Assembly: GCA_026874595.1 (NCBI GenBank)
Contig: CM049317.1
Location: 48,570,401 to 48,634,400, forward strand
DNA length: 64,000 nucleotides
DNA from: Sipunculus nudus
Taxonomy: Eukaryota; Annelida; Sipuncula; Golfingiida; Sipunculidae
Direction: 5' to 3'
Part shown: one piece after another, positions 1 to 64,000 of the stretch
How positions within the stretch are numbered: the first letter of the stretch is position 1
Layout: each line of letters opens with the position of its first letter
Made by a program: the position numbers and the translations under genes
The notes under the pieces: model-generated
The model's database searches: none
What the model was told of the DNA's origin: nothing
The model's input: only the letters and a program-made list of their open reading frames with translations

Positions 1-354
1 AAAGTTGGGCAAAATTTAAGGTACCAATTTTTTATTTTTGCTAATATTTTTAAAAATTTAAAAGATTTTGATCTTATTTTGGGTTTACAATTTAATTTTG
101 ATTAATTAAAGTTATATTACTGGAAAAAAAAGTCCTTATCTTTAACATGTTTTGTGTTAAGTGATCAAATATCTTTCCTGATTTTGTACAAAAAGCAATA
201 TGTTTGAGCCCATAACTTTTTTAAATTATACAAAACAGACCTAATTTCTGGCATGTATATAGGAACTATATAGAGGAATATTTATGGTAAACATGAGGTA
301 AAACAGAAAAAGTGGTTTTGATATTAGGCAGTCCTGAAGTGTGAAAATGGGTTT
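1..354. other. AT-rich flank, no gene seen
   Basis: AT-rich single-copy-looking sequence with homopolymer A and T runs. I see no exon, RNA gene or clear repeat border. It would be intron sequence if the HIBADH gene continues leftwards. Confidence 0.4.
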
Positions 355-1130
355 TTAATAAACAAGGCCTACAGGCCTAATGCAAACCTGTGCAATGAGA
401 TTACATCAGGTATAATGCTTCAATGCTGGACCATTACTTTTCAAGAACATGTGTAACATGTATATGAACAATGCAAGTACTAAACACTAAACGGACACTG
501 TGCAAAAATGGTGGCAAGTGGCACCACCAATTTTGTGTATGATTAAGAGCTATGTGAGATCTATACACATGCAAAATTTCAGGGGGATGTCAAACCAGTC
601 CTGAGATATAAGCCTGAATGTCTGCAGCGTATACATAAATGTAGGTGGCGCCACCTGCCACAAAATCCAAAAAGCCATTCAAGATGTATAAACCTGCAAA
701 ATTTTAGGCAGGTATGTCAAACCACTGCCGAGATATGAGTGATTTTATCCCACGGCAAACAAACAGACGGATGCTGTGCAAAAATGATTGCAGGTGGTCC
801 CACAAGTTTGGCGTATGTTCAAGAGCTAGGGGAAATCTATAAACATGCAGAATTTTTGCCAAATCAGTCAAATGGTTCCTGAGATAAGAGCTTGGATGTC
901 TGCAGCATAAATATGAATGTAGGTGGCACCACCTGTCATAAAATAAGAAAGCTGTCAAGGATGTATAAACCTGCAAAATTTCAGGTGGATAAGTCAAACC
1001 CAGCTGAGATATGAGTGATTTTATCCCAAGGCAGATGAACAGATGGAGGCTGTGCAAAAATGGTGCCAGGGATACCAATAATTTATAATCCACATACAGT
1101 TGTCTTTATATAGCCACAGAGAGCTGAATA
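355..1130. repeat. Dispersed repeat with GTGGCGCCACC cores
   Basis: Made of degenerate sub-repeats of about 150 bp, each with 'CTGTGCAAAAATG', a 'GGTGGCRCCACC'-type palindrome, 'TGCARAATTTCAGG' and 'CTGAGATATGAG'. The opening 'ACAGGCCTAATGCAAACCTG' recurs with few changes near 48558. This is non-coding repetitive DNA; open frames inside it are incidental. Class is unknown. Confidence 0.6.
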
Positions 1131-1339
1131 TCCATGATTGAAACATCGCCTGGTATGATGAATAACTTAAATCATAAATCTAAATTTTTTAAAAGCTTAT
1201 AAAAATACTTTCTTGTCAATATTAACCAAAGATAACCTGAAATCTATATGTCTAGTGGCATGATGTAATAGATGCTGATAAACTGGTGCAAGGCTAGATG
1301 TAACAGCATAACACAGCTAATATATATGGTAAAATGACT

Positions 1340-2400
1340 CTATTCAATCTCCATAATTCAGCCAAAAGTCATTCATGTGGAACCATTAATGACAATTATT
1401 ATAAGAATTATTGTAGGGATTATTCTTGTAAAATATTTAACAAACTGGCTTCAGTGGCATCAGTTGAAAAACGTTTCGCACGTTTAGAACTCATATGGGA
1501 AGATACAGCAAACTGGCTAAGTTCAGCTTCCTGAAACTAAGCCAAAAAGCACTGAACCAAAACCATTTGAACAAACTTGAATTATCAACATCTGAGGATA
1601 ATTTATGTGTAAGATTTAAGAGTTTGGCCCAGTGGTTTTTGAGAAGAAGATCTTTGTTGCCACTGAGCTAAAATGGGCTTTTATGGCATATGACTAAATT
1701 CAGCTTCCCATAACTTAGCAAGAAGTCACTGAAAGGAGACCATTTGAACAAACTTCAGAAGGCACTACCCTAGGATCATTTCTGTGCGATATTAAACATT
1801 TTGGCCATAAGGTTTCAGAGAAGAAGTTTTTTGTTGCCCTCAGTGTGATACAGGCACTGATGACCCCGTACAAAAAAGGCCGATGCAGGTGGCGCCACCA
1901 ATACCTCAATTTCAGATATGACCTATGTGACAAACATTGGCATAAAATTTGGTGATGATAGCTCCAGCTGTTTCTGAGATTCAAATTTTAATATGCTTTT
2001 TTGCACAATTAACAAAGTTCAACCTCCTGTAACTTGGCCAAAAATCTCCAAACTGGAACCATTCAAACAAACTTGAAAAAGATTGTTCCAAGGATCATTT
2101 CTGTGAAATATTGGACAATTTGGCTGGACAGTTTCGGAGAAGAAGATTTTTAAAGCTTTTTTAGCTTTTTCCCTATAAAATCTAAGAAAATGCAGTTAGA
2201 AAAACAAAAACCGATATAGTTTTTGGATGACTGATTATTTGCAAAAAATTTGGTGATGCTAGCTCCTGCTGTTTATGAGATAGCTATGGTTCACGTACAG
2301 ACGACGCTCGAAGTATGACGCACGACACACGATGCACGACGGACGACGACGCACCATCTTATAAGCTCACAGGTTCACAAAAAAAAAAATTTAGGTTTTT
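1340..2400. repeat. Dispersed repeat, first copy (second near 51375-52290)
   Basis: The same blocks occur in the same order in both places: 'TGTAAAATATTTAACAAACTGG', 'GGATCATTTCTGTG', 'GATGCAGGTGGCGCCACC' and 'GGTGATGATAGCTCCAGC'. Both end near a run of ACGACGGACGACG-like sequence. No intact coding frame is seen. In this window it probably sits in a HIBADH intron. Confidence 0.65.
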
Positions 2401-2584
2401 CCTTAATTTCTCATAGGAACGAAGTCGCAAAGACCCAGTTTTCGGCTTGGTAGGAGATCTTGGGGACATCTAACATTGTGTTGAATTTTGGATTCCTAGG
2501 TCTTACGGTTTCAAAACGTGCCACATCTACGGACAGACGGACAGAAGGAAGGACGACGGACAATCGACCACGACTATAGCTCAG

Positions 2585-3075
2585 ATGACTTATAGTCAGC
2601 TGAGCTGAAAAAGGCATAAATTTATTCTGCAAAAATGGGAAGATAGGTGGCAACACCTGTCTGGTCTATGAGATTACTCTCCAAGATGGATGGACATGTC
2701 AAATTTAAGACCAATACATTGAACCACTCATCAGATATGAGCAATTTTCACCCAAAGCAAATGTATGGATAGAAGCCACGTAAAATCTTAGTATTTGGCA
2801 CCACAAGTCTCAATACGAGATGGAGAGATCCAAGTTCTATGGACATGCAATATTTCAGCTCAATACACTGAAGCACTCCTGAGATATGGGCTGTTATCCC
2901 TCAGATACCAAGATTCATTCTGCACAGAAAGGACTGCAGGTGGCACCACCTGTCTTTGTTAAGCACAACTACATAGGTGAACGAATAACTATGCTGGGTT
3001 TTGGAAAGATCAGTCCAAGGGTCTCAGAGGAGTTCGCCAGAAATGAGGGCAGGGGAAGAACCTGCATGTAAACAG
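2585..3075. repeat. Dispersed repeat, copy A (copy B at 7640-8190)
   Basis: Shares 'AAATTTATTCTGCAAAAATGGGAAG', 'AAGATGGATGGACATG', 'ACAAGATGGAGAGATCCAAG' and 'CAGAAAGGACTGCAGGTGG' with 7640-8190. Belongs to the same superfamily of GTGGCGCCACC repeats as 355-1130. Non-coding. Confidence 0.65.
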
Positions 3076-3160
3076 TATCTCCCAAAACTCTGTTTTAGCA
3101 GATACAATAAATGTTTCAAGTTTTGAGTTCTGTCACAACAATAATGTCCAAAGCCTTTAC

Positions 3161-3278
3161 TTGAAGATTCCATTGTCACTGGTGTACACATCCTGTACGT
3201 GGGGGCTGGATGGAAGCATGGTGACCAGATCCATTGTCTCTGCTGCTATATCGCCTGGACTTGCTGCACTCCTAGCAC
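3161..3278 (-). CDS. HIBADH: HIBADH exon 4: TMLPSSP exon
   Basis: Acceptor GATCTGTTTAG, 118 nt, donor GTAAAGGC. It codes A-R-S-A-A-S-P-G-D-I-A, then D-L-V-T-M-L-P-S-S-P, and ends S-D-N-G-I-F plus two bases. This matches the second conserved block of HIBADH (substrate loop after the T-M-L-P turn). It joins exon 3 in phase 1 and leaves in phase 2. I could not find the following exon in 1-3160, so it is outside the window or too diverged to see. Confidence 0.87.
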
Positions 3279-6200
3279 CTAAACAGATCAACCACCAGGT
3301 TAATAGCAGTTCTTAATTCAGACAATACTGTATATCTACACAACAGTGTTTGAGTATATTGGATACCTGTGCACTTGAATGAAAGGAAGATGTTACCTGA
3401 CCAAGAAAAGGTAGAACAGTGAGTTAAGTCTGAGAACATTAAGTTCTATTAAGATTGCAAAAGGTTTGAAAGCTACCATTGACTTTGGAAACTCTCAGTG
3501 GCAAGGAAATGTCTGACAATTTTAAAATGGTCGGGAATTAACATCTACTGGTACACTAATTTTCCACTGAAGTGCTCATTTCTTTCATAAGCTATCAACC
3601 ATTGTTCTAACTGCTGCTTTCACAGCATTTTGAACAGATGTTGCTTTTATATGAGATAAGTTAAAATTCTGAAGAAGTTTATAGCATCATTTTGGAATGC
3701 CACTGAACACCATCATGTTAGAGTGGATTCTCATGTTTCATGGTAAACATACAGAACATCATTTGATAGTCTAATGACAGATCTAAAACATAACAGTTAC
3801 ATGTTATTGTAGGATGAATTTAACTATACGTAGAGAGTAGTAAACATCACTGTATATATATAATAATGCATGAACGTGAAAATATACAGCATAAATACAG
3901 CATTTTAAAACAAAATTTAAATGTTCCCTGGACATTGCCTTGTTAACAGTAATGACTGGGAAAACAGGTACACACTGCTCCACTGTGCTTAATTAAACAT
4001 CTAATTATATGCTGCTATGGACCATAACACAAATTAGTTCTGTGTCAGACTGAACCATTTGGGTAAATTTTATGTGCATGCTAGAGATATGTTCGTGCAA
4101 TTCCGTCGGTAATTTGGAAATGGATATTAATACTGCAGGTAGCTGAGGGTCAGACAGTCGTTTCTTACCTTGTGTCTTGATATTACTTTGGGTAGTATTA
4201 AGCTATAAATTGGGTTATTTAGACTTGCCTTAAATGTGATTTCAAGGGCCAGTGGTCAAATTCACAGGTTTTCAACACTTTTGAGATTTTTAAAGAAACA
4301 TATCACATATCAAATTTCATGAAAATATACTGAGTGATTCAAAAGTTATAGTGTAAACAAAATATTTCTATTTCAGCTTATTTTACCTTGATGATGAAGG
4401 TCAAGATCACCAGTATTCTAAGTCATCTGAGATATTTGTAAAAAAAAATTTAAGTTTTAAATTTCTTTAAAATATGATGAGCCATTCAAAAGTTAATGTG
4501 ATCACAAAAAATGACACAGAAGACGATGCAGCTGATGACAACAGACCATACACTATATGTCTCCCCCCATGGGAGGGGAGGCATAATAATCAATTACAAT
4601 TTAACTGAGGGGTTGCTATTCAATGCATCAATTATTTGATGCATTGTCACACCCCTTGATTCAACTACAGATCATGATTCTGTATATATACCTGCTTCTT
4701 CCAGGCTCTTGACAGTGCTGTAGTCAAGGTCATACACGATCACTTGATAGCCATTCTTCAGGAGGTTTCTTGCCATGTGAGCTCCCATGTTGCCCAAGCC
4801 GACAAAACCCACTGCATCCTTCTGGAAATAAAAAACAAGTGACCCATGGGTCATGACCCTCAGCTGACTAGCATGATGTTTTAGCTTAACCTTCATAACA
4901 GATATTTAATCATCTGAAAACCTAATTGAGAGTAACTTCAGATGTGATCTTGAACTGACGACAGCAAATCTGACAGGGTTCTTCCTGATGGGATGGGTCA
5001 CATACGTGCTACTGAATCCAATCATGACTGGTCTATACCTCCGCAAAGGGTCAAGATCTATTGAGGTACCTGATAGGCCACTGCAATTGCTTGTTCACCA
5101 AGCACAGTACTTCAGCAGCCTTGACTGACACTGAAATAGATTGCTGGGGCAACCACTGCATACAAACATGTTAGACCACATGGAACTGAGTTAAACGTAA
5201 CCCCAGAATCATGCTCATTTACCAAACACATGCTTAAACTGGGTGGCACGTGGTATTGTTTGTATACATTTACACTGCTATATCACCAATACCATGCTGC
5301 AACGTAGTTCCTGAGGTTTAACAAACTTTCAAACAGAAAAGACAATATTCTTTATAACCCTTATATTTGGTATTAATGTTGTCAATGCATGCTCTATATT
5401 TGCTCCATTGACTAAATTATTGTAATTTACAATTCCCAAGCACAATAGCTCTATTTTGGCATAAAAGAGGTTTTGGCAGGAGTTTAATCCTTGATATTCA
5501 TAGATAGACCTTCTCTGTGGACAATGCTATACAAAATGTACAACAGAAGAAAAAGGTCAAGGTCATCAACTTCTCTGAGAACTTGTTTGAAACATAGCCT
5601 AGATCAAATAAGAATATCAACTTAATCAAGGTCAAAGTCACAAGTTGTCAAAACTCCTCCATGATTTTGTTTGCTTACTAATACTAGGTGCTTTAAATAG
5701 AGTACGTTTTAAAAATTAAATTTTTTTTAAATATTACAAAATCAAGTTTAAATGAATGAAAAGTTAAAAAATATTTATACCATCATAAAGAACATTGTAA
5801 CAGGTTTAAAATAATTTGTGTCTAATATGGACTTAAAACAACTTTTGGATTGAGTTAGATATAGGGGTTTTGCAGATGGTGCTATCTTAAGTCTGATTTC
5901 TGTTAACTGAACGGTTGAATCCAGACTGGTCAGGTGGTCGAGCTCAGCTGTATGTGAGATGTCTTACACTAGTTACAGTCTTTAAATTCTTAATTGTGTA
6001 TCATGACAACCTGACAATCCACAATATCTACCATATGTGCCATAAAAAAGAAATGTTGGTCAGTAGGCAAGCTCAGGTATTTGACACGTAACATTGTAAA
6101 CATTGCTAAAAATTAAAAGTAAACTTTGATCTGATTTAACATATGTATACTCAAGCAATAACAACTCAGTTACCAGAATATTATCAGAAAGAGAAGGGGA

Positions 6201-8676
6201 GAGAGAAAATGTGTAAATTTATACATTATAAAACATTCCTTGAAGAAAACCACTTACCCTGTTTGCTGCGGATACTGCAAAGAAAAGAAAAAAAATATAT
6301 AAGCCCATAGTAATTCAAATATATACATTTATATTTAAACATATGCTAATTGTTTTCATTTTTAATTTAAAATAAAGGTTTTATAAATCTGTCCTCATGT
6401 TTTTGATGCATAAACTCATGACATCACTGAGGTCAATACACAAGTAGAAACTAATGCTCTCTGAAAACGATGTCCCTTGCATGTTCACTGTAGATGAATT
6501 AAGAAGAGTGCTGAGGCCTGAACATTCCCAGCTGTAGGCCAGCCTGCTTTACAATAGGAGTGACCTATTAATGGGTCAGCTGAGGGCAAGTAGGCCTGAT
6601 GTCTTACAAGGTGTTGGTCAAACGGTTTGGCCTAAAATGGGTCCACAAGCTTTCCATTAAGTTGGTGCTGTGGCCTTGACCTTTGACCCCATGACCTAAA
6701 AATTGATAGGGTTCTTCATCCATGAGTGGGTGAGACATATGTGGAAGATACAAGGTTTTGGTCAAAAGGTTTGGCTTAAAATGGTTCAACAAGCTTTTTC
6801 AAGAAGTGGGCTGTGACCTTTGACGCACTACGCATACCAATCATCGTGTTGATTTCAGGTTTAGCAAAGAGTTTTCCCCATTCAGGCCGTGCTGTATGCA
6901 GTCTCTATTCTCAACTGGTATAAATGTCATTTCTGGCATCAGTTTTCCATAAACCCAACATATTGGCATATGGCTGAATTATGTTTTCCTTTCTTTATCA
7001 CAGACAACATGTTTTTAGATGATTGAAGCGTACACATCGCTGTTGCGTATAAATATTACTAATTAAGATCTTTTAAAAAATTTCATTATTTTTATTTTAT
7101 TGTTTAACTTTTGATGCTAATATATACAAATGTACAATAAATATATGGTGATATGGCTTGCAAAAAAAGATAATCTTCAGCTATCGAGCACCTATCAATA
7201 CGGAGTACGGACTACGCATATACGTACTTATGGAAAACAAACTTTGTGGATACAGACTACGCATACGGACTACGCATGCAGACTACGGATACGCACTACG
7301 CACTTATGGAAAACCACCTTTAAACTATGTTCAGTCCATCTACCTGTCCTTTATTTCTCAGTTGCCAAACGTGGTGTGTCCTGGTTATGTTATATATGAT
7401 TTTACACCATTTTATCATGAAAAGAAGAACAGAAGTCTATCAGTGTCACAGGGGAGCCATATTGCTAAGGCATGAGCTCTGGTAACTATGACCTGACCTG
7501 GTTGGTGTATCAGAATACTTTAATAATTTGTATTGATTAATAAATGTACTCCAAAACATCTTAGTTAATGAGAAAATAGTAAAAAGTTGATGAAAATATG
7601 TGGTTAAAATGTCCTCTAAATGTTTATGGCATTAATTTATTCTACGAAAATGGGAAGTTATTTGGCACCATCTGTCTGGTTTACAAAACTTTCCAAGATG
7701 GATGGACATGCCAAATTAAGACAAATACCTTGAACTACTCCTAAGATATGAGTTATTTTCTTCAAAAGCAAATGTATGCACGGACGCCACACAAAAACAA
7801 TTAAGTGATGGCACCATCAGTCTTGTTTACCAGAAGGAGGTGTCATGGATCTATGTACAATTTCAATCTAATACATTGAACAACCACTAAGACAAATAGA
7901 TGGCATATGCAACACAAAAAGTATTAAAGGTGGCGCCATCAGTCTTGATAACAAGATGGAGAGATCCAAGGTCTATGGACATGCAAAATTTCAGCTCAAT
8001 ACATTGAACTACTTCTGAGATATGGGCTGTTATCTAAAAGACACCCAGATTTATACTGCACAGAAAGGATTGCAGGTGGCGCCACCTGTGTTTGTAATGC
8101 ACAACTCCAATGGTCTCAAAGGAGTTCCCTGGAAACAAAGGAGATGGCAGCGTTGGAACCTGTGCAAAAACATAGTATCTGCAAAACTGAGTCTGTTTTT
8201 GCAGATATAATTATTGTATGGATATAATTAAAAAACAACCTGAAAATATTAGTCATGTAAACATTATGTTTCATTAATGTATAGACTTTCATCTGCAGGT
8301 ATTAATTCATACATTAAAAGCAATCTATCTCGAGGACTCCATTCTCATATGATTGTTGCCAGCCGTTTTTCTCGTTTTAAATCTTTGGTTGTTACAAGGA
8401 AACTGGAGTGAAGTTTATGAGGAGGTCTGCAGCACGCACCCACTGCCGCAAACCCCCCCCCCCCCCCCCCCCCCACCCTTTCATGAATCCTGGCTACGTC
8501 CTTGAAGTACTAAGAAATAATATTAATGCACTGGCAGCAGGTGTTATATTTGTTTTGTACTGTTTCAAATGAAGTCAATTACCACAGAATGTCCGTGCAC
8601 TGGCAACATTTCGCCACTGTCTACTGGCATATGTCGCAGCAAGCCCCAACTTCGTGGTCGCCCTGGTAGCTGCCAT
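3161..8676 (-). CDS. HIBADH: 3-hydroxyisobutyrate dehydrogenase, mitochondrial (N-terminal four exons)
   Basis: HIBADH oxidises 3-hydroxyisobutyrate to methylmalonate semialdehyde with NAD+ in the mitochondrial matrix, a step of valine breakdown. Reading the minus strand, four exons join in frame: 8676-8583, 6274-6258, 4821-4692 and 3278-3161. They encode about 119 residues. Residues 1-37 are rich in Ala, Arg and Ser with no acidic residue, like a mitochondrial targeting peptide. Residues 42-50 carry the Rossmann motif G-F-V-G-L-G-N-M-G, and the fourth exon has T-M-L-P-S-S-P, both typical of the family. The family is roughly 300-340 residues, so about two thirds of the protein (catalytic Lys and C-terminal helical domain) lies left of the window. 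The alternative of another beta-hydroxyacid dehydrogenase (a GLYR1 or 6PGDH relative) is less likely given the leader peptide. Confidence 0.88.
3279..4691. other. HIBADH intron with a dispersed repeat end near 4570
   Basis: AT-rich intron. Near 4240-4590 it holds a dispersed repeat ending in 'CTCCCCCCATGGGAGGGGAGGCATAAT', a near-palindrome. No other coding signal is seen. Confidence 0.5.
4692..4821 (-). CDS. HIBADH: HIBADH exon 3: NAD-binding Rossmann exon
   Basis: Acceptor TTTTATTTCCAG, 130 nt, donor GTATATAT. It codes K-D-A-V-G-F-V-G-L-G-N-M-G-A-H-M-A-R-N-L, then L-K-N-G-Y-Q-V-I-V-Y-D. The Gly-X-Gly-X-X-Gly loop is followed by the acidic residue after V-I-V-Y that binds the NAD ribose in this family. 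Enters in phase 0 and leaves in phase 1. Confidence 0.9.
4822..6257. other. HIBADH intron, no gene seen
   Basis: AT-rich intron between the micro-exon and the Rossmann exon. No exon, RNA gene or strong repeat is apparent. Confidence 0.45.
6258..6274 (-). CDS. HIBADH: HIBADH exon 2: 17-nt micro-exon
   Basis: On the minus strand TTTCTTTGCAG precedes TATCCGCAGCAAACAGG, followed by donor GTAAGTGG. It completes the split codon of exon 1 (GTA, Val), adds Ser-Ala-Ala-Asn-Arg, and ends exactly in phase 0, which the next exon requires. Only the phase fit and strong splice sites support it; it is too short for similarity evidence. Confidence 0.7.
6590..6835. repeat. Two degenerate ~120-bp direct repeats
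   Basis: 'CTTACAAGGTGTTGGTCAAACGGTTTGGCCTAAAATGGGTCCACAAGCTTTCC' is followed about 125 bp later by a diverged copy, 'GATACAAGGTTTTGGTCAAAAGG', then 'TTTGGCTTAAAATGGTTCAACAAGC'. Intronic and non-coding. Confidence 0.6.
6836..7325. repeat. ~490-bp dispersed element, copy A (copy B at 15893-16387)
   Basis: Begins 'CACTACGCATACCAATCATCG' and ends 'GCACTTATGGAAAACCACC'. The second copy has the same order of blocks, including 'GGCCGTGCTGTATGCA', 'AACATGTTTTT', 'ACAAATGTACAATAAATATATGGTG' and 'GAGTACGGACTACGCATATACG'. The CTACGCAT/ATGCAGACTACG motifs near both ends suggest a non-autonomous mobile element. Open frames here are incidental. Confidence 0.7.
7640..8190. repeat. Dispersed repeat, copy B of 2585-3075
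   Basis: Same order of blocks as 2585-3075, with GTGGCGCCACC palindromes near 7930 and 8076. It lies in HIBADH intron 1. Confidence 0.65.
8453..8476. repeat. Poly-C run
   Basis: A run of more than 20 C, broken once by A at its end, flanked by a degenerate MITE-like end ('CATGAATCCTGGCTACGTCC'). Confidence 0.7.
8583..8676 (-). CDS. HIBADH: HIBADH exon 1: start codon and mitochondrial targeting peptide
   Basis: The ATG at 8676-8674 (minus) sits in the good context GCAACATGG. The exon reads 31 codons beginning M-A-A-T-R-A-T-T-K-L-G-L-A-A-T and ends after the first base of a codon at donor G|GTAATTG. It holds several Arg and Lys and no Asp or Glu. The donor phase (1) is what the next 17-nt exon needs. 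The 5' UTR lies above 8676, with its start not determined. Confidence 0.75.
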
Positions 8677-9095
8677 GTTGCTTTGTAATACCGCAAAGAC
8701 ACCTTCAACTTTCAAGTTCAGGGCCCCCCTCCCAAAACGTAACGTAAATAAACATTATCTAGTGCTAACTGTTTTACTGACTTTATATCGTTATAAATGT
8801 GGGGCAGTAGTAAAAAAAGTGGGTTAATGTGTTATATGGGGGATATTTTTAGGTTGATTTATTGGAGAACAAGCAGTTACGGCATTCACACTTAAATGGG
8901 CCGGTTTTTACATACACCACGACGATAAAGTAGCCGAACAAGTGATAACATTTATACAAGAGACAATTAATATGATCTTTAAGTTTGATGGGCTGTTGGG
9001 GTTGGGGTTGGTAACTTAATTTCCCCTTTAACCCCTCCCCCCACAATTCGTAATACCCGCCCGCTTTTTTCTCTTATTGATATTAAATAAAAACT

Positions 9096-9215
9096 AATTA
9101 TAATATAATATAATATAACAATATAATATAATATAATAAAATATAATATAATATAATATAATATAATATAATATAATATAATTTAATATAATATAATATA
9201 ATATAATATGCTTTA
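9096..9215. repeat. (ATAAT)n microsatellite
   Basis: About 120 bp of ATAAT/TATAATATAA pentamer repeats with a few substitutions; degenerate units continue to about 9350. Confidence 0.85.
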
Positions 9216-9372
9216 ATTTAATATAATATTCCGGTATTATAATTGCTAGGCTTATACCGGTGATATGATAAAATATATACTGGTAATATAAAATAATATA
9301 ATTTAATAATATATCATATTATGAAAAAAATATGATATTAACTTATATAATATAAACTAGGTCAATGTTATC

Positions 9373-9566
9373 GGGGCGGATCCAGGATTTAGGAAAGGGA
9401 GGGGTCAAACCAACGAGGATTATTGACAATGCCTAGAATAACTATCCAGATCCGGAAAGGGGGGTCTAGGCTGCAAAAAAATTGTCTGAAACCCTTGAAA
9501 AAAGAGTGCGGCGGCTGAAAAAAGGGGGGGGGGTGCGGACCCCCTGGACCCTCCCCCTGGATCCTT
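9373..9566. mobile_element. Short MITE with GGGGCGGATCCAGGATTT terminus
   Basis: The left end GGGGCGGATCCAGGATTT is mirrored by the right end CCCCCTGGATCC. The interior is G-rich. Related termini occur near 20639, 29683, 43927 and 63653. Termini of the form CAGNGGCGGATCCAG are seen in many animal non-autonomous DNA elements, probably hAT-related. Confidence 0.5.
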
Positions 9567-9618
9567 TTCTGATAATATATAGGCTGATAGCACTTCACTA
9601 TTTGGCTTATAAAGTTGC

Positions 9619-9678
<60 letters not shown>
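9619..9678. repeat. (AAT)n microsatellite
   Basis: Twenty uninterrupted AAT units. The isoleucine-rich open frame across it is an artefact. Confidence 0.95.
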
Positions 9679-10649
9679 TATGAAATTAACTTATTCCTAT
9701 AAGTTAAGATTATTATTCAGGGCTTTTGTTTCAAATGACTTTAATTGAAATGTTAACAGCGCTAAAAAACATGAGGTGGATCAAAACTGTTTTCGTCGCT
9801 CGTACTGTAGGTCGAAGGTGTTCATGTTTGTGATAGATTTTAGTTTAGTTTGAAATGGCATTTTTAAAATAGGCTTATGAGTTATCATATTTGACATGGA
9901 TTTTTTCGTTGTACTAATTACACACATGCAGATCGACGGTCACAAATTATATCTTATCCAGCGGATCCCTTTAATCTTTTTTTAATTATTGAGATAAAAA
10001 ACATATATAAGCATTACCTTATAACTCCCGCCGACCACTCATTTGCTACCTGTTCCGAAAGTGCAGGTCGTGAATTATTAATCACTGGACACAACTCCCC
10101 CCCCCCCTCCCCCCACCACACACACACTTTTAAATATATATACATTATTACGTTTTAATTACTTTATCTTTTATCTTTTGCATTTATATTAAATAGGCCT
10201 GGTTAAAAAAACAGGCTTTAAATAGTTGCAAACATTCATAATTTTACAATGCCTGAAGCACAACGATACGAGTCTTTTCTTCTAATGTCCTTTTATCCGA
10301 AATGCCTTGCAGGGTGCAGTTACACAAGATATATTTGATTCACCAAATAAGCTTTGCAACTGTTATTAAGTTTATAACCTGCTTAATAACTGACAGATTT
10401 TAGTGATTGTGTATTAGACGTTAACTCTTTATGTAGGTTTAAATTTTTTTAAAGTAATAACTCAATTTGAATATAATCCTCATATTCTGAAATTACCTGA
10501 TTTTTGTATGTGTAATACACCTGGGTTTCAGATGAGACAGATGTTACCTTTCTTATCCTATTCAAATTTGAACTTCGCCGTTTTCTTAGTACGATTCACA
10601 AAATTCAGTTCTATTACCTGTGTGGCCATGGCCGTGCTACACAATGACA

Positions 10650-10651
<2 letters not shown>

Positions 10652-10706
<55 letters not shown>
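10652..10706. repeat. (AT)n microsatellite
   Basis: About 27 uninterrupted AT units. Confidence 0.95.
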
Positions 10707-10708
<2 letters not shown>

Positions 10709-10855
10709 ATCAATAGGTATGTATCAGCATAAAATTAAGTTTATTACATATAGGCTTACTCCTAAGATTTGATACAATAAGAAATTAAAATGGCACCAGG
10801 TAATTTTACTTGTGACTGATCTTTTAGCAATGCTCACGTTCACGTGCAAAGAGTC

Positions 10856-10920
10856 TGACGTCAAAGAGATAAAAACGTGTCAGAGACAATACGTGACGTC
10901 AGAGATATTGTGTGACGTCA
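10856..10920. promoter_or_regulatory. Cluster of three perfect CRE sites (TGACGTCA)
   Basis: Full palindromes TGACGTCA lie at 10856-10863, 10894-10901 and 10913-10920, and an E-box CACGTG lies near 10841. TGACGTCA is the consensus site of CREB/ATF bZIP factors. The cluster is about 2.2 kb upstream of the HIBADH start and 3.4 kb upstream of the signal-peptide exon of the plus-strand gene. Just downstream, GT-donor-like sequences at 11026 (GACG|GTAACC) and 11045 (AAAA|GTAAGA) would allow a non-coding first exon. That role is inference. Confidence 0.4.
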
Positions 10921-11049
10921 TAATTTGAAGCCTCGACTCGACAGCAGTTGTCGTCATCAAATGTGATGGACGGAATTTTGGTGTCTACTCATCACTTGAT
11001 TGTGAATAGCTGTGCAGCAATGACGGTAACCTAATGTGAGAAAAGTAAG

Positions 11050-12730
11050 ACTTTGTCTTGATACAGATGTAAGTACAATTGTATCTGTAGCATATGCAAA
11101 TATGTTTAGTTATCCACAGCTCAGCCAAGAAAGTAATGATAATCTGCATGTCTATTTCTCAACTGAGGTAAAACGTGACTCGACGTTTTCTGTAAAACAC
11201 GTTTTTGTTTTACAAACACTGCGTCCACTGAACATTAAAATTGATACCCATGCATTCTTTATTAAATATATTGCCAGTATATTATTGTCAAGATAGAACT
11301 TTATCTTATTAATGGAAACAGTAAAACGTTTTCATCGCACCTATGTTATTCATACATCTAGTGCAACAAGTCTGATGCTGTTCAGCCGGAAGCACTGATT
11401 GCATGGCGCAGTTCAGATTCAAACAGTATTTTGCAGGTGCCATTCTAATCTCTTTATTACCCTGGTACTTCACTGTTCTGTACCTAATGGCAATAAAGGT
11501 TGCCCATATCCCCTTCTCTTTGATAAGATACATATATATGTATAAATGCACCGTTCTATGCAATATTGAAACCAGGTATTGCAGTTCTCTTGGTCCTCTA
11601 ATAAATAATACAATGGAATATGGAACCAAAATGTCATGTATATCTCACTCCTAAACACAACATAAATAACCCCTGGTGCTTGAATAAAGTGCCCTGTGAA
11701 TGTGATTATGATAAGTTATAAGTGGGGGGGGGGGGGAGGGGGGGCGACTGTTGAAAAACACACAAATCTGCAGTGAAAGTGGCCAGAATCAATATCATCG
11801 CCGAAGCGACATGAATATTTTGTTAATACCAACGGGCGGTCAGCATTAAGTTTTTGTATAAATGTTATCGGCCACAAGGGCGGGTTAAGAGGATGTGCCC
11901 CCTTTTTTCAACGAAAACAAATCTGGGAAATAGAATAATATTATAAAATATGTTTCATACCGAAAAGCAGAGGCGTATTTCCGTCTGGCGCAGTTTGCCT
12001 CCTTTTATACATCTATAGACACACTTGTTTTCCTGCATGTACCGGGGTGTTCCTTAATCCTTGATTAAATGTCCACTAGCCATCTCCAGTTTATAATTTT
12101 GTGTGCACAAACAGTAAAGAATAATTTTTAAATACTGCATATAGTACTGGCCCCAGCCCTCCAATTTGGCAATCTGGCAATTTGCCTCTTTTTTCATCCA
12201 GGAAGGACATACATGTACTATATATGTTATGCCCCCCCCCCCCAAAAAAAACACTTTATGTTAATTTAATGAATGTAATTTTGTCATTAAATATATGCCC
12301 TTACTGCATTAGTAAAAAAAATAAGTTAGAAATATTGCGCTTAAATAATAAAAAAAAATTACAGGTTTTATAGATTTTAAGGAAGGCATTATTATTCTTG
12401 GTCGGTTTCTGAAGCGATGATATTCCCTTTTATTATATTCTCAGCTTCCTTCAGTATTGCCTTAATTTTAATTAAAAAGTGAAAAAAAAATCCTGCACCG
12501 CAGTAGGGGGAAGCCCTCCAAGCAATAGAGATTGCCCCCCACCCCACTATATTCTCGATCCACCATGCACTGGTAACATTATTATTACACTTTATTGAGG
12601 ATATCATGGGGGGGGGGGGGATAAATATTGTAAACCCCATTACAAGGGCCTACATGGGCCACACACACATTGCGAATTGAAATTGCGCCCTTGCGCGGCG
12701 GACACAAATTATTTTTTTTTAAATTGCACT
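11050..12730. other. Intergenic, no gene recognised
   Basis: Contains poly-G tracts near 11726 and 12607 and short open frames on both strands with no recognisable protein. I see no coding signal. Confidence 0.4.
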
Positions 12731-12731
12731 T

Positions 12732-12765
12732 TTATATATATATATTTACAATTCATATATATATA

Positions 12766-12807
<42 letters not shown>
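12732..12807. repeat. (TA)n microsatellite
   Basis: Interrupted TA repeats, longest run about 20 units. Confidence 0.9.
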
Positions 12808-12810
<3 letters not shown>

Positions 12811-13252
12811 TCCACTGTTTACTTTTAATATTGGTTTCTAACCCCAAACAGCACTCGTATATCTGTTGTTTATTTCGTTTTCAAAGGGGATGCCATGTGC
12901 ACAGGTACAGAAATACACTGGTATATATACCAGAATAGTTTTGAACAGTTTTTGAAACTGTATAAATGGAGATCAAACCTGTTCGATTAGTTGTTCGTCT
13001 CTCCAACTCCTTCAGCCGTAACTTGATTAATAGTAGCCAACAATCCATATTTTTTTTTTACTATATTCAAGTATTCAAGAACCTACTTGCATGAATAAAT
13101 GCCTAAACAATATTTTATAAAGATATTTGAAACGTTTAATAAATCTCCGCTAAATATATGATTTAGAACTAGTGTATATTTCCATAGTATGTTGAAGTAT
13201 ATAATTCAACCAGATAAAGTGGCCATCTTCTTCTGCCCGTATGTGTGCGTAG

Positions 13253-13253
<1 letters not shown>

Positions 13254-13306
<53 letters not shown>
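13254..13306. repeat. (AT)n microsatellite
   Basis: About 26 AT units, ending directly at the TGTTACAGG that opens the possible LTR. Confidence 0.95.
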
Positions 13307-13310
<4 letters not shown>

Positions 13311-14014
13311 ACAGGTGCTCTTTTTATTATGTGACACGGGCGTAACTCCTGTTGTGGCACTCGTGTCTGGCCGCGTATTACATTCTCTGTTTAATCTGTA
13401 CTGGTTGAACTCTCGTTGTCATGTAAGCCTTGGGTTTTCACGCCTGGCCGAGGTCACGTGCTGAGCCTGGTATGTAGTGATACACAGCGCTGTTTTTCCA
13501 GAGAATTCCTGAAACACGTGCTTACTATGTTGTGCAAGATCTTATGTTCGAGAAGTGGAAAGTTCTCGGCTTGGGGTGAAGAGTATATTAGGGGCTGTGT
13601 TTAAGCAGGAGGCAGAGAGAGCAGCAGACCAGATTCCAGCGGACGCAGAAGCGTGTGTCAGGACCTTAGTCGACCAATGCGGCAATTATAGATTTTCAAA
13701 GACTTTCTCCTGGATTTTATGCATTTGGACTTCAGTTTACTTTCTGGATTGTTGCAAGAGCTTTACACTGGACTTTCATTCTCCGAGAGTTTACATTTAA
13801 ACGACTTATCGTTGTAATGGTGTTGGTATCCAGATACTGTGCACATTATTTTTCTACGTGATTGTTTTGACTTGTTGTTATACCGCTGTTTTACTGTATA
13901 ATTGTATTGATTTAGTGTACTGTATTGTTAGGGATGGTATAAGAATAAATTATAGTTATTTGTTAACAAAAAAACACTGACTTCTTTATTCATTCCGCTA
14001 GACATTTTGCGCTG
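13307..14014 (+). mobile_element. Possible solo LTR or retroelement end
   Basis: A GC-richer block starts TGTTACAGGTGCTC. It has a TATA-like GAGTATATTAG near 13582, a polyadenylation signal AATAAA at 13944-13949 and a trailing ...CTAGACA. That order (TG start, TATA, AATAAA, CA end) is what an LTR shows. No primer-binding site, gag-pol or target duplication was found, so it could instead be an exon of an unrecognised transcript. Confidence 0.3.
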
Positions 14015-14102
14015 CCTAGTTTTACAGAATCTTTTTTTTTAACTCCTTTACAAAATTTGTGTTCATCACGCATACGTGATCTGTTTATATTAGGTTCCGT
14101 AT

Positions 14103-14104
<2 letters not shown>

Positions 14105-14162
<58 letters not shown>
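14105..14162. repeat. (AT)n microsatellite
   Basis: About 28 uninterrupted AT units. Confidence 0.95.
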
Positions 14163-14164
<2 letters not shown>

Positions 14165-14302
14165 CGCCAGTTAAAAAATTATTTCCTAACCGGTTTCGGT
14201 TAGATGCTGTAATCTAATATATCACCTTGCTATTTATATACAAGAGCTTGAATAATTCAGTTGTAGCTGAAATTATAACAACTGCTTTATTTATTCTTAC
14301 AG

Positions 14303-14349
14303 AGCCGTTAAACTATATAATTACCAACATTTCAGGCCCACAGACGGCC
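14303..14349 (+). other. Putative 5' UTR part of the signal-peptide exon
   Basis: Two acceptor-like sites precede the start codon: TTTATTTATTCTTACAG ending at 14302 and CCAACATTTCAG ending at 14335. Either would join a non-coding upstream exon to this one. The frame is also open upstream to 14227, but a start there would bury the signal peptide inside the protein. Confidence 0.4.
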
Positions 14350-14425
14350 ATGTCGGCTCCCGTGGTGCAGTTTCACTGTCTGCTGGCCATTTTAACGATT
14401 CTGGTGGTAACGCATGAGGCACGTG
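14350..14425 (+). CDS. Giant EGF protein exon 1: signal peptide
   Basis: ATG at 14350 in context GGCCATGTC. It encodes 25 residues plus one base: a short N-region ([10 protein letters not shown]), a hydrophobic core ([10 protein letters not shown]), then T-H-E-A-R with likely cleavage near the exon end. Donor GTG|GTAAGTAC, phase 1. The next exon begins GA, making a Gly codon and continuing in frame. Confidence 0.8.
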
Positions 14426-17400
14426 GTAAGTACGGAGTTAAGTACGTGTAATCTATTCATCTGAACTTATTCTATTAAGGCCAGATTGTTTTATGGGTCT
14501 TACTTAAGCTATTTCAGGTCGGGTGAGAGCAGGGGGACATGTCCTCTACATTTTTTTAGAACTTAATTTTAAGAAGTTGAGAAGTTAAAAGTTAATTTTT
14601 TCTCCCTCACTGTTTAAAGTGGAAAACATAAGTTTTGAATTCAGAATAATTCCATCAATCAGATTAGAGCTTCGTCATATTCAACTCACTGAGTAACGTT
14701 TCAGTTAGAGATCTCATGATATTGAGCTAATTTAGGTATAACATGTATCAGTTGCCGTATTGAATCTTCATCAGTGTTAGCCTTGGCGGGTTAGCTAGGT
14801 TAGGTTGTCGTGAGGAGGTTTTGTGATGGTGTCCTTATAGTCCGTTCCACCACCCCTGTCCACCTGATTTTTTTCGAGATAATCTCTAGGTAAGACCAAG
14901 AAGTTTATAGGACAGGAGTACATTTTTTAATAAGTTCCAACGGCCGAGGCCAGTCCCAACATGCACTTAATTGCAATTAGCACGCGATAAACCCCGTCAA
15001 CCCTATTGTGCGCCCATTGTGTTGAGGTGTCACGCAAGGCCCTTGCTTCCCTTTGATCCTGTCCGCGTGTTCCATGTAACTGAATGTCACCACGACAGGC
15101 ATTACCTGCCAGAGTGATAAATTCACTTGTTGAGCGGTAAATTCCTGGAGTTAAATCGACTCAAAATATGTATGCAGACGGTTTGTGTTATTTAGAATTA
15201 TGCGCACGAAATATATTTAGGTGGCCCAAGTGTCGGGAACTCACTTCAGCAACGTTAGGATGAATGCAGCCATTCATGCTCATGTTCAATTTTTTTCTGT
15301 CATATATGACGCATCACTGGTAAGAAAATTTTGAGTTTCTTCGAATAAATGCTTTGGCTTTCTTAGTTCGAATCAATTGGCACACTGTACACTGATATTG
15401 GTCATTCACGAGATTTATATTGATCCTCTGATGCTGACATTTAGAGCGCCAATAAGCGGAAGACAATGAATTTTAGTGATTTGTAGCGGTGGTCACTGGC
15501 GATGTCATTTCAGGTGCTTGACACGTATTAATTATCGCCCGTGTGCTCCGTCACAAAGCGATTGTTCTTGCGTCTTTAGCAACGAAGCGGTCTCATGCAG
15601 GGTTACCCAAACTGTTTGTAAGAAACTTTTATATGCTTAAGTTGAAAATTCGATACTCATAAGTCAATAGCCTAGTGTTTGATTTACGTTGTGGGAAAAT
15701 AAGTGGAGTTCCGGAAACGAACGAATGGTTCCGAAGGATGGTCATTCAGGGTCCGCGGGTCTTATCAGCGGCATCTCTTTGTGACACGGATTAACTAGGT
15801 TTATGGCCCCGTCAGGCACATGGGACACAGACCAGTCATGGACTTGTGACTCCATTCCTGTAAACTCCTTGGTAAACAGGGAGCGATTTTTGCGCACTAC
15901 GCATACCAATCATCGTGTCTATTTCAGGTTTAGCATAGAGTTTTCCCATTTAGGCCGTGCTGTATGCACAGTCTCTATGTCCAACTGGTATTAAAGTCAT
16001 TTCTGGCATCAGTATCCGGAAACCAAACATATTTGCATTTGGCTGAATTTTGTATTCCTTTCTTTATCACATACAACATGTTTTTCTTGATTGAAGCGTA
16101 AACATCACTGTCGCGTGTAAAATATCACTTATTATGATCTCTTAAAAATTTTATTATTTTTAATTTTATTAACTTTTGATGCTAATATATACAAATGTAC
16201 AATAAATATATGGTGAAATTGCTTGCAAAAAAAAAAAAAAAAAATGAAGAAAAACTTCAGCTATCGAGCACCTATATCAATACGGAGTACGGACTACGCA
16301 TATACGTACTTATGGAAACGAACTTTGCGGATACGGACTACGCATGCCGACTACGAATACGCACTTCGCACTTATGGAAAACCACCTTTTATATTATCCT
16401 CTGGTTGATATGTTTGGTATATATATCCGTGATTCATGGCGTCCCTAACAAGTGCCATTGTTTATCATTTAGTGATACGGTCATATCATAACAGGGAAAC
16501 GCTTGCACGAGGAGAATATAACCCTCGCTGTAAACAGCTAGGGGTCGGCAGCTCTTGATCATTGGTCCCTTGAATATGGGTGCCTCTTTTAAGCGTCATG
16601 TCTATTATGACATCATCAGTGTTCCCTGTCATGCCGATTTCATAAACTGGTGGCAAGATGTCGCTACCCGAATAGACTATTTACTCATAAAATGGTTTTA
16701 AATTGTTTACAGAAAAATGACACAAGGTAAGCTATTATTTCAAGAATACTAAATTACGCATTTTCCTCTTTCTGGCCTAGGGGCAAACAGTTTTGGTGTT
16801 CTTTGAATCGAAATAAAATAGGCCTAATCGCGAAAAAAACCCAGGTCGACAGGGGTGGTGGAACGAACTATATAAATTTTATTATTTTTTTTCTCTTTTT
16901 TTTATCGGGGGGGGGGGGGGGTTTACTACTTTTGTTTGCCCCCCGCCTCCCCTCACAATTACCAACCAAACACATAAATTGAGAAATAAATGAAAGTTAA
17001 AAAACTTTTCATTTACATAGCTATATATATGGGTAGGCCTACGTCTTTACCTGTAGGCAGTAAATATAAGCAGGGTACAAATCTACAGACCTAAGGCTAT
17101 AATTGTTTGTTCCTGATATAGATTATGCTGTTCAGCTGGCTTCAACAAATTGTTAAGCTTAAAAGCTAATATGTGTCCATTGTTTCAGAGTTCATGCTTG
17201 TGTTTATTAAGGCTCAGTGCATTACGATAAGACATATGACACATTTGTTTGACACTCAAAATATAAAAAAAAAATTGCTTCCTCCTGTCCTAGATCAGCT
17301 TCAACAAAGAGTATTCGTAAACTGATTTTGAGCTCAGCTGGCTGAAAGTCATCTGAGGTATAACGATCACCCTCTGTCCGATGTCCGTCTATCTGTCCGT

Positions 17401-20400
17401 CCGTCCTTTAACCAGGCACAAATCGTAACTGCTGGACCTGGAATCTTCTGACTTGACATGCTGGGAGGTCCATGTAAAATATCCTTGAAAACCTGAAATT
17501 AGGTCTCTGTTACTCATATCCTCCGAGCTTTGGGGCTCAGAAGTACCCCAAGTAGAAGTACCCAAAAAAAGTTGATACAAAAGCTCTAGTATCTGAACTG
17601 AACTATCTGAACTAGTGCACTGATCGCCATGATTCTTTGCATGCATATTCATCATGGAGTGTTTCATCAGTTCCTGCAGACTGGTGGTGCCACCTGGACG
17701 TTTTTGTTTTATTTTTTTACTCATTTTCTCTGTATTTTTGAGACTTCAAAGATGCGATCGTCCATTAACAGGGCACCAATTGTTAACACTTGATCTGGTA
17801 TCTTCTAACTTTACAGACACGGAGGTCCATGAAAAATCTCCTTAGATCCCTTAATTAGGGCTCTTTTTTTTCTCTAATTTTGAGACCTTAAAAGAAGCAG
17901 TCATCCATTACTAGGGCACATTGTATCACAATTTTTCCCCTCTATTTTTGAGACCTTTAAAGGGACATAATTAGGAGCAATATTATGCCTATTCTTTCCC
18001 AGCAAAACCATTCGAGCACAGTCTCAGTACTTCGCATACGGCTGTTTAACACCTTGTTAATTTGCAGTGTTTCAGCAATCGGGAACATGTATTACAGTTA
18101 TTGGGGCCAAGTCAGCTAGGACATCTCATGATTGACACGTGTTGTTAACAAGGCCCGACACACTGTGTTTATGTTGACACCTGTGATCGCGCCCGATCCA
18201 CTGTTTTTTTACCCACGTTAACAGGAGTAAGCAAATGGTTTCAAGGCAATATTTTGGCAGGTACTGATATATTTTAAAGGGAGGAAGCTGTTTTTCGTGT
18301 TAATTCAACATGCTTTATTGGTGATTGGGTCCCTTTAAAGATGCGGTCCGTAAACAGCGCCCAAAAAGTAACCGTTGGTCTTTGAGACTTCTAACTTGAC
18401 ATCCAGAGAGGTCCGTGAAAAATATCCTTGGAAACCTGAAATTAAGTCTCTCGTACCCATATTCTCTGAGCTATGGGGCTTATAAACATTCCCCAGCATA
18501 ACTAAACATTTGATACCAAAGTAGGACACAAATGATAACCATTGGACCCAAGATCTTCTTACCTGACATCCTGAGAGTTCCTCAAAAGTTTTCCATAGAA
18601 ACCTGAAATTGAGTCACTGTGGCCTATATTCTCAGAGTTTCTTGGTGTGTTTTAGCAGTCAAGAAATAATGCAAAATACACACAAATTTACAGATCACCC
18701 AGGAAATACTGGTTGGATTGTCATCATGCAGATTTTATGTGCTTATGGGTCTTGATGAACTTAAGTTCATATGCATGAACAATGATGCCACCTAAATTAT
18801 CTGAATTGGTTGCCTGTACAAGGACATACTGTAAACATGTCAGTCGGCTGAGCGTCATGACCTACGGGTCCCTTGTTTGTTAAATCTGACCTAAAATTGT
18901 ATCAGTTTTTACCGTCTTCATGCCCCATTCATCCGGACATTTTGTGAAAACTGAAAAAGGCTCATGCAACATGATCATTACCGGCATACCAGTGGTAACC
19001 ACCCTTTCATATATGCCAGTATTTCGCACTTGAAGAACAGTTTCAGTACAAAAATGATAAATGGCGCTGCGTACAATATCCTGGCAAAATCAACCACTGA
19101 GCGCATGTACTGGCATATAGTTTGTGACGAATGACCCTGCGACAAACCCTTTGCAAACTTAAATATAACGCCAAATTCTGGATTCAAGTTATGGAAAACT
19201 TTGGAATATGGCCCCTGAGGACAGTCTTATCTTTCCCACCCTCGAAGACCTCATATATAGGGCATTTTCCAGGCGTTGCGACTGTCACCAGAGAACTGTG
19301 ACTTGTTTATTTTATTATTATGATATTGCACATTCAAGTAAGGATAGTGTAACCAGTTTATCGTTTCTATAATTTGTTGTATATTAATATTCAGTTTCAT
19401 GTTTTGATGTTAGCGAGGGAACGTTGGTTTAGAGAATCCAGGTGTTTTATTTGATGTTAGTTTCAGTACATTCGTAATGCCAGAATTTCGACTTGCCGGC
19501 CTTAGTCTAGTCGGTCTCCTGTAACAACAGTGATTACTGTGGACTTTAAAAACAACGCACCAGCAAAGTTGATTTTGCAATACTTGGGTCCCTGGAGGCG
19601 TGTCGGTTCCGTTTTAGTATGCATTCATTGAACGACAGGCCACATAATATTGTAAGGCGATAGACCATGAGTGGTCAGGATGTGTGACGTAAGCATCAGT
19701 ATATATGCTGGAAACGCGAAAGTAATTCATAATCTCCGAAATCAGCGCGCTAACTGGTATAGTGTGACAGTTTGTCGCTCCAGAGGAGGGTCAGAGGTTG
19801 TCTACGAACTGATCAGCTGGGGGACGATTTCCTGATGTATTGTATGCCAATACACCGATTTCCATGTGTATTGTATTGAATCTGCGAGCGACCAACGTAA
19901 TTTCACTAACCAGCTTGGGAGTTGTGTTTACAGGAGGACTTGTAAGCAGCCGATGTATTTCTGCCGTGTTGAAGCCCAGCAAACAGACTAGGACAATTCA
20001 TACGTTGATATCATTGTGAATAGTACCGAAAGTTGTCGAGCCCGGAGACATATTCGGGAACAGAATACTGGATACAAATGTATACCCAAGGTGATTTTAT
20101 ATGGACAGACATTGTCTGAGAGAGATCCTACAGAGAAGGCTGTGTGTCTTAATTCCTGACAGTGATTAAGAAAAGCGAGTACTTAAGATTAAAGACTGTG
20201 TCAAGCCAGTGAGTTGTTTTACAGCGAGAAGTGCCTTGACTTGAGGAGTGCATACCCAAGTAACGTGCGTGACGATCATGTCACCAGCGGCAGTGGTGCC
20301 AGGCGAACCTTCTGTGATCAGTGCGTACGGCGTGTGTCAGGATCAAACAGGATTCTGTGAATTTATATAATCATATAGACTCTATGGAATTTGCACCTTG

Positions 20401-23400
20401 CGCATTGAAAGCCTCTCCAGAGAATTGTAAATCTAATTTTATTATATTAGATTCGTTTATCTTATACACGTCTTCATCTTATGAGTGTATGTGCGAGCTT
20501 TAGCCGGTTTTGTTCACCGTTTAAAAGAACCTGGAAAGTCCATTCCTTCGGGGCCGGGGCCGGGGGATGGGGGTGATTTTATGACCAGCGTACTATTAGG
20601 ATTGGCTTAACCGTCAGTTAAATATAGATCGTATACATCAGTGGCGGACCCAGGTTTTTGCTGGGGGGGGGGGGGGGGGGGAGGGGGGGCTTTAGGGTAA
20701 GACAAAACTTGAACCCTCACTTTACTCAACATCTCTCTAAATAGGAAAAGAATTCATTTGCAGAGATTAAAACATAGACTCCCCCCCCCCCCCCCAAACC
20801 AAGCAATATTTGCCAAGAATAAAGGTTATAATCTCTTTATTCGTAGCAGGACGGGGTCTATTTTATTTTTCTACCAGTCGGGTATGGGTCGATTGAAAGG
20901 ATATACCCAATAATTTTAATTATTAAATAAAAATAACACACACACAAATGAAATATTTCTGTTCCATTGTGCCTTGGCACAGGAAGTAGTTGTTTAATAA
21001 ATGTAGATATTTATGTACATGCAATCAACAGCAGAGACCTCTTTCATTCTAAAGAAGTAGGGGTGTGCGTATAACGAACGTTAAAATATACTTTTATCAC
21101 AAATAGATTAAATATTACAAATTAAATGTTGTAATATAAATTGTAACAAAATGTAATGTTGTGCAAAAGATATGAGTCGCGTCTTACAGACAATTGACTA
21201 AGTGGTAATATTACGTTTCCAGCCACTTTGAGTTGGTTGATTTGAGTACGCTCAAAGAAATAAAAGGCCGAAACAGGGGGATATTATGGGAGAAATGGCG
21301 AGGACGGGGATAAAATTGATATAAAATGGATCTCTTATGACATGCAATACAGATGCAATACTCAGTGATTGAAAGGGACGTATGGAGTATCCAAGGCAGC
21401 AACAAAAAAATGTAAAGCTAAAGGGGGTGAGCACCCGGTGAGACGCATCCCGATAAGACGTACGTCCCAACGGACCGTGCGATAAAACGCAGGGCGGCAG
21501 GACGCACTATATAAACAATGACGAGTGGCCGGTAGGACGCACTCCATAAACATCGCCCCGTCACCATTTAGCGTGTCGTGCTGCGGGACCCGGCGTGTTT
21601 ACCTCCTGCTCGTCTACGTCTCTCTTTCAAAAGTGTATTTTTATGACTAAAACTACGCTAAACGAACCCTGCGTGTATACTTTCTGCCCGTCTACGTCTC
21701 TCTTTCATAAGTGTATTTTTTATGACTAAAACTACGCTAAACGAACCCTGCTGTATACTTTCTGCCCGTCTACGTCTCTCTTTCATAAGTGTATTTTTTA
21801 TGACTAAAACTACGCTAAACGAACCCTGCTGTATACTTTCTGCCCGTCTACGTCTCTCTTTCATAAGTGTATTTTTTAGGACTAAAACTACGCTAAACGT
21901 ACCCGGCGTGTTTACCTCCTGCTCGTCTACGTCTCTCTTTCAAAAGTGTATTTTTATGACTAAAACTACGCTAAACGAACCCTGCGTGTATACATCCTGC
22001 CCAGATACGTCTCTCCTTTATAAGAGTATTTTTTATGACTTAAACTACGCTAAACGAACCCTCCTGAGTAACACCTATGATCGTCACCTCAGCTGAGTCT
22101 GTGAGTTCATCTGGAGTCAATCAGTAGTAAGCCACAAACATTAATTATAAGTCATTAATTATAATTCCCTTCCTTCTTCGCTCCTTCCATCCTTCTTTCT
22201 TCCCTTCGTTACCTGATTCTTTCTTTCAGTCTTTCTTTCTTTCTTTCTTTCAGTCTTTCATTCTTTCTTTCAGTCTTTCTTTCTTTCTTTCAGTCTTTCT
22301 TTCTTTCTTTCAGTCTTTCTTTCTTCCAGCCTTTCTTTCTTTCAGTCTTTCTTTCTTTCAGTCTTTCCTTCATCCTTCCATTCGTTACATGATTCTTTCT
22401 TTCTTTTTTTCTTTCTTTCATTCTTTCTTTCATTCTTTCTTTCAGTCTTTTTGTTTTCTTTCTTTCATTCTTTCTTTCAGTCTATCTTTCTTTCAGTCTT
22501 TCTTTCTTTCTTTCTTTCAGTCTTTCTTTCAATCATTTTTTCTTTCAGCCTTTCTTTCTTTCAGTCTTTCTTTCTTTCTTTCAGTCTTTCCTTCATCCTT
22601 CCCTTCGATACATGTTTCTTTCTTTCTTTCTTTCTTTCTTTCTTTCAGTCTTTCAGTCTTTCAGTATTTCTTTCCTCTTCCAGTCTTTCTTTCAGTTCTT
22701 CTTTTTTTTCTTTCTTTCAGTCTTTCTTTCTTTCAGTTTTTCTTTCTGTCAGTCTTTCCGTATATCCTTCATTCTTCCTTCGTTACATATTCTTTACTTC
22801 TTTCTTTCTTCCTCCGGTCTTTCATTCAATTTTCTTTCTTTCTTTCTTTTGTCTTTCAGTCTTTCCTTCATTCTTCCCTTCGTTACATAACTCTTTCTTT
22901 CTTTCTTTCATTTATTTTTGTCTTCTGGTTTTACATTAAGTTGACGGTTGCTTGATGGAAGATGGGTATTCATTAGCGGTTCTTTATGGACTCAATTAGC
23001 GGTTAGTAGGAACTCAAATTAAATTGTTATTCGTCATTCACTATTCAGCGGTTTCAACACATAGACTGACCGGTGAAATAAAAAAAAAAACACACAAAAA
23101 TTGAAGAGGAATCTTCAATCAGCAGGATAGTTTTAAACACTGCGGTTTCAACATGCAGACACACGCGAGAAATTAAATATACACATACAATTTGGAGATA
23201 AATCGTTTTCAGGATAGTTTTATTGTCTACACCAACCGCCGCACTTAATTTGTTCCAAAATAGGTCACCCGCCACCGATCGTACTTGCGCCAGAGCGGAT
23301 GATACTAACTGAATACTACGCACAGGTAGTATTTTCATGTTAACAAAATAACAACCAACCTAATTTTTTATTCTATAAAGTTATTTTTCTCATAAAATTG

Positions 23401-26400
23401 TTGTCTATTTATAATGTCTTTTATTCGGAATGTGTTCCTGTCAGAAGTCGAATATAATCAAAATATGTAAATATTTATTCTTTCCTTAATACATTAAGTG
23501 CGTGTAAGAGATCAATATAAATGATTCATCATCCAGAAACCTTTGATCGACATTTTTCGTCCGTTAATTAAACTGAAGGAGTGGCCGCGTCGGGTGAATG
23601 GTTTCTCGTGACCGCGTTTATACTGCGGCTTCGCTGGTCTCTGGTGAGCAGTTCGTTCATGTTTGAGCAGACTTAATATGTTCTCACGACATGATATACA
23701 TACTTATAATAGTGAAAATAAAAACAGGAATATGGAAAATAAAGTAAGATGTTACACTTTAAACCTGTAATTATCAGTCATTTACACCTCTGGTTAGGCC
23801 AATAAATTGGAGAATGCTGATGGGTTAACCATACCCGGGGTTTATCACTATTGAGGGACGGTCGTACTTTAAGCCAAAATAATGCTCTAATTAACAATAA
23901 AATTACTTAATATTTTGTCAAACTTCAGTTAAGGAACACAACGATATAAGTGCATGAGGGTAATATAGTAATAATGGATAACACAGATATACTAGGCATT
24001 AACGTGTGCTGATTTGACGTATGTTGCATCGATCACAGAGCTTAATGATTTCCCAAAGTGACCCAAGAGAGGGTTTACTAACGAAAGTATAATTAACTAT
24101 TATTACTTAGTCTTTTTGTTTTAGTACGTGTAAAGTATAGACAGTCAGACAAGTGATACATGTACTCTTATTTTAACAATACGTCCTATCGGGATACGCT
24201 TCAGTGGGTACGTCCCGGCGGCTTACGTCCCAAAAATCTGCGTCTCACCGGCCTGTAGTCCTAAAGGGGGGGGGGGGGGGGGGAGTGCTCCTTTAGCCCT
24301 CCTCTGGACCCGCCTATGTATGTATGTATATTTAACTGATGGTGACACCAGATTTTTCATAAATTGAAAATTTACACAACATTTACATTGTTCTGGAACT
24401 TTATTAGTCTGAATGCATAAAATAGGGCATCGTTGAAGTTAATGAGTTCATCTTATAATATATTGAATAAATCACAACATGAACATATTATGGCGAGTAG
24501 ATTGTTAAATCAGTGTGCATTTAATAAAACATTGTTGAAGTAGATGAGTTTTTTTTATTTGGTAAACATTGAATAAAGCATTTATCACAAGTCCCTTCAT
24601 GGTCCATGGTCACTGGTTTTAAGTCTGTGCTAGCACACAGTGTTCTATGACTATAGAAGATATTTTAGCACTTATTAAAAAAAGTCAAATAATACTTTTT
24701 ATTGGGAGCAAATAGTAATAGCCCCCCTCCTTACGAGTACTCTTCATTTTTATTCCCCCCCCCCCCCCTTCCTCTCTCTCTCATTCTCTCTCTAACGACT
24801 CGTTAATTAACAGTTTTTAACAGTTTAGTGGATCGGCGCATATCCTCTTACCTTTTTTTAAGTTGTTGGTGACAAAGTACCTTTTTAACCTAATTTTTAA
24901 GGGGAAATATCATTTATAACTTTAAGTTTAGAGTTTAACATAAGTTTCCTCAGTAACCGTTCAGTTTAGAATTTTAGACTGAGAAAATATAGATATTTCA
25001 TGTTGCCTCATTAAGTCTGCATCAATGTTATGGTCCTAGGGTCAATCCTGGAATTTTAAATTTTGCTGCACCCCTTCATTATAAGGTTTGATGCCATTAT
25101 CTGTTAAAGTAATTCATAGGAATGATACTTCAAAACATTACCCCTTTGAAAAAGTGGCCAAAAGGCCTGAAATCAGCAATTTTATAATGTAACCACGGTA
25201 AAGATAAAAAATATAGGGTTACTGTCCATGCAGAGTTCACGCTTGGAAATTGTTATTTGGAGAAATTTGTACTGTTAAATTCAATCAGACCTGCCACACT
25301 ACCTAATTTTGATGTGCTGAATCCTCTGAAATTTAATTCGAAACTCAATTTCAAAATTTTAATCTTCAAATTTTAAAATTAAAAGTTTAAAATATAAAAA
25401 GGCATAAAATTTTATTCCTTAAATAATCCGCCACCAAAGTTAAAATAAACTTGAAAAAAAAAGACAACCAAACTTGAGATACCCTTCATCGGCTGGAACA
25501 ATTTGGAGGTGAAAATAATATTTATTTTAAAATAAAGTGTCCTTGCCGACCTGTATGCTGTAAGCTTTAATAAAGACGCGTACATCCCACATGTGGATAT
25601 TTAAATTTCAGCGCACTTTGTTTTAAGTTATAGAACCGAAATGTTATGACACTGTCATTGTTATGACATTTTCAAAGCCTATGACACACTATTTCATTGG
25701 AATCTGTCCATCAAATTTAATTTTAATTTTGTAATATTATGACTTGTTGTGACACACTTTGTTTGCAATATGACATTAAGACTTACCCGTGCCGTTTCAG
25801 CACAAAAGTTTCGCTATGCCGCCGGCTACAACGCACGAAGCTTTTGTATATAAACGTGTTGAGTTTTTTTTTAATTAAACAAGAGAAGAGTAGTTGCGCT
25901 ATAGTTTTGGCTATAAACGGGAAACATGATAAGCCTCATTGGATTCTGTTCAGCCATTTATGATTTAGAATGACCTCATCATTTGCTATGCAAAATGTTC
26001 TTAAAACTGTATATTTTCTTAAATTAAAAATTGAAGTTCCACTTAAAAGTTAAAACGTTCAATATAAACTGGATTTTAATCATATAAAGAAAAAAAAGGA
26101 ATTCCCCTTGTCATTTCAGTCGAATCTTCCCTACCAAAATTGTTGTGCTTCTGCTAAAAAATCTAATTAGTATTCAAAATATAAACGGGGGTTATCCGAT
26201 ATATACTTTATTCATTAAATAGTGAATTTTCAAATTGAAAACGAGACTTGGGACTGAAACAACAATTCTATTCGACCAAGCTGATCAAATTGATAATTAG
26301 GACTACTTTTGCCTGTTTACATCCAAAATAACATAAGGGTTTTAATATTATACGGCGTTTTTATAATTTTAAAACTTAAAAAATGAAATAGTTTCGCAGT

Positions 26401-29400
26401 AACTTTAAGTTGATTGCGCACACCTAAATTAAGTAAAGTGGGTGCTCTCATTGCATTTAACACTATACATTTTTCACATTTCATTTTCCAAGTTTGATTT
26501 ATGAACATTAGACCATTATTCTTTTAAATATCTGTATTAAGGTAAGTTTATAAAACTGCCGATTACAGGCCTTTTGAATACTTTTCCAAAGGGGTAATTT
26601 TTTAAATATTATCTCTATTAATTACTTTAACAAAAATATGGCATCAAACCTGATAATGACGGTGGGTGCAGCAAACTCGAAATTTAGGGCCCTTATGGAA
26701 ATGGCCCCAAGACTATTAGGATCACAAAGCCCCGTCCCCAAACGCCCCGGTCCGTCAGCGCCCAGCACGTAAGTGGCACATTCCGTTCTTCCAGGCTTCA
26801 GCCATAAGATCAGACCGGAAGATTTATCCCGGCTAAATGCTCAAATCCCAGTCCCGCCGAGGGTAAATTTTACGTCAGAATTATGAAATGTCACAAGCTT
26901 TACCTTAGCGATATTATGCTGGTCCCACGACAAAATATGCAATAACCCCTACATCGCCGCATATCTTTTAAATGCACGGATATGCTGGCTTGTACACTTG
27001 AGCCCGGAGACATGTAAGCGTTACACATGCGGCTGGCTTGGACAATAAGACAGCCGACTTTGAGTTGTAAGCCGAGTGTCGTGGTTCGACTCAGCTTGCA
27101 AAATGTTGGCTGGCTTAAACTGACCCGAAAGCTTATTTATTTGACGATGTTACAAAGTACCCGTTTTATTTGAACAAGTTATCTATATAATTAATACGGT
27201 GTTGGGTTTTTTCTAGACCACAATTTACCTGCTCACGTTCTGATTTGACTCTCCAAATTCGGCATACGTACCGGTGGTGCGCTCTTCGAGGACAAGTTTG
27301 TTTTATTTTGCGGGAAAATGCCCATTTAAGCTTAAACATTAATAATTTTAATATTTCCCCATTAGGTGCCCCTATTTATTTTGTGCTGCAAGGTCCTCCA
27401 CGCCTGCATGTGATGCTTTTCAGGAAGCGTCTCGGGGATTTTCACTGGCCTGTTAAGACCGTGGCCAGAGCGCATTTCCTACCCAAAAAGCATTTCCGTG
27501 CAATACGCGGTCACGCGGGTCCACTATAATCCCTATTGATCCCCCATAGCCATCGTAACGCCTCTAAATGAATTTTCGCTCTCAAAACGAAGGTTTTTAA
27601 TCCAAAGACCACATGCGAGTTTTTTTGTTGGTTTGGTCAACACTGGGCACTGAGTCTTGTGATGTGACCACCGTTTGACAATTTTTCATGGGTTACAGGT
27701 TTGATTATTTTTATACATTCAAAAATATCTTTCCATGATAACCATGGTTTCAAAAGTTCGGCCAAGTCATGTATTTAATGATTTTTTTTTCAAAAAGAAG
27801 CCCATAATCTTAATTATTATTCGGGTTGGGTTGGGGGGGGGGGGGGGTTCACAAAAATTTTTTTTTAAGATCCGTTGTCTGTAGGGACGGTGAAAAATAG
27901 CAACTTATAGGAAGTACATCTTTAAATTGATAACAAACTAGAATCTGTAGTCAGGGCGTACAGACCTCCATCAGAATCTCCTTTAATATCAGTCATGTGT
28001 TCACGTGTATGCGTTTCATGTATGAACAATGTCATGCTTCAGACCCTTCGCACAATCACCGTTTTATAGGTTTACAGGTGTTGATTTTTATACATTCAGA
28101 AGTATCTTTTCATGATAACCATGGTTTTAATAGTTAGGCCAATTTATGGGTTGTTTGAAAATAAGTTTTTTTTCTTTCAAAAGGAAGCCTGGGGGGATGG
28201 GGGGGGGGGGGGGGGTGGGGGTGGGGGTGGATTGCACACACGTCTAAGGGTCCTCAATCTCTTGGGGACTTTAAAATACCCCCCAGAATCTATTAATCAG
28301 TCGTTGGTTTATACGTGCACGTTTCATGTAAAACATTGTCATGGTTCAGAAACACGGGTTCACCAGGCGATTGACAGAACGACTGCATACTGATGGGCGG
28401 GACAAAGGAATACCCCTTATAATTATTCCTTTGTGGAATTGTGATTATGGCACTTAAGAAAATAATATATTATTGTGATTCGGATTTCCTCCAAAAATGT
28501 AATGGATTACGGATGCAGTTTTACTCTACCCTTCAGCAAAATCTGTTTATTACATTTTGCATAATTTGTTGAAAGACAATGCAACGAACCAAGGCTGAAG
28601 TGGTTTCTTTGCTAAATGCTTTCATCGAAATATATCAACCTGCTTTCTTTTTATCTGGGAGGGTTGTCAATTTTGCATCAGACCTGCTAATTCCATGATA
28701 ATTTACAGTACTTAAACCAAAATTAAATACTGTTGGAATATATTTTTTTTGGCCTATAATTTTCACATTGGCAGCTAAACATTTCGCGTACAAGAGACTT
28801 CAACGACATATGCATGTGTATATAAATAACGAATATGTCTGTTAAAATGCCTTAGACTATACCCTCAACTGACTACAAGGAATAAACATCGTGTTTTACG
28901 ATGTCGCTTGAGCTTCAACTGATACAAAGCATCTTTCATATAATTTCACGGTTAATGCTTCTACAATCGTTATATCTACAATGATTCCTAAGCAATGAAG
29001 CTGTCGGACCTATGTTGTTGATCGGAAAAAAAATTATCACTAAAAAAATTCGTACACCCTGTATAACACGTCTATAATGTGCCTCACGTCTCTTTCAAAA
29101 ATTTATTTTTTTGTGTGATTTCTGGAATAGAATTATTTTTCTTTCTATGTTGATATTTTGGGGAATGGTGTTCCTGGAGAATTCTAGCAGAAGTAATCTT
29201 TATATCATATAAGTGAAACACATGACAAAGTTCCTGCAAAAACCTTAGGATTAAAATATGCGTCGTTTAGTTTCTATCAATATCATTACAAAAATATGCA
29301 TCAGATAGAGCCGTGGATTTTACACGGAAGCAGCTAGTATATTTTACTTGTGACATATAGCATCCATAAAGTTTATCCTAGTGATTTCAAAAGCCAACAC

Positions 29401-29953
29401 TTTCATACTTAAACAATCACATCGTTTCCTTTCAGCGACAAGTAAAGAAAAAAACTTGAACATTTGTTTCGAGCATTGTTTTATTTTAAAAGATAAATCT
29501 TTTTGTATTAACGTTTTCTTAAGCCAAACTGAGCTGCATAAAATGGGTTATTTCGGCTAAATGATATATAAAAAGCACATATTTGAGGCATATGAATAAC
29601 CCATATATTAATTCTGTTCGTATATTTGACCAAGGGGCTCCATTGAAAACAATTATAAATACATGTTTATTGCATTCAAATACAGTGGATGATCCAGAGG
29701 GGTTCACCCGCGGCGCGCGCCCTCCCGTTGAACTTTAACATCTCTCATTTTATCTGTTTCTTTTTCGAGTTATTCTTTATTAATTTTCTTTTTTTACAGA
29801 TATCTTTGTTTTTCTCTAGAAATTAAATTATTAATTTATCCACAGTTTTATTTCATTCTTATTCATAAGTTGAGGATATTACTGAATAGCTCTGTGATAA
29901 AGATACCAACCAAATGAATGAGTCTTTCCGTTATTACACTCTGCTGGGATATA

Positions 29954-30009
<56 letters not shown>

Positions 30010-33000
30010 CATATATTGCTTAATACCCATCAATCGCTAACCCCAGTTTATTAGCGCCCCCCTGTTCTCAGATTTCTTGATCCGCCACTGTTTCAATTTA
30101 TTTTGTTCCCCTAATATAAAGTTTGGGTGATTACTGGCAAAAGGACCCATTGACATATCCCCTTAATTGATCAAGCTCATTCTAATGGAAAAAATGATGA
30201 AACCGAACGTTGGAATGATCCAGTCAAGCAAATGTGAGTAGGCGTAGGCTCTGTGTCAGTAATACTGAGATTTCGCGTCCCTCCAGCCAGTTCTTCAAGA
30301 ATACCTGCTTCACTGTACCGTCTCCCCCTTTCCATGAACACTTTTCCGAGTTTTTAAGCTCCCATTTTAACACTAAGGGAATATTGATCATAGTGCACAT
30401 CATATATCGTTGTATTTATAGCAATAAGGATATCCCCCATCCGTATTTAACATTCCACCTCGGCCCGCAACCATTAATGCATCACTCATGTCTAATTTGT
30501 CATATATATGTCTAACATATCCGGGGTTAATAGAGGATTTAAGAATATGGAGGGGCTCTTGAGGCAATTAAAAGCCCCTCAGGGAGGATGTGAGGTGGTA
30601 TCCAACCCCCATGGTGTAGAAAAATTCAGAAATCTAAGCTTAATTGTGCAATCAGTGATAGTGCAAGACGCAAAAATCAAGCATTATCTGTATAAGGCGC
30701 GTTTTGTTCCCGACTTATTTAGGTCTGAAAGAGTTAATGGCTGTAACAGCTAATAATTGCTTAACTAGACTTGTGTAATACACAACACGAACCATGACGG
30801 AAAACCAACTGTGTTGCATGGTTACCGTAAAGACGGTATACAAAATATTAGTGTGTTATTGACCGTGAGGTGGCAGCACCGATCGGCCTATATCTGTCAT
30901 AGGGACGTCCCCAGCGCACTCCACCTAACATGAATTTGGAAAATAAACCTGTTTCAGTGAACCTGATTGTATTTGTTTCTGTTTAACTGAATCGTTATTA
31001 AAAGGTTAAAACAGCGCACTTAGGACGAGGACCATTCAGTGTAATATGTGACATGTTAGATACTGCGATGAATTGAAAAGCTCAGTTTCGTAACCCATGG
31101 TACATAGGTTTATTATGTATTACCATATTGGTAATTATATAATGTCTTTCGTGTTTTGATTTGCAGGAGAAGAGAGTGCTACAACTGAAGCTGGAGGTTT
31201 ACCCGGGAAGGAAATATATCAGGGCCGATCATCTCAGGCCAGTCCACTGCCTTCACTAAGTCAAGACCAACCCGACACAATAAAAACACGCATGTTTGCT
31301 GGTCAGCTGGTGACTCCGGTATATCATGACACCATAGACACAGGGTTACATTCAGGAGAACAGTATATGAAACAGCATAAAATATATGAAGCACAATTAT
31401 TACAAAGTAATGACAATCGGGTTGAAAATGTAAACAGTTTAGACACAAGAGACGATCCGAGTAAAATACGTCTTAATGATAAAGCACAAATAAGTCAATG
31501 GAAAAGAAAAAGACGGTATCAAACTAATTCAAGAAAACGAGGGCGTAAATGGAACCGTAAGGAAAACTTAAAACAAAGAAGAAGAAGACGAATGCGGAGA
31601 AAAAGAAAGGCACGATCAAAGACTGGATCAAAGGCATGGAAAGGAAAAAGACGACGGGTACGACTGAGGAGAAAAGGAAAATTGAAGAAATGGCATGGTA
31701 GGAGGCGTCTAAGCAGTAGATGGGGAGACAAAAAGATGAAAAGGAGATGGAAAGAGAAGAGAAAACAGTGGGAGAAAATGAGGCGATGGAATGGTAAGTT
31801 CAAAGAGAGAAAGTGGAAGAGGGAGCAAAAGAGGAGGAGAGTGGGTAAAAGCAGCAAAAGGTTCGATAAAGGAAAGAGAAAACGATGGCTAAGAACTAGA
31901 AAGCGAAAAGGGATACGCAGAGGGAAGACTGCTCTGAAGGCTAGATCGAAAGCCTGGAAAAGAAAAAGACTACGGATGCGACTGAGAAGAAAAGGGAAAC
32001 TAAAGAAATCGAAAGGCAAGAGACGTCTCAGAGGTAGAAGGCGATTAAAGAAGATGAGAATGCGATGGAAGGGAAAAATGAAACAAAGAGGAGGGAAAAT
32101 TGGGCAAAGGAAAGGAAAGTTCAAAATGGGAAGGATAAAAAGAAAGAAAAAATGGAAAAAGATGGGAAAAAGAAGAATATTTGGCAGAGGGAAAAGAAAA
32201 CTGTGGCATAGAACAAGGAAACGTAAAGGTAAACAGATTGGAAAAACCCGGCTGAGGGCAAAGGCAAAAGGGTGGCAGGGGAAAAGACGACGGGCAAGAT
32301 TCAGGAGAAAAAGAAAATTAAGGAAACGTAAAGGAAAAGGAAGTTTGCGAAGTAGATGGCGAGTGCAGAAGATGAGAAGACGATGGAAGAGAAAGATCAA
32401 ACATAGAGGGAAACTGAGGCGAAGAAAAAGAAAGTTCAAATTGAGAAGGATGAGTAGAAAACAAAAATTGAAAAAGATGGGAAAAAGAAGAAGATTTGGT
32501 AGAGGGAAAAGAAAATTGTGGCTAATAACAGGGAAACGTAAAGGTAAACGGATTAGAAAAACCCGGCTGAGGGCAAAGACAAAAGGATGGAGGGGGAAAA
32601 GACGACGGGCAAGATTCAGGAGAAAAAGAAAATTGAGGAAACGTAAATTAAAAAGAAATTTGCAAGATAGAAGGCGAGTGCAGAAGATGAGAAGACGATG
32701 GAAGGGAAAGATTAAACAGAGAGGGAAACTGAGGAGAAGGAAAAGAAAGTACAAATTGAGAAGGATAAAAAGAAAGCAAAAGTTGAAAAAGCTGGGAAAA
32801 AGAAGAAGATTTGGTAGAGGGAAAAGAAAACTGCGGCTAAGAACAAGGAAACGTAAAGGTAAACAGATTGGAAAATCTCGGCTGAGGGCAAGAGCAAAAG
32901 GGTGGAGGGGGAAAAGACGACGGGCAAGATTCAGGAGGAAAAGAAAATTAAGGAAACGTAAAGGAAAAGGAACTTTGCGAAGTAGATGGCGATTGCAGAA

Positions 33001-36000
33001 GATGAGAAGACGATTGAAGGGGAAGACCAAACAGAGAGGGAAACTGAGGAGAAGAAATAGAAAGTTCAAACTGAGAAGAATGAGAAGAAAGCAAAAATTG
33101 AAAAAGATGGGAAAAAGAAGAAGATTTGGTAGAGGGAAAAGAAAATTGTGGCTTAGAACAAGGAAACGTAAAGGTAAACGGATTAGAAAAACACGGCTGA
33201 GGGCAAAGGCAAAAGGATGGAGGGGGAAAAGACGACGGGCAAGATTCAGGAGAAAAAGAAAATTGAGGAAACGTAAAGGTAAAAGAACTTTGCAAGGTAG
33301 AGGGCGAGTGCAGAAGATGAGAAGACGATGGAAAGGTAAGATGAAACAGAGAGGGAAACTGAGGAGAAGAAAAAGAAAGTACAAATTGAGAAGGATAAAA
33401 AGAAAGCAAAATTTGAAAAAGCTGGGGAAAAGCATAAGATTTAGTAGAGGGAAAAGAAAACAGTGGCTAAGAACAAGGAAACGTAAAGGTACACGGATTG
33501 GAAAAACCCGGCTGAGGGCAAGAGAAAAAGGGTGGAGGGGGAAAAGACGACGGGTAAGATTCAGGAGAAAAAGAAAATTGAGGAAACGTAAAGGAAAAAG
33601 AACTTTGCGAAGTAGATGGCGAGTGCAGAAGATGATGAGACGATGGAAGGGAAAGATGAAACAGAGAGGGAAACTGAGGAGAAGAAAGAGAAAGTACAAA
33701 CTGAGAAGGATAAAAAGAAAGCAAAAATTGAAAAAGCTGGGAAAAAGAAGAAGATTTGGTAGAGGGAAAGGAAAACTGTGGCTAAGAACAAGAAAACGTA
33801 AAGTTAAACGTAAGGGGAAAACACGGCTAAGGACCGGAGCAAAGGCGTGGAGAGGGAAAAGACGAAGGTCGAAATTAAGAAGAATAGGAAAATTGAGGAA
33901 ACGTAAAGGTAAAATAACTCTGCGTGGTAGATGGCGAGTAAAAATGAGAAGGCGATGGAAGGGAAAAACGAAACAGAGAGGAAAAATGAGGAGAGGGAAA
34001 GGAAAGTTCAAAAGTAGAAGATGGCATAAGCAGCATCCTATAAAAAGGCCATGGAGAAGGGCTAGGAAAGGCAGAATAAGAGGCAGCAAAGGCAAAAGAA
34101 AATCGTGGCTGAAAACAGGAAAACGTATAGGGAAACTTAAACATCTTAGAAGAACAGGAAAAGTCAAAGGTAAAATACGTCGTAGAGGTCGATGGCGAGT
34201 AAGGAAGACGAGAACGCTATGGAAGGGAAAGAATAAACGGAGAGGTAAAGGAAGGGATAGAATGAGAATGAGCAAAAGAAAAAGAAAACGGTGGTTACGA
34301 GGAAGAACACGTTTTGGTAAACGAAGAGGAAAGGCAAGGCTAAGGGCTAGATCTAGAATGAGCAAGGGGAAGAAATGGAGGAAACCATTCCGCGGAAAAC
34401 TGAGAAAAGGCAGATGGCGAATGAAGGGAAAGAGAAGGGGAAAATGGCGGAGATCAAAGTGGCTGCATCGAGACTTCAAACGTCTAAGAAGAACAGGAAA
34501 AGTAAGAAAAGGTAAAGGTAAAAGACGTCGTGAAGATAGATGGCGAGTAAAGAGGTCGAGAAGGCAATGGAAGGAAAAGAAGAGACGGAGACGTAAAGGA
34601 AAGTTCAAAATGAGAATAAGCAAAAGGAAAGGAAAACGGTGGTTACGAGAAAGAAAACGTTTTGACAAACGAAGAGGAAAGGCAAGACTAAGAACTAGAT
34701 CTAGGATGAGCAAGGGGAAGAAATGGTCGAAACAATTCCATGAAAAAATGAGAAAAGGCAGATGGCGAATGAAGGGAAAGAGAAAGGGAAAATGGCGGAG
34801 ATCAAAGTGGAGGCTACGAGACTACGAAAGTCTTAGAAGAACAGGAAAAGGAAGAAAAGGTAAAGGGAAAGGACGTCGTAGAGATAGATGGCGAGTAAAG
34901 AGGAAGAGAAAGCAATGGAAGGGAAAGAAGAGACGGAGAGGTAAAGGAAGATTCAGAATGAGAATGAGCAAAAGAAAAAGAAAACAGTGGTTACGAGGAA
35001 GAAAACGTTTTGGAAAACGAAGAGGAAAGGCAAGGTTAAGGGCTATATTAAGGATGAGAAAAGAGAAGAGAAGGAGAACACAGTTCCGTGGAAAACTGAA
35101 AAAAGGCAGATTGCGAATGAGGGACAAGAGAAGGGGAAAATGGCGGAGATCAAAGTGGAAGCTACGAGGCTACAAACGTCGTAGAAGAACAGGAAAAGTA
35201 AGAAAGGTTAAAGGTAAAGGACGTCGTAAAGATAGATGGCGAGTAAAGAGGAAGAGAAGGCTATGGAAGGGAAAGAAGAGACGGAGAGGTAAAGGAAGAT
35301 TCAGAATGAGCAAAAGAAACAGAAAACGGTGGTTACGAGGAAGAAAACGTTTTGGAAAACGAAGAGGAAAGGCAAGGTTTAGGGCTATATTAAGGATGAG
35401 AAAAGGGAAGAGAAGGAGAACACAGTTCCGTGGAAAACTGAAAAAAGGCAGATTGCGAATGAGGGACAAGAGAAGGGGAAAATGGCGGAGATCAGAGTGG
35501 AAGCTTCGAGGCTACGACAGTCTTAGAAGAACAGGAAAAGTAAGAAAAGGTAAAGGCAAAGGACGTAGTAGAGATAGATGGCGAGTAAAGAAGACGAAAA
35601 GGCAATGGAAGGGAAAGAAGAGACGGAGAGGTAAAGGAAGATTCAGAATGAGAATAAGCAAAAGAAAACGGTGGTTACGAGGTAGAAAACGTTATGGAAA
35701 ACGAAGAGGAAAGGCAAGACTAAGAACTCGATCTATGATGAGAAAGGAAAAAAGAAGGAGGACACGATTCCCTGGAAAACTGAGGAGAGGCAGATGGCGA
35801 ATGAAGGGAAAGAGAAGGGAAAAATGGCGGAGATCTAAGTGGCGGCTACGAGGCTACGACCGTCTTAGAAGAACAGGAAAAGTAAGAAAAGGTAAAGGTA
35901 AAGGACGTAGTAGAGATAGATGGCGAATAAAGAGAACGAGGAGGCTATGGAAGGGAAAGAAGAGACGGAGAGGTAAAGGAACGTTCAGAATGAGAATAAG

Positions 36001-39000
36001 AAAAAGAAAACGGTGGTTACGAGGGAGAAAACGTTATGGAAAACGAAGAGGAAAGGCAAGACTAAGAACTCGATCTATGATGAGAAAGGAAAAAAGAAGG
36101 AGGACACGATTCTCTGGAAAACTGAGGAGAGGCAGATGGCGAATGAAGGGAAAAAGAGTGGGAAAATGGCGGAGATCTAAGTGGCGGCTACGAGGCTACG
36201 ACGGTCTTAGAAGAACAGAAAAAGTAAGAAAAGTTAAAGGTAAAGGACGTCGTAAAGATAGATGGCGAGTAAAGAGGAAAAGAAGGCAATGGAAGGGAAA
36301 GAAGAGACGGAGAGGTAAAAGAAGGTTCAGAATGAGAATAAGCAAAAGAAAACGGTGGTTACGAGGTAGAAAACGTTTTGGAAAACGAAGAGGAAAGGAA
36401 AGGTTAAGGGCTATATTAAAGATGAGAAAAGGGAAGAGAAGGAGGACACGATTCCCTGGAAAACTAAGGAGAGGCAGATGGCGAATGAAGGGAACGAGAA
36501 GGGGAAAATGGCGGAGATCTAAGTGGCGGCTACGAGGCTACGACCGTCTTAGAAGAACAGGAAAAGTAAGAAAAGGTAAAGGTAAAGGACGTAGTAGAGA
36601 TAGATGGCGAATAAAGAGAACGAGGAGGCTATGGAAGGGAAAGAAGAGACGGAGAGGTAAAGGAACGTTCAGAATGAGAATAAGCAAAAGAAAACGATGG
36701 TTACGAGGGAGGAAACGTTATGGAAAACGAAGAGGAAAGGCAAGACTAAGAGCTCGATCTATGATGAGAAAGGGAAAAAGAAGGAGGACACGATTCCCTG
36801 GAAAACTGAGGAGAAGCAAATGGCAAATGAAGGGAAAGAGAAGGGGAAAATGGCGGAGATCAAAGTGGAGGCTTCGAGGCTACGAACGTTTTAGAAGAAC
36901 AGGAAAAATAAGAAGAGGTAAAGGTAAAAGACGTCGTAGAGATAGATTGCGAGTAAAGAGGACAAGAAGGCTATGGAAGGGAAAGAGGGGATGGAGAGGT
37001 AAAGGAAGGTTCAGAATGAGAATAAGCAAAAGAAAAGGAAAACGGTGGTTACGAGGAGGAAAACGTTTTGGAAAACGAAGAGGAAAGGCAAGGTTAAGGG
37101 CTATATTTAGGATGAGAAAGGGAAAGAGAAGAAGGGGACCACTATTCCGTGGAAAACTGAGGAGAAGGAGATGGCGAATGAAGGGAAAGAGAAGGGGAAA
37201 ATGGCGGAGATCTAAGTGGCGGCTACGAGGCTACGACCGTCTTAGAAGAACAGGAAAAGTAAGAAAAGGTAAAGGTAAAAGACGTAGTAGAGATAGATGG
37301 CGAATAAAGAGAACGAGGAGGCTATGGAAGGGAAAGAAGAGACGGAGAGGTAAAGGAACGTTCAGAATGGGAATAAGCAAAAGAAAACGGTGGTTACGAG
37401 GGAGAAAACGTTATGGGAAACGAAGAGGAAAGGCAAGACTAAGAACTCGATCTATGATGAGAAAGGGAAAAAGAAGGAGGACACGATTCCCTGGAAAACT
37501 GAGGAGAAGCAAATGGCAAATGAAGGGAAAGAGAAGGGGAAAATGGCGGAGATCAAAGTGGAGGCTTCGAGGCTACGAACGTTTTAGAAGAACAGGAAAA
37601 ATAAGAAGAGGTAAAGGTAAAAGACGTCGTAGAGATAGATTGCGAGTAAAGAGGACAAGAAGGCTATGGAAGGGAAAGAGGGGATGGAGAGGTAAAGGAA
37701 GGTTCAGAATGAGAATAAGCAAAAGAAAAGGAAAACGGTGGTTACGAGGAGGAAAACGTTTTGGAAAACGAAGAGGAAAGGCAAGGTTAAGGGCTATATT
37801 TAGGATGAGAAAGGGAAAGAGAAGAAGGGGACCACTATTCCGTGGAAAACTGAGGAGAAGCAGATGGCGAATGAAGGGAAAGAGAAGGGGAAAATGGTGG
37901 AGATCAAAGTGGCGGCTTCGAGGGAAGGCAACTATCAGAAGGAGAAATATTCAAGCGAGAATAATGATGCAAATGAAGAGAAAACAAACGAGGTTGATGC
38001 GTGAACGTAGGATACTAATAGCTAAATATGGAAGAAGGCCATGGACCAAGCTGATGGCAAGACAACAACGGAAGGCAAAACGGCGAAGAACTGGTCTCCG
38101 CAGAAGAATGCTTGTCGGAAGATTTGTAGGGAAAAGAAAATGGAGGGCCATGATGTCTGCCAGGAGAATGGAAAGGTGGCATAAAGCAAAGTGGAGACGC
38201 CGAGGGGAAATAAGGCGCGGCATGCGAAAGTATAAAGTTAAAAGATTAATAAAATTGGACAGAAAACGGACAAATACCCTGTTGCGAAAACGAAGAATGC
38301 GAACACCGTGGATACGAGCAATCATGAGATGGAAGGAAGAAAGACGAAGACATATTCTAGGAAGAAGAGTGCCCTTGAGGAGATTTATTGGGAAGGGAAA
38401 AAGGTCTAGATGGCGTGTTAGGAAAATGAAAAGAAGGCGCAAAGCCAAAAGGAGACGACAAGCAAAGATGAGACGTGTCTTGAGAAGGTTTAAAGGCAGA
38501 AGACTGAGAAAATGGAGGAAACAGATAACAAAGATGATAATGCGTATAGGAAGAATGGAGAAAAGAAGAGGGAGGTTTAGATGGCCTTCAAAGAAAATGA
38601 GAAGAAGGCGTGTTGCCAAAGGAAGACGACGCGCGAAGTTGGGACAAGGCTTCAGAAGGTTTAAGGGTAGAAGATTGAGAAAATGGAGGAAAAAGATAAC
38701 AAAAATGATATTGCGTATAGAAAGAATGGAGAACAGAAATATGAGGGTGAGATGGCTTGCAAAGAGAATGAGAAAAAGGCAGGTTGCCAAAGGAAGACGA
38801 CGCGCGAAGTTGAGACGTGGCTTGAAAAGGTTCAAGAGTAAAAGGTTGAGAGAATGGAGGGAAAAGATAACAAAGATGATAATGCGTATAGCAAGAATAC
38901 AGAATAGAAAACGGAGGGTTAGATGGCCTGCGAAGAGAGTAAGAAGGTGGCGGGAAGCGAAAAGAAGACGCGCAAAGTTGAGGCGCGGTTTGAGAAGGTT

Positions 39001-42000
39001 CAAGGGTAGCAGATTGAGAAAATGGAGGAAAAGGATAACAATGATGATATGGCGTATAGGAAGAATGCTGAAAGGAAAAGGAAGGGTCAGACAGCGTGCG
39101 AAGAGAATGAGGAGAAGAAAATCAAAACTGAGACGTCGAGCAAAGATGAGACATGGCCGCAGAAGGTTCAAGGCTAGAAGAAAATGGAAAAAAAAAATGT
39201 CAAAGATGGTAAGGCATATCGAAAGAATTGAAACAAGAAAACTTAGATCCCGGTGGCTGTCAAGGAGGGAAAGATCTTGGAAAGCAAAACTGAGACGCCA
39301 AGCGATGATGAAACGTGGCTTGAAAAAATTCAGACGTAGAAAGTTAAGAAGATGGAGGGAAAAGATAACAAAAATTATATTGCATTTAGAAAGAATGGAG
39401 AAAAATAAATGGAAGAAGAAGTGGCGTGCCAGGAGAATTGGAAAATGGCGGAAAGCAAAACTGAGACGACGGACAAAGATGAGACGCCACTTGAGAAAGT
39501 TGAAACTTAGAAGGTTAAGAAAATGGAGAAAAAGGATATCGAAGATGGTATTGCATATCGAAAGAATGCAGGAAAGAAAGAGAAGGACAAGGTCGCGGAA
39601 GGCAAAATTGAGACGCCAAGCAAAAATGAAGCGAAGCTTGACAAAATTCAGAAAGTTAAGAAGATGGAGGGAAAATATAACAAAGATGATATGGCGCATC
39701 GGAAGAACAAAGACAAGAAAGTGGAAGAAGAGGGGGCGTGCCAAGAGAATAAAAAAATGGCGGAAAGCTAAGCTGAGACGACGAGAGACGATGAGAAAAA
39801 GCAAAGTTAGAAGGTTAAAAGAATGGAGGAAGAAGATATCAAAGACGGTATTGCATATCGAAAGGATGCAGAAAAGAAAATTGAGGTCTAGGTTCCTTGC
39901 CAGGAGAAAGAGAAGGTTGCGGAAAGCTAAACTGAGGCGACAGGCGAAAATGAGAAGGGTCAAAGTTAAAAGGTTAAGAACATGGAGGAAAAACATAACA
40001 AAAATGATGATGCGTATAAGAAGAATACAGACAAGAAAACGGAGGGCGAGATGGGCTTCGAAGAAAATGGGAAGATTGCGAGAAGCAAAACTGAGACGAC
40101 GAGCTAAGATGAGCCGCCACGTAAGAAAGCTCAAACTTAGAAGGTTAGCAAGATGGAGGAAAAGGATAACAAAGATGATATTACGTATAGGAAGAATGCA
40201 GAGAAGAAAAGGAAGGGTTTCATGGCCTGCGAAGAGAATGAGAAGATGGCGGGTAGCCAAAGGAAGACGACGCGCAAAGTTGAGACGCCGCTTGAGAAAG
40301 TTAAGAGTTGTAAGGCTAAGGAAATGGAGGAATAAAATCACAAAGATGATATTACGTATTGATAAAATTCAGAAAGGGAAACAGAGGACGAGATGGCCTG
40401 CGAAGAGAATTAAAAGGTGGCGGAAACCAAAATGGAAGCGCAGAGGAAAGACAAGACTTATCGCAGGTGATAGGAAATGGAAAGGGAGGAGACATAAAGT
40501 CGGTCGTGATTTAAAGTTGAGCATCAGGAAGGCAAAGAGAAAATCAAACTTACGGAGGTGGTTGCAAAGGACAATCGATCATGCCATATGGAGTCCTAAC
40601 CTAATGCAGAGGATTCAAGAACGTAAGTTACTTTATTTCTTTTTCCCATTCTGAATCAGTATTTCTTGAGATTATAATTTTGTTGTTTATTTGGTTTAAA
40701 GTAGCAAATATGCTTTAAAGGTTTCGAATTAAGCTTATCATTTGTCGCGATAGTCTTATAAAATATTACCAGAATATCCTTTGATTACTCCTACCATGCT
40801 GTCAGTAAACCAATAAGCTGATAATCCCTAGCAGGCTTTTGGAATATATGTTGATTTCTATACAAATAAATTTAATCTTCATTCATTACGAAGATTCAAC
40901 TCAAGAATATACCAAAGAAATGTGCGGAATGTCTTTTTTTACTGTCATCAGTATTTCGGAGTTATATTAATACTCACTCATTTAAAAATATCACTTACTA
41001 GCTCTGGAAACAGCATGTGTACACCCTTTTAGCTCAACTGACTGAAAGTCATCTGAGCTATAGCGATCACTCTTTGTCCGTCGTCCATCCGCCTTTCTGT
41101 CTGTTAAAAAAGCACAAATCGCTCGACCTGGAATCTTTAAACTTATTTTTCAGGGAGGTCCATGAAAAATCTCCTTGTTAACCTGAATATAGGTCTCTGT
41201 TACTCATATCGTCCGAGCTATTGGGCTCCTAAGAACTCACCCCTCCCCCTAAAATAATTTAAAATTTGATACAAAAGCTGCAGTATCTGAATAATTAATG
41301 CATTGACTGCCATTATTCTTTGCATGCATATTGATCATGGAGTGTTTCATCAGTTCAGCACACTGGTGGCGTCACCTGTATTTTTTTCCAATTTTCATGC
41401 ATTTTTCCCCATTTTTAGACCTTCAGATGAAGCTGCCCGTCCATTTACAGGGCACACAAATCATAACCGATTGAATCTTCTAACTGGACATGCGAGGAGG
41501 TTATAGGCAAATCTTCTATGAATTCTGAAATAAGGTCTCTGTTACCCATATCCTATGAGCTATGTAGCTCGTAAGTACCCTCAAGCATAATTAAAAGTTT
41601 GATACACAAGCTCAAGAATCTGAATAACTATTGGATTGATCGCCAATATTTTTGTGTGCATGTTAATCATGGAGTCTTTCATCAGTTCTTCTAGACTAGT
41701 GGCGCTACCTTTTTATTTTCCTATTTTCACACATTATTTCCTCATTTTTGAGACCTTCAAATGAAGCGGTCATACGTTAACAGGGCACAAATTGAATCCG
41801 TTGGACCTAATATCTTCTAACTTATCTAAGTCTCTGTTACCCATAACCGCGATTTGATGTGCTTATGCGTCTTGATGATTTTAAGCTAATTTACATGGAT
41901 TATTGTGCCACTTACATTATCTTAATAAGTTGCCCGTACAGGGACATATTGTTAACATGTCAGTCGGCTGAGCGTCTTGACCCATGGGTCACTTGTTTAT

Positions 42001-45000
42001 AGTAAGCGGGAAATAATCATACATATTTAATACATAATCATAATTTTAATAAAAATTCGTTGCACTGATTATGCAGGGACAAAAGTCCTACGTTTTGCTT
42101 TTTTTCTGTCAAATCAGAGGATAATCATTATGTATTAAACGTAAACAACATGTCTGAATGATGTATATATTTCTGTTTTGTAGAGACAATGCTTCTTCGT
42201 TCTTGTTTGGTAAGTCCATGTCAGAACGGCGGTTTATGCACGTATACATCGACTGGATTTGTATGTGTTTGTGCTCATGGCTTCTCCGGTAAAACGTGTG
42301 AGATTATGGGTGACGCATGTTCCAGCCAACCCTGCAGATATGGTGGGTCGTGTATCCCGACGGAAAGCGGATACAGATGTCGCTGTCTCCGCAATTACAC
42401 CGGAAAACAATGTCAGTCGAAGGTCAGCACAACTGCTTTTAGAATCCATGTGTATTCTCTTTTCGAGGAAACCCTTACTTTTCTTCAAGTGGTTCGTCCT
42501 CCCCTCAATTATGACCCTCCCCATTGTAACAACAGAACTTTGCCCCTGCCTTCGATACTACGTAATAGATCACCTGGAATATTGTGATAGCAAACTAAAA
42601 CGGCAAGTTTGGCTGTATTTAAGGGGATTCATTCTAATGCAAACCGAGGTATCTGTGAATATATAAGTATTCTTAAATAATCATTCAGTGTCCGGATAGG
42701 CTTACAAAAAATGTCACTTTACCTTAGGTTTCCTGTGAATTACCTTTTTCAACAGATATGGTAAACATTATTGTTTAATTATTGGACAATCAAAGGACAA
42801 TATATTTTTCGAGTCTGGCGGATATGTTGACCAATATTTATGTATTTTTTTCATTTTAGCTCCCAGGATGTAGGATGTACAAATGTAAAAATGGCGGTAA
42901 ATGTGTTAATCTTCCAAACGGTCGGTATCTCTGCAAGTGTCCAGCTGGTTACTCCGGTTATTGGTGCGAAGTCGTGATGGATCAATGTTCTTCCAAACCT
43001 TGCAAAAATGGAGCCACGTGCATTGGAGGACCTACTAGTTTCCAGTGTGACTGTGTCCATGGTTACACTGGCTTGACATGCGAACAGCAGGTTACTAGTT
43101 GTACGAAAGAAACGTGTAAAAATGGTGGAACGTGCGAAGACCGAGACCAAACATACGTCTGCAAGTGTTTACCTCAGTTTGAAGGCCACCACTGCGGAAT
43201 TCCGCGCAATCTTTGTGAGCGTCTTGAGTGTAAAAACGGAGGGACTTGTGAACAGAAAGGGAGACGTGTCACTTGCAAGTGTCTTCGTGGATTCACAGGT
43301 GCCACTTGTGGAATCCGCATTGACCACTGCATGAGCAAACCATGTCAAAACGATGCAAAATGCGTTAACATAATTGTGGGTTACATGTGCATATGCAAGG
43401 ATGGATTTACCGGAGACAACTGTGAGCGAAGAATAAGTCCTTGCGAAAGTGCACCTTGTAAAAACGGGGCACAATGCAAGAAGGAAGGAACTGGCTTCCT
43501 CTGCATCTGTAAGACCGGTTTTATCGGTCGCAGATGTGACATCTCTGTCAAATCTTGTGAACATAATGTCTGCTTAAATGGCGGGGTCTGTCTTCAGGCA
43601 ATGAGATTTTTTAAATGCATATGTCCCAAAGGAACAGAAGGTCCATTGTGCCAGAAGAAGAAACCAAAGGACCCGTGCAGGCCAAATCCATGTAGAAACA
43701 ACGGAGTCTGTGACCGAGTGAAGGGTCACTATGTCTGCTTGTGTGCGGATGGATACGCTGGGAAAAAATGTGGTGTGCTCGTTAATCCATGCGCAAGTGA
43801 CCCGTGCAGGAAGTCACAACTCTGCCACCCCAACCTGAGCGACGCAAGGATGCCAACCTACAAGTGTTATAAGAGGTCAGTATCATCCTCCTCTCTTTAT
43901 TTCAAAGCCGAATGCTCTGCTAAAGACAGTGGCTGATTCAGAGGAGAGCCGCCCTGCCCCCCTCCCCCTCCCGCCGTTGAGCCGTTACATCTCTCATTTT
44001 ATCTTTTTATTGTCCCAGTTATTCGTTATTCGTAATTTTTTTCATTCCCTAGCAATAAGATTTAGTTGTCCACAGTTTATAATTTTCCCATCATAAATTG
44101 AGGATCTTGATGATCAGCTCTGTGATTTACATCATTGATTATGATAGCATCAAAATATCACTATACTAAGAGAGGCGGTCTTCTTGTCATTACGGAAGTC
44201 TATTTTTCATAGGCTATAAATATATTACGTAATAATGATAATCATATATAAACAAACAAAAGTTACTTGTACCATTTAAGAACATTCATTTTATTAATAC
44301 CCATCAACCTCTAGCCTGGTATTAGCGCCCCCTGTTCACGAATTTCTGGATCCGCCCCTATAAAGGTACCGAAGGGTAATGTAGCATGTAGTATGAAAAT
44401 GGAACTCAGAAATTCTAGATGGAAAACCAAACAATCTTATACCCACAGCTAAATTAGTATTCTTAAAATAGTCTCTAATGCTTTTTTACTTTGAGTATAT
44501 TTGATAGAGCAGTGCTCAGTTACCGAGGTCTCATTTACTCGTAAATTAACTTGTTTGATTCATTGATTCGGTTTCCTCTAAGCTTAATTAGTGACACATA
44601 ATTGGACTGGCATTAGACTTCATCTGTCCCGTTCTTAACATAAAGTCTTACAATGGACAAACTGCATGATCAGGTTTTAGTTTTTTCCCCGTCTTTTCTG
44701 ACGTCAGAGTCTGACCAATATATAATTTCAAGTATTTGACCGAATGGCCCCATCTTTCTTTCAGACGGGTCATCCATAATAACGCCCGAGTTCATGTTTG
44801 TGTCAGCTCGCAATTAACTCGAAAGAATTTAGGTTATTTGTGTAACTTTACAGCTATTTATTGTTGTTTCACAAAATAAATAACGATTCTTGGATATAAT
44901 CCTTTTTCACCTTTTCTTAACAATTTAAGGCCTGAGCCGTTCTCTAAGAAATGTGAAAAGGCGAGATGTAGGAATCATGGCACCTGCGCTGTGGAAAAGG

Positions 45001-48000
45001 ACGGTTCACATGTCTGCATCTGTTCGTTGGGCTTCTATGGCCGCCACTGTGAAAAACGGCGGTCACCGTGTTCACCAAATCCTTGTTACAATAACGGCGT
45101 TTGTCATGAAACAGGTGAGATATCACTTTAATATTAATTCCTCTGTTGAATTCTTGGAATTTTGAACCACTCATGGAGGCTTCCATATTGCGTGCAGACT
45201 AAAATGCAGATATCGCAGGTCGCATGTCGAAATAAGGGTATCACGTTTGTAAAATTAAACTGATTTGATTAACCACGTTTTTTAAAGGGGAGAAATCAGT
45301 GGGTCTTTTGCTTTCATCGTGTCGAACAATGGTGGGTCTGTTTTGTCATAGTAAACTTATCACTCAAATATGAGGGGCAGGTCAATTTATACATTTGCAA
45401 GTAAAACATATAATATTGCTGCTTGATATATCATTAACGAGCTCTAACCGTGCCAGTAGTTATATTTCCGCAAACGTTGGATGTACTTAACGAAGGAAAG
45501 TGATTGGGCAGCTTTTTCATGCACAGAAAATAACATTTCATGCTTGAATGGACAATAATAATAAATATGTTAAACAGTTTTATGGGTTAGACGTATTAAT
45601 TCGATGCAACAGACCAACATGAACGGGACACAAACCCAAAACTTTGCGGTCACAAGTCCATTGTCCTAACTATGTACGCTCCACTCGCATGTTTAAAGTC
45701 TGCCATAACAAATTAGGCGAGTTTTACAACGTGACTTGTCTGCAATATCAACGTTTTTGGTGTTGCATCATACAGATGACCGGCGCCAGGGCCCAGTTTC
45801 AGTAAATCGACTTAAGCCTGTTATTCTGAGTTTGTGACTTAAGTCACTCTTGTCGGACTTTAAGTCAGTTTAAATAAAAATAACGTTGGTGACTTAAGTA
45901 ACCTGGCAGGCTTAACTCTAGAGGTGCAAGGGTACATCCTAGGTTCAGACCGACTTAGCTGAATCGCGTTTACTGAAACTGACTTATTCCGCGGACTTAC
46001 GTCAGCCGACATGGGGGACGTTTCGGTAATATTTGACTTAATTAATACGCATTCTTACTGAAACTGGGCCCTGATTACGTAATTTTCTAAATATAGCCTA
46101 TTCTTATTAAATTATAGACCAGTATGGTCATTTTTTGTTCCAGAGGTCCTCCCTCCGAGTTCTCGGTCAAATTAGGTCGAAAAATCAAAGAACGGAATGT
46201 GGCCTATCATTTAATACGAGTAAATATAAAAAAAAACCGGAAAAGCCGATTTCCGAAAGCATTCGTGGGGTGTATACTGTGGGTGGCTTTTTATTCGCAA
46301 GGGTTGAAGATTCACGATATTCGCGAAGGAGAAACTATGGCGAAAATAAGACCATCGTTAATAAGAGGGACCATTATCAACGGCAAGTCGAAAGGCAACA
46401 CATTTATATATACTATAAGCATGAACAGATCTTGTATGTTATCTAAAATTGCTTTTGTAAATGTCAACAGACCTAATAATCAACTGTTAATAACGAACAA
46501 TCATTTCAATTCATTCAGCGTTCCTTTTGGTATATGTCAAATTTTGCGCTCGTATTGTTGAATATAATTTAATAATTATTAGATATACAGTGTACGTTTT
46601 TGCATGGTGAGGTAGCGTGTGTGGAACTCATGCGAAATATTTAAAAATGAAAAATCGCGAAATTTAACACTGCGAATATGAAGCACACAACATTATTAAT
46701 TATACTCTGAATATATTGGATTAAGTTTATCATTTGAACGTGGCAATCATACATCCACGATCCTGATTTTGACTCCATGGAGTTTCCATATTGCTGTTTT
46801 TGTAGCCTCGGGTTATCGGTGCCAGTGTCCCCGCAATGTGTCTGGAGCACACTGTGAGTCTATTCTCAAGCCACCTCCGAGTATCTGTGACAAACAACCC
46901 TGCAAAAACGGAGGGCTCTGTATGATGAGCACTGATAACAAGAGATACACCTGTATCTGTAAAGCAGGTGAGTTATCATTGGTAAATCACTTGAGTGATC
47001 ACATGTTAGGTTTTGGTGACCATATGTAAATAAGATGAGTGATTATATGTAAATCTGGTTATTGTTCATGTGTAAGTCACATTGGTGGTCATACGCCATT
47101 AAGTTAAGTATTCCTTGATGTGCAATTTTATGAACTTATCTTAATCCAGAGTTATCTCTTAGAGTAACAAAATGTTTTGTAATGTAAAGATAATACTGTT
47201 ACATGTAATATTTATTAAAGTACTTACGTATGCCCAGCTGCACATTTTCTAGTTCATTTTAAATCTGAAAGGTTTGAAACAGTTTGACAGCTCTTACTTA
47301 TAAGAGATCAAGTAATAACCTAGGACCTTCCTGGTAATATTCTGTAAATATTACTAACTACCATACCATGTTGTGTGGAGAATTGAGAGGACCCACTAGT
47401 ATTATAGTGCTACCCTGATCAAATGATATCTTTAGTATTACAGTACTACCCTGATCAAATGTAAATCATTTCATAAGGTCCCCATACACTCACTCTCATC
47501 TGTTGCTGACAGGTTACAAGGGAAACCATTGCGAACTTCCCGAACACGAAGACCCTTGTTATAGCAGTCCATGTCGTAACGGAGGTAGATGTGAGAAGAT
47601 TTCCACCACCAAGTTCAATTGTAGGTGTCCACAAGGGGTCGAGGGAGTTGTCTGTGAGAAGAAGATGGACCCTTGTGCCACAGCACCGTGCGGGTGAGTT
47701 TCAATTTCTAAGCGGCTCCCGTATCATGCGATATGGTGTGGTGTGTAGACCTGCAAGGGATGGTAATATTTATATTGACCATAAAAATCATGCAAAACTA
47801 GACATCTGCATTCAAAGGAATGGAAGCCTCCGCCTTGCCGGGGTCCCTATTGTAGGATGTTCCAAAACTGTGGTTGCCTTCACACATTCAGATCATATTC
47901 CCAGGTTCATCCGTGCAAAAGTGACTGTACATTTGTAAATATTCCTTGATGACGTTCATGAATCCGGATCATGAGCTTGATCCACACCAAAATCCAACCG

Positions 48001-49910
48001 TTTACTCATTTTCCCATATCCGAGATGCCTTGAAAATTTCATGAGATTTCGTTCATGGTTGCTTGTGTTATGTTGTGAACAAAGACACCTACCCACACAC
48101 ACATGGGGATGAACGCATACACTCGGGGTGAAATCAATAAAAAGTGGCGTTTCCAGAAGTCCCATTCGTCTCGCAGCAACCTTACAATTCGGCAAGAATC
48201 CAGGACTGCTATATTTTTGCTGCACATGCAGCACGTCCGTTAGTCCTGAGGTCAGTTACCCTTTTACATCATTTTCCAGGGTTATGTTTTAAATAATAGC
48301 TGTATGCATTACCGTTTATTTCATAGTTAAACAAAGAACAATCGCAAACAAAACCCCAGCCTTATTTAGCCAAGAAGGATAAACAAATAGGATTTATTAA
48401 TGTATAGATACCGGGAGAGAAAACATACTTACGGCCACATGACCTGAAGTTTTGTTTTTATTTATTTTTAAATTTTTCCTCTTTTTGGATAACATTTATG
48501 AGCTAAATTAGTGAAATTTCGCAACAAAAGTCACTATATAAGAGGGAAAAACAATGCCTACAGGCCTTATGCGAACCTGTGCATTGGGATATACACCAGG
48601 TATAATGCTTCAGTGCTTGACCATTATTTTTCATGTATATGAACAATGAGAGTACTAAACATTTTGAATAGGAAACAATTACACAAACATCACTGCTGAA
48701 ATTCTGGCATGGGTGCACACAACACAAAAACGATTGTAGCTTGCACCACCAGTCTTGTATACAACGAAGCTTTCAGAGATATATTCATATGCCCAATTTC
48801 AGACTGATATATCAACCCCTCACGAGAAATAAGCAGGGACACACACTGTGCAAAATTATTGTAGGTGGCACCACCAGTCTTGTTTACGACAAAGCTATTC
48901 AATATGTATTAATATGACCAATTTCAGGCTGATATATCAAATTCCTCTGTAGAAATAAGAAGGGAAATACACTGTGCAAAAGTAATTAAAGGTGGCGACA
49001 TCTGTCTAGTGAACGAGAAAGCCATTAAAGACACATAAACAGGTCAAAATATCAGGCCAGTTCATCAAATTTACCTTGAGTCTGATGCACGAGGCAGACC
49101 AGGCTTAGGTGAGAAAGGCAGTTGCCCCGAGTGAACTGTGAAAAATTGCTGGCTCAGGCTACTGCACTGAATGTACTCTTGACCTGTACCTGGCTTGACT
49201 GAGTGAACGTTTGACCTGTACCTGGCTGCACTTAGTGAACTCTTGACCTGTTGCATAATCTGATACATTTGGCAGTCTGCCAAAGCTATAAAAAGATCCA
49301 GGCTGAACTTTAGTGCCAAATCTGATGCAGTAGGCAGTCTGCCAAAGCTATAAATAGAATGCAGCTACTGCACTGAGTGAACTCCTGAACTATACCTGGC
49401 TGCACTGAGTGATCTCTTGACCTGTTGCCTAATATGATACATTTGGCAGTCTGCCAAAGCTATAAAAAGATCCAGACTGACTTTTGGCCTGTTGCCAAAT
49501 CTGAAATAGTAGTCACACCATTGCATAAGCTCACAGATTGGCTCCACACGCAGCCCTGAGGGGCATGACAACCATGAGGTGATCACATGATACTCATAAG
49601 GTGATCACATGCTACCTAAGAGGTGATCACATGGTGCTCATGAGGTGTCTACATGACACCCGTGAGGTGATCACATGCCTTGTGCTTTGCTGCACTGATT
49701 GAACACTTGACCTTTCTCTGGCTGCACTAAATGAACTTTTGATCTGTAGCCAAAATTTATCTGAAACAGTTGGTAGTTTCTCAACCTATTTAAAGATACA
49801 GACACAATCTTGGTTTGTTGGTTAATCTGTTTACACATACTGAAAGACTTTGGCTGAAATGCTTTTTTTTTCAAGCTGACATATTCATCAACTTTTTATC
49901 TATATTTATC

Positions 49911-50003
<93 letters not shown>

Positions 50004-53000
50004 TTATTCTGGAAATGAAGGCCTCAGGCCCATATATCCAAAATATATACATACAAAATACATAATACACAATACATGGTCACGTAAAAAAACAATAATA
50101 AATGATAAGAATAAAAAATTAATAAATAAACAATTAAATGAATACAGTTTTCAACAATACACAGTTATGATTAATAAAATATTAACAGAAATAACCTTTT
50201 TTATCAACTGAATAAATACACACTGTAATATTATAAGGTAACTATTTGTGTTTCACAAAATGATTAAAGTTAATGGTAATTACATAGAATAAATTTCGTA
50301 GCAACATAAAATATGATACATGGAAGAATCATTTAGGAATGACTCTCTTTTAACAAATGCAAAATATACAAATGCTGAAAGCTTAGTAATTGTGACATAA
50401 TTTGTAGTGGACATTAATGAAATGAAAGACATATCTTTAAATTCAGACAGATATTTTTCTCTTAATGAAATATATAAAGGACATTTAATGACAAAATGGT
50501 ACTCATCTTCAATATATGATTCTCCATGTTTAAGACAAAATTTACAACATCTCTCTTCCCAGGCCATGTGATGATGTTCTAAGTCTTGCTAAACTAATTC
50601 TATATCTTCTCTTTGTGAACTGCTGAAAAATATAATTCAGTGTTTAATAAACTTTTAAAGATAGCATATGTTTTCAATCTTCCATTATTTTCTATGTTAG
50701 CTGTCCATTCTTGTCTTTCATTATCATCAGCTTTGTTTGAAACCTGACAAAAATATATTTATATTACCTACATCTTGAAATATCCATGTATATCCAAATC
50801 CAAATGAAAATAATATATTTTTTACCCTTGTTGCCCATGTATACTTTCCTACCTAATCTAGCCTTTGTAATTTAGAATATAAACGCTTAGGGTACCTATA
50901 ATCTTCCATTCTTAGTAATTTAACCCAATAAGGAATACATTTTAACATAAATCTGATTTTCAGAGAAAACCTTCCACACTCACCAAGTGCTGCAGTTAAA
51001 TATCTAGAATATTAAAAGATGCAGTCCTTTCATTGTTAAAGGTCCAATAATTCTGCCAAAATTCATTCAAGTAAACTTAAACAAAGTCCCCCTTAGAATA
51101 ATTTTTGCGAATTTTACAGAAGTTATAATTGAAACAACAATTTTGTAGAAGAACACTATTGCAGTCCTCAGTTTGAAATAGACATAATAATGGCCATAAG
51201 ACCAACTTAAGCTTTTCATGACTCAACCAAAAATCAACAAACTCAATCTATTCTTATATGATTGAAAAATCCATGTCCTAGGATAATTCTTTTGAAAAAA
51301 AATAATGATTCAACTTGAGTTTCATCATAAACATTTTAAGCTGAAAGAGTATAAAATTATAAGGTTTTTGCCTATAAAAACATTATTCTTGTAAAATATT
51401 AAACAAATTGGCCCCAGTGGCGTCAGTCGAAAAAATACAGCAAAAGGGCTTAGTTAAGCTTCCCACAACTCAGCCAAAAATCACTTAACCAAAACCATTT
51501 GAACAAACTTGAATTATTAACATCTAAGGATAATTTATGTGTGAGATTTAAGAATTTGGCCCAGTGGTTTTTGAGAAGAAGATCTTTGTAGCTACTGAGC
51601 TAAAATGGGCTGTTATGGCATATGACTAAATTCAGCTTCCCATATCTCAGCCAACAGTCACTGAACTGAGACCATTTAAACAAAATTCTGAAAGCACTAC
51701 CCTAGGATCATTTCTGTGCAATATTAAACAATTTGGCCATATGGTTTCAGAGAAGAAGTTTTTTTTAGCCCTTAGTATGATACGGGCACTGATGACCCCT
51801 GTACAAAAAAGGCTGATGCAGGTGGCGCCACCAATACCTCAATTTCAGATATGACTCATGTGACCAACATTGTCATAAAATTTGGTGATTTTAGCTCCAG
51901 CCGTTTCTGAGATTGTTATTTAAGTATGCTTTAGGATGACTCAGTTCAGCCAAAAATCACCGAACTTAAACCATTGGAACAAACTTGAGAGAGATTGTTC
52001 CAGGAATCATTTCTGTGAAATATTGGACAATTTGGCTGAATAGTTTCGGAGAAGAAGGTTTTTAAAGCTTTTTTCTTAGCTTTTGCCCTAAAAAAATCCA
52101 AGAAAATGCAGTTAGCCAAAAAAAAAAAAGCAAAATCCGTTAGAGTTTTTTAGATGACTAATTTTTTTGCATACAATTTCGTGATGCTAACTCTTGCCGT
52201 TTTCAAGGTAGTATGGGTTAACGTACAGACGACGGACGCCCGACGACAGACGACGCCATACCATCGCATAAGCTCATAGGTTCGCTAAAAATGGTCAGTT
52301 GAGAAGGTGCAGCGTACACACCTCACGCAGAGGTTATTACTGGAGTCGTCCCTATTCTTTTCTGGTGTTACTGCTGCTTTGTATAGCAAGGTTCTCTTAG
52401 TCGGACCACCAGGCTGGCACGGGGGAAAGATTTGTTATCAGAACAGTTGTATCGCATTGTGAATCTCTCTCAAATTTAAAACATGCGACACCCGCTCTCG
52501 TTGGACCGATTCTTGGCCTTGTGCCAGAACCGGTGTAATGTGACCAACGAGCGTGGAAGTCGCATGTTTAACATTTGAGCTGGGTGCACAATGAGATACA
52601 ACGCTCTCATTGATCTGATTACAATTCATTGCTCTGTGGCCTCCCTGGTGGTCCGACCCAGAGAAACGTTTTGTACAATGCAGCGGTTTAAAAAAAGGAG
52701 ACCTGGGATGACTGCAGTGTATAACCGTTGCGTGAGCACCGTAGGTGGAACGATGAATGTGAACAGTTGCCAAAATATTGCAATATTTTCATAAAAACAG
52801 CCGAGACATTTCATATAAAATAAAACTTGGCTTTGTTTGATTTGTAAAACTGATTATTTTTAGTCTTCTAGAGATTAACTTACGAACAAGTCCGCATTGC
52901 GTAAAAAGTTGTCCGTTTCTACCTCTTGGGATCACGTTTAAACAGTAAGATTAACTGTCAATCCTAATAAATCATAACAAGAATTGCAAGCTCTATCTAC

Positions 53001-56000
53001 AATGCATCATACAGCGGGAAGTTAAAATCAATCATGTCTAACAAAGCAACAGATTTCTGTATTATTTAGTGTTTGTTGTTGCTATGATAACAGAAGAAAA
53101 GAAAGCTGCTACGTTCTAGAAATTCTGATTTGAATCATTTCACACATCACATAATTAAAATCATTTATATAATTAGATAATTTACCGGAACTCGTGTTAC
53201 CTGTTTATATGTAATAGCTGCATAGGAGAACATGGAATTGATATTAATTTCAGGAAAAATGGTAAATGCATCGAAGGTGACAGCATCGGTCAGTTCACAT
53301 GTAAATGCGACCCTGGTTACTATGGCGACCACTGTCAGCTGGACATAGATGAGTGCGCCAGTAATCCTTGCAGCAACAACGGCCGCTGTGTCAACAAGAA
53401 GAACAAGTTTCTGTGTACATGTCCCGAAGGATTCACCGGTGATACCTGTGAGACCAAAGTCAAGGTTGATTATTGTGCACCCAAACCATGCCAAAATGGC
53501 GGCACGTGTCAGGTATATCGTGCTTGATTTCTATTTTCTTAAATTTGTAAACCAGATAATAACCTAGTTATAATAATATCCTAGAAGTAATGATTTCATC
53601 CTGTTTGTATGTAAGCATTATTACGCCAAAAACTTCTGGACCCGCCTTCCAGGAAACTTCGTGGAGGGACTGGAGAGGCTCCATGCAGGGAGGTCCCCAT
53701 TAACTTTTTGTGCGGTCAGGATAGAGATGATTCAATACGGAAGATTTTACCTTTACCAAGGTATGCGCTCTTGCTTAAGTGCCCCATATAATCTGTTCAA
53801 CGAAGTTCAGGGTGCTCCTAAATTCGTATATTGCTTAACAATTTTCTAAATAAGTTGTACATGTATATATTAGGCCCAGGCCCTAGTTTCGATGTTGCAG
53901 CAGTATTTAAGGATGTCTTGGAAGTGCATCAAACACGCTCTAAGAGCTATGACGGACCAACAAATTCTCATTGTTCATGCAAAGGTCATGTCAGGTTATA
54001 ATGGGAAAATTAAAGGGGGAGGGGGGTAGGGTGTAGATCAATTTAAGAGGGCGTCCCTATTTCGTAATTCGTCCTCGACTCCTGACGGTAAACCTCTTGT
54101 TGAATAAGCTACTTGTCAGTGGTGGGATTTTTAATTTCCTGATTCCAATTGAGAAGCAGTATATAACCCCTGAGAGTAAACCAAAGAAACCAGATCCGTG
54201 CACTCTGTTTAAAATCACTTTCGTCCTCCACTATGCAACAAACTACCAAAAAGGATGACCAGTCATTGACCGGCAGAGCAGCCTTTGAACCAACATTTTA
54301 CATTACGCCAGTGTTACCTTTGTTTATGCTTTTGTACGTGTTTGCAGCTTGAGAAGTAGAGAAGAATGACATGAGACAATTGCCACACCAAAGAGAATTT
54401 AAGGCTCTTTGCAGATTCCCATTTTGATCGAGTGACTTGTTACTTACAGTGCAATTTCGTGCAGTTCACATGATCATGGGAAGGATTTGCATTATCGTGT
54501 TCTCGTGTACTAGTTTAGTTACTCGTGTTCTTATTAAGGTAAACTAGTCGCAATTAATTAATTAATTTCCTGTAATCAATTTCTCTTTCAAACAGCAAGA
54601 AAAGTGAAGATGATTAAGATGTATCAATTTACTTCCTATATTTACTTGCTTTATTTTTTTGTCTCCCACTCCACGGATACGGGGGACATTGTTTTGGATT
54701 TGTCTGTCTGTCTGTCCGTCTGTCTGTCTGTCTGTCTCTCTGTCCGTCCGTCAGGTTTCGTTTCCGTGCGATAACTTTCATAAATATTATCCGATTTCAT
54801 TCAAAATTGGGTCGGTGATCCATGCATACCTTGGTTGGGATTGGTTTTGGAGTGTCTGGCTTCTGTCTGTCTGTCTGTCACTTTGTCTGTCTGCCAGGTA
54901 TTCGTTCCTTTGCGATTACTTTCCTAAATATTATCCGATGTCATTCAAATTTTGGTCAGTGATTGCTCTGAGACTTACCCTGGTTGGATTTGTTTTGGAG
55001 TGTCTGGCTCCTGTCTGCCCGACTGTCACTCTGTCTTTCCGTCCTTTATCAAGCATGAAAAAAAAAAAGATCCCAAAGCGGGGGACATTAATTCCACGAA
55101 TTTGCTTGTTTATTTTCCTTTTTTTTCTGGTTGATAAACAATTACTTAAATAACAGAAGTTATACGTATTTCTTTGCCATATATTTAAAAAAAAACAATA
55201 CATTTTTTTAAAACGCCTAGACTTTGTCTTAACACTTAAAAAAAATGTTCACACAACTGGGAAGGGGCAGCCCTCCCCAATCTCCTTCCAGGCGTCACGG
55301 TGCGCCCCCCCCCCCCCCCCACCGCCTATGCCAAAATACTGCGCACGCCTGTGTAGTTCATGATATAATTTATTTTTAAGAGCAGTTCATATATGCATAG
55401 TTATTTCAGTTTAGACTGTATCTCCTAAAAAATACATATGAATTTGCAATATTTGTTTAATTTTAATATTGATTCAGTTTCTCCTGCAATATTTATCACC
55501 GATGAACGATTCTAAGACATTCATAATAAATGGTTTCCTAAAAAATCATTTATTTTAATGAGTGCATGGGGATATATCTGTTGTACATTTTCTTTTTTGT
55601 TTTTACCGCTGCAGAATGAAGACAACGGGTTCCGGTGTCAGTGTGTTCCTGTGTACTCGGGTCCAAAGTGTCAGGACCGTATCGCAGACCCGTGTCAAAA
55701 CAAACCATGTAGTCACGGTTACATGTGTGCTATTGATCCCAAAAATAACACGCACGGTTATACGTGTATAGGTAAGTCCGTCCATCTGGTACACTATAAG
55801 AGGTAAAATGATATAACATATTCTCATACAGTTTTATAAGATGATCTTTTTTATATTCCTGTTTGTACATGGGGATGTTACTCTTCAGACGGCTTTCTTT
55901 TTTTCTGAATTTGGGTGTATTTGGGATTACATACCAAAATATAACGATCTTGATATATCTAGATTTTGCCATGAGTTTATTTTACAATCATATTTATAGT

Positions 56001-57770
56001 CAAGTGATTTTGAATTTCCATGCATTTTAAATATGTACCGAGTTATAATGAAGAAGCTGAAGTGATTCTTCTTTCTATACGGACAATTTAAGAAAAAGGC
56101 TCAGTACATTCAAGTTACATTTAAGCTTTCTTCTATATTTGCTCCTCAGCTGTTGGTAGTAAATTAAAGTCCCGGAAGAAGGGCAAGAAACTCCCCGAAC
56201 TCGAGGAATCAACTAAACCCCCGCGACATCACGGTGAGTACATGGCTTTGTTAATGGCGACAATCGTGTCTAGGATCATGTTTCGTGTTACCATTTTCTA
56301 TTGCCTATCAGTGTTATCATGGTACTGTCCTTATTATTCAATTCCTATATCATAGTCCTGTCTGTCAAAAAGATTTTATTATATTCTCTGCCAAATTTGG
56401 TATCATGTTGTCATTGATATAATAGGTATTATGTCGACATTGATGGATAATAATATGTTGCCTGCTGAGTGAAGACGGCATGATATTGGATTCAAAAATG
56501 GAGATTTATAATTTTCACAAACTATATCCGGAATCCTCATACAAGTAGCATTACACATATGCGGCGAGACCTAAGCCGTCTGTTTACAACTTCAATCTAA
56601 TAAGAAACGTTTGGGTTATACGCCTTAGTTCGGATAAGCCCTATAACTCCGTTGAACAGATCTTAAAGTATAAGCGTGATATATGCAAACCAAATTCCAA
56701 ATAACAATGAAATACATAGAGAGTTAATAACTTGAATATAATGTAGAATTAATATGCAAATGGTCGGAGAGGCAGTCCGATGTGGTTCAGCACACCGTCA
56801 ATACAAATGAACGAAGTCTGTTACAACAGAGTACAATGAAACCGGTCTAAAAGACGAATGTCTTTAAAGGCCATCCGTCTTTAAAGACCACCCTTGAGTG
56901 AACAAAAGGCATTCACTTTGTTTATTACTGCATGACCTGTCTGCTAAGACCACCTGTGAATTAAGACCGTTTTTTTTGGCCACACCCAGGGGTGGTCTTA
57001 CTAAACCGATTTCACTGTTTTCTGAAAGTATGTATACTCCATGTGAAATCACCAATCAACACATGGTCATTCATGGATCTGTTTGCCTAACCGTGAATTG
57101 TTTGCGTTTATATTGATACTTAAATAATAATGCTTTCATTTATCTTTAAGTGCCCCATGGAAAGAAGCCGAAGGCGTCGGCGATCAAAAGTGATGCAAAG
57201 GTGGTTCCTTCCAGCGACACGGAGATAGACGGTAAAAAAAATACAGGGATAGACGCATAGACACAGGGATAGACGTTAAGTGTCAAGATACAGGGATGGA
57301 CGTTAAGTGTCCAGATACAGGGGAAGACATTAAGTATCCAGATAGAGGGACAGAAATTAAGTGTCAAGACACAGGAATAGACGTTCAGTGTAAAGACATG
57401 GGAGTAGACGTTAAGTGTCACCTAATGTTACCTAATGTTAAGTGACACCTAATGTTAAGAGTCGAGACAAGGGATAGACGGACGTTAAGTGTAAAGACAC
57501 AGGGATAGACGTTAAGTGTCAAGAGACAGGGTTCGACGTTAAGCGCCAAGACACAGGGATAGACGTTTAGTGTCAAGAGACAGGGTTCGACGTTAAGCGC
57601 CAAGACACAGGGATAGACGTTATGTGTCAAGATAAAGGGATAGAATTTTAAGTATCAAGACATAGGGATAGACTTCATGTGTCAAGACATAGAAATAGAC
57701 GAAAAGCGCCAACAGTGGCGTCAATTTTTCTTCCAGGGTGGGGGGGGGGGATGACTTTGTATATACATAT

Positions 57771-57841
<71 letters not shown>

Positions 57842-60834
57842 CTTTTCAGCGTGTCTGAGTGACATATTCAACTATATATATATAAATAAATAAATATATA
57901 TATATAATTATTATATATACATAATATTTTAAATAATTATAATGTTTTAGAAAGTTATTTTGTGAATTCTAAGCAAGGTTTAGATATAATATTATTTAGT
58001 AAATGGATCCAAAGTCTTTAATTCTATTAATTAATATATATTATTTGCAATATTATAATATTATTCTCTGAAAGGGGGGATTACCACCCCCCCCCCCCCT
58101 ATATTGACGCCCTTGAGCGCCAAGACACATTCACAGAAATGAAGCGCGAAGACACAGGGACAGATGTTAAGTGTCACAATAAGGGATAGACGGACATTGA
58201 ATGTCAAGACACAGGGATAGACATTTATTCTCAAGACACAGGGATAGACGTTAAGTGCCTAGCCACAGGGATAGACGTTAAGTGTCAAGACACAGGGACA
58301 GATTTAAGTGTAGGGAACAAATCACATATAAAGCATGTTGAGTTAACATAAAAAAAAGCTTTAAACAAAAATCTGTACCTGAAAAAATATTGCCCTGTAA
58401 CCGTTTGCTTTCTCCCTTAAGCGAGTATAAAAAACAATGTACCGGGCGCGATCACAGGTGTCAACATAAACACACCGTGTGGGGCCGTGTGGATCGCTGA
58501 GCCAGAACACGTGTCAGTCAGGAGATTCCCTGACTGACTTGGCCCAAAAAATGTAATACTTTTTCCTGCTTAAAAAAAACTTAACTGTTGGTGTGAAAGT
58601 TAGGCAAAATTTAGCTGCTGATTATGTTCCTTTAATTCAAGACACAGGGATACACGTGAAGTGTCAAGACACAGGGGTAGACATTAAGCGTCAAAACAGA
58701 GGGGTAAACATGAAACGTCAAGACCCGGGAATTGACGTCAAGCGTTAATCAGAGTTAATCAGTTCCCTTACATCGTGTTATATACTGTTGGATTCGAAAC
58801 AATAAAGGGGAAACTCCGGTTTTTGCTCGAATTCAGTGTAAGGAAAATCGTGTTTACAATCTTTTTAATATTCAAATTGACACAAAATGTATTCTAAAAA
58901 TATATTCCTTTTGTAGAAGAAACCCAGCCTGATTCCTCGGTGAGCGGAAGGACCGGGTTGAGCAACACCGCCTTGATTCTGATTGTGGGCTCCGTAGTGC
59001 TTGTACTGTTGAGTGTACTTGCATTCGTGGTCTGTTTGATTGACAGGTGAGCTAAAACTGTACTAGCAGGGGCAGTAATGTCATTTGTGTTCTGTTTGAT
59101 ATACAAGTGTGCAAAAATTATACATAACAGAGGCAGATATAATGTCGATGGTGGTCTGTTTGATTGACAGATAAGTAAACATTATACATAACAGGGGCAG
59201 ATATAATGTCGTTTGTGGTCTGTTTGATTGACAGATAAGTAAAAATTATACATAACAGGGGCAGGTATAATGTCGTTTGTGGTCTGTTTGATTGACAGAT
59301 AAGTAAAAATTATACATAACAGGGGCAGATATAATGTCGTTTGTGGTCTGTTTGATTGACAGATAAGTAAACATTATACATAACAGGGGCAGATATAATG
59401 TCGTTTGTGGTCTGTTTGATTGACAGATAAGTAAAAATTATACATAACAGGGGCAGGTATAATGTCGTTTGTGGTCTGTTTGATTGACAGATAAGTAAAC
59501 ATTATACATAACAGGGGCATAATAAATGTCGTTTGTGGTCTGTTTGATTGACAGATAAGTAAAGATTATACATAACAGGGGCAGATATAATGTCGTTTGT
59601 CGTCTGTTTGATTGACAGATAAGTAAAAATTATACATAACAGGGGCAGATAGAATGCCGTTCGTGGTCGGTTTGATTGACAAGTGAGCTAACAATACATG
59701 ACAGGGGCAGTTATAACATCACATTCACTAAGCAAGCAGTCTTTTGATCTTACCCAGTTTAGTATTTATAGACCATATCTATTTACAGACCTTAGTTTTT
59801 CAACTCTATCTGCTCTAAATTTCTCCTAATATTTGAACCTAATAGTAAATAGATAATAATTTAACATTAACTTAGATATCAATTTTATGGTTGCTGAAGG
59901 AGCGCCTAGGACGGGGGTCCCTGACTTCCTCAACTATGGTGCTCGAGCGCCATCTTTTCCTGCTTTAAAGGGGGAAGTTATAATGTTGTTATGTTTTGTC
60001 GTGAACAAACACACCCAAACGGGAATGAACGCATATCCTCTTGGCGGAGACAAGTAGGGAGAATGTCCACTCAGATATACCGCTAGGTAGCAGGGAGCCG
60101 TCTCTTGAAAAATATATGAACAACAGAATGTCTCTATTTAAGGTCAAGCAAAAGCAAACATATTCGGGTTCTAATTATGTTATCATATAACATATTTTCC
60201 TATAAAATTAGTGTTGATATAGATCGTGCATAATCTCAGGCTAATTACTTTCATTTTTTACGATTTACACAAAAACACACGACATTGTGTGATTTTTTAA
60301 AAAGGTACCAGTCGTAAAAAAAGAAACGTCTGTGACAAAATTTTAGGTCTCCATGACCACGTTTATCTGGTACTGCCTACATCCAATCATCGGGAAAGAA
60401 TAAAAGGAAACAAAATTCACTTTTGAGATATTATCATGAAGTATAATATTAGTGGCTTGCGGTGTGGGTGCTTAAAATAGTTAAAAAATGTTAAAGAAAA
60501 TGAATGGAAATTTCAAAGTAGATACACCATTAGCTCAAACTCTGTACCTTCAAGCATCTGTAATTCCATGACTTTAAACGTACACCAGCCAATCACGTCA
60601 CGGCGCAGTGTATGGTGTGCTACCTTAACGCATTAGTAATTCCATGACTTTATAGGTGCACCAGACAATCACGTCCGGCTTAGTGTCTGGTCTGGGTTCA
60701 GTCTCTCCATTATAGCCGACCATCATCTGGAGGTCTTAAACTGTCTTTAGATGGTCACGGTGTTAGACACCAAAGTTTATATATATTTTTCATGTCTTAT
60801 CACAACATTACTGATGATGTGACTGTGAAGCTAG

Positions 60835-60890
<56 letters not shown>

Positions 60891-61712
60891 TTGTAATGAT
60901 TTTTGCAGGAGAAGACGGTCGGTGGGCCCTGAAAAAGCGACGGATGAAGAGACCGAGCCACTGATGGTTGACGTTGAACAACAGGTAAAGTAGATCTGGC
61001 TGAATGTGACGTCGGTGCCCGGCCCAGTAACTGATGTGCATGACGTTACTGATGGCAAAATAAAAGAAAAAAAATTCCCCGCCCCTCCGTGTAATGTGAA
61101 ATGCTCCGAATTGTGAGACTTCGTGCAGTGTGTTACTAGATAACTTACCATCGGTTACAATTACAGTGCAGGTAACTTTTTCAGATAAGTATAGTATTAG
61201 TGCTTTGTATTTGACAACCACATATTTAGTTCATCAATACATTTTTTATCGATTTACACAATAACTCGAAGCATCGTGGGATGAACCCCAATGATCAGAT
61301 ATTCTGTATAAATGTATGAGTTATGTAAACACCATAACGTTTACTGTAGTGCGTTGTGTTTTCCTAAATTTGCGAATGGGTAGGGTAGACATATAACCTT
61401 TTTGTGACTACAAAAAAAAACACATTATTTTATATATATTCATATTTTTAATATTTGTATGGTGACCATGCTCATAAAGCACTGCCGATTCGAAATGCAG
61501 GCATTTCTGCAAATCAAAATTTATTTTCTCAGATATCCTTAAATGAATCTTGTTAATAATACCATTGTGTTCTGCAGACGTCTGGTTCAATTAGGAAGCC
61601 ATTAGAGGGCGAGCGACACCGGCTGTGGAAATATGCGATCTCCCAGCTTCCGAAAAGAGCGCAACATCACGGATCTGAGTCAGAATCCCAGGGCGAGGAG
61701 GAAGAAGCATAA
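14350..61712 (+). CDS. Giant Lys/Arg-rich, EGF-repeat type I membrane protein (14 exons, 4,078 aa)
   Basis: Coding exons: 14350-14425, 31167-40622, 42184-42422, 42860-43875, 44930-45114, 46806-46967, 47513-47693, 53254-53512, 55615-55771, 56150-56233, 57151-57231, 58917-59046, 60909-60984 and 61578-61712. All junctions are GT-AG and all phases match (12,237 nt). Order in the protein: signal peptide (1 to about 26), polar linker (to about 137), K/R-rich repeats (about 138-3178), EGF-like domains (about 3183-3911), Lys-rich stalk, transmembrane helix (about 3984-4007) and cytosolic tail (4009-4078). The topology implies a cell-surface or secretory-pathway protein with a polycationic ectodomain. 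Function is unknown; binding of sulfated glycans, nucleic acids, mineral or microbial surfaces is conjecture. I know no family with this architecture. Splicing is inferred, not observed. Confidence 0.82.
15893..16387. repeat. ~490-bp dispersed element, copy B (copy A at 6836-7325)
   Basis: Same ends and internal blocks as copy A, with an A18 run near 16230 and small indels. Same orientation. Confidence 0.7.
17325..18880. repeat. Composite dispersed repeat (related copy at 41029-41999)
   Basis: Starts 'AGCTCAGCTGGCTGAAAGTCATCTGAGGTATAACG' and ends 'CAGTCGGCTGAGCGTCATGACC'. It repeats a module with 'GGTCCATGAAAAATCTCC', 'TAGGTCTCTGTTACYCATATC' and 'TTTCATCAGTTC'. The same start, module and end occur at 41029-41999. 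An unrelated ~370-bp insertion seems to lie inside it at 17960-18335. Confidence 0.65.
17960..18335 (+). repeat. ~350-bp dispersed element (inverted copy at 58316-58625)
   Basis: Blocks 'CCAAGTCAG', 'GACACGTGTT', 'TGTGTTTATGTTGACACCTG', 'TGATCGCGCCCG', 'GGCAATATTTT' and 'AACATGCTTTAT' appear in reverse complement, in reverse order, at 58316-58625. Non-coding mobile element of unknown class. Confidence 0.65.
19650..20510 (+). other. Repeat-poor, GC-richer block; possible alternative first exon
   Basis: Base composition is more balanced than the surrounding intron and I see no repeat copy elsewhere. A short frame from ATG at 20278 runs 31 codons, starting [10 protein letters not shown]. It could be an alternative promoter and 5' exon, a nested gene, or a solo mobile-element end. 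No clear donor decides between these. Confidence 0.25.
20639..20800. mobile_element. MITE fragment with CAGTGGCGGACCCAGG end
   Basis: Left terminus CAGTGGCGGACCCAGG, followed by a poly-G run and, 100 bp on, a poly-C run. Same terminus family as 9373, 29683, 43927 and 63653. The right end is not clear. Confidence 0.4.
21548..22062. repeat. ~78-bp tandem array, about six units
   Basis: The marker CGTCTACGTCTCTCTTTC occurs at 21611, 21689, 21767, 21845 and 21924 (steps of 78-79 bp), with a diverged unit near 22002. Because 78 is a multiple of 3, the array stays open in frames on both strands; these are not genes. Confidence 0.9.
22185..22910. repeat. TTTC-rich satellite
   Basis: Several hundred bases of (TTTC)n with periodic AG, giving 'CTTTCTTTCAGTCTTTC' units. 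Pyrimidine-rich on the plus strand, so Phe/Ser/Leu-rich frames are artefacts. Every TTTCAG also looks like a splice acceptor. Confidence 0.95.
27695..28235. repeat. Two direct copies of a ~130-bp block before poly-G
   Basis: 'TTTTTATACATTC', 'ATGATAACCATGGTTT', 'AGTTCGGCCAA' and 'TTTCAAAAAGAAGCC' at 27695-27835 recur at 28068-28195 with minor changes. Each copy runs into a poly-G tract (27833, 28198). Confidence 0.7.
29683..30090. mobile_element. hAT-like MITE, 408 bp
   Basis: Left end CAGTGGATGATCCAG and right end CTTGATCCGCCACTG are inverted repeats with two or three mismatches. The interior ('AACATCTCTCATTTTATCT', 'CCACAGTTT', 'GATAAAGAT') is shared with 43927-44359. An (AT)n run lies at 29949-30015. 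Possible target duplication (TTCAA core) is imperfect. Confidence 0.65.
30091..31166. other. End of intron 1, no gene seen
   Basis: AT-rich with short open frames at 30234-30515 and 30508-30753 that match nothing I recognise. It ends in the acceptor GTGTTTTGATTTGCAG of exon 2. Confidence 0.45.
31167..40622 (+). CDS. Giant EGF protein exon 2: 3,152-codon Lys/Arg-rich repeat exon
   Basis: One uninterrupted 9,456-nt exon, phase 1 at both ends (acceptor TTTGCAG|GA, donor GAAC|GTAAGT). Residues 26 to about 137 are a polar linker with acidic residues. From W-K-R-K-R-R-Y at 137 onward it is almost wholly K, R, G, W, M, L and A, with no Cys noticed and very few Asp or Glu. One 105-residue unit (from about 32198) has 61 Lys+Arg and no acidic residue. 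Three repeat families follow in order: 315-bp units to about 34000, 342-348-bp units from 34291 to 37960, and 171-bp units from about 38480 to 40430. It is open throughout despite heavy divergence between units, which argues for selection on the protein. The homologue is unknown. Histone- or protamine-like binding of polyanions is only an analogy. Confidence 0.85.
31560..34010 (+). repeat. Protein-coding tandem repeat A: 315-bp (105-aa) units
   Basis: The marker coding G-K-R-K-L-W recurs at 32201, 32516, 32831, 33146, 33461 and 33776, exactly 315 bp apart. Diverged units precede (31886) and follow. Typical motifs: [31 protein letters not shown] and [11 protein letters not shown]. Confidence 0.92.
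34291..37960 (+). repeat. Protein-coding tandem repeat B: 342-348-bp (114-116-aa) units
   Basis: The start marker (G/A)TGGTTACGA occurs at 34291, 34639, 34987, 35329, 35671, 36013, 36355, 36697, 37045, 37390 and 37738: eleven units in steps of 342, 345 or 348 bp, always multiples of 3. Motifs: [25 protein letters not shown] and [12 protein letters not shown]. Units 36697-37389 and 37390 onward are nearly identical, pointing to a recent two-unit (693-bp) duplication. Confidence 0.93.
38480..40430 (+). repeat. Protein-coding tandem repeat C: ~171-bp (57-aa) units
   Basis: About twelve units share L-R-K-W-R-K-(K/R)-I-T-K-M-I-x-R-I-x-R-M, then a R-W-x-A-K-R-M block and K-L-R-R. Adjacent units at 38681 and 38852 are 171 bp apart. 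Alternating hydrophobic and basic residues in I-T-K-M-I-L-R-I suggest amphipathic helices, unlike the Gly-rich A and B units. Units vary more than in B, so this block looks older. Confidence 0.88.
40623..42183 (+). other. Intron 2, mostly a dispersed repeat
   Basis: From donor GTAAGTTA to acceptor TTCTGTTTTGTAG. At 41029-41999 it carries a copy of the repeat also at 17325-18880, from 'AGCTCAACTGACTGAAAGTC' to 'CAGTCGGCTGAGCGTCTTGACC'. No exon seen. Confidence 0.7.
42184..42422 (+). CDS. Giant EGF protein exon 3: EGF-like domains 1-2
   Basis: Enters in phase 1 (C|AG, Gln) straight after the basic exon and leaves in phase 0 at TCGAAG|GTCAGC. It holds two six-cysteine EGF-like domains: [12 protein letters not shown]...F-S-G-K-T-C and [12 protein letters not shown]...Y-T-G-K-Q-C. 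The CxxxPCxNGG spacing and G-F-x-G-x-x-C end are typical. Confidence 0.9.
42860..43875 (+). CDS. Giant EGF protein exon 4: EGF-like domains 3-11
   Basis: Acceptor TTTTTTTCATTTTAG, phase 0 in, phase 2 out at AAGAG|GTCAGT. About 339 residues hold eight complete EGF-like domains, each about 38 residues (for example C-K-N-G-G-T-C and Y-T-G-L-T-C), then a ninth ([14 protein letters not shown]...Y-K-C) cut after its fourth Cys by the exon end. The domains are Lys-rich, echoing the basic exon. Several EGF domains packed in one exon suggests loss of introns or duplication without them. Confidence 0.92.
43927..44359. mobile_element. hAT-like MITE in intron 4 (same family as 29683-30090)
   Basis: Left end CAGTGGCTGATTCAGAGG, right end CTGGATCCGCCCCT (inverted). 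Interior blocks 'TTACATCTCTCATTTTATCTTTT', 'TTTAGTTGTCCACAGTTT' and 'TTGAGGAT' match 29683-30090. Flanks TAAAGA and TAAAGG may be the remains of a target duplication. Confidence 0.65.
44930..45114 (+). CDS. Giant EGF protein exon 5: EGF-like domain 12 and start of 13
   Basis: Acceptor CTTTTCTTAACAATTTAAG, enters in phase 2 completing AGG, leaves in phase 1 at ACAG|GTGAGA. It codes P-E-P-F-S-K-K, then [12 protein letters not shown]...F-Y-G-R-H-C, then [12 protein letters not shown]. The second domain finishes in exon 6. Confidence 0.88.
45600..45690 (-). mobile_element. Possible tRNA-derived SINE head
   Basis: The minus strand reads 'TAGTTAGGACAATGGACTTG' and, about 20 bp on, 'GGGTTTGTGTCCCG', which resemble A and B boxes of a pol III promoter with a mutated anticodon stem. 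No full cloverleaf is drawn and the tail is not defined, so this is tentative. Confidence 0.35.
45787..46073. mobile_element. MITE with perfect 19-bp inverted ends (287 bp)
   Basis: CAGGGCCCAGTTTCAGTAA at 45787 and its exact reverse complement ending at 46073. The interior has further symmetric pieces (CTTAAGTCACTC, GACTTAAGTAACC). No target duplication is obvious. Lies in intron 5. Confidence 0.8.
46806..46967 (+). CDS. Giant EGF protein exon 6: EGF-like domains 13 (end) and 14 (start)
   Basis: Acceptor TTGCTGTTTTTGTAG, 162 nt, phase 1 at both ends, so skippable without frameshift. It codes [16 protein letters not shown] to finish domain 13, then [12 protein letters not shown]...Y-T-C-I-C-K-A. 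The N-V-S is a possible N-glycosylation site. Confidence 0.9.
47513..47693 (+). CDS. Giant EGF protein exon 7: EGF-like domains 14 (end), 15 and 16 (start)
   Basis: Acceptor CATCTGTTGCTGACAG, phase 1 in, phase 2 out at TGCGG|GTGAGT. It codes Y-K-G-N-H-C, then [12 protein letters not shown]...V-E-G-V-V-C, then M-D-P-C-A-T-A-P-C, whose domain continues in exon 8. Confidence 0.88.
48555..49060. repeat. Dispersed repeat related to 355-1130
   Basis: Begins 'ACAGGCCTTATGCGAACCTGTGCATTGGG', matching 369 onward. It has 'TGTAGGTGGCACCACCAGTCTTG' modules. Non-coding. Confidence 0.6.
49070..49690. repeat. Degenerate tandem block and GGTGATCACATG repeats
   Basis: 'GGCAGTCTGCCAAAGCTATAAAWAGA' appears three times between 49270 and 49470, each near 'CTGAGTGAACTCYTGACCTG'. 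Then 'GAGGTGATCACATG' is repeated about four times at 49576-49676. Non-coding. Confidence 0.65.
49916..50001. repeat. (TA)n microsatellite
   Basis: Two runs of TA separated by CAGA. It abuts the 3' end of the LINE fragment. Confidence 0.95.
50002..51300 (-). mobile_element. Non-LTR retrotransposon (LINE) 3' fragment, decayed
   Basis: The minus frame 50567-50280 reads C-C-K-F-C-L-K-H-G then [13 protein letters not shown] and L-R-E-K-Y. This Cys-His pattern, C-x2-C...E-D-E-x-H-F-x3-C-P-x-Y, is found at the C-terminus of many LINE reverse transcriptases. Just upstream on the same strand, another frame has [15 protein letters not shown], also typical. Stops and frame changes show it is dead. The 5' parts (endonuclease, reverse transcriptase core) are not seen. 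Confidence 0.7.
51375..52290. repeat. Dispersed repeat, second copy of 1340-2400
   Basis: Same blocks in the same order as 1340-2400, ending in a GACGACGGACGCCCGACGAC-type run near 52217. Non-coding. Confidence 0.65.
52330..52740. repeat. Foldback element (long imperfect palindrome)
   Basis: Left-arm pieces CTGCTTTGTATAGCAAGG, TTCTCTTAGTCGGACC, GTATCGCATTGTGAATCTCTC, AAAACATGCGAC and CTCGTTGGACC each have their inverse complement in the right arm (…GGTCCGACCCAGAGAA at 52650, GTCGCATGTTTAACATTTGAG at 52559, GACCAACGAG near 52541). The centre is near 52520. Transcribed, it would form a long hairpin. The opposing short frames are by-products of the palindrome. Confidence 0.75.
53254..53512 (+). 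CDS. Giant EGF protein exon 8: EGF-like domains 16 (end), 17 and 18 (start)
   Basis: Phase 2 in (GG|G), phase 0 out at TGTCAG|GTATAT. It completes domain 16 (K-N-G-K-C...Y-Y-G-D-H-C), then a calcium-binding type EGF ([10 protein letters not shown]...F-T-G-D-T-C), then [13 protein letters not shown]. Domain 17 has the D-x-D-E-C signature of cbEGF domains. Confidence 0.9.
53513..55614 (+). other. Intron 8 (2.1 kb) with TCTG-rich repeat
   Basis: Contains a dispersed element near 54655-55120 that starts 'GTCTCCCACTCCACGGATACGGGGGACATT', has (TCTG)n runs at 54702-54755 and 54865-54897, and ends 'CGGGGGACATTAATTCCACG'. A poly-C run lies near 55306. No exon seen. Confidence 0.6.
55615..55771 (+). 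CDS. Giant EGF protein exon 9: EGF-like domains 18 (end) and 19 (partial)
   Basis: Acceptor TTTTTACCGCTGCAG, phase 0 in, phase 1 out at TATAG|GTAAGT. It finishes domain 18 (N-G-F-R-C-Q-C...Y-S-G-P-K-C), then [14 protein letters not shown]...Y-T-C-I, a last EGF domain that stops after its fourth Cys. No exon with the missing two Cys was found in intron 9. N-N-T is a possible N-glycosylation site. Confidence 0.9.
56150..56233 (+). CDS. Giant EGF protein exon 10: Lys-rich stalk
   Basis: Acceptor ATTTGCTCCTCAG, 84 nt, phase 1 at both ends, donor CACG|GTGAGT. It codes [20 protein letters not shown] and on to P-P-R-H-H. No domain; an exposed, low-complexity stalk. Skippable in frame. Confidence 0.8.
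56834..57017. mobile_element. Small MITE in intron 10 (~184 bp)
   Basis: Left end CAATGAAACCGGTCTAAAAGAC and right end GTCTTACTAAACCGATTTCACTG are imperfect inverted repeats. The interior alternates 'AAAGACCACC' and 'AAGACCACCTG' motifs in both senses. Confidence 0.65.
57151..57231 (+). CDS. Giant EGF protein exon 11: stalk
   Basis: Acceptor TTTATCTTTAAG, 81 nt, phase 1 at both ends, donor GACG|GTAAAA. It codes [19 protein letters not shown], then S-S-D-T-E-I-D. No domain. The weak donor and 3' end resemble the unit of the minisatellite that follows. Confidence 0.78.
57713..58115. mobile_element. hAT-like MITE, 403 bp, with 8-bp target duplication
   Basis: Ends CAGTGGCGTCAAT and ATTGACGCCCTTG are inverted repeats. 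They are flanked on both sides by AGCGCCAA (57705-57712 and 58116-58123), a perfect 8-bp target duplication as hAT elements make. The interior is poly-G, (AT)n (57777-57839), AT-rich DNA and poly-C. No coding capacity. Confidence 0.85.
58316..58625 (-). repeat. Inverted copy of the 17960-18335 element
   Basis: Reverse complement matches block for block: GGCGCGATCACAGGTGTCAACATAAACACA here against TGTGTTTATGTTGACACCTGTGATCGCGCC there. It is inserted in the minisatellite of intron 11. Confidence 0.7.
58917..59046 (+). CDS. Giant EGF protein exon 12: transmembrane helix
   Basis: Acceptor TATTCCTTTTGTAG, phase 1 in (G|AA, Glu), phase 2 out at GACAG|GTGAGC. After [16 protein letters not shown] comes a hydrophobic stretch of about 24 residues ([10 protein letters not shown] ... 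F-V-V-C-L-I), then D-R and the Arg cluster of exon 13. Positive residues on the C-terminal side fit a type I topology. Confidence 0.88.
59021..59695. repeat. 64-bp tandem array derived from the exon 12 donor region
   Basis: About eleven units, each 'TGTCGTTTGTGGTCTGTTTGATTGACAG' followed by 'ATAAGTAAAMATTATACATAACAGGGGCAGATATAA'; GTGGTC recurs at 59215, 59279, 59343 and 59407 (64-bp step). The first unit is the real end of exon 12 (CGTGGTCTGTTTGATTGACAG|GTGAGC). In most downstream units GTGAGC has become ATAAGT, removing the GT at that place. Confidence 0.9.
59700..60837. other. Rest of intron 12, no gene seen
   Basis: AT-rich. Two short direct repeats of 'GTAATTCCATGACTTTA' near 60559 and 60631. 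No exon seen. Confidence 0.45.
60841..60887. repeat. (TA)n microsatellite before exon 13
   Basis: About 23 TA units ending only about 20 bp before the exon 13 acceptor. Length changes here could alter branch-point spacing. Confidence 0.92.
60909..60984 (+). CDS. Giant EGF protein exon 13: juxtamembrane tail
   Basis: Acceptor ATTTTTGCAG, phase 2 in (AG|G), phase 0 out at CAACAG|GTAAAG. It codes [20 protein letters not shown] and then V-D-V-E-Q-Q. The Arg cluster is the stop-transfer signal. E-T-E-P-L-M resembles an acidic dileucine-type sorting signal; that reading is inference. Confidence 0.85.
61578..61712 (+). CDS. Giant EGF protein exon 14: C-terminal tail and stop
   Basis: Acceptor ATTGTGTTCTGCAG, phase 0, 44 codons then TAA at 61710-61712. 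It codes [20 protein letters not shown] and ends [12 protein letters not shown]. The acidic, Ser-rich end looks like a casein kinase 2 type site and contrasts with the basic ectodomain. Confidence 0.88.
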   Translation, partial: TSGSIRKPLEGERHRLWKYAISQLPKRAQHHGSESESQGEEEEA

Positions 61713-62129
61713 AAACTAAAAGCATGGATATACAACCACAACAAGAACTGTCGTCTAGTTGTTGCATTTTGTATATATGTACTTTGCATTTTGTATATAT
61801 GTACAGCTTTCAAATCGTGATCAAATAGTTTTTACTCATGTATTTATGTCTGCACTTGTAACGTTCATTAAAATATGATACCTGACTACCTACTTTTGTC
61901 AATTACTTACCTTCTTCCATGATTTGTTTATCTTTATGGCCTGTTAGTTATATGATAACACCTTTGGATTTAAGTTTATGTGAACATGAACGTGCACACA
62001 CCCTTCCGCCAAAAGTCGTTTCTTCTCAAAACGAACCCTCCTCTAGCGACGGGATTGTTGGACAGTCACGACTACTTAATTGTCTCAACTGTTTAAATGC
62101 AAAATCAAAATTTGTCACAGTTCAATAAA
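61713..62129 (+). promoter_or_regulatory. 3' UTR with two candidate polyadenylation signals
   Basis: After the stop, ATTAAA lies at 61867-61872 and AATAAA at 62124-62129. A 19-bp direct repeat GCATTTTGTATATATGTAC lies near 61763 and 61785. Which signal is used cannot be told from sequence. Confidence 0.55.
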
Positions 62130-63400
62130 AAAATTTAACACATATTGCCAAATAACTTCCCACATGAAGTCCTTGCCACAGATCATTCGTGTTCATGTTA
62201 TATCCCTTGAAACAATTCTTATCCAACATAGTTTGGTGGTATAACATGCAGCACCGGTGGGGGGGGGGGGGGGGGGGGGGGAGGGGTTCTTCTTTACACA
62301 TAGTACTCAGTCGGCAGAGTCGTGTGTTATTTTTAAACCCTGCTGGCAGTGACGGATTTAAGCATGCTTGACATGACATTTGACCTATTCACTGACCCAG
62401 TAAATGTGAACAACATGCGACTCTCGATCACTTGGCACTAATGTCAGCATGCAATAATTGTTAATCCCCCAATTCATGCAGGGATTCCTTTTGCATGTAG
62501 ACGAAAAGACCACAACATGTGTCGCTGCACTATCACCTTGCATTTACATACTCAACAATTCTGTTACAGTTGTATCACGTAAACTATCCCGGAAGCACGT
62601 ACTTAAGTTTGTTTATATTTACGATACCGCATCACTGATATCCCACCGCAAAATAGATCCAATGGGTTTACCAATATATAAAATACGTTTAACGGACAAA
62701 TTACCTTTAGTTGGTTATAGTTGTAATGGATGTTGTCTAATCATACTCTATATTTGCTAAATTTACTAAATTTTATTGTACTGTGCACTTCTCATCAACA
62801 GCCCAACAAATACATCAACGATATAGTTAAAAAGGAACCGGCTTCACCAAGCGCTTTTGTGTTGCATGCATGAATTTACTAGCTGTTTGCAACCAACAGC
62901 GAGACGAGCATTTTGGCGTACGTTCTTGCAGTCCCTGGCCAATGCCGACGAACTCCATCAAACCTGTCACTTGTGCAAACACTGCACTAACAACTTATAG
63001 CTGACCCTTATTTGTCATATATTAGCAAATTATTAAATGATGCTTTTACAAAAAATATTATTATACGGTTGTAACATTCCTGCCCTTTGACCTGTCAGTC
63101 ATTATAGAGATGCCCCGCCCACCACTGACCACTGTAGCCAATCACAAGGCAGTGGGAATTCTACCCTTCTCTCGGCCGCTTTAATAGAATTAGGAGTAAG
63201 GTAGAGACTCTTCTCACCTTACTCTCACCCTTTCTTACCCCACTAGAGAAAATAGGGGAGGGGCAGAAAGGCTCCGGAGCTCCGCAGCGCCCGACTGCAA
63301 AAGTAAAATACGGGCGTGGCGGGCTATTCGTAATACAGCGTAGTATAGTATACATGCATGTTTTCCTCTGTGGAGTAACTGGACAAACTGATGGAATGGT
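62130..63400. other. Downstream flank, no gene recognised
   Basis: Contains a poly-G run at 62259-62282 and a 100-codon open frame at 62458-62760 with no recognisable motif. Near 63110-63250 there is a GC box-like CCCCGCCCACC and a CCAAT box (AGCCAATCAC), so a promoter for a gene beyond the right edge is possible but unsupported. Confidence 0.35.
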
Positions 63401-63652
63401 AAATCTACCTCCTTTTTATACCGATCTTATCCCAATCGTGTTAATCGCCTTCCTATATCTTAATAGAAGCCAAAAAGATAAAAGAACTTTATGAACGTAA
63501 GGAAACGTAACTAGAGCTCGTGAAACAGTAAGTAAAGGTAAAAAATTACAAATTTAAAGAAAAAAATCCACGATCACGAAGATCTACTACGATACTACGT
63601 TTCTTGGTTCGTATCGGATCAGCGTAATTGTGGCCTAGTGTAAACACATAAT

Positions 63653-63717
63653 CAGGGGCGGATCCAGGATTTAGGGAAAGGGGGGGGGGGGGGGAACTCC
63701 GGACCCCCTGGATCCGC
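63653..63717. mobile_element. Minimal hairpin MITE with GGATCC ends (65 bp)
   Basis: CAGGGGCGGATCCAGGATTT, poly-G, then CCGGACCCCCTGGATCCGC. The two ends are inverted repeats around a G run, as in 9373-9566, but only 65 bp in all. Confidence 0.6.
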
Positions 63718-64000
63718 TTCCGTATAACGTATAATGATGAGATCTCAATAGAACCTTTGCTCATATGTGAACAGCTGGTTCAAACTTATGGATTATTTTT
63801 TATCCCCTGCATGTAAAACCTGATATTCATAAGGCTTAATAACAACATGCCATTCTTATCATATGGCTACCTTCATCCCCATTCACAAGGCAGCGCCACC
63901 TACAGGTCATGGACCTGTGTAAATGCGGATCTATGACTCAGAGTTGTGTTAGTTCCGGGCCACGTCAAACGATTAAATATATTGCCTGAAGATTTCAGGG

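Follow-up and report, generated by a model that had tools for sequence, protein, structure and literature searches.

Gene organization

The 64,000-nucleotide stretch of the Sipunculus nudus genome analyzed here (the window) carries a predicted gene of 14 exons on the forward strand (Table 1). GT-AG sites in consistent phases join these exons into one 12,237-nt frame free of internal stops, with splice sites printed by program for exons 1–11 and judged by eye for exons 12–14. The predicted product, of 4,078 residues and 503 kDa, consists in order of a signal peptide, a polycation, 17 EGF stretches, a basic stalk, a transmembrane helix, and a short tail.

Table 1. Predicted exons and exon 2 repeat arrays in the window
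Feature	Positions	Strand	Content	Remarks
Exon 1	14350..14425	+	Signal peptide (25 residues, then G)	Ends in phase 1
Exon 2	31167..40622	+	Ordinary N-terminal part of ~110 residues, then polycation of ~3,040 residues	Phase 1-1
Array A	32034..34012	+	Period 315 nt = 105 aa	6.3 copies
Array B	34158..37923	+	Period 342 nt = 114 aa	10.9 copies; units of 113-118 aa
Array C	38407..40422	+	Period ~171 nt = 57 aa	Degenerate
Exon 3	42184..42422	+	Two EGF stretches	
Exon 4	42860..43875	+	Eight EGF stretches	
Exon 5	44930..45114	+	EGF	
Exon 6	46806..46967	+	EGF	
Exon 7	47513..47693	+	EGF	
Exon 8	53254..53512	+	EGF	
Exon 9	55615..55771	+	Last EGF	Apparently without its last cysteine (by eye)
Exon 10	56150..56233	+	Basic stalk	
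Exon 11	57151..57231	+	Basic stalk	
Exon 12	58917..59046	+	Transmembrane helix (28 residues)	Splice sites by eye
Exon 13	60909..60984	+	Cytoplasmic (25 residues)	Splice sites by eye
Exon 14	61578..61712	+	Cytoplasmic acidic end, stop at 61712	Acceptor by eye

Exon 1 is the sole candidate in positions 1–31160 of the forward strand to combine an ATG, a hydrophobic core, and a phase-1 donor under the thresholds used. The same scan returns no candidate in positions 40700–63500 of that strand and three, two of them overlapping, on the whole minus strand, where the hydrophobic cores are weaker and one donor is stronger. The 900 residues after exon 2 match seven EGF-type Pfam families at E <= 0.01 and no others. 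A signal peptide upstream of the giant exon, with EGF domains and a transmembrane helix downstream, had been proposed in the original prediction, and the phase-consistent exons together with the single candidate in the upstream 31 kb support this arrangement.

No stop-to-stop frame in the window is longer than the one that holds exon 2 (31160–40654, forward strand, 3,164 codons). Exon 2 contributes 3,151 full codons without a cysteine and is bounded by the acceptor TTTGCAG/GAG and the donor AAC/GTAAGT, both in phase 1. Lysine and arginine account for 1,634 of its 3,151 residues (991 R and 643 K) and aspartate and glutamate for 90, giving a net charge of about +1,544. The first 110 or so residues are ordinary and slightly acidic (K+R 10%, D+E 14.5%), whereas residues 113–3151 form the polycation proper, whose 3,039 residues include 1,622 K+R and 74 D+E. 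The polycationic domain of ~3,040 residues in one open frame, with in-phase splice sites on both sides, is thus borne out.

Over exon 2 the coding frame has no stops, the other two forward frames have 271 and 188, and the three minus-strand frames have 106, 99, and 24. A frameshifted mucin or acidic ancestor of exon 2 is rejected on the stops in the other forward frames, which indicate no recent coding there. An antisense gene is rejected as well: although one minus-strand frame includes an open run reaching 1,100 codons, that frame is interrupted by 24 stops across exon 2, and the long run is taken as a by-product of rare TTA, CTA, and TCA sense codons. The forward strand is favored by the splice sites, the EGF exons, and array A, where synonymous changes are in excess. 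A (TTCT)n tract in intron 1 (22217–22909) was considered as a possible inverted exon 2 copy and rejected, the matches being short, confined to the minus strand, and at best E 0.007. Exon 2 has no match at E <= 1e-3 in the rest of the window.

Repeat architecture

The polycation is not uniform and comprises three arrays of different period (Table 1), in which K+R make up 50–57% of residues, S+T 4.8–6.0%, and proline 0.3–0.6%. An earlier count of 61 K+R and no acidic residue in a 105-residue unit depends on the register: in the one used here, six such units have 58–64 K+R each, and four of the six lack D/E. Arrays A and B are ~76% alike in DNA with the reading frame kept, while array C matches both through short, weak, in-frame stretches. 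All 15 of the inter-array DNA matches listed are in frame; they are not independent, several representing the same place in different units. Within array B, the 36596 and 37289 units share 98% identity, and the surrounding stretch is likewise 98% identical to its copy over 160 residues, marking a recent duplication of two units. This comparison, the PDB and viral searches with array B, and one of the AlphaFold models described below rest on an alignment that includes all but one of the 11 array B units.

The protein contains 362 overlapping [KR][KR]x[KR] and 125 [KR]3xx[KR] motifs, the Cardin-Weintraub heparin-binding patterns, and these count in favor of a polycation that binds anionic polymers. 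It also contains 85 furin-type R-x-[KR]-R sites, predicting possible Golgi protease cuts, which counts against a surface-displayed polycation. These sites, together with the 144 tryptophans of exon 2, would suit a cationic-peptide precursor from which furin-like cuts release Trp/Arg-rich antimicrobial peptides, leaving the EGF-transmembrane part behind. The hydrophobic moment of array C points the same way at 100 degrees, the angle of a helix, where it exceeds that of shuffles (z 4.2, a score inflated because the repeats are not independent), but it is highest at 150 degrees (z 5.8, inflated likewise), and in arrays A and B the maximum lies at a strand-like 160–170 degrees and the value at 100 is under that of the shuffles. 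No acidic propieces are seen, and AlphaFold gives two helical models of low confidence (mean pLDDT 64.4 and 57.9); release of such peptides is an unlikely account of the locus.

Selection on the repeats

Selection was assessed on 6 of the 7 aligned units of array A (the last, too gapped, was dropped) and on the 11 units of array B. Changes were counted at majority-codon columns only (105 in A, 107 in B) as single-base differences (80 and 90 events), with one event per variant, without a tree, and with seven classes tested per array at uncorrected significance. The 170 inferred unit-to-unit changes include no stop codon, against 4.8 and 7.3 expected in arrays A and B under a placement null, and a coding status for the exon 2 repeats is supported.

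The two arrays behave differently in other respects. In array A, pN/pS as a point estimate is 0.53, synonymous changes are in excess, and acid-creating changes are depleted (1 against 6.6 expected). Lys/Arg swaps are likewise fewer than expected (3 against 8.4), suggesting that more than charge is conserved there. In array B, the pN/pS point estimate is 0.70, acid-creating changes occur at the neutral level (7 against 7.7 expected), synonymous changes show no significant surplus (26 against 23.3 expected), and dN/dS is above 1 in 6 of 55 unit pairs, so constraint is weak. Selection on charge is therefore evident in array A only.

The weak constraint in array B, its recent unit duplication, and the prevalence of AGA (494) and AAA (413), the commonest exon 2 codons among those counted, raise the possibility of a runaway AGA/AAA-rich tandem repeat, expanded and tolerated, serving at most as a spacer, with a composition that simply follows from the DNA. 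The missing stops, about 12 of which would be expected, the acid depletion in array A, and the reading frame that arrays A and B, ~76% alike in DNA, have in common make this decidedly unlikely.

A further alternative is a nuclear or cytosolic basic protein whose transcription or translation begins inside exon 2 or shortly upstream of it, so that the signal peptide goes unused, and which ends at 40654 through intronic polyadenylation. In-frame ATGs lie at 31292 and 31367, AATAAA/ATTAAA words at 40865, 41590, 42048, and 42134, compositions of this kind are common among nuclear proteins, and a nuclear alternate-frame product of a membrane mucin mRNA, MUC1-ARF, is reported (PMC5074479). The phase-matched splice sites on both sides of exon 2 and the signal-peptide exon in the right phase argue against it, and poly(A)-signal words are common by chance; this reading is highly doubtful.

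Relatives and comparison with known systems

Arrays A, B, and C, the N-terminal part, and the tail have no match beyond this locus in the 1.43-Gb genome, in a search that scores best candidates only. The best other genomic match of an EGF exon is 40% identical, a level taken to reflect general resemblance among EGF domains. No Pfam family matches any of four exon 2 pieces, and array B matches no PDB sequence. Two peptide patterns from array B gave 62 pattern matches in viral contigs, none of which was confirmed, and a viral origin is rejected. The claim that no described family has this plan stands as far as these searches and a limited, title-level literature search extend, but the plan itself parallels that of MUC4-type membrane mucins.

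Membrane mucins have Ser/Thr/Pro-rich repeats that bear O-glycans, and SEA or NIDO-AMOP-VWD domains next to EGF; MUC4 has a signal peptide. Like them, the gene described here has a predicted signal peptide, transmembrane helix, and short cytoplasmic tail, tandem repeats in one giant exon, and EGF domains. The tandem repeats of MUC4 are reported to lie in a giant exon 2 of >12 kb (PMC5338267), and MUC4/Y is reported to be MUC4 without exon 2, so that the repeat exon is removable (PMC4902942). Unlike those of membrane mucins, the repeats here are 50–57% K+R, 5–6% S+T, and under 1% proline, and with so little serine and threonine the gene follows a membrane-mucin plan but is not a membrane mucin. 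The 17 EGF stretches further separate it from MUC4, and among the 900 residues that follow exon 2 no SEA, NIDO, AMOP, or VWD domain is found at E <= 0.01.

The precursors of amphiregulin and HB-EGF carry a membrane-anchored EGF together with a basic segment through which they bind sulfated glycans, and heparin-binding EGF ligands of this kind bind an ErbB receptor. The predicted protein shares membrane-anchored EGF with a basic segment, although its basic part is ~3,040 residues long and its EGF stretches number 17. Sperm nuclear basic and protamine-like proteins, which are nuclear and carry no secretory signal, have similarly extreme Lys+Arg content; they differ in length, and the same gene model here includes a signal peptide, EGF, and a transmembrane helix. 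In pearl oysters, the lysine-rich matrix proteins (KRMP), compared by description only, are basic molluscan matrix proteins reported to combine one basic with one Gly/Tyr domain (PMC4498902), whereas tyrosine is only 0.7% of exon 2.

Proposed protein and function

The favored reading, held at somewhat less than even confidence, is a single-locus host gene for a type I membrane protein whose ectodomain would be an extracellular polycation that binds anionic polymers. The signal peptide would route the protein into the secretory pathway, a rod of EGF stretches with a single transmembrane helix would form the anchor, and the outer ~3,040 residues would be an extended polycation whose multivalent charge holds anionic polymers at the cell surface. 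Its length would be set by tandem duplication within one exon. The original prediction named sulfated glycans, nucleic acid, mineral, and microbial surfaces as possible targets of binding; candidate ligands may now be given as sulfated glycosaminoglycans (the first choice), anionic mucus, microbial surfaces, and extracellular nucleic acid. Clams are reported to produce heparin-like sulfated glycans (PMC7024239, PMC9579208). Polybasic stretches are reported to be able to stall ribosomes (PMC5534433), which counts against such a protein; another study reports that yeast proteins with polybasic sequences are not targets of ribosome quality control (PMC8102910).

Because exon 2 is of phase 1-1, skipping it leaves an in-frame 926-residue EGF-transmembrane protein, which would let a cell produce the anchor either alone or joined to the polycation. 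A bolder, somewhat unlikely version of the surface polycation is an "inverse mucin", a tethered giant ectodomain in which repeats with >1,500 net positive charges replace glycans. Its composition and length would be selected, its 9.5-kb exon skippable, and its role to retain microbes or anionic polymers on the surface of the animal.

If made and displayed, this protein would be, to our knowledge, an extreme case of an extracellular polycation. It would then bear on how the ribosome and secretory pathway handle 3,000 residues that are mostly basic, how the protein survives or makes use of its furin sites, and what the polycation binds. It would also mean that the membrane-mucin gene plan is able to carry the opposite chemistry.

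Features of the giant exon and its predicted gene (window positions)
Feature	Position	Strand	Period	Copies	Remarks
Exon 1	14350-14425	+			encodes 26 residues
(TTCT)n-type pyrimidine tract	22217-22909				~700 bp, in intron 1
Open frame	31160-40654	+			3,164 codons
Exon 2	31167-40622	+			9,456 nt; open frame cut back to splice sites; phase 1 at entry and exit
Array A	32034-34012	+	105 aa	6.3	within exon 2
Array B	34158-37923	+	114 aa	10.9	within exon 2
Array C	38407-40422	+	~57 aa		within exon 2; degenerate
Minisatellite	59027-59716		64 bp	10.9	starts inside the 3' end of the transmembrane exon (ends 59046)
Stop codon	61712				end of predicted gene

Composition of the giant exon

Exon 2 bears out the original prediction of a 9.5-kb exon encoding a polycationic domain of ~3,040 residues in what is predicted to be a membrane protein: it is a single open plus-strand frame, phase 1 at both ends, with 1,622 Lys+Arg against 74 Asp+Glu in residues 113-3151, where the longest acid-free run is 285 residues. 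Its 3,151 full codons specify 991 Arg, 643 Lys, 204 Leu, 144 Trp, 52 Glu, 38 Asp and no Cys, giving a computed product of 402 kDa with a pI of ~12.0 and a net charge of ~+1,544. The N-terminal ~110 residues are of ordinary, slightly acidic composition. Across the exon, the remaining plus frames contain 271 and 188 stops, and the minus frames 106, 99 and 24. AGA and AAA codons are abundant. Purine-rich words are typical of splicing enhancers, and those of exon 2, as candidate enhancers, might contribute to recognition of so long an exon. The pyrimidine tract in intron 1 is opposite in make-up to the exon and has no clear sequence relation to it.

Repeat arrays and constraint

The repeats form three successive arrays, A, B and C. 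Arrays A and B are ~76% alike across 111 nt of DNA, and array C matches them weakly and over short stretches (best E values 0.003 and 5e-4). Offsets are multiples of three in all 15 inter-array matches listed (top five per comparison), several of which fall on one place in different units and are thus not independent. The array B unit at 36596 shares 98% identity with that at 37289, which indicates a recent change in array length. Hydrophobic periodicity, with z-scores inflated by the repeats, peaks at strand-like angles of 160-170 degrees in arrays A and B and at 150 degrees in array C, where a smaller increase is seen at 100 degrees, the helix angle; AlphaFold output contains helices at low confidence only.

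Unit-to-unit changes, counted as single-base departures from consensus, were compared with a null preserving the spectrum of base changes. None of the 170 changes (80 in A, 90 in B) creates a stop, against 4.8 (A) and 7.3 (B) expected. Synonymous changes exceed expectation in array A (32 versus 20.9), with no excess in array B (26 versus 23.3). Pooled pN/pS is 0.53 for array A (15 pairs, 6 units) and 0.70 for array B (55 pairs, 11 units), where dN/dS exceeds 1 in 6 pairs. The stop, synonymous and pN/pS results therefore indicate a frame that codes now, or did so until recently, under modest constraint. Acid-creating changes are depleted in array A (1 versus 6.6; 0.3% of simulations as low) and not in array B (7 versus 7.7), and selection on charge is thus shown for array A only of the two arrays tested. 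Lys/Arg swaps are below expectation in array A (3 versus 8.4), so charge is not the sole thing holding it; in array B they are not (15 versus 11.4).

The predicted gene

With the thresholds used, exon 1 is the one signal-peptide exon candidate on the plus strand of the first 31 kb that pairs a hydrophobic core with a phase-1 donor, and it remains the sole one with any phase allowed and a donor score above 9. Three minus-strand signal-peptide exon candidates occur in the entire window, two of them overlapping; their hydrophobic cores are weaker than that of exon 1, and one donor is stronger. The predicted join of exons 1 and 2 reads Ala-Arg-Gly/Glu, a fair candidate signal-peptidase site by the (-3,-1) rule. 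Exons 3-14 are predicted to contribute 17 EGF stretches, two short basic stalk exons, a transmembrane exon and two cytoplasmic exons. The joined predicted CDS is 12,237 nt with no internal stops; all joins are predictions, with splice sites of exons 1-11 computed and those of exons 12-14 read by eye. The architecture originally predicted is the most economical reading. The minisatellite consensus repeats the end of the transmembrane exon, with ATAAGT in place of that exon's own donor, GTGAGC.

Relatives and assembly context

The source genome assembly comprises 1.43 Gb in 153 contigs, with the window at 48570401-48634400 of C12. Among best-scoring candidates, it contains no second locus for the N-terminal part, any array or the tail; the best match to an EGF exon elsewhere is 40% identical. 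Searches found no Pfam family at E <= 0.01 for four proteins (the N-terminal part and one piece per array), no PDB sequence matching a profile of array B (E <= 1), and no confirmed viral contig among 62 pattern matches to array B. No title among the literature matches listed for polycation, EGF-like, ectodomain and repeats describes such a plan. On these searches, the exon 2 protein is filed in no family.

Outside the window, the assembly also includes bacterial-type contigs (C60, C61, C62, C66, C72, C74, C75 and C89) with cytochrome oxidase genes of nearly equal scores and 577-578-residue frames. Two copies lie on C89, separated by 2.04 Mb, and this contig is perhaps a circular genome assembled twice; C123 has one more oxidase gene. 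The best 80 GTDB relatives listed, a set that may omit near records, are only 52-58% identical, consistent with a possible deep-branching symbiont or contaminant.

Resemblance to membrane mucins and proposed function

The overall plan, with its giant repeat exon, is that of membrane mucins such as MUC4, whose exon 2 exceeds 12 kb and encodes tandem repeats in an excerpt of PMC5338267. A MUC4 form without exon 2 is mentioned in part of PMC4902942; here, a predicted direct join of exons 1 and 3 would keep the frame and encode 926 residues. Mucin identity itself is rejected on composition, since the repeats bear charge instead of Ser/Thr (S+T 4.8-6.0%).

From this mucin plan with charge-bearing repeats we propose a membrane-anchored polycation that would gather anionic polymers. 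In its favour, basic clusters are abundant throughout the domain, and clams produce heparin-like glycans, according to excerpts of PMC7024239 and PMC9579208. Against it, the domain has 85 furin-type sites and could be a peptide precursor instead; constraint on array B is weak, so that a tolerated runaway repeat is allowed; and polybasic stretches are able to stall ribosomes, according to an extract of PMC5534433. We call the predicted protein a mucin-type giant-exon membrane protein with chemistry opposite to that of mucins.
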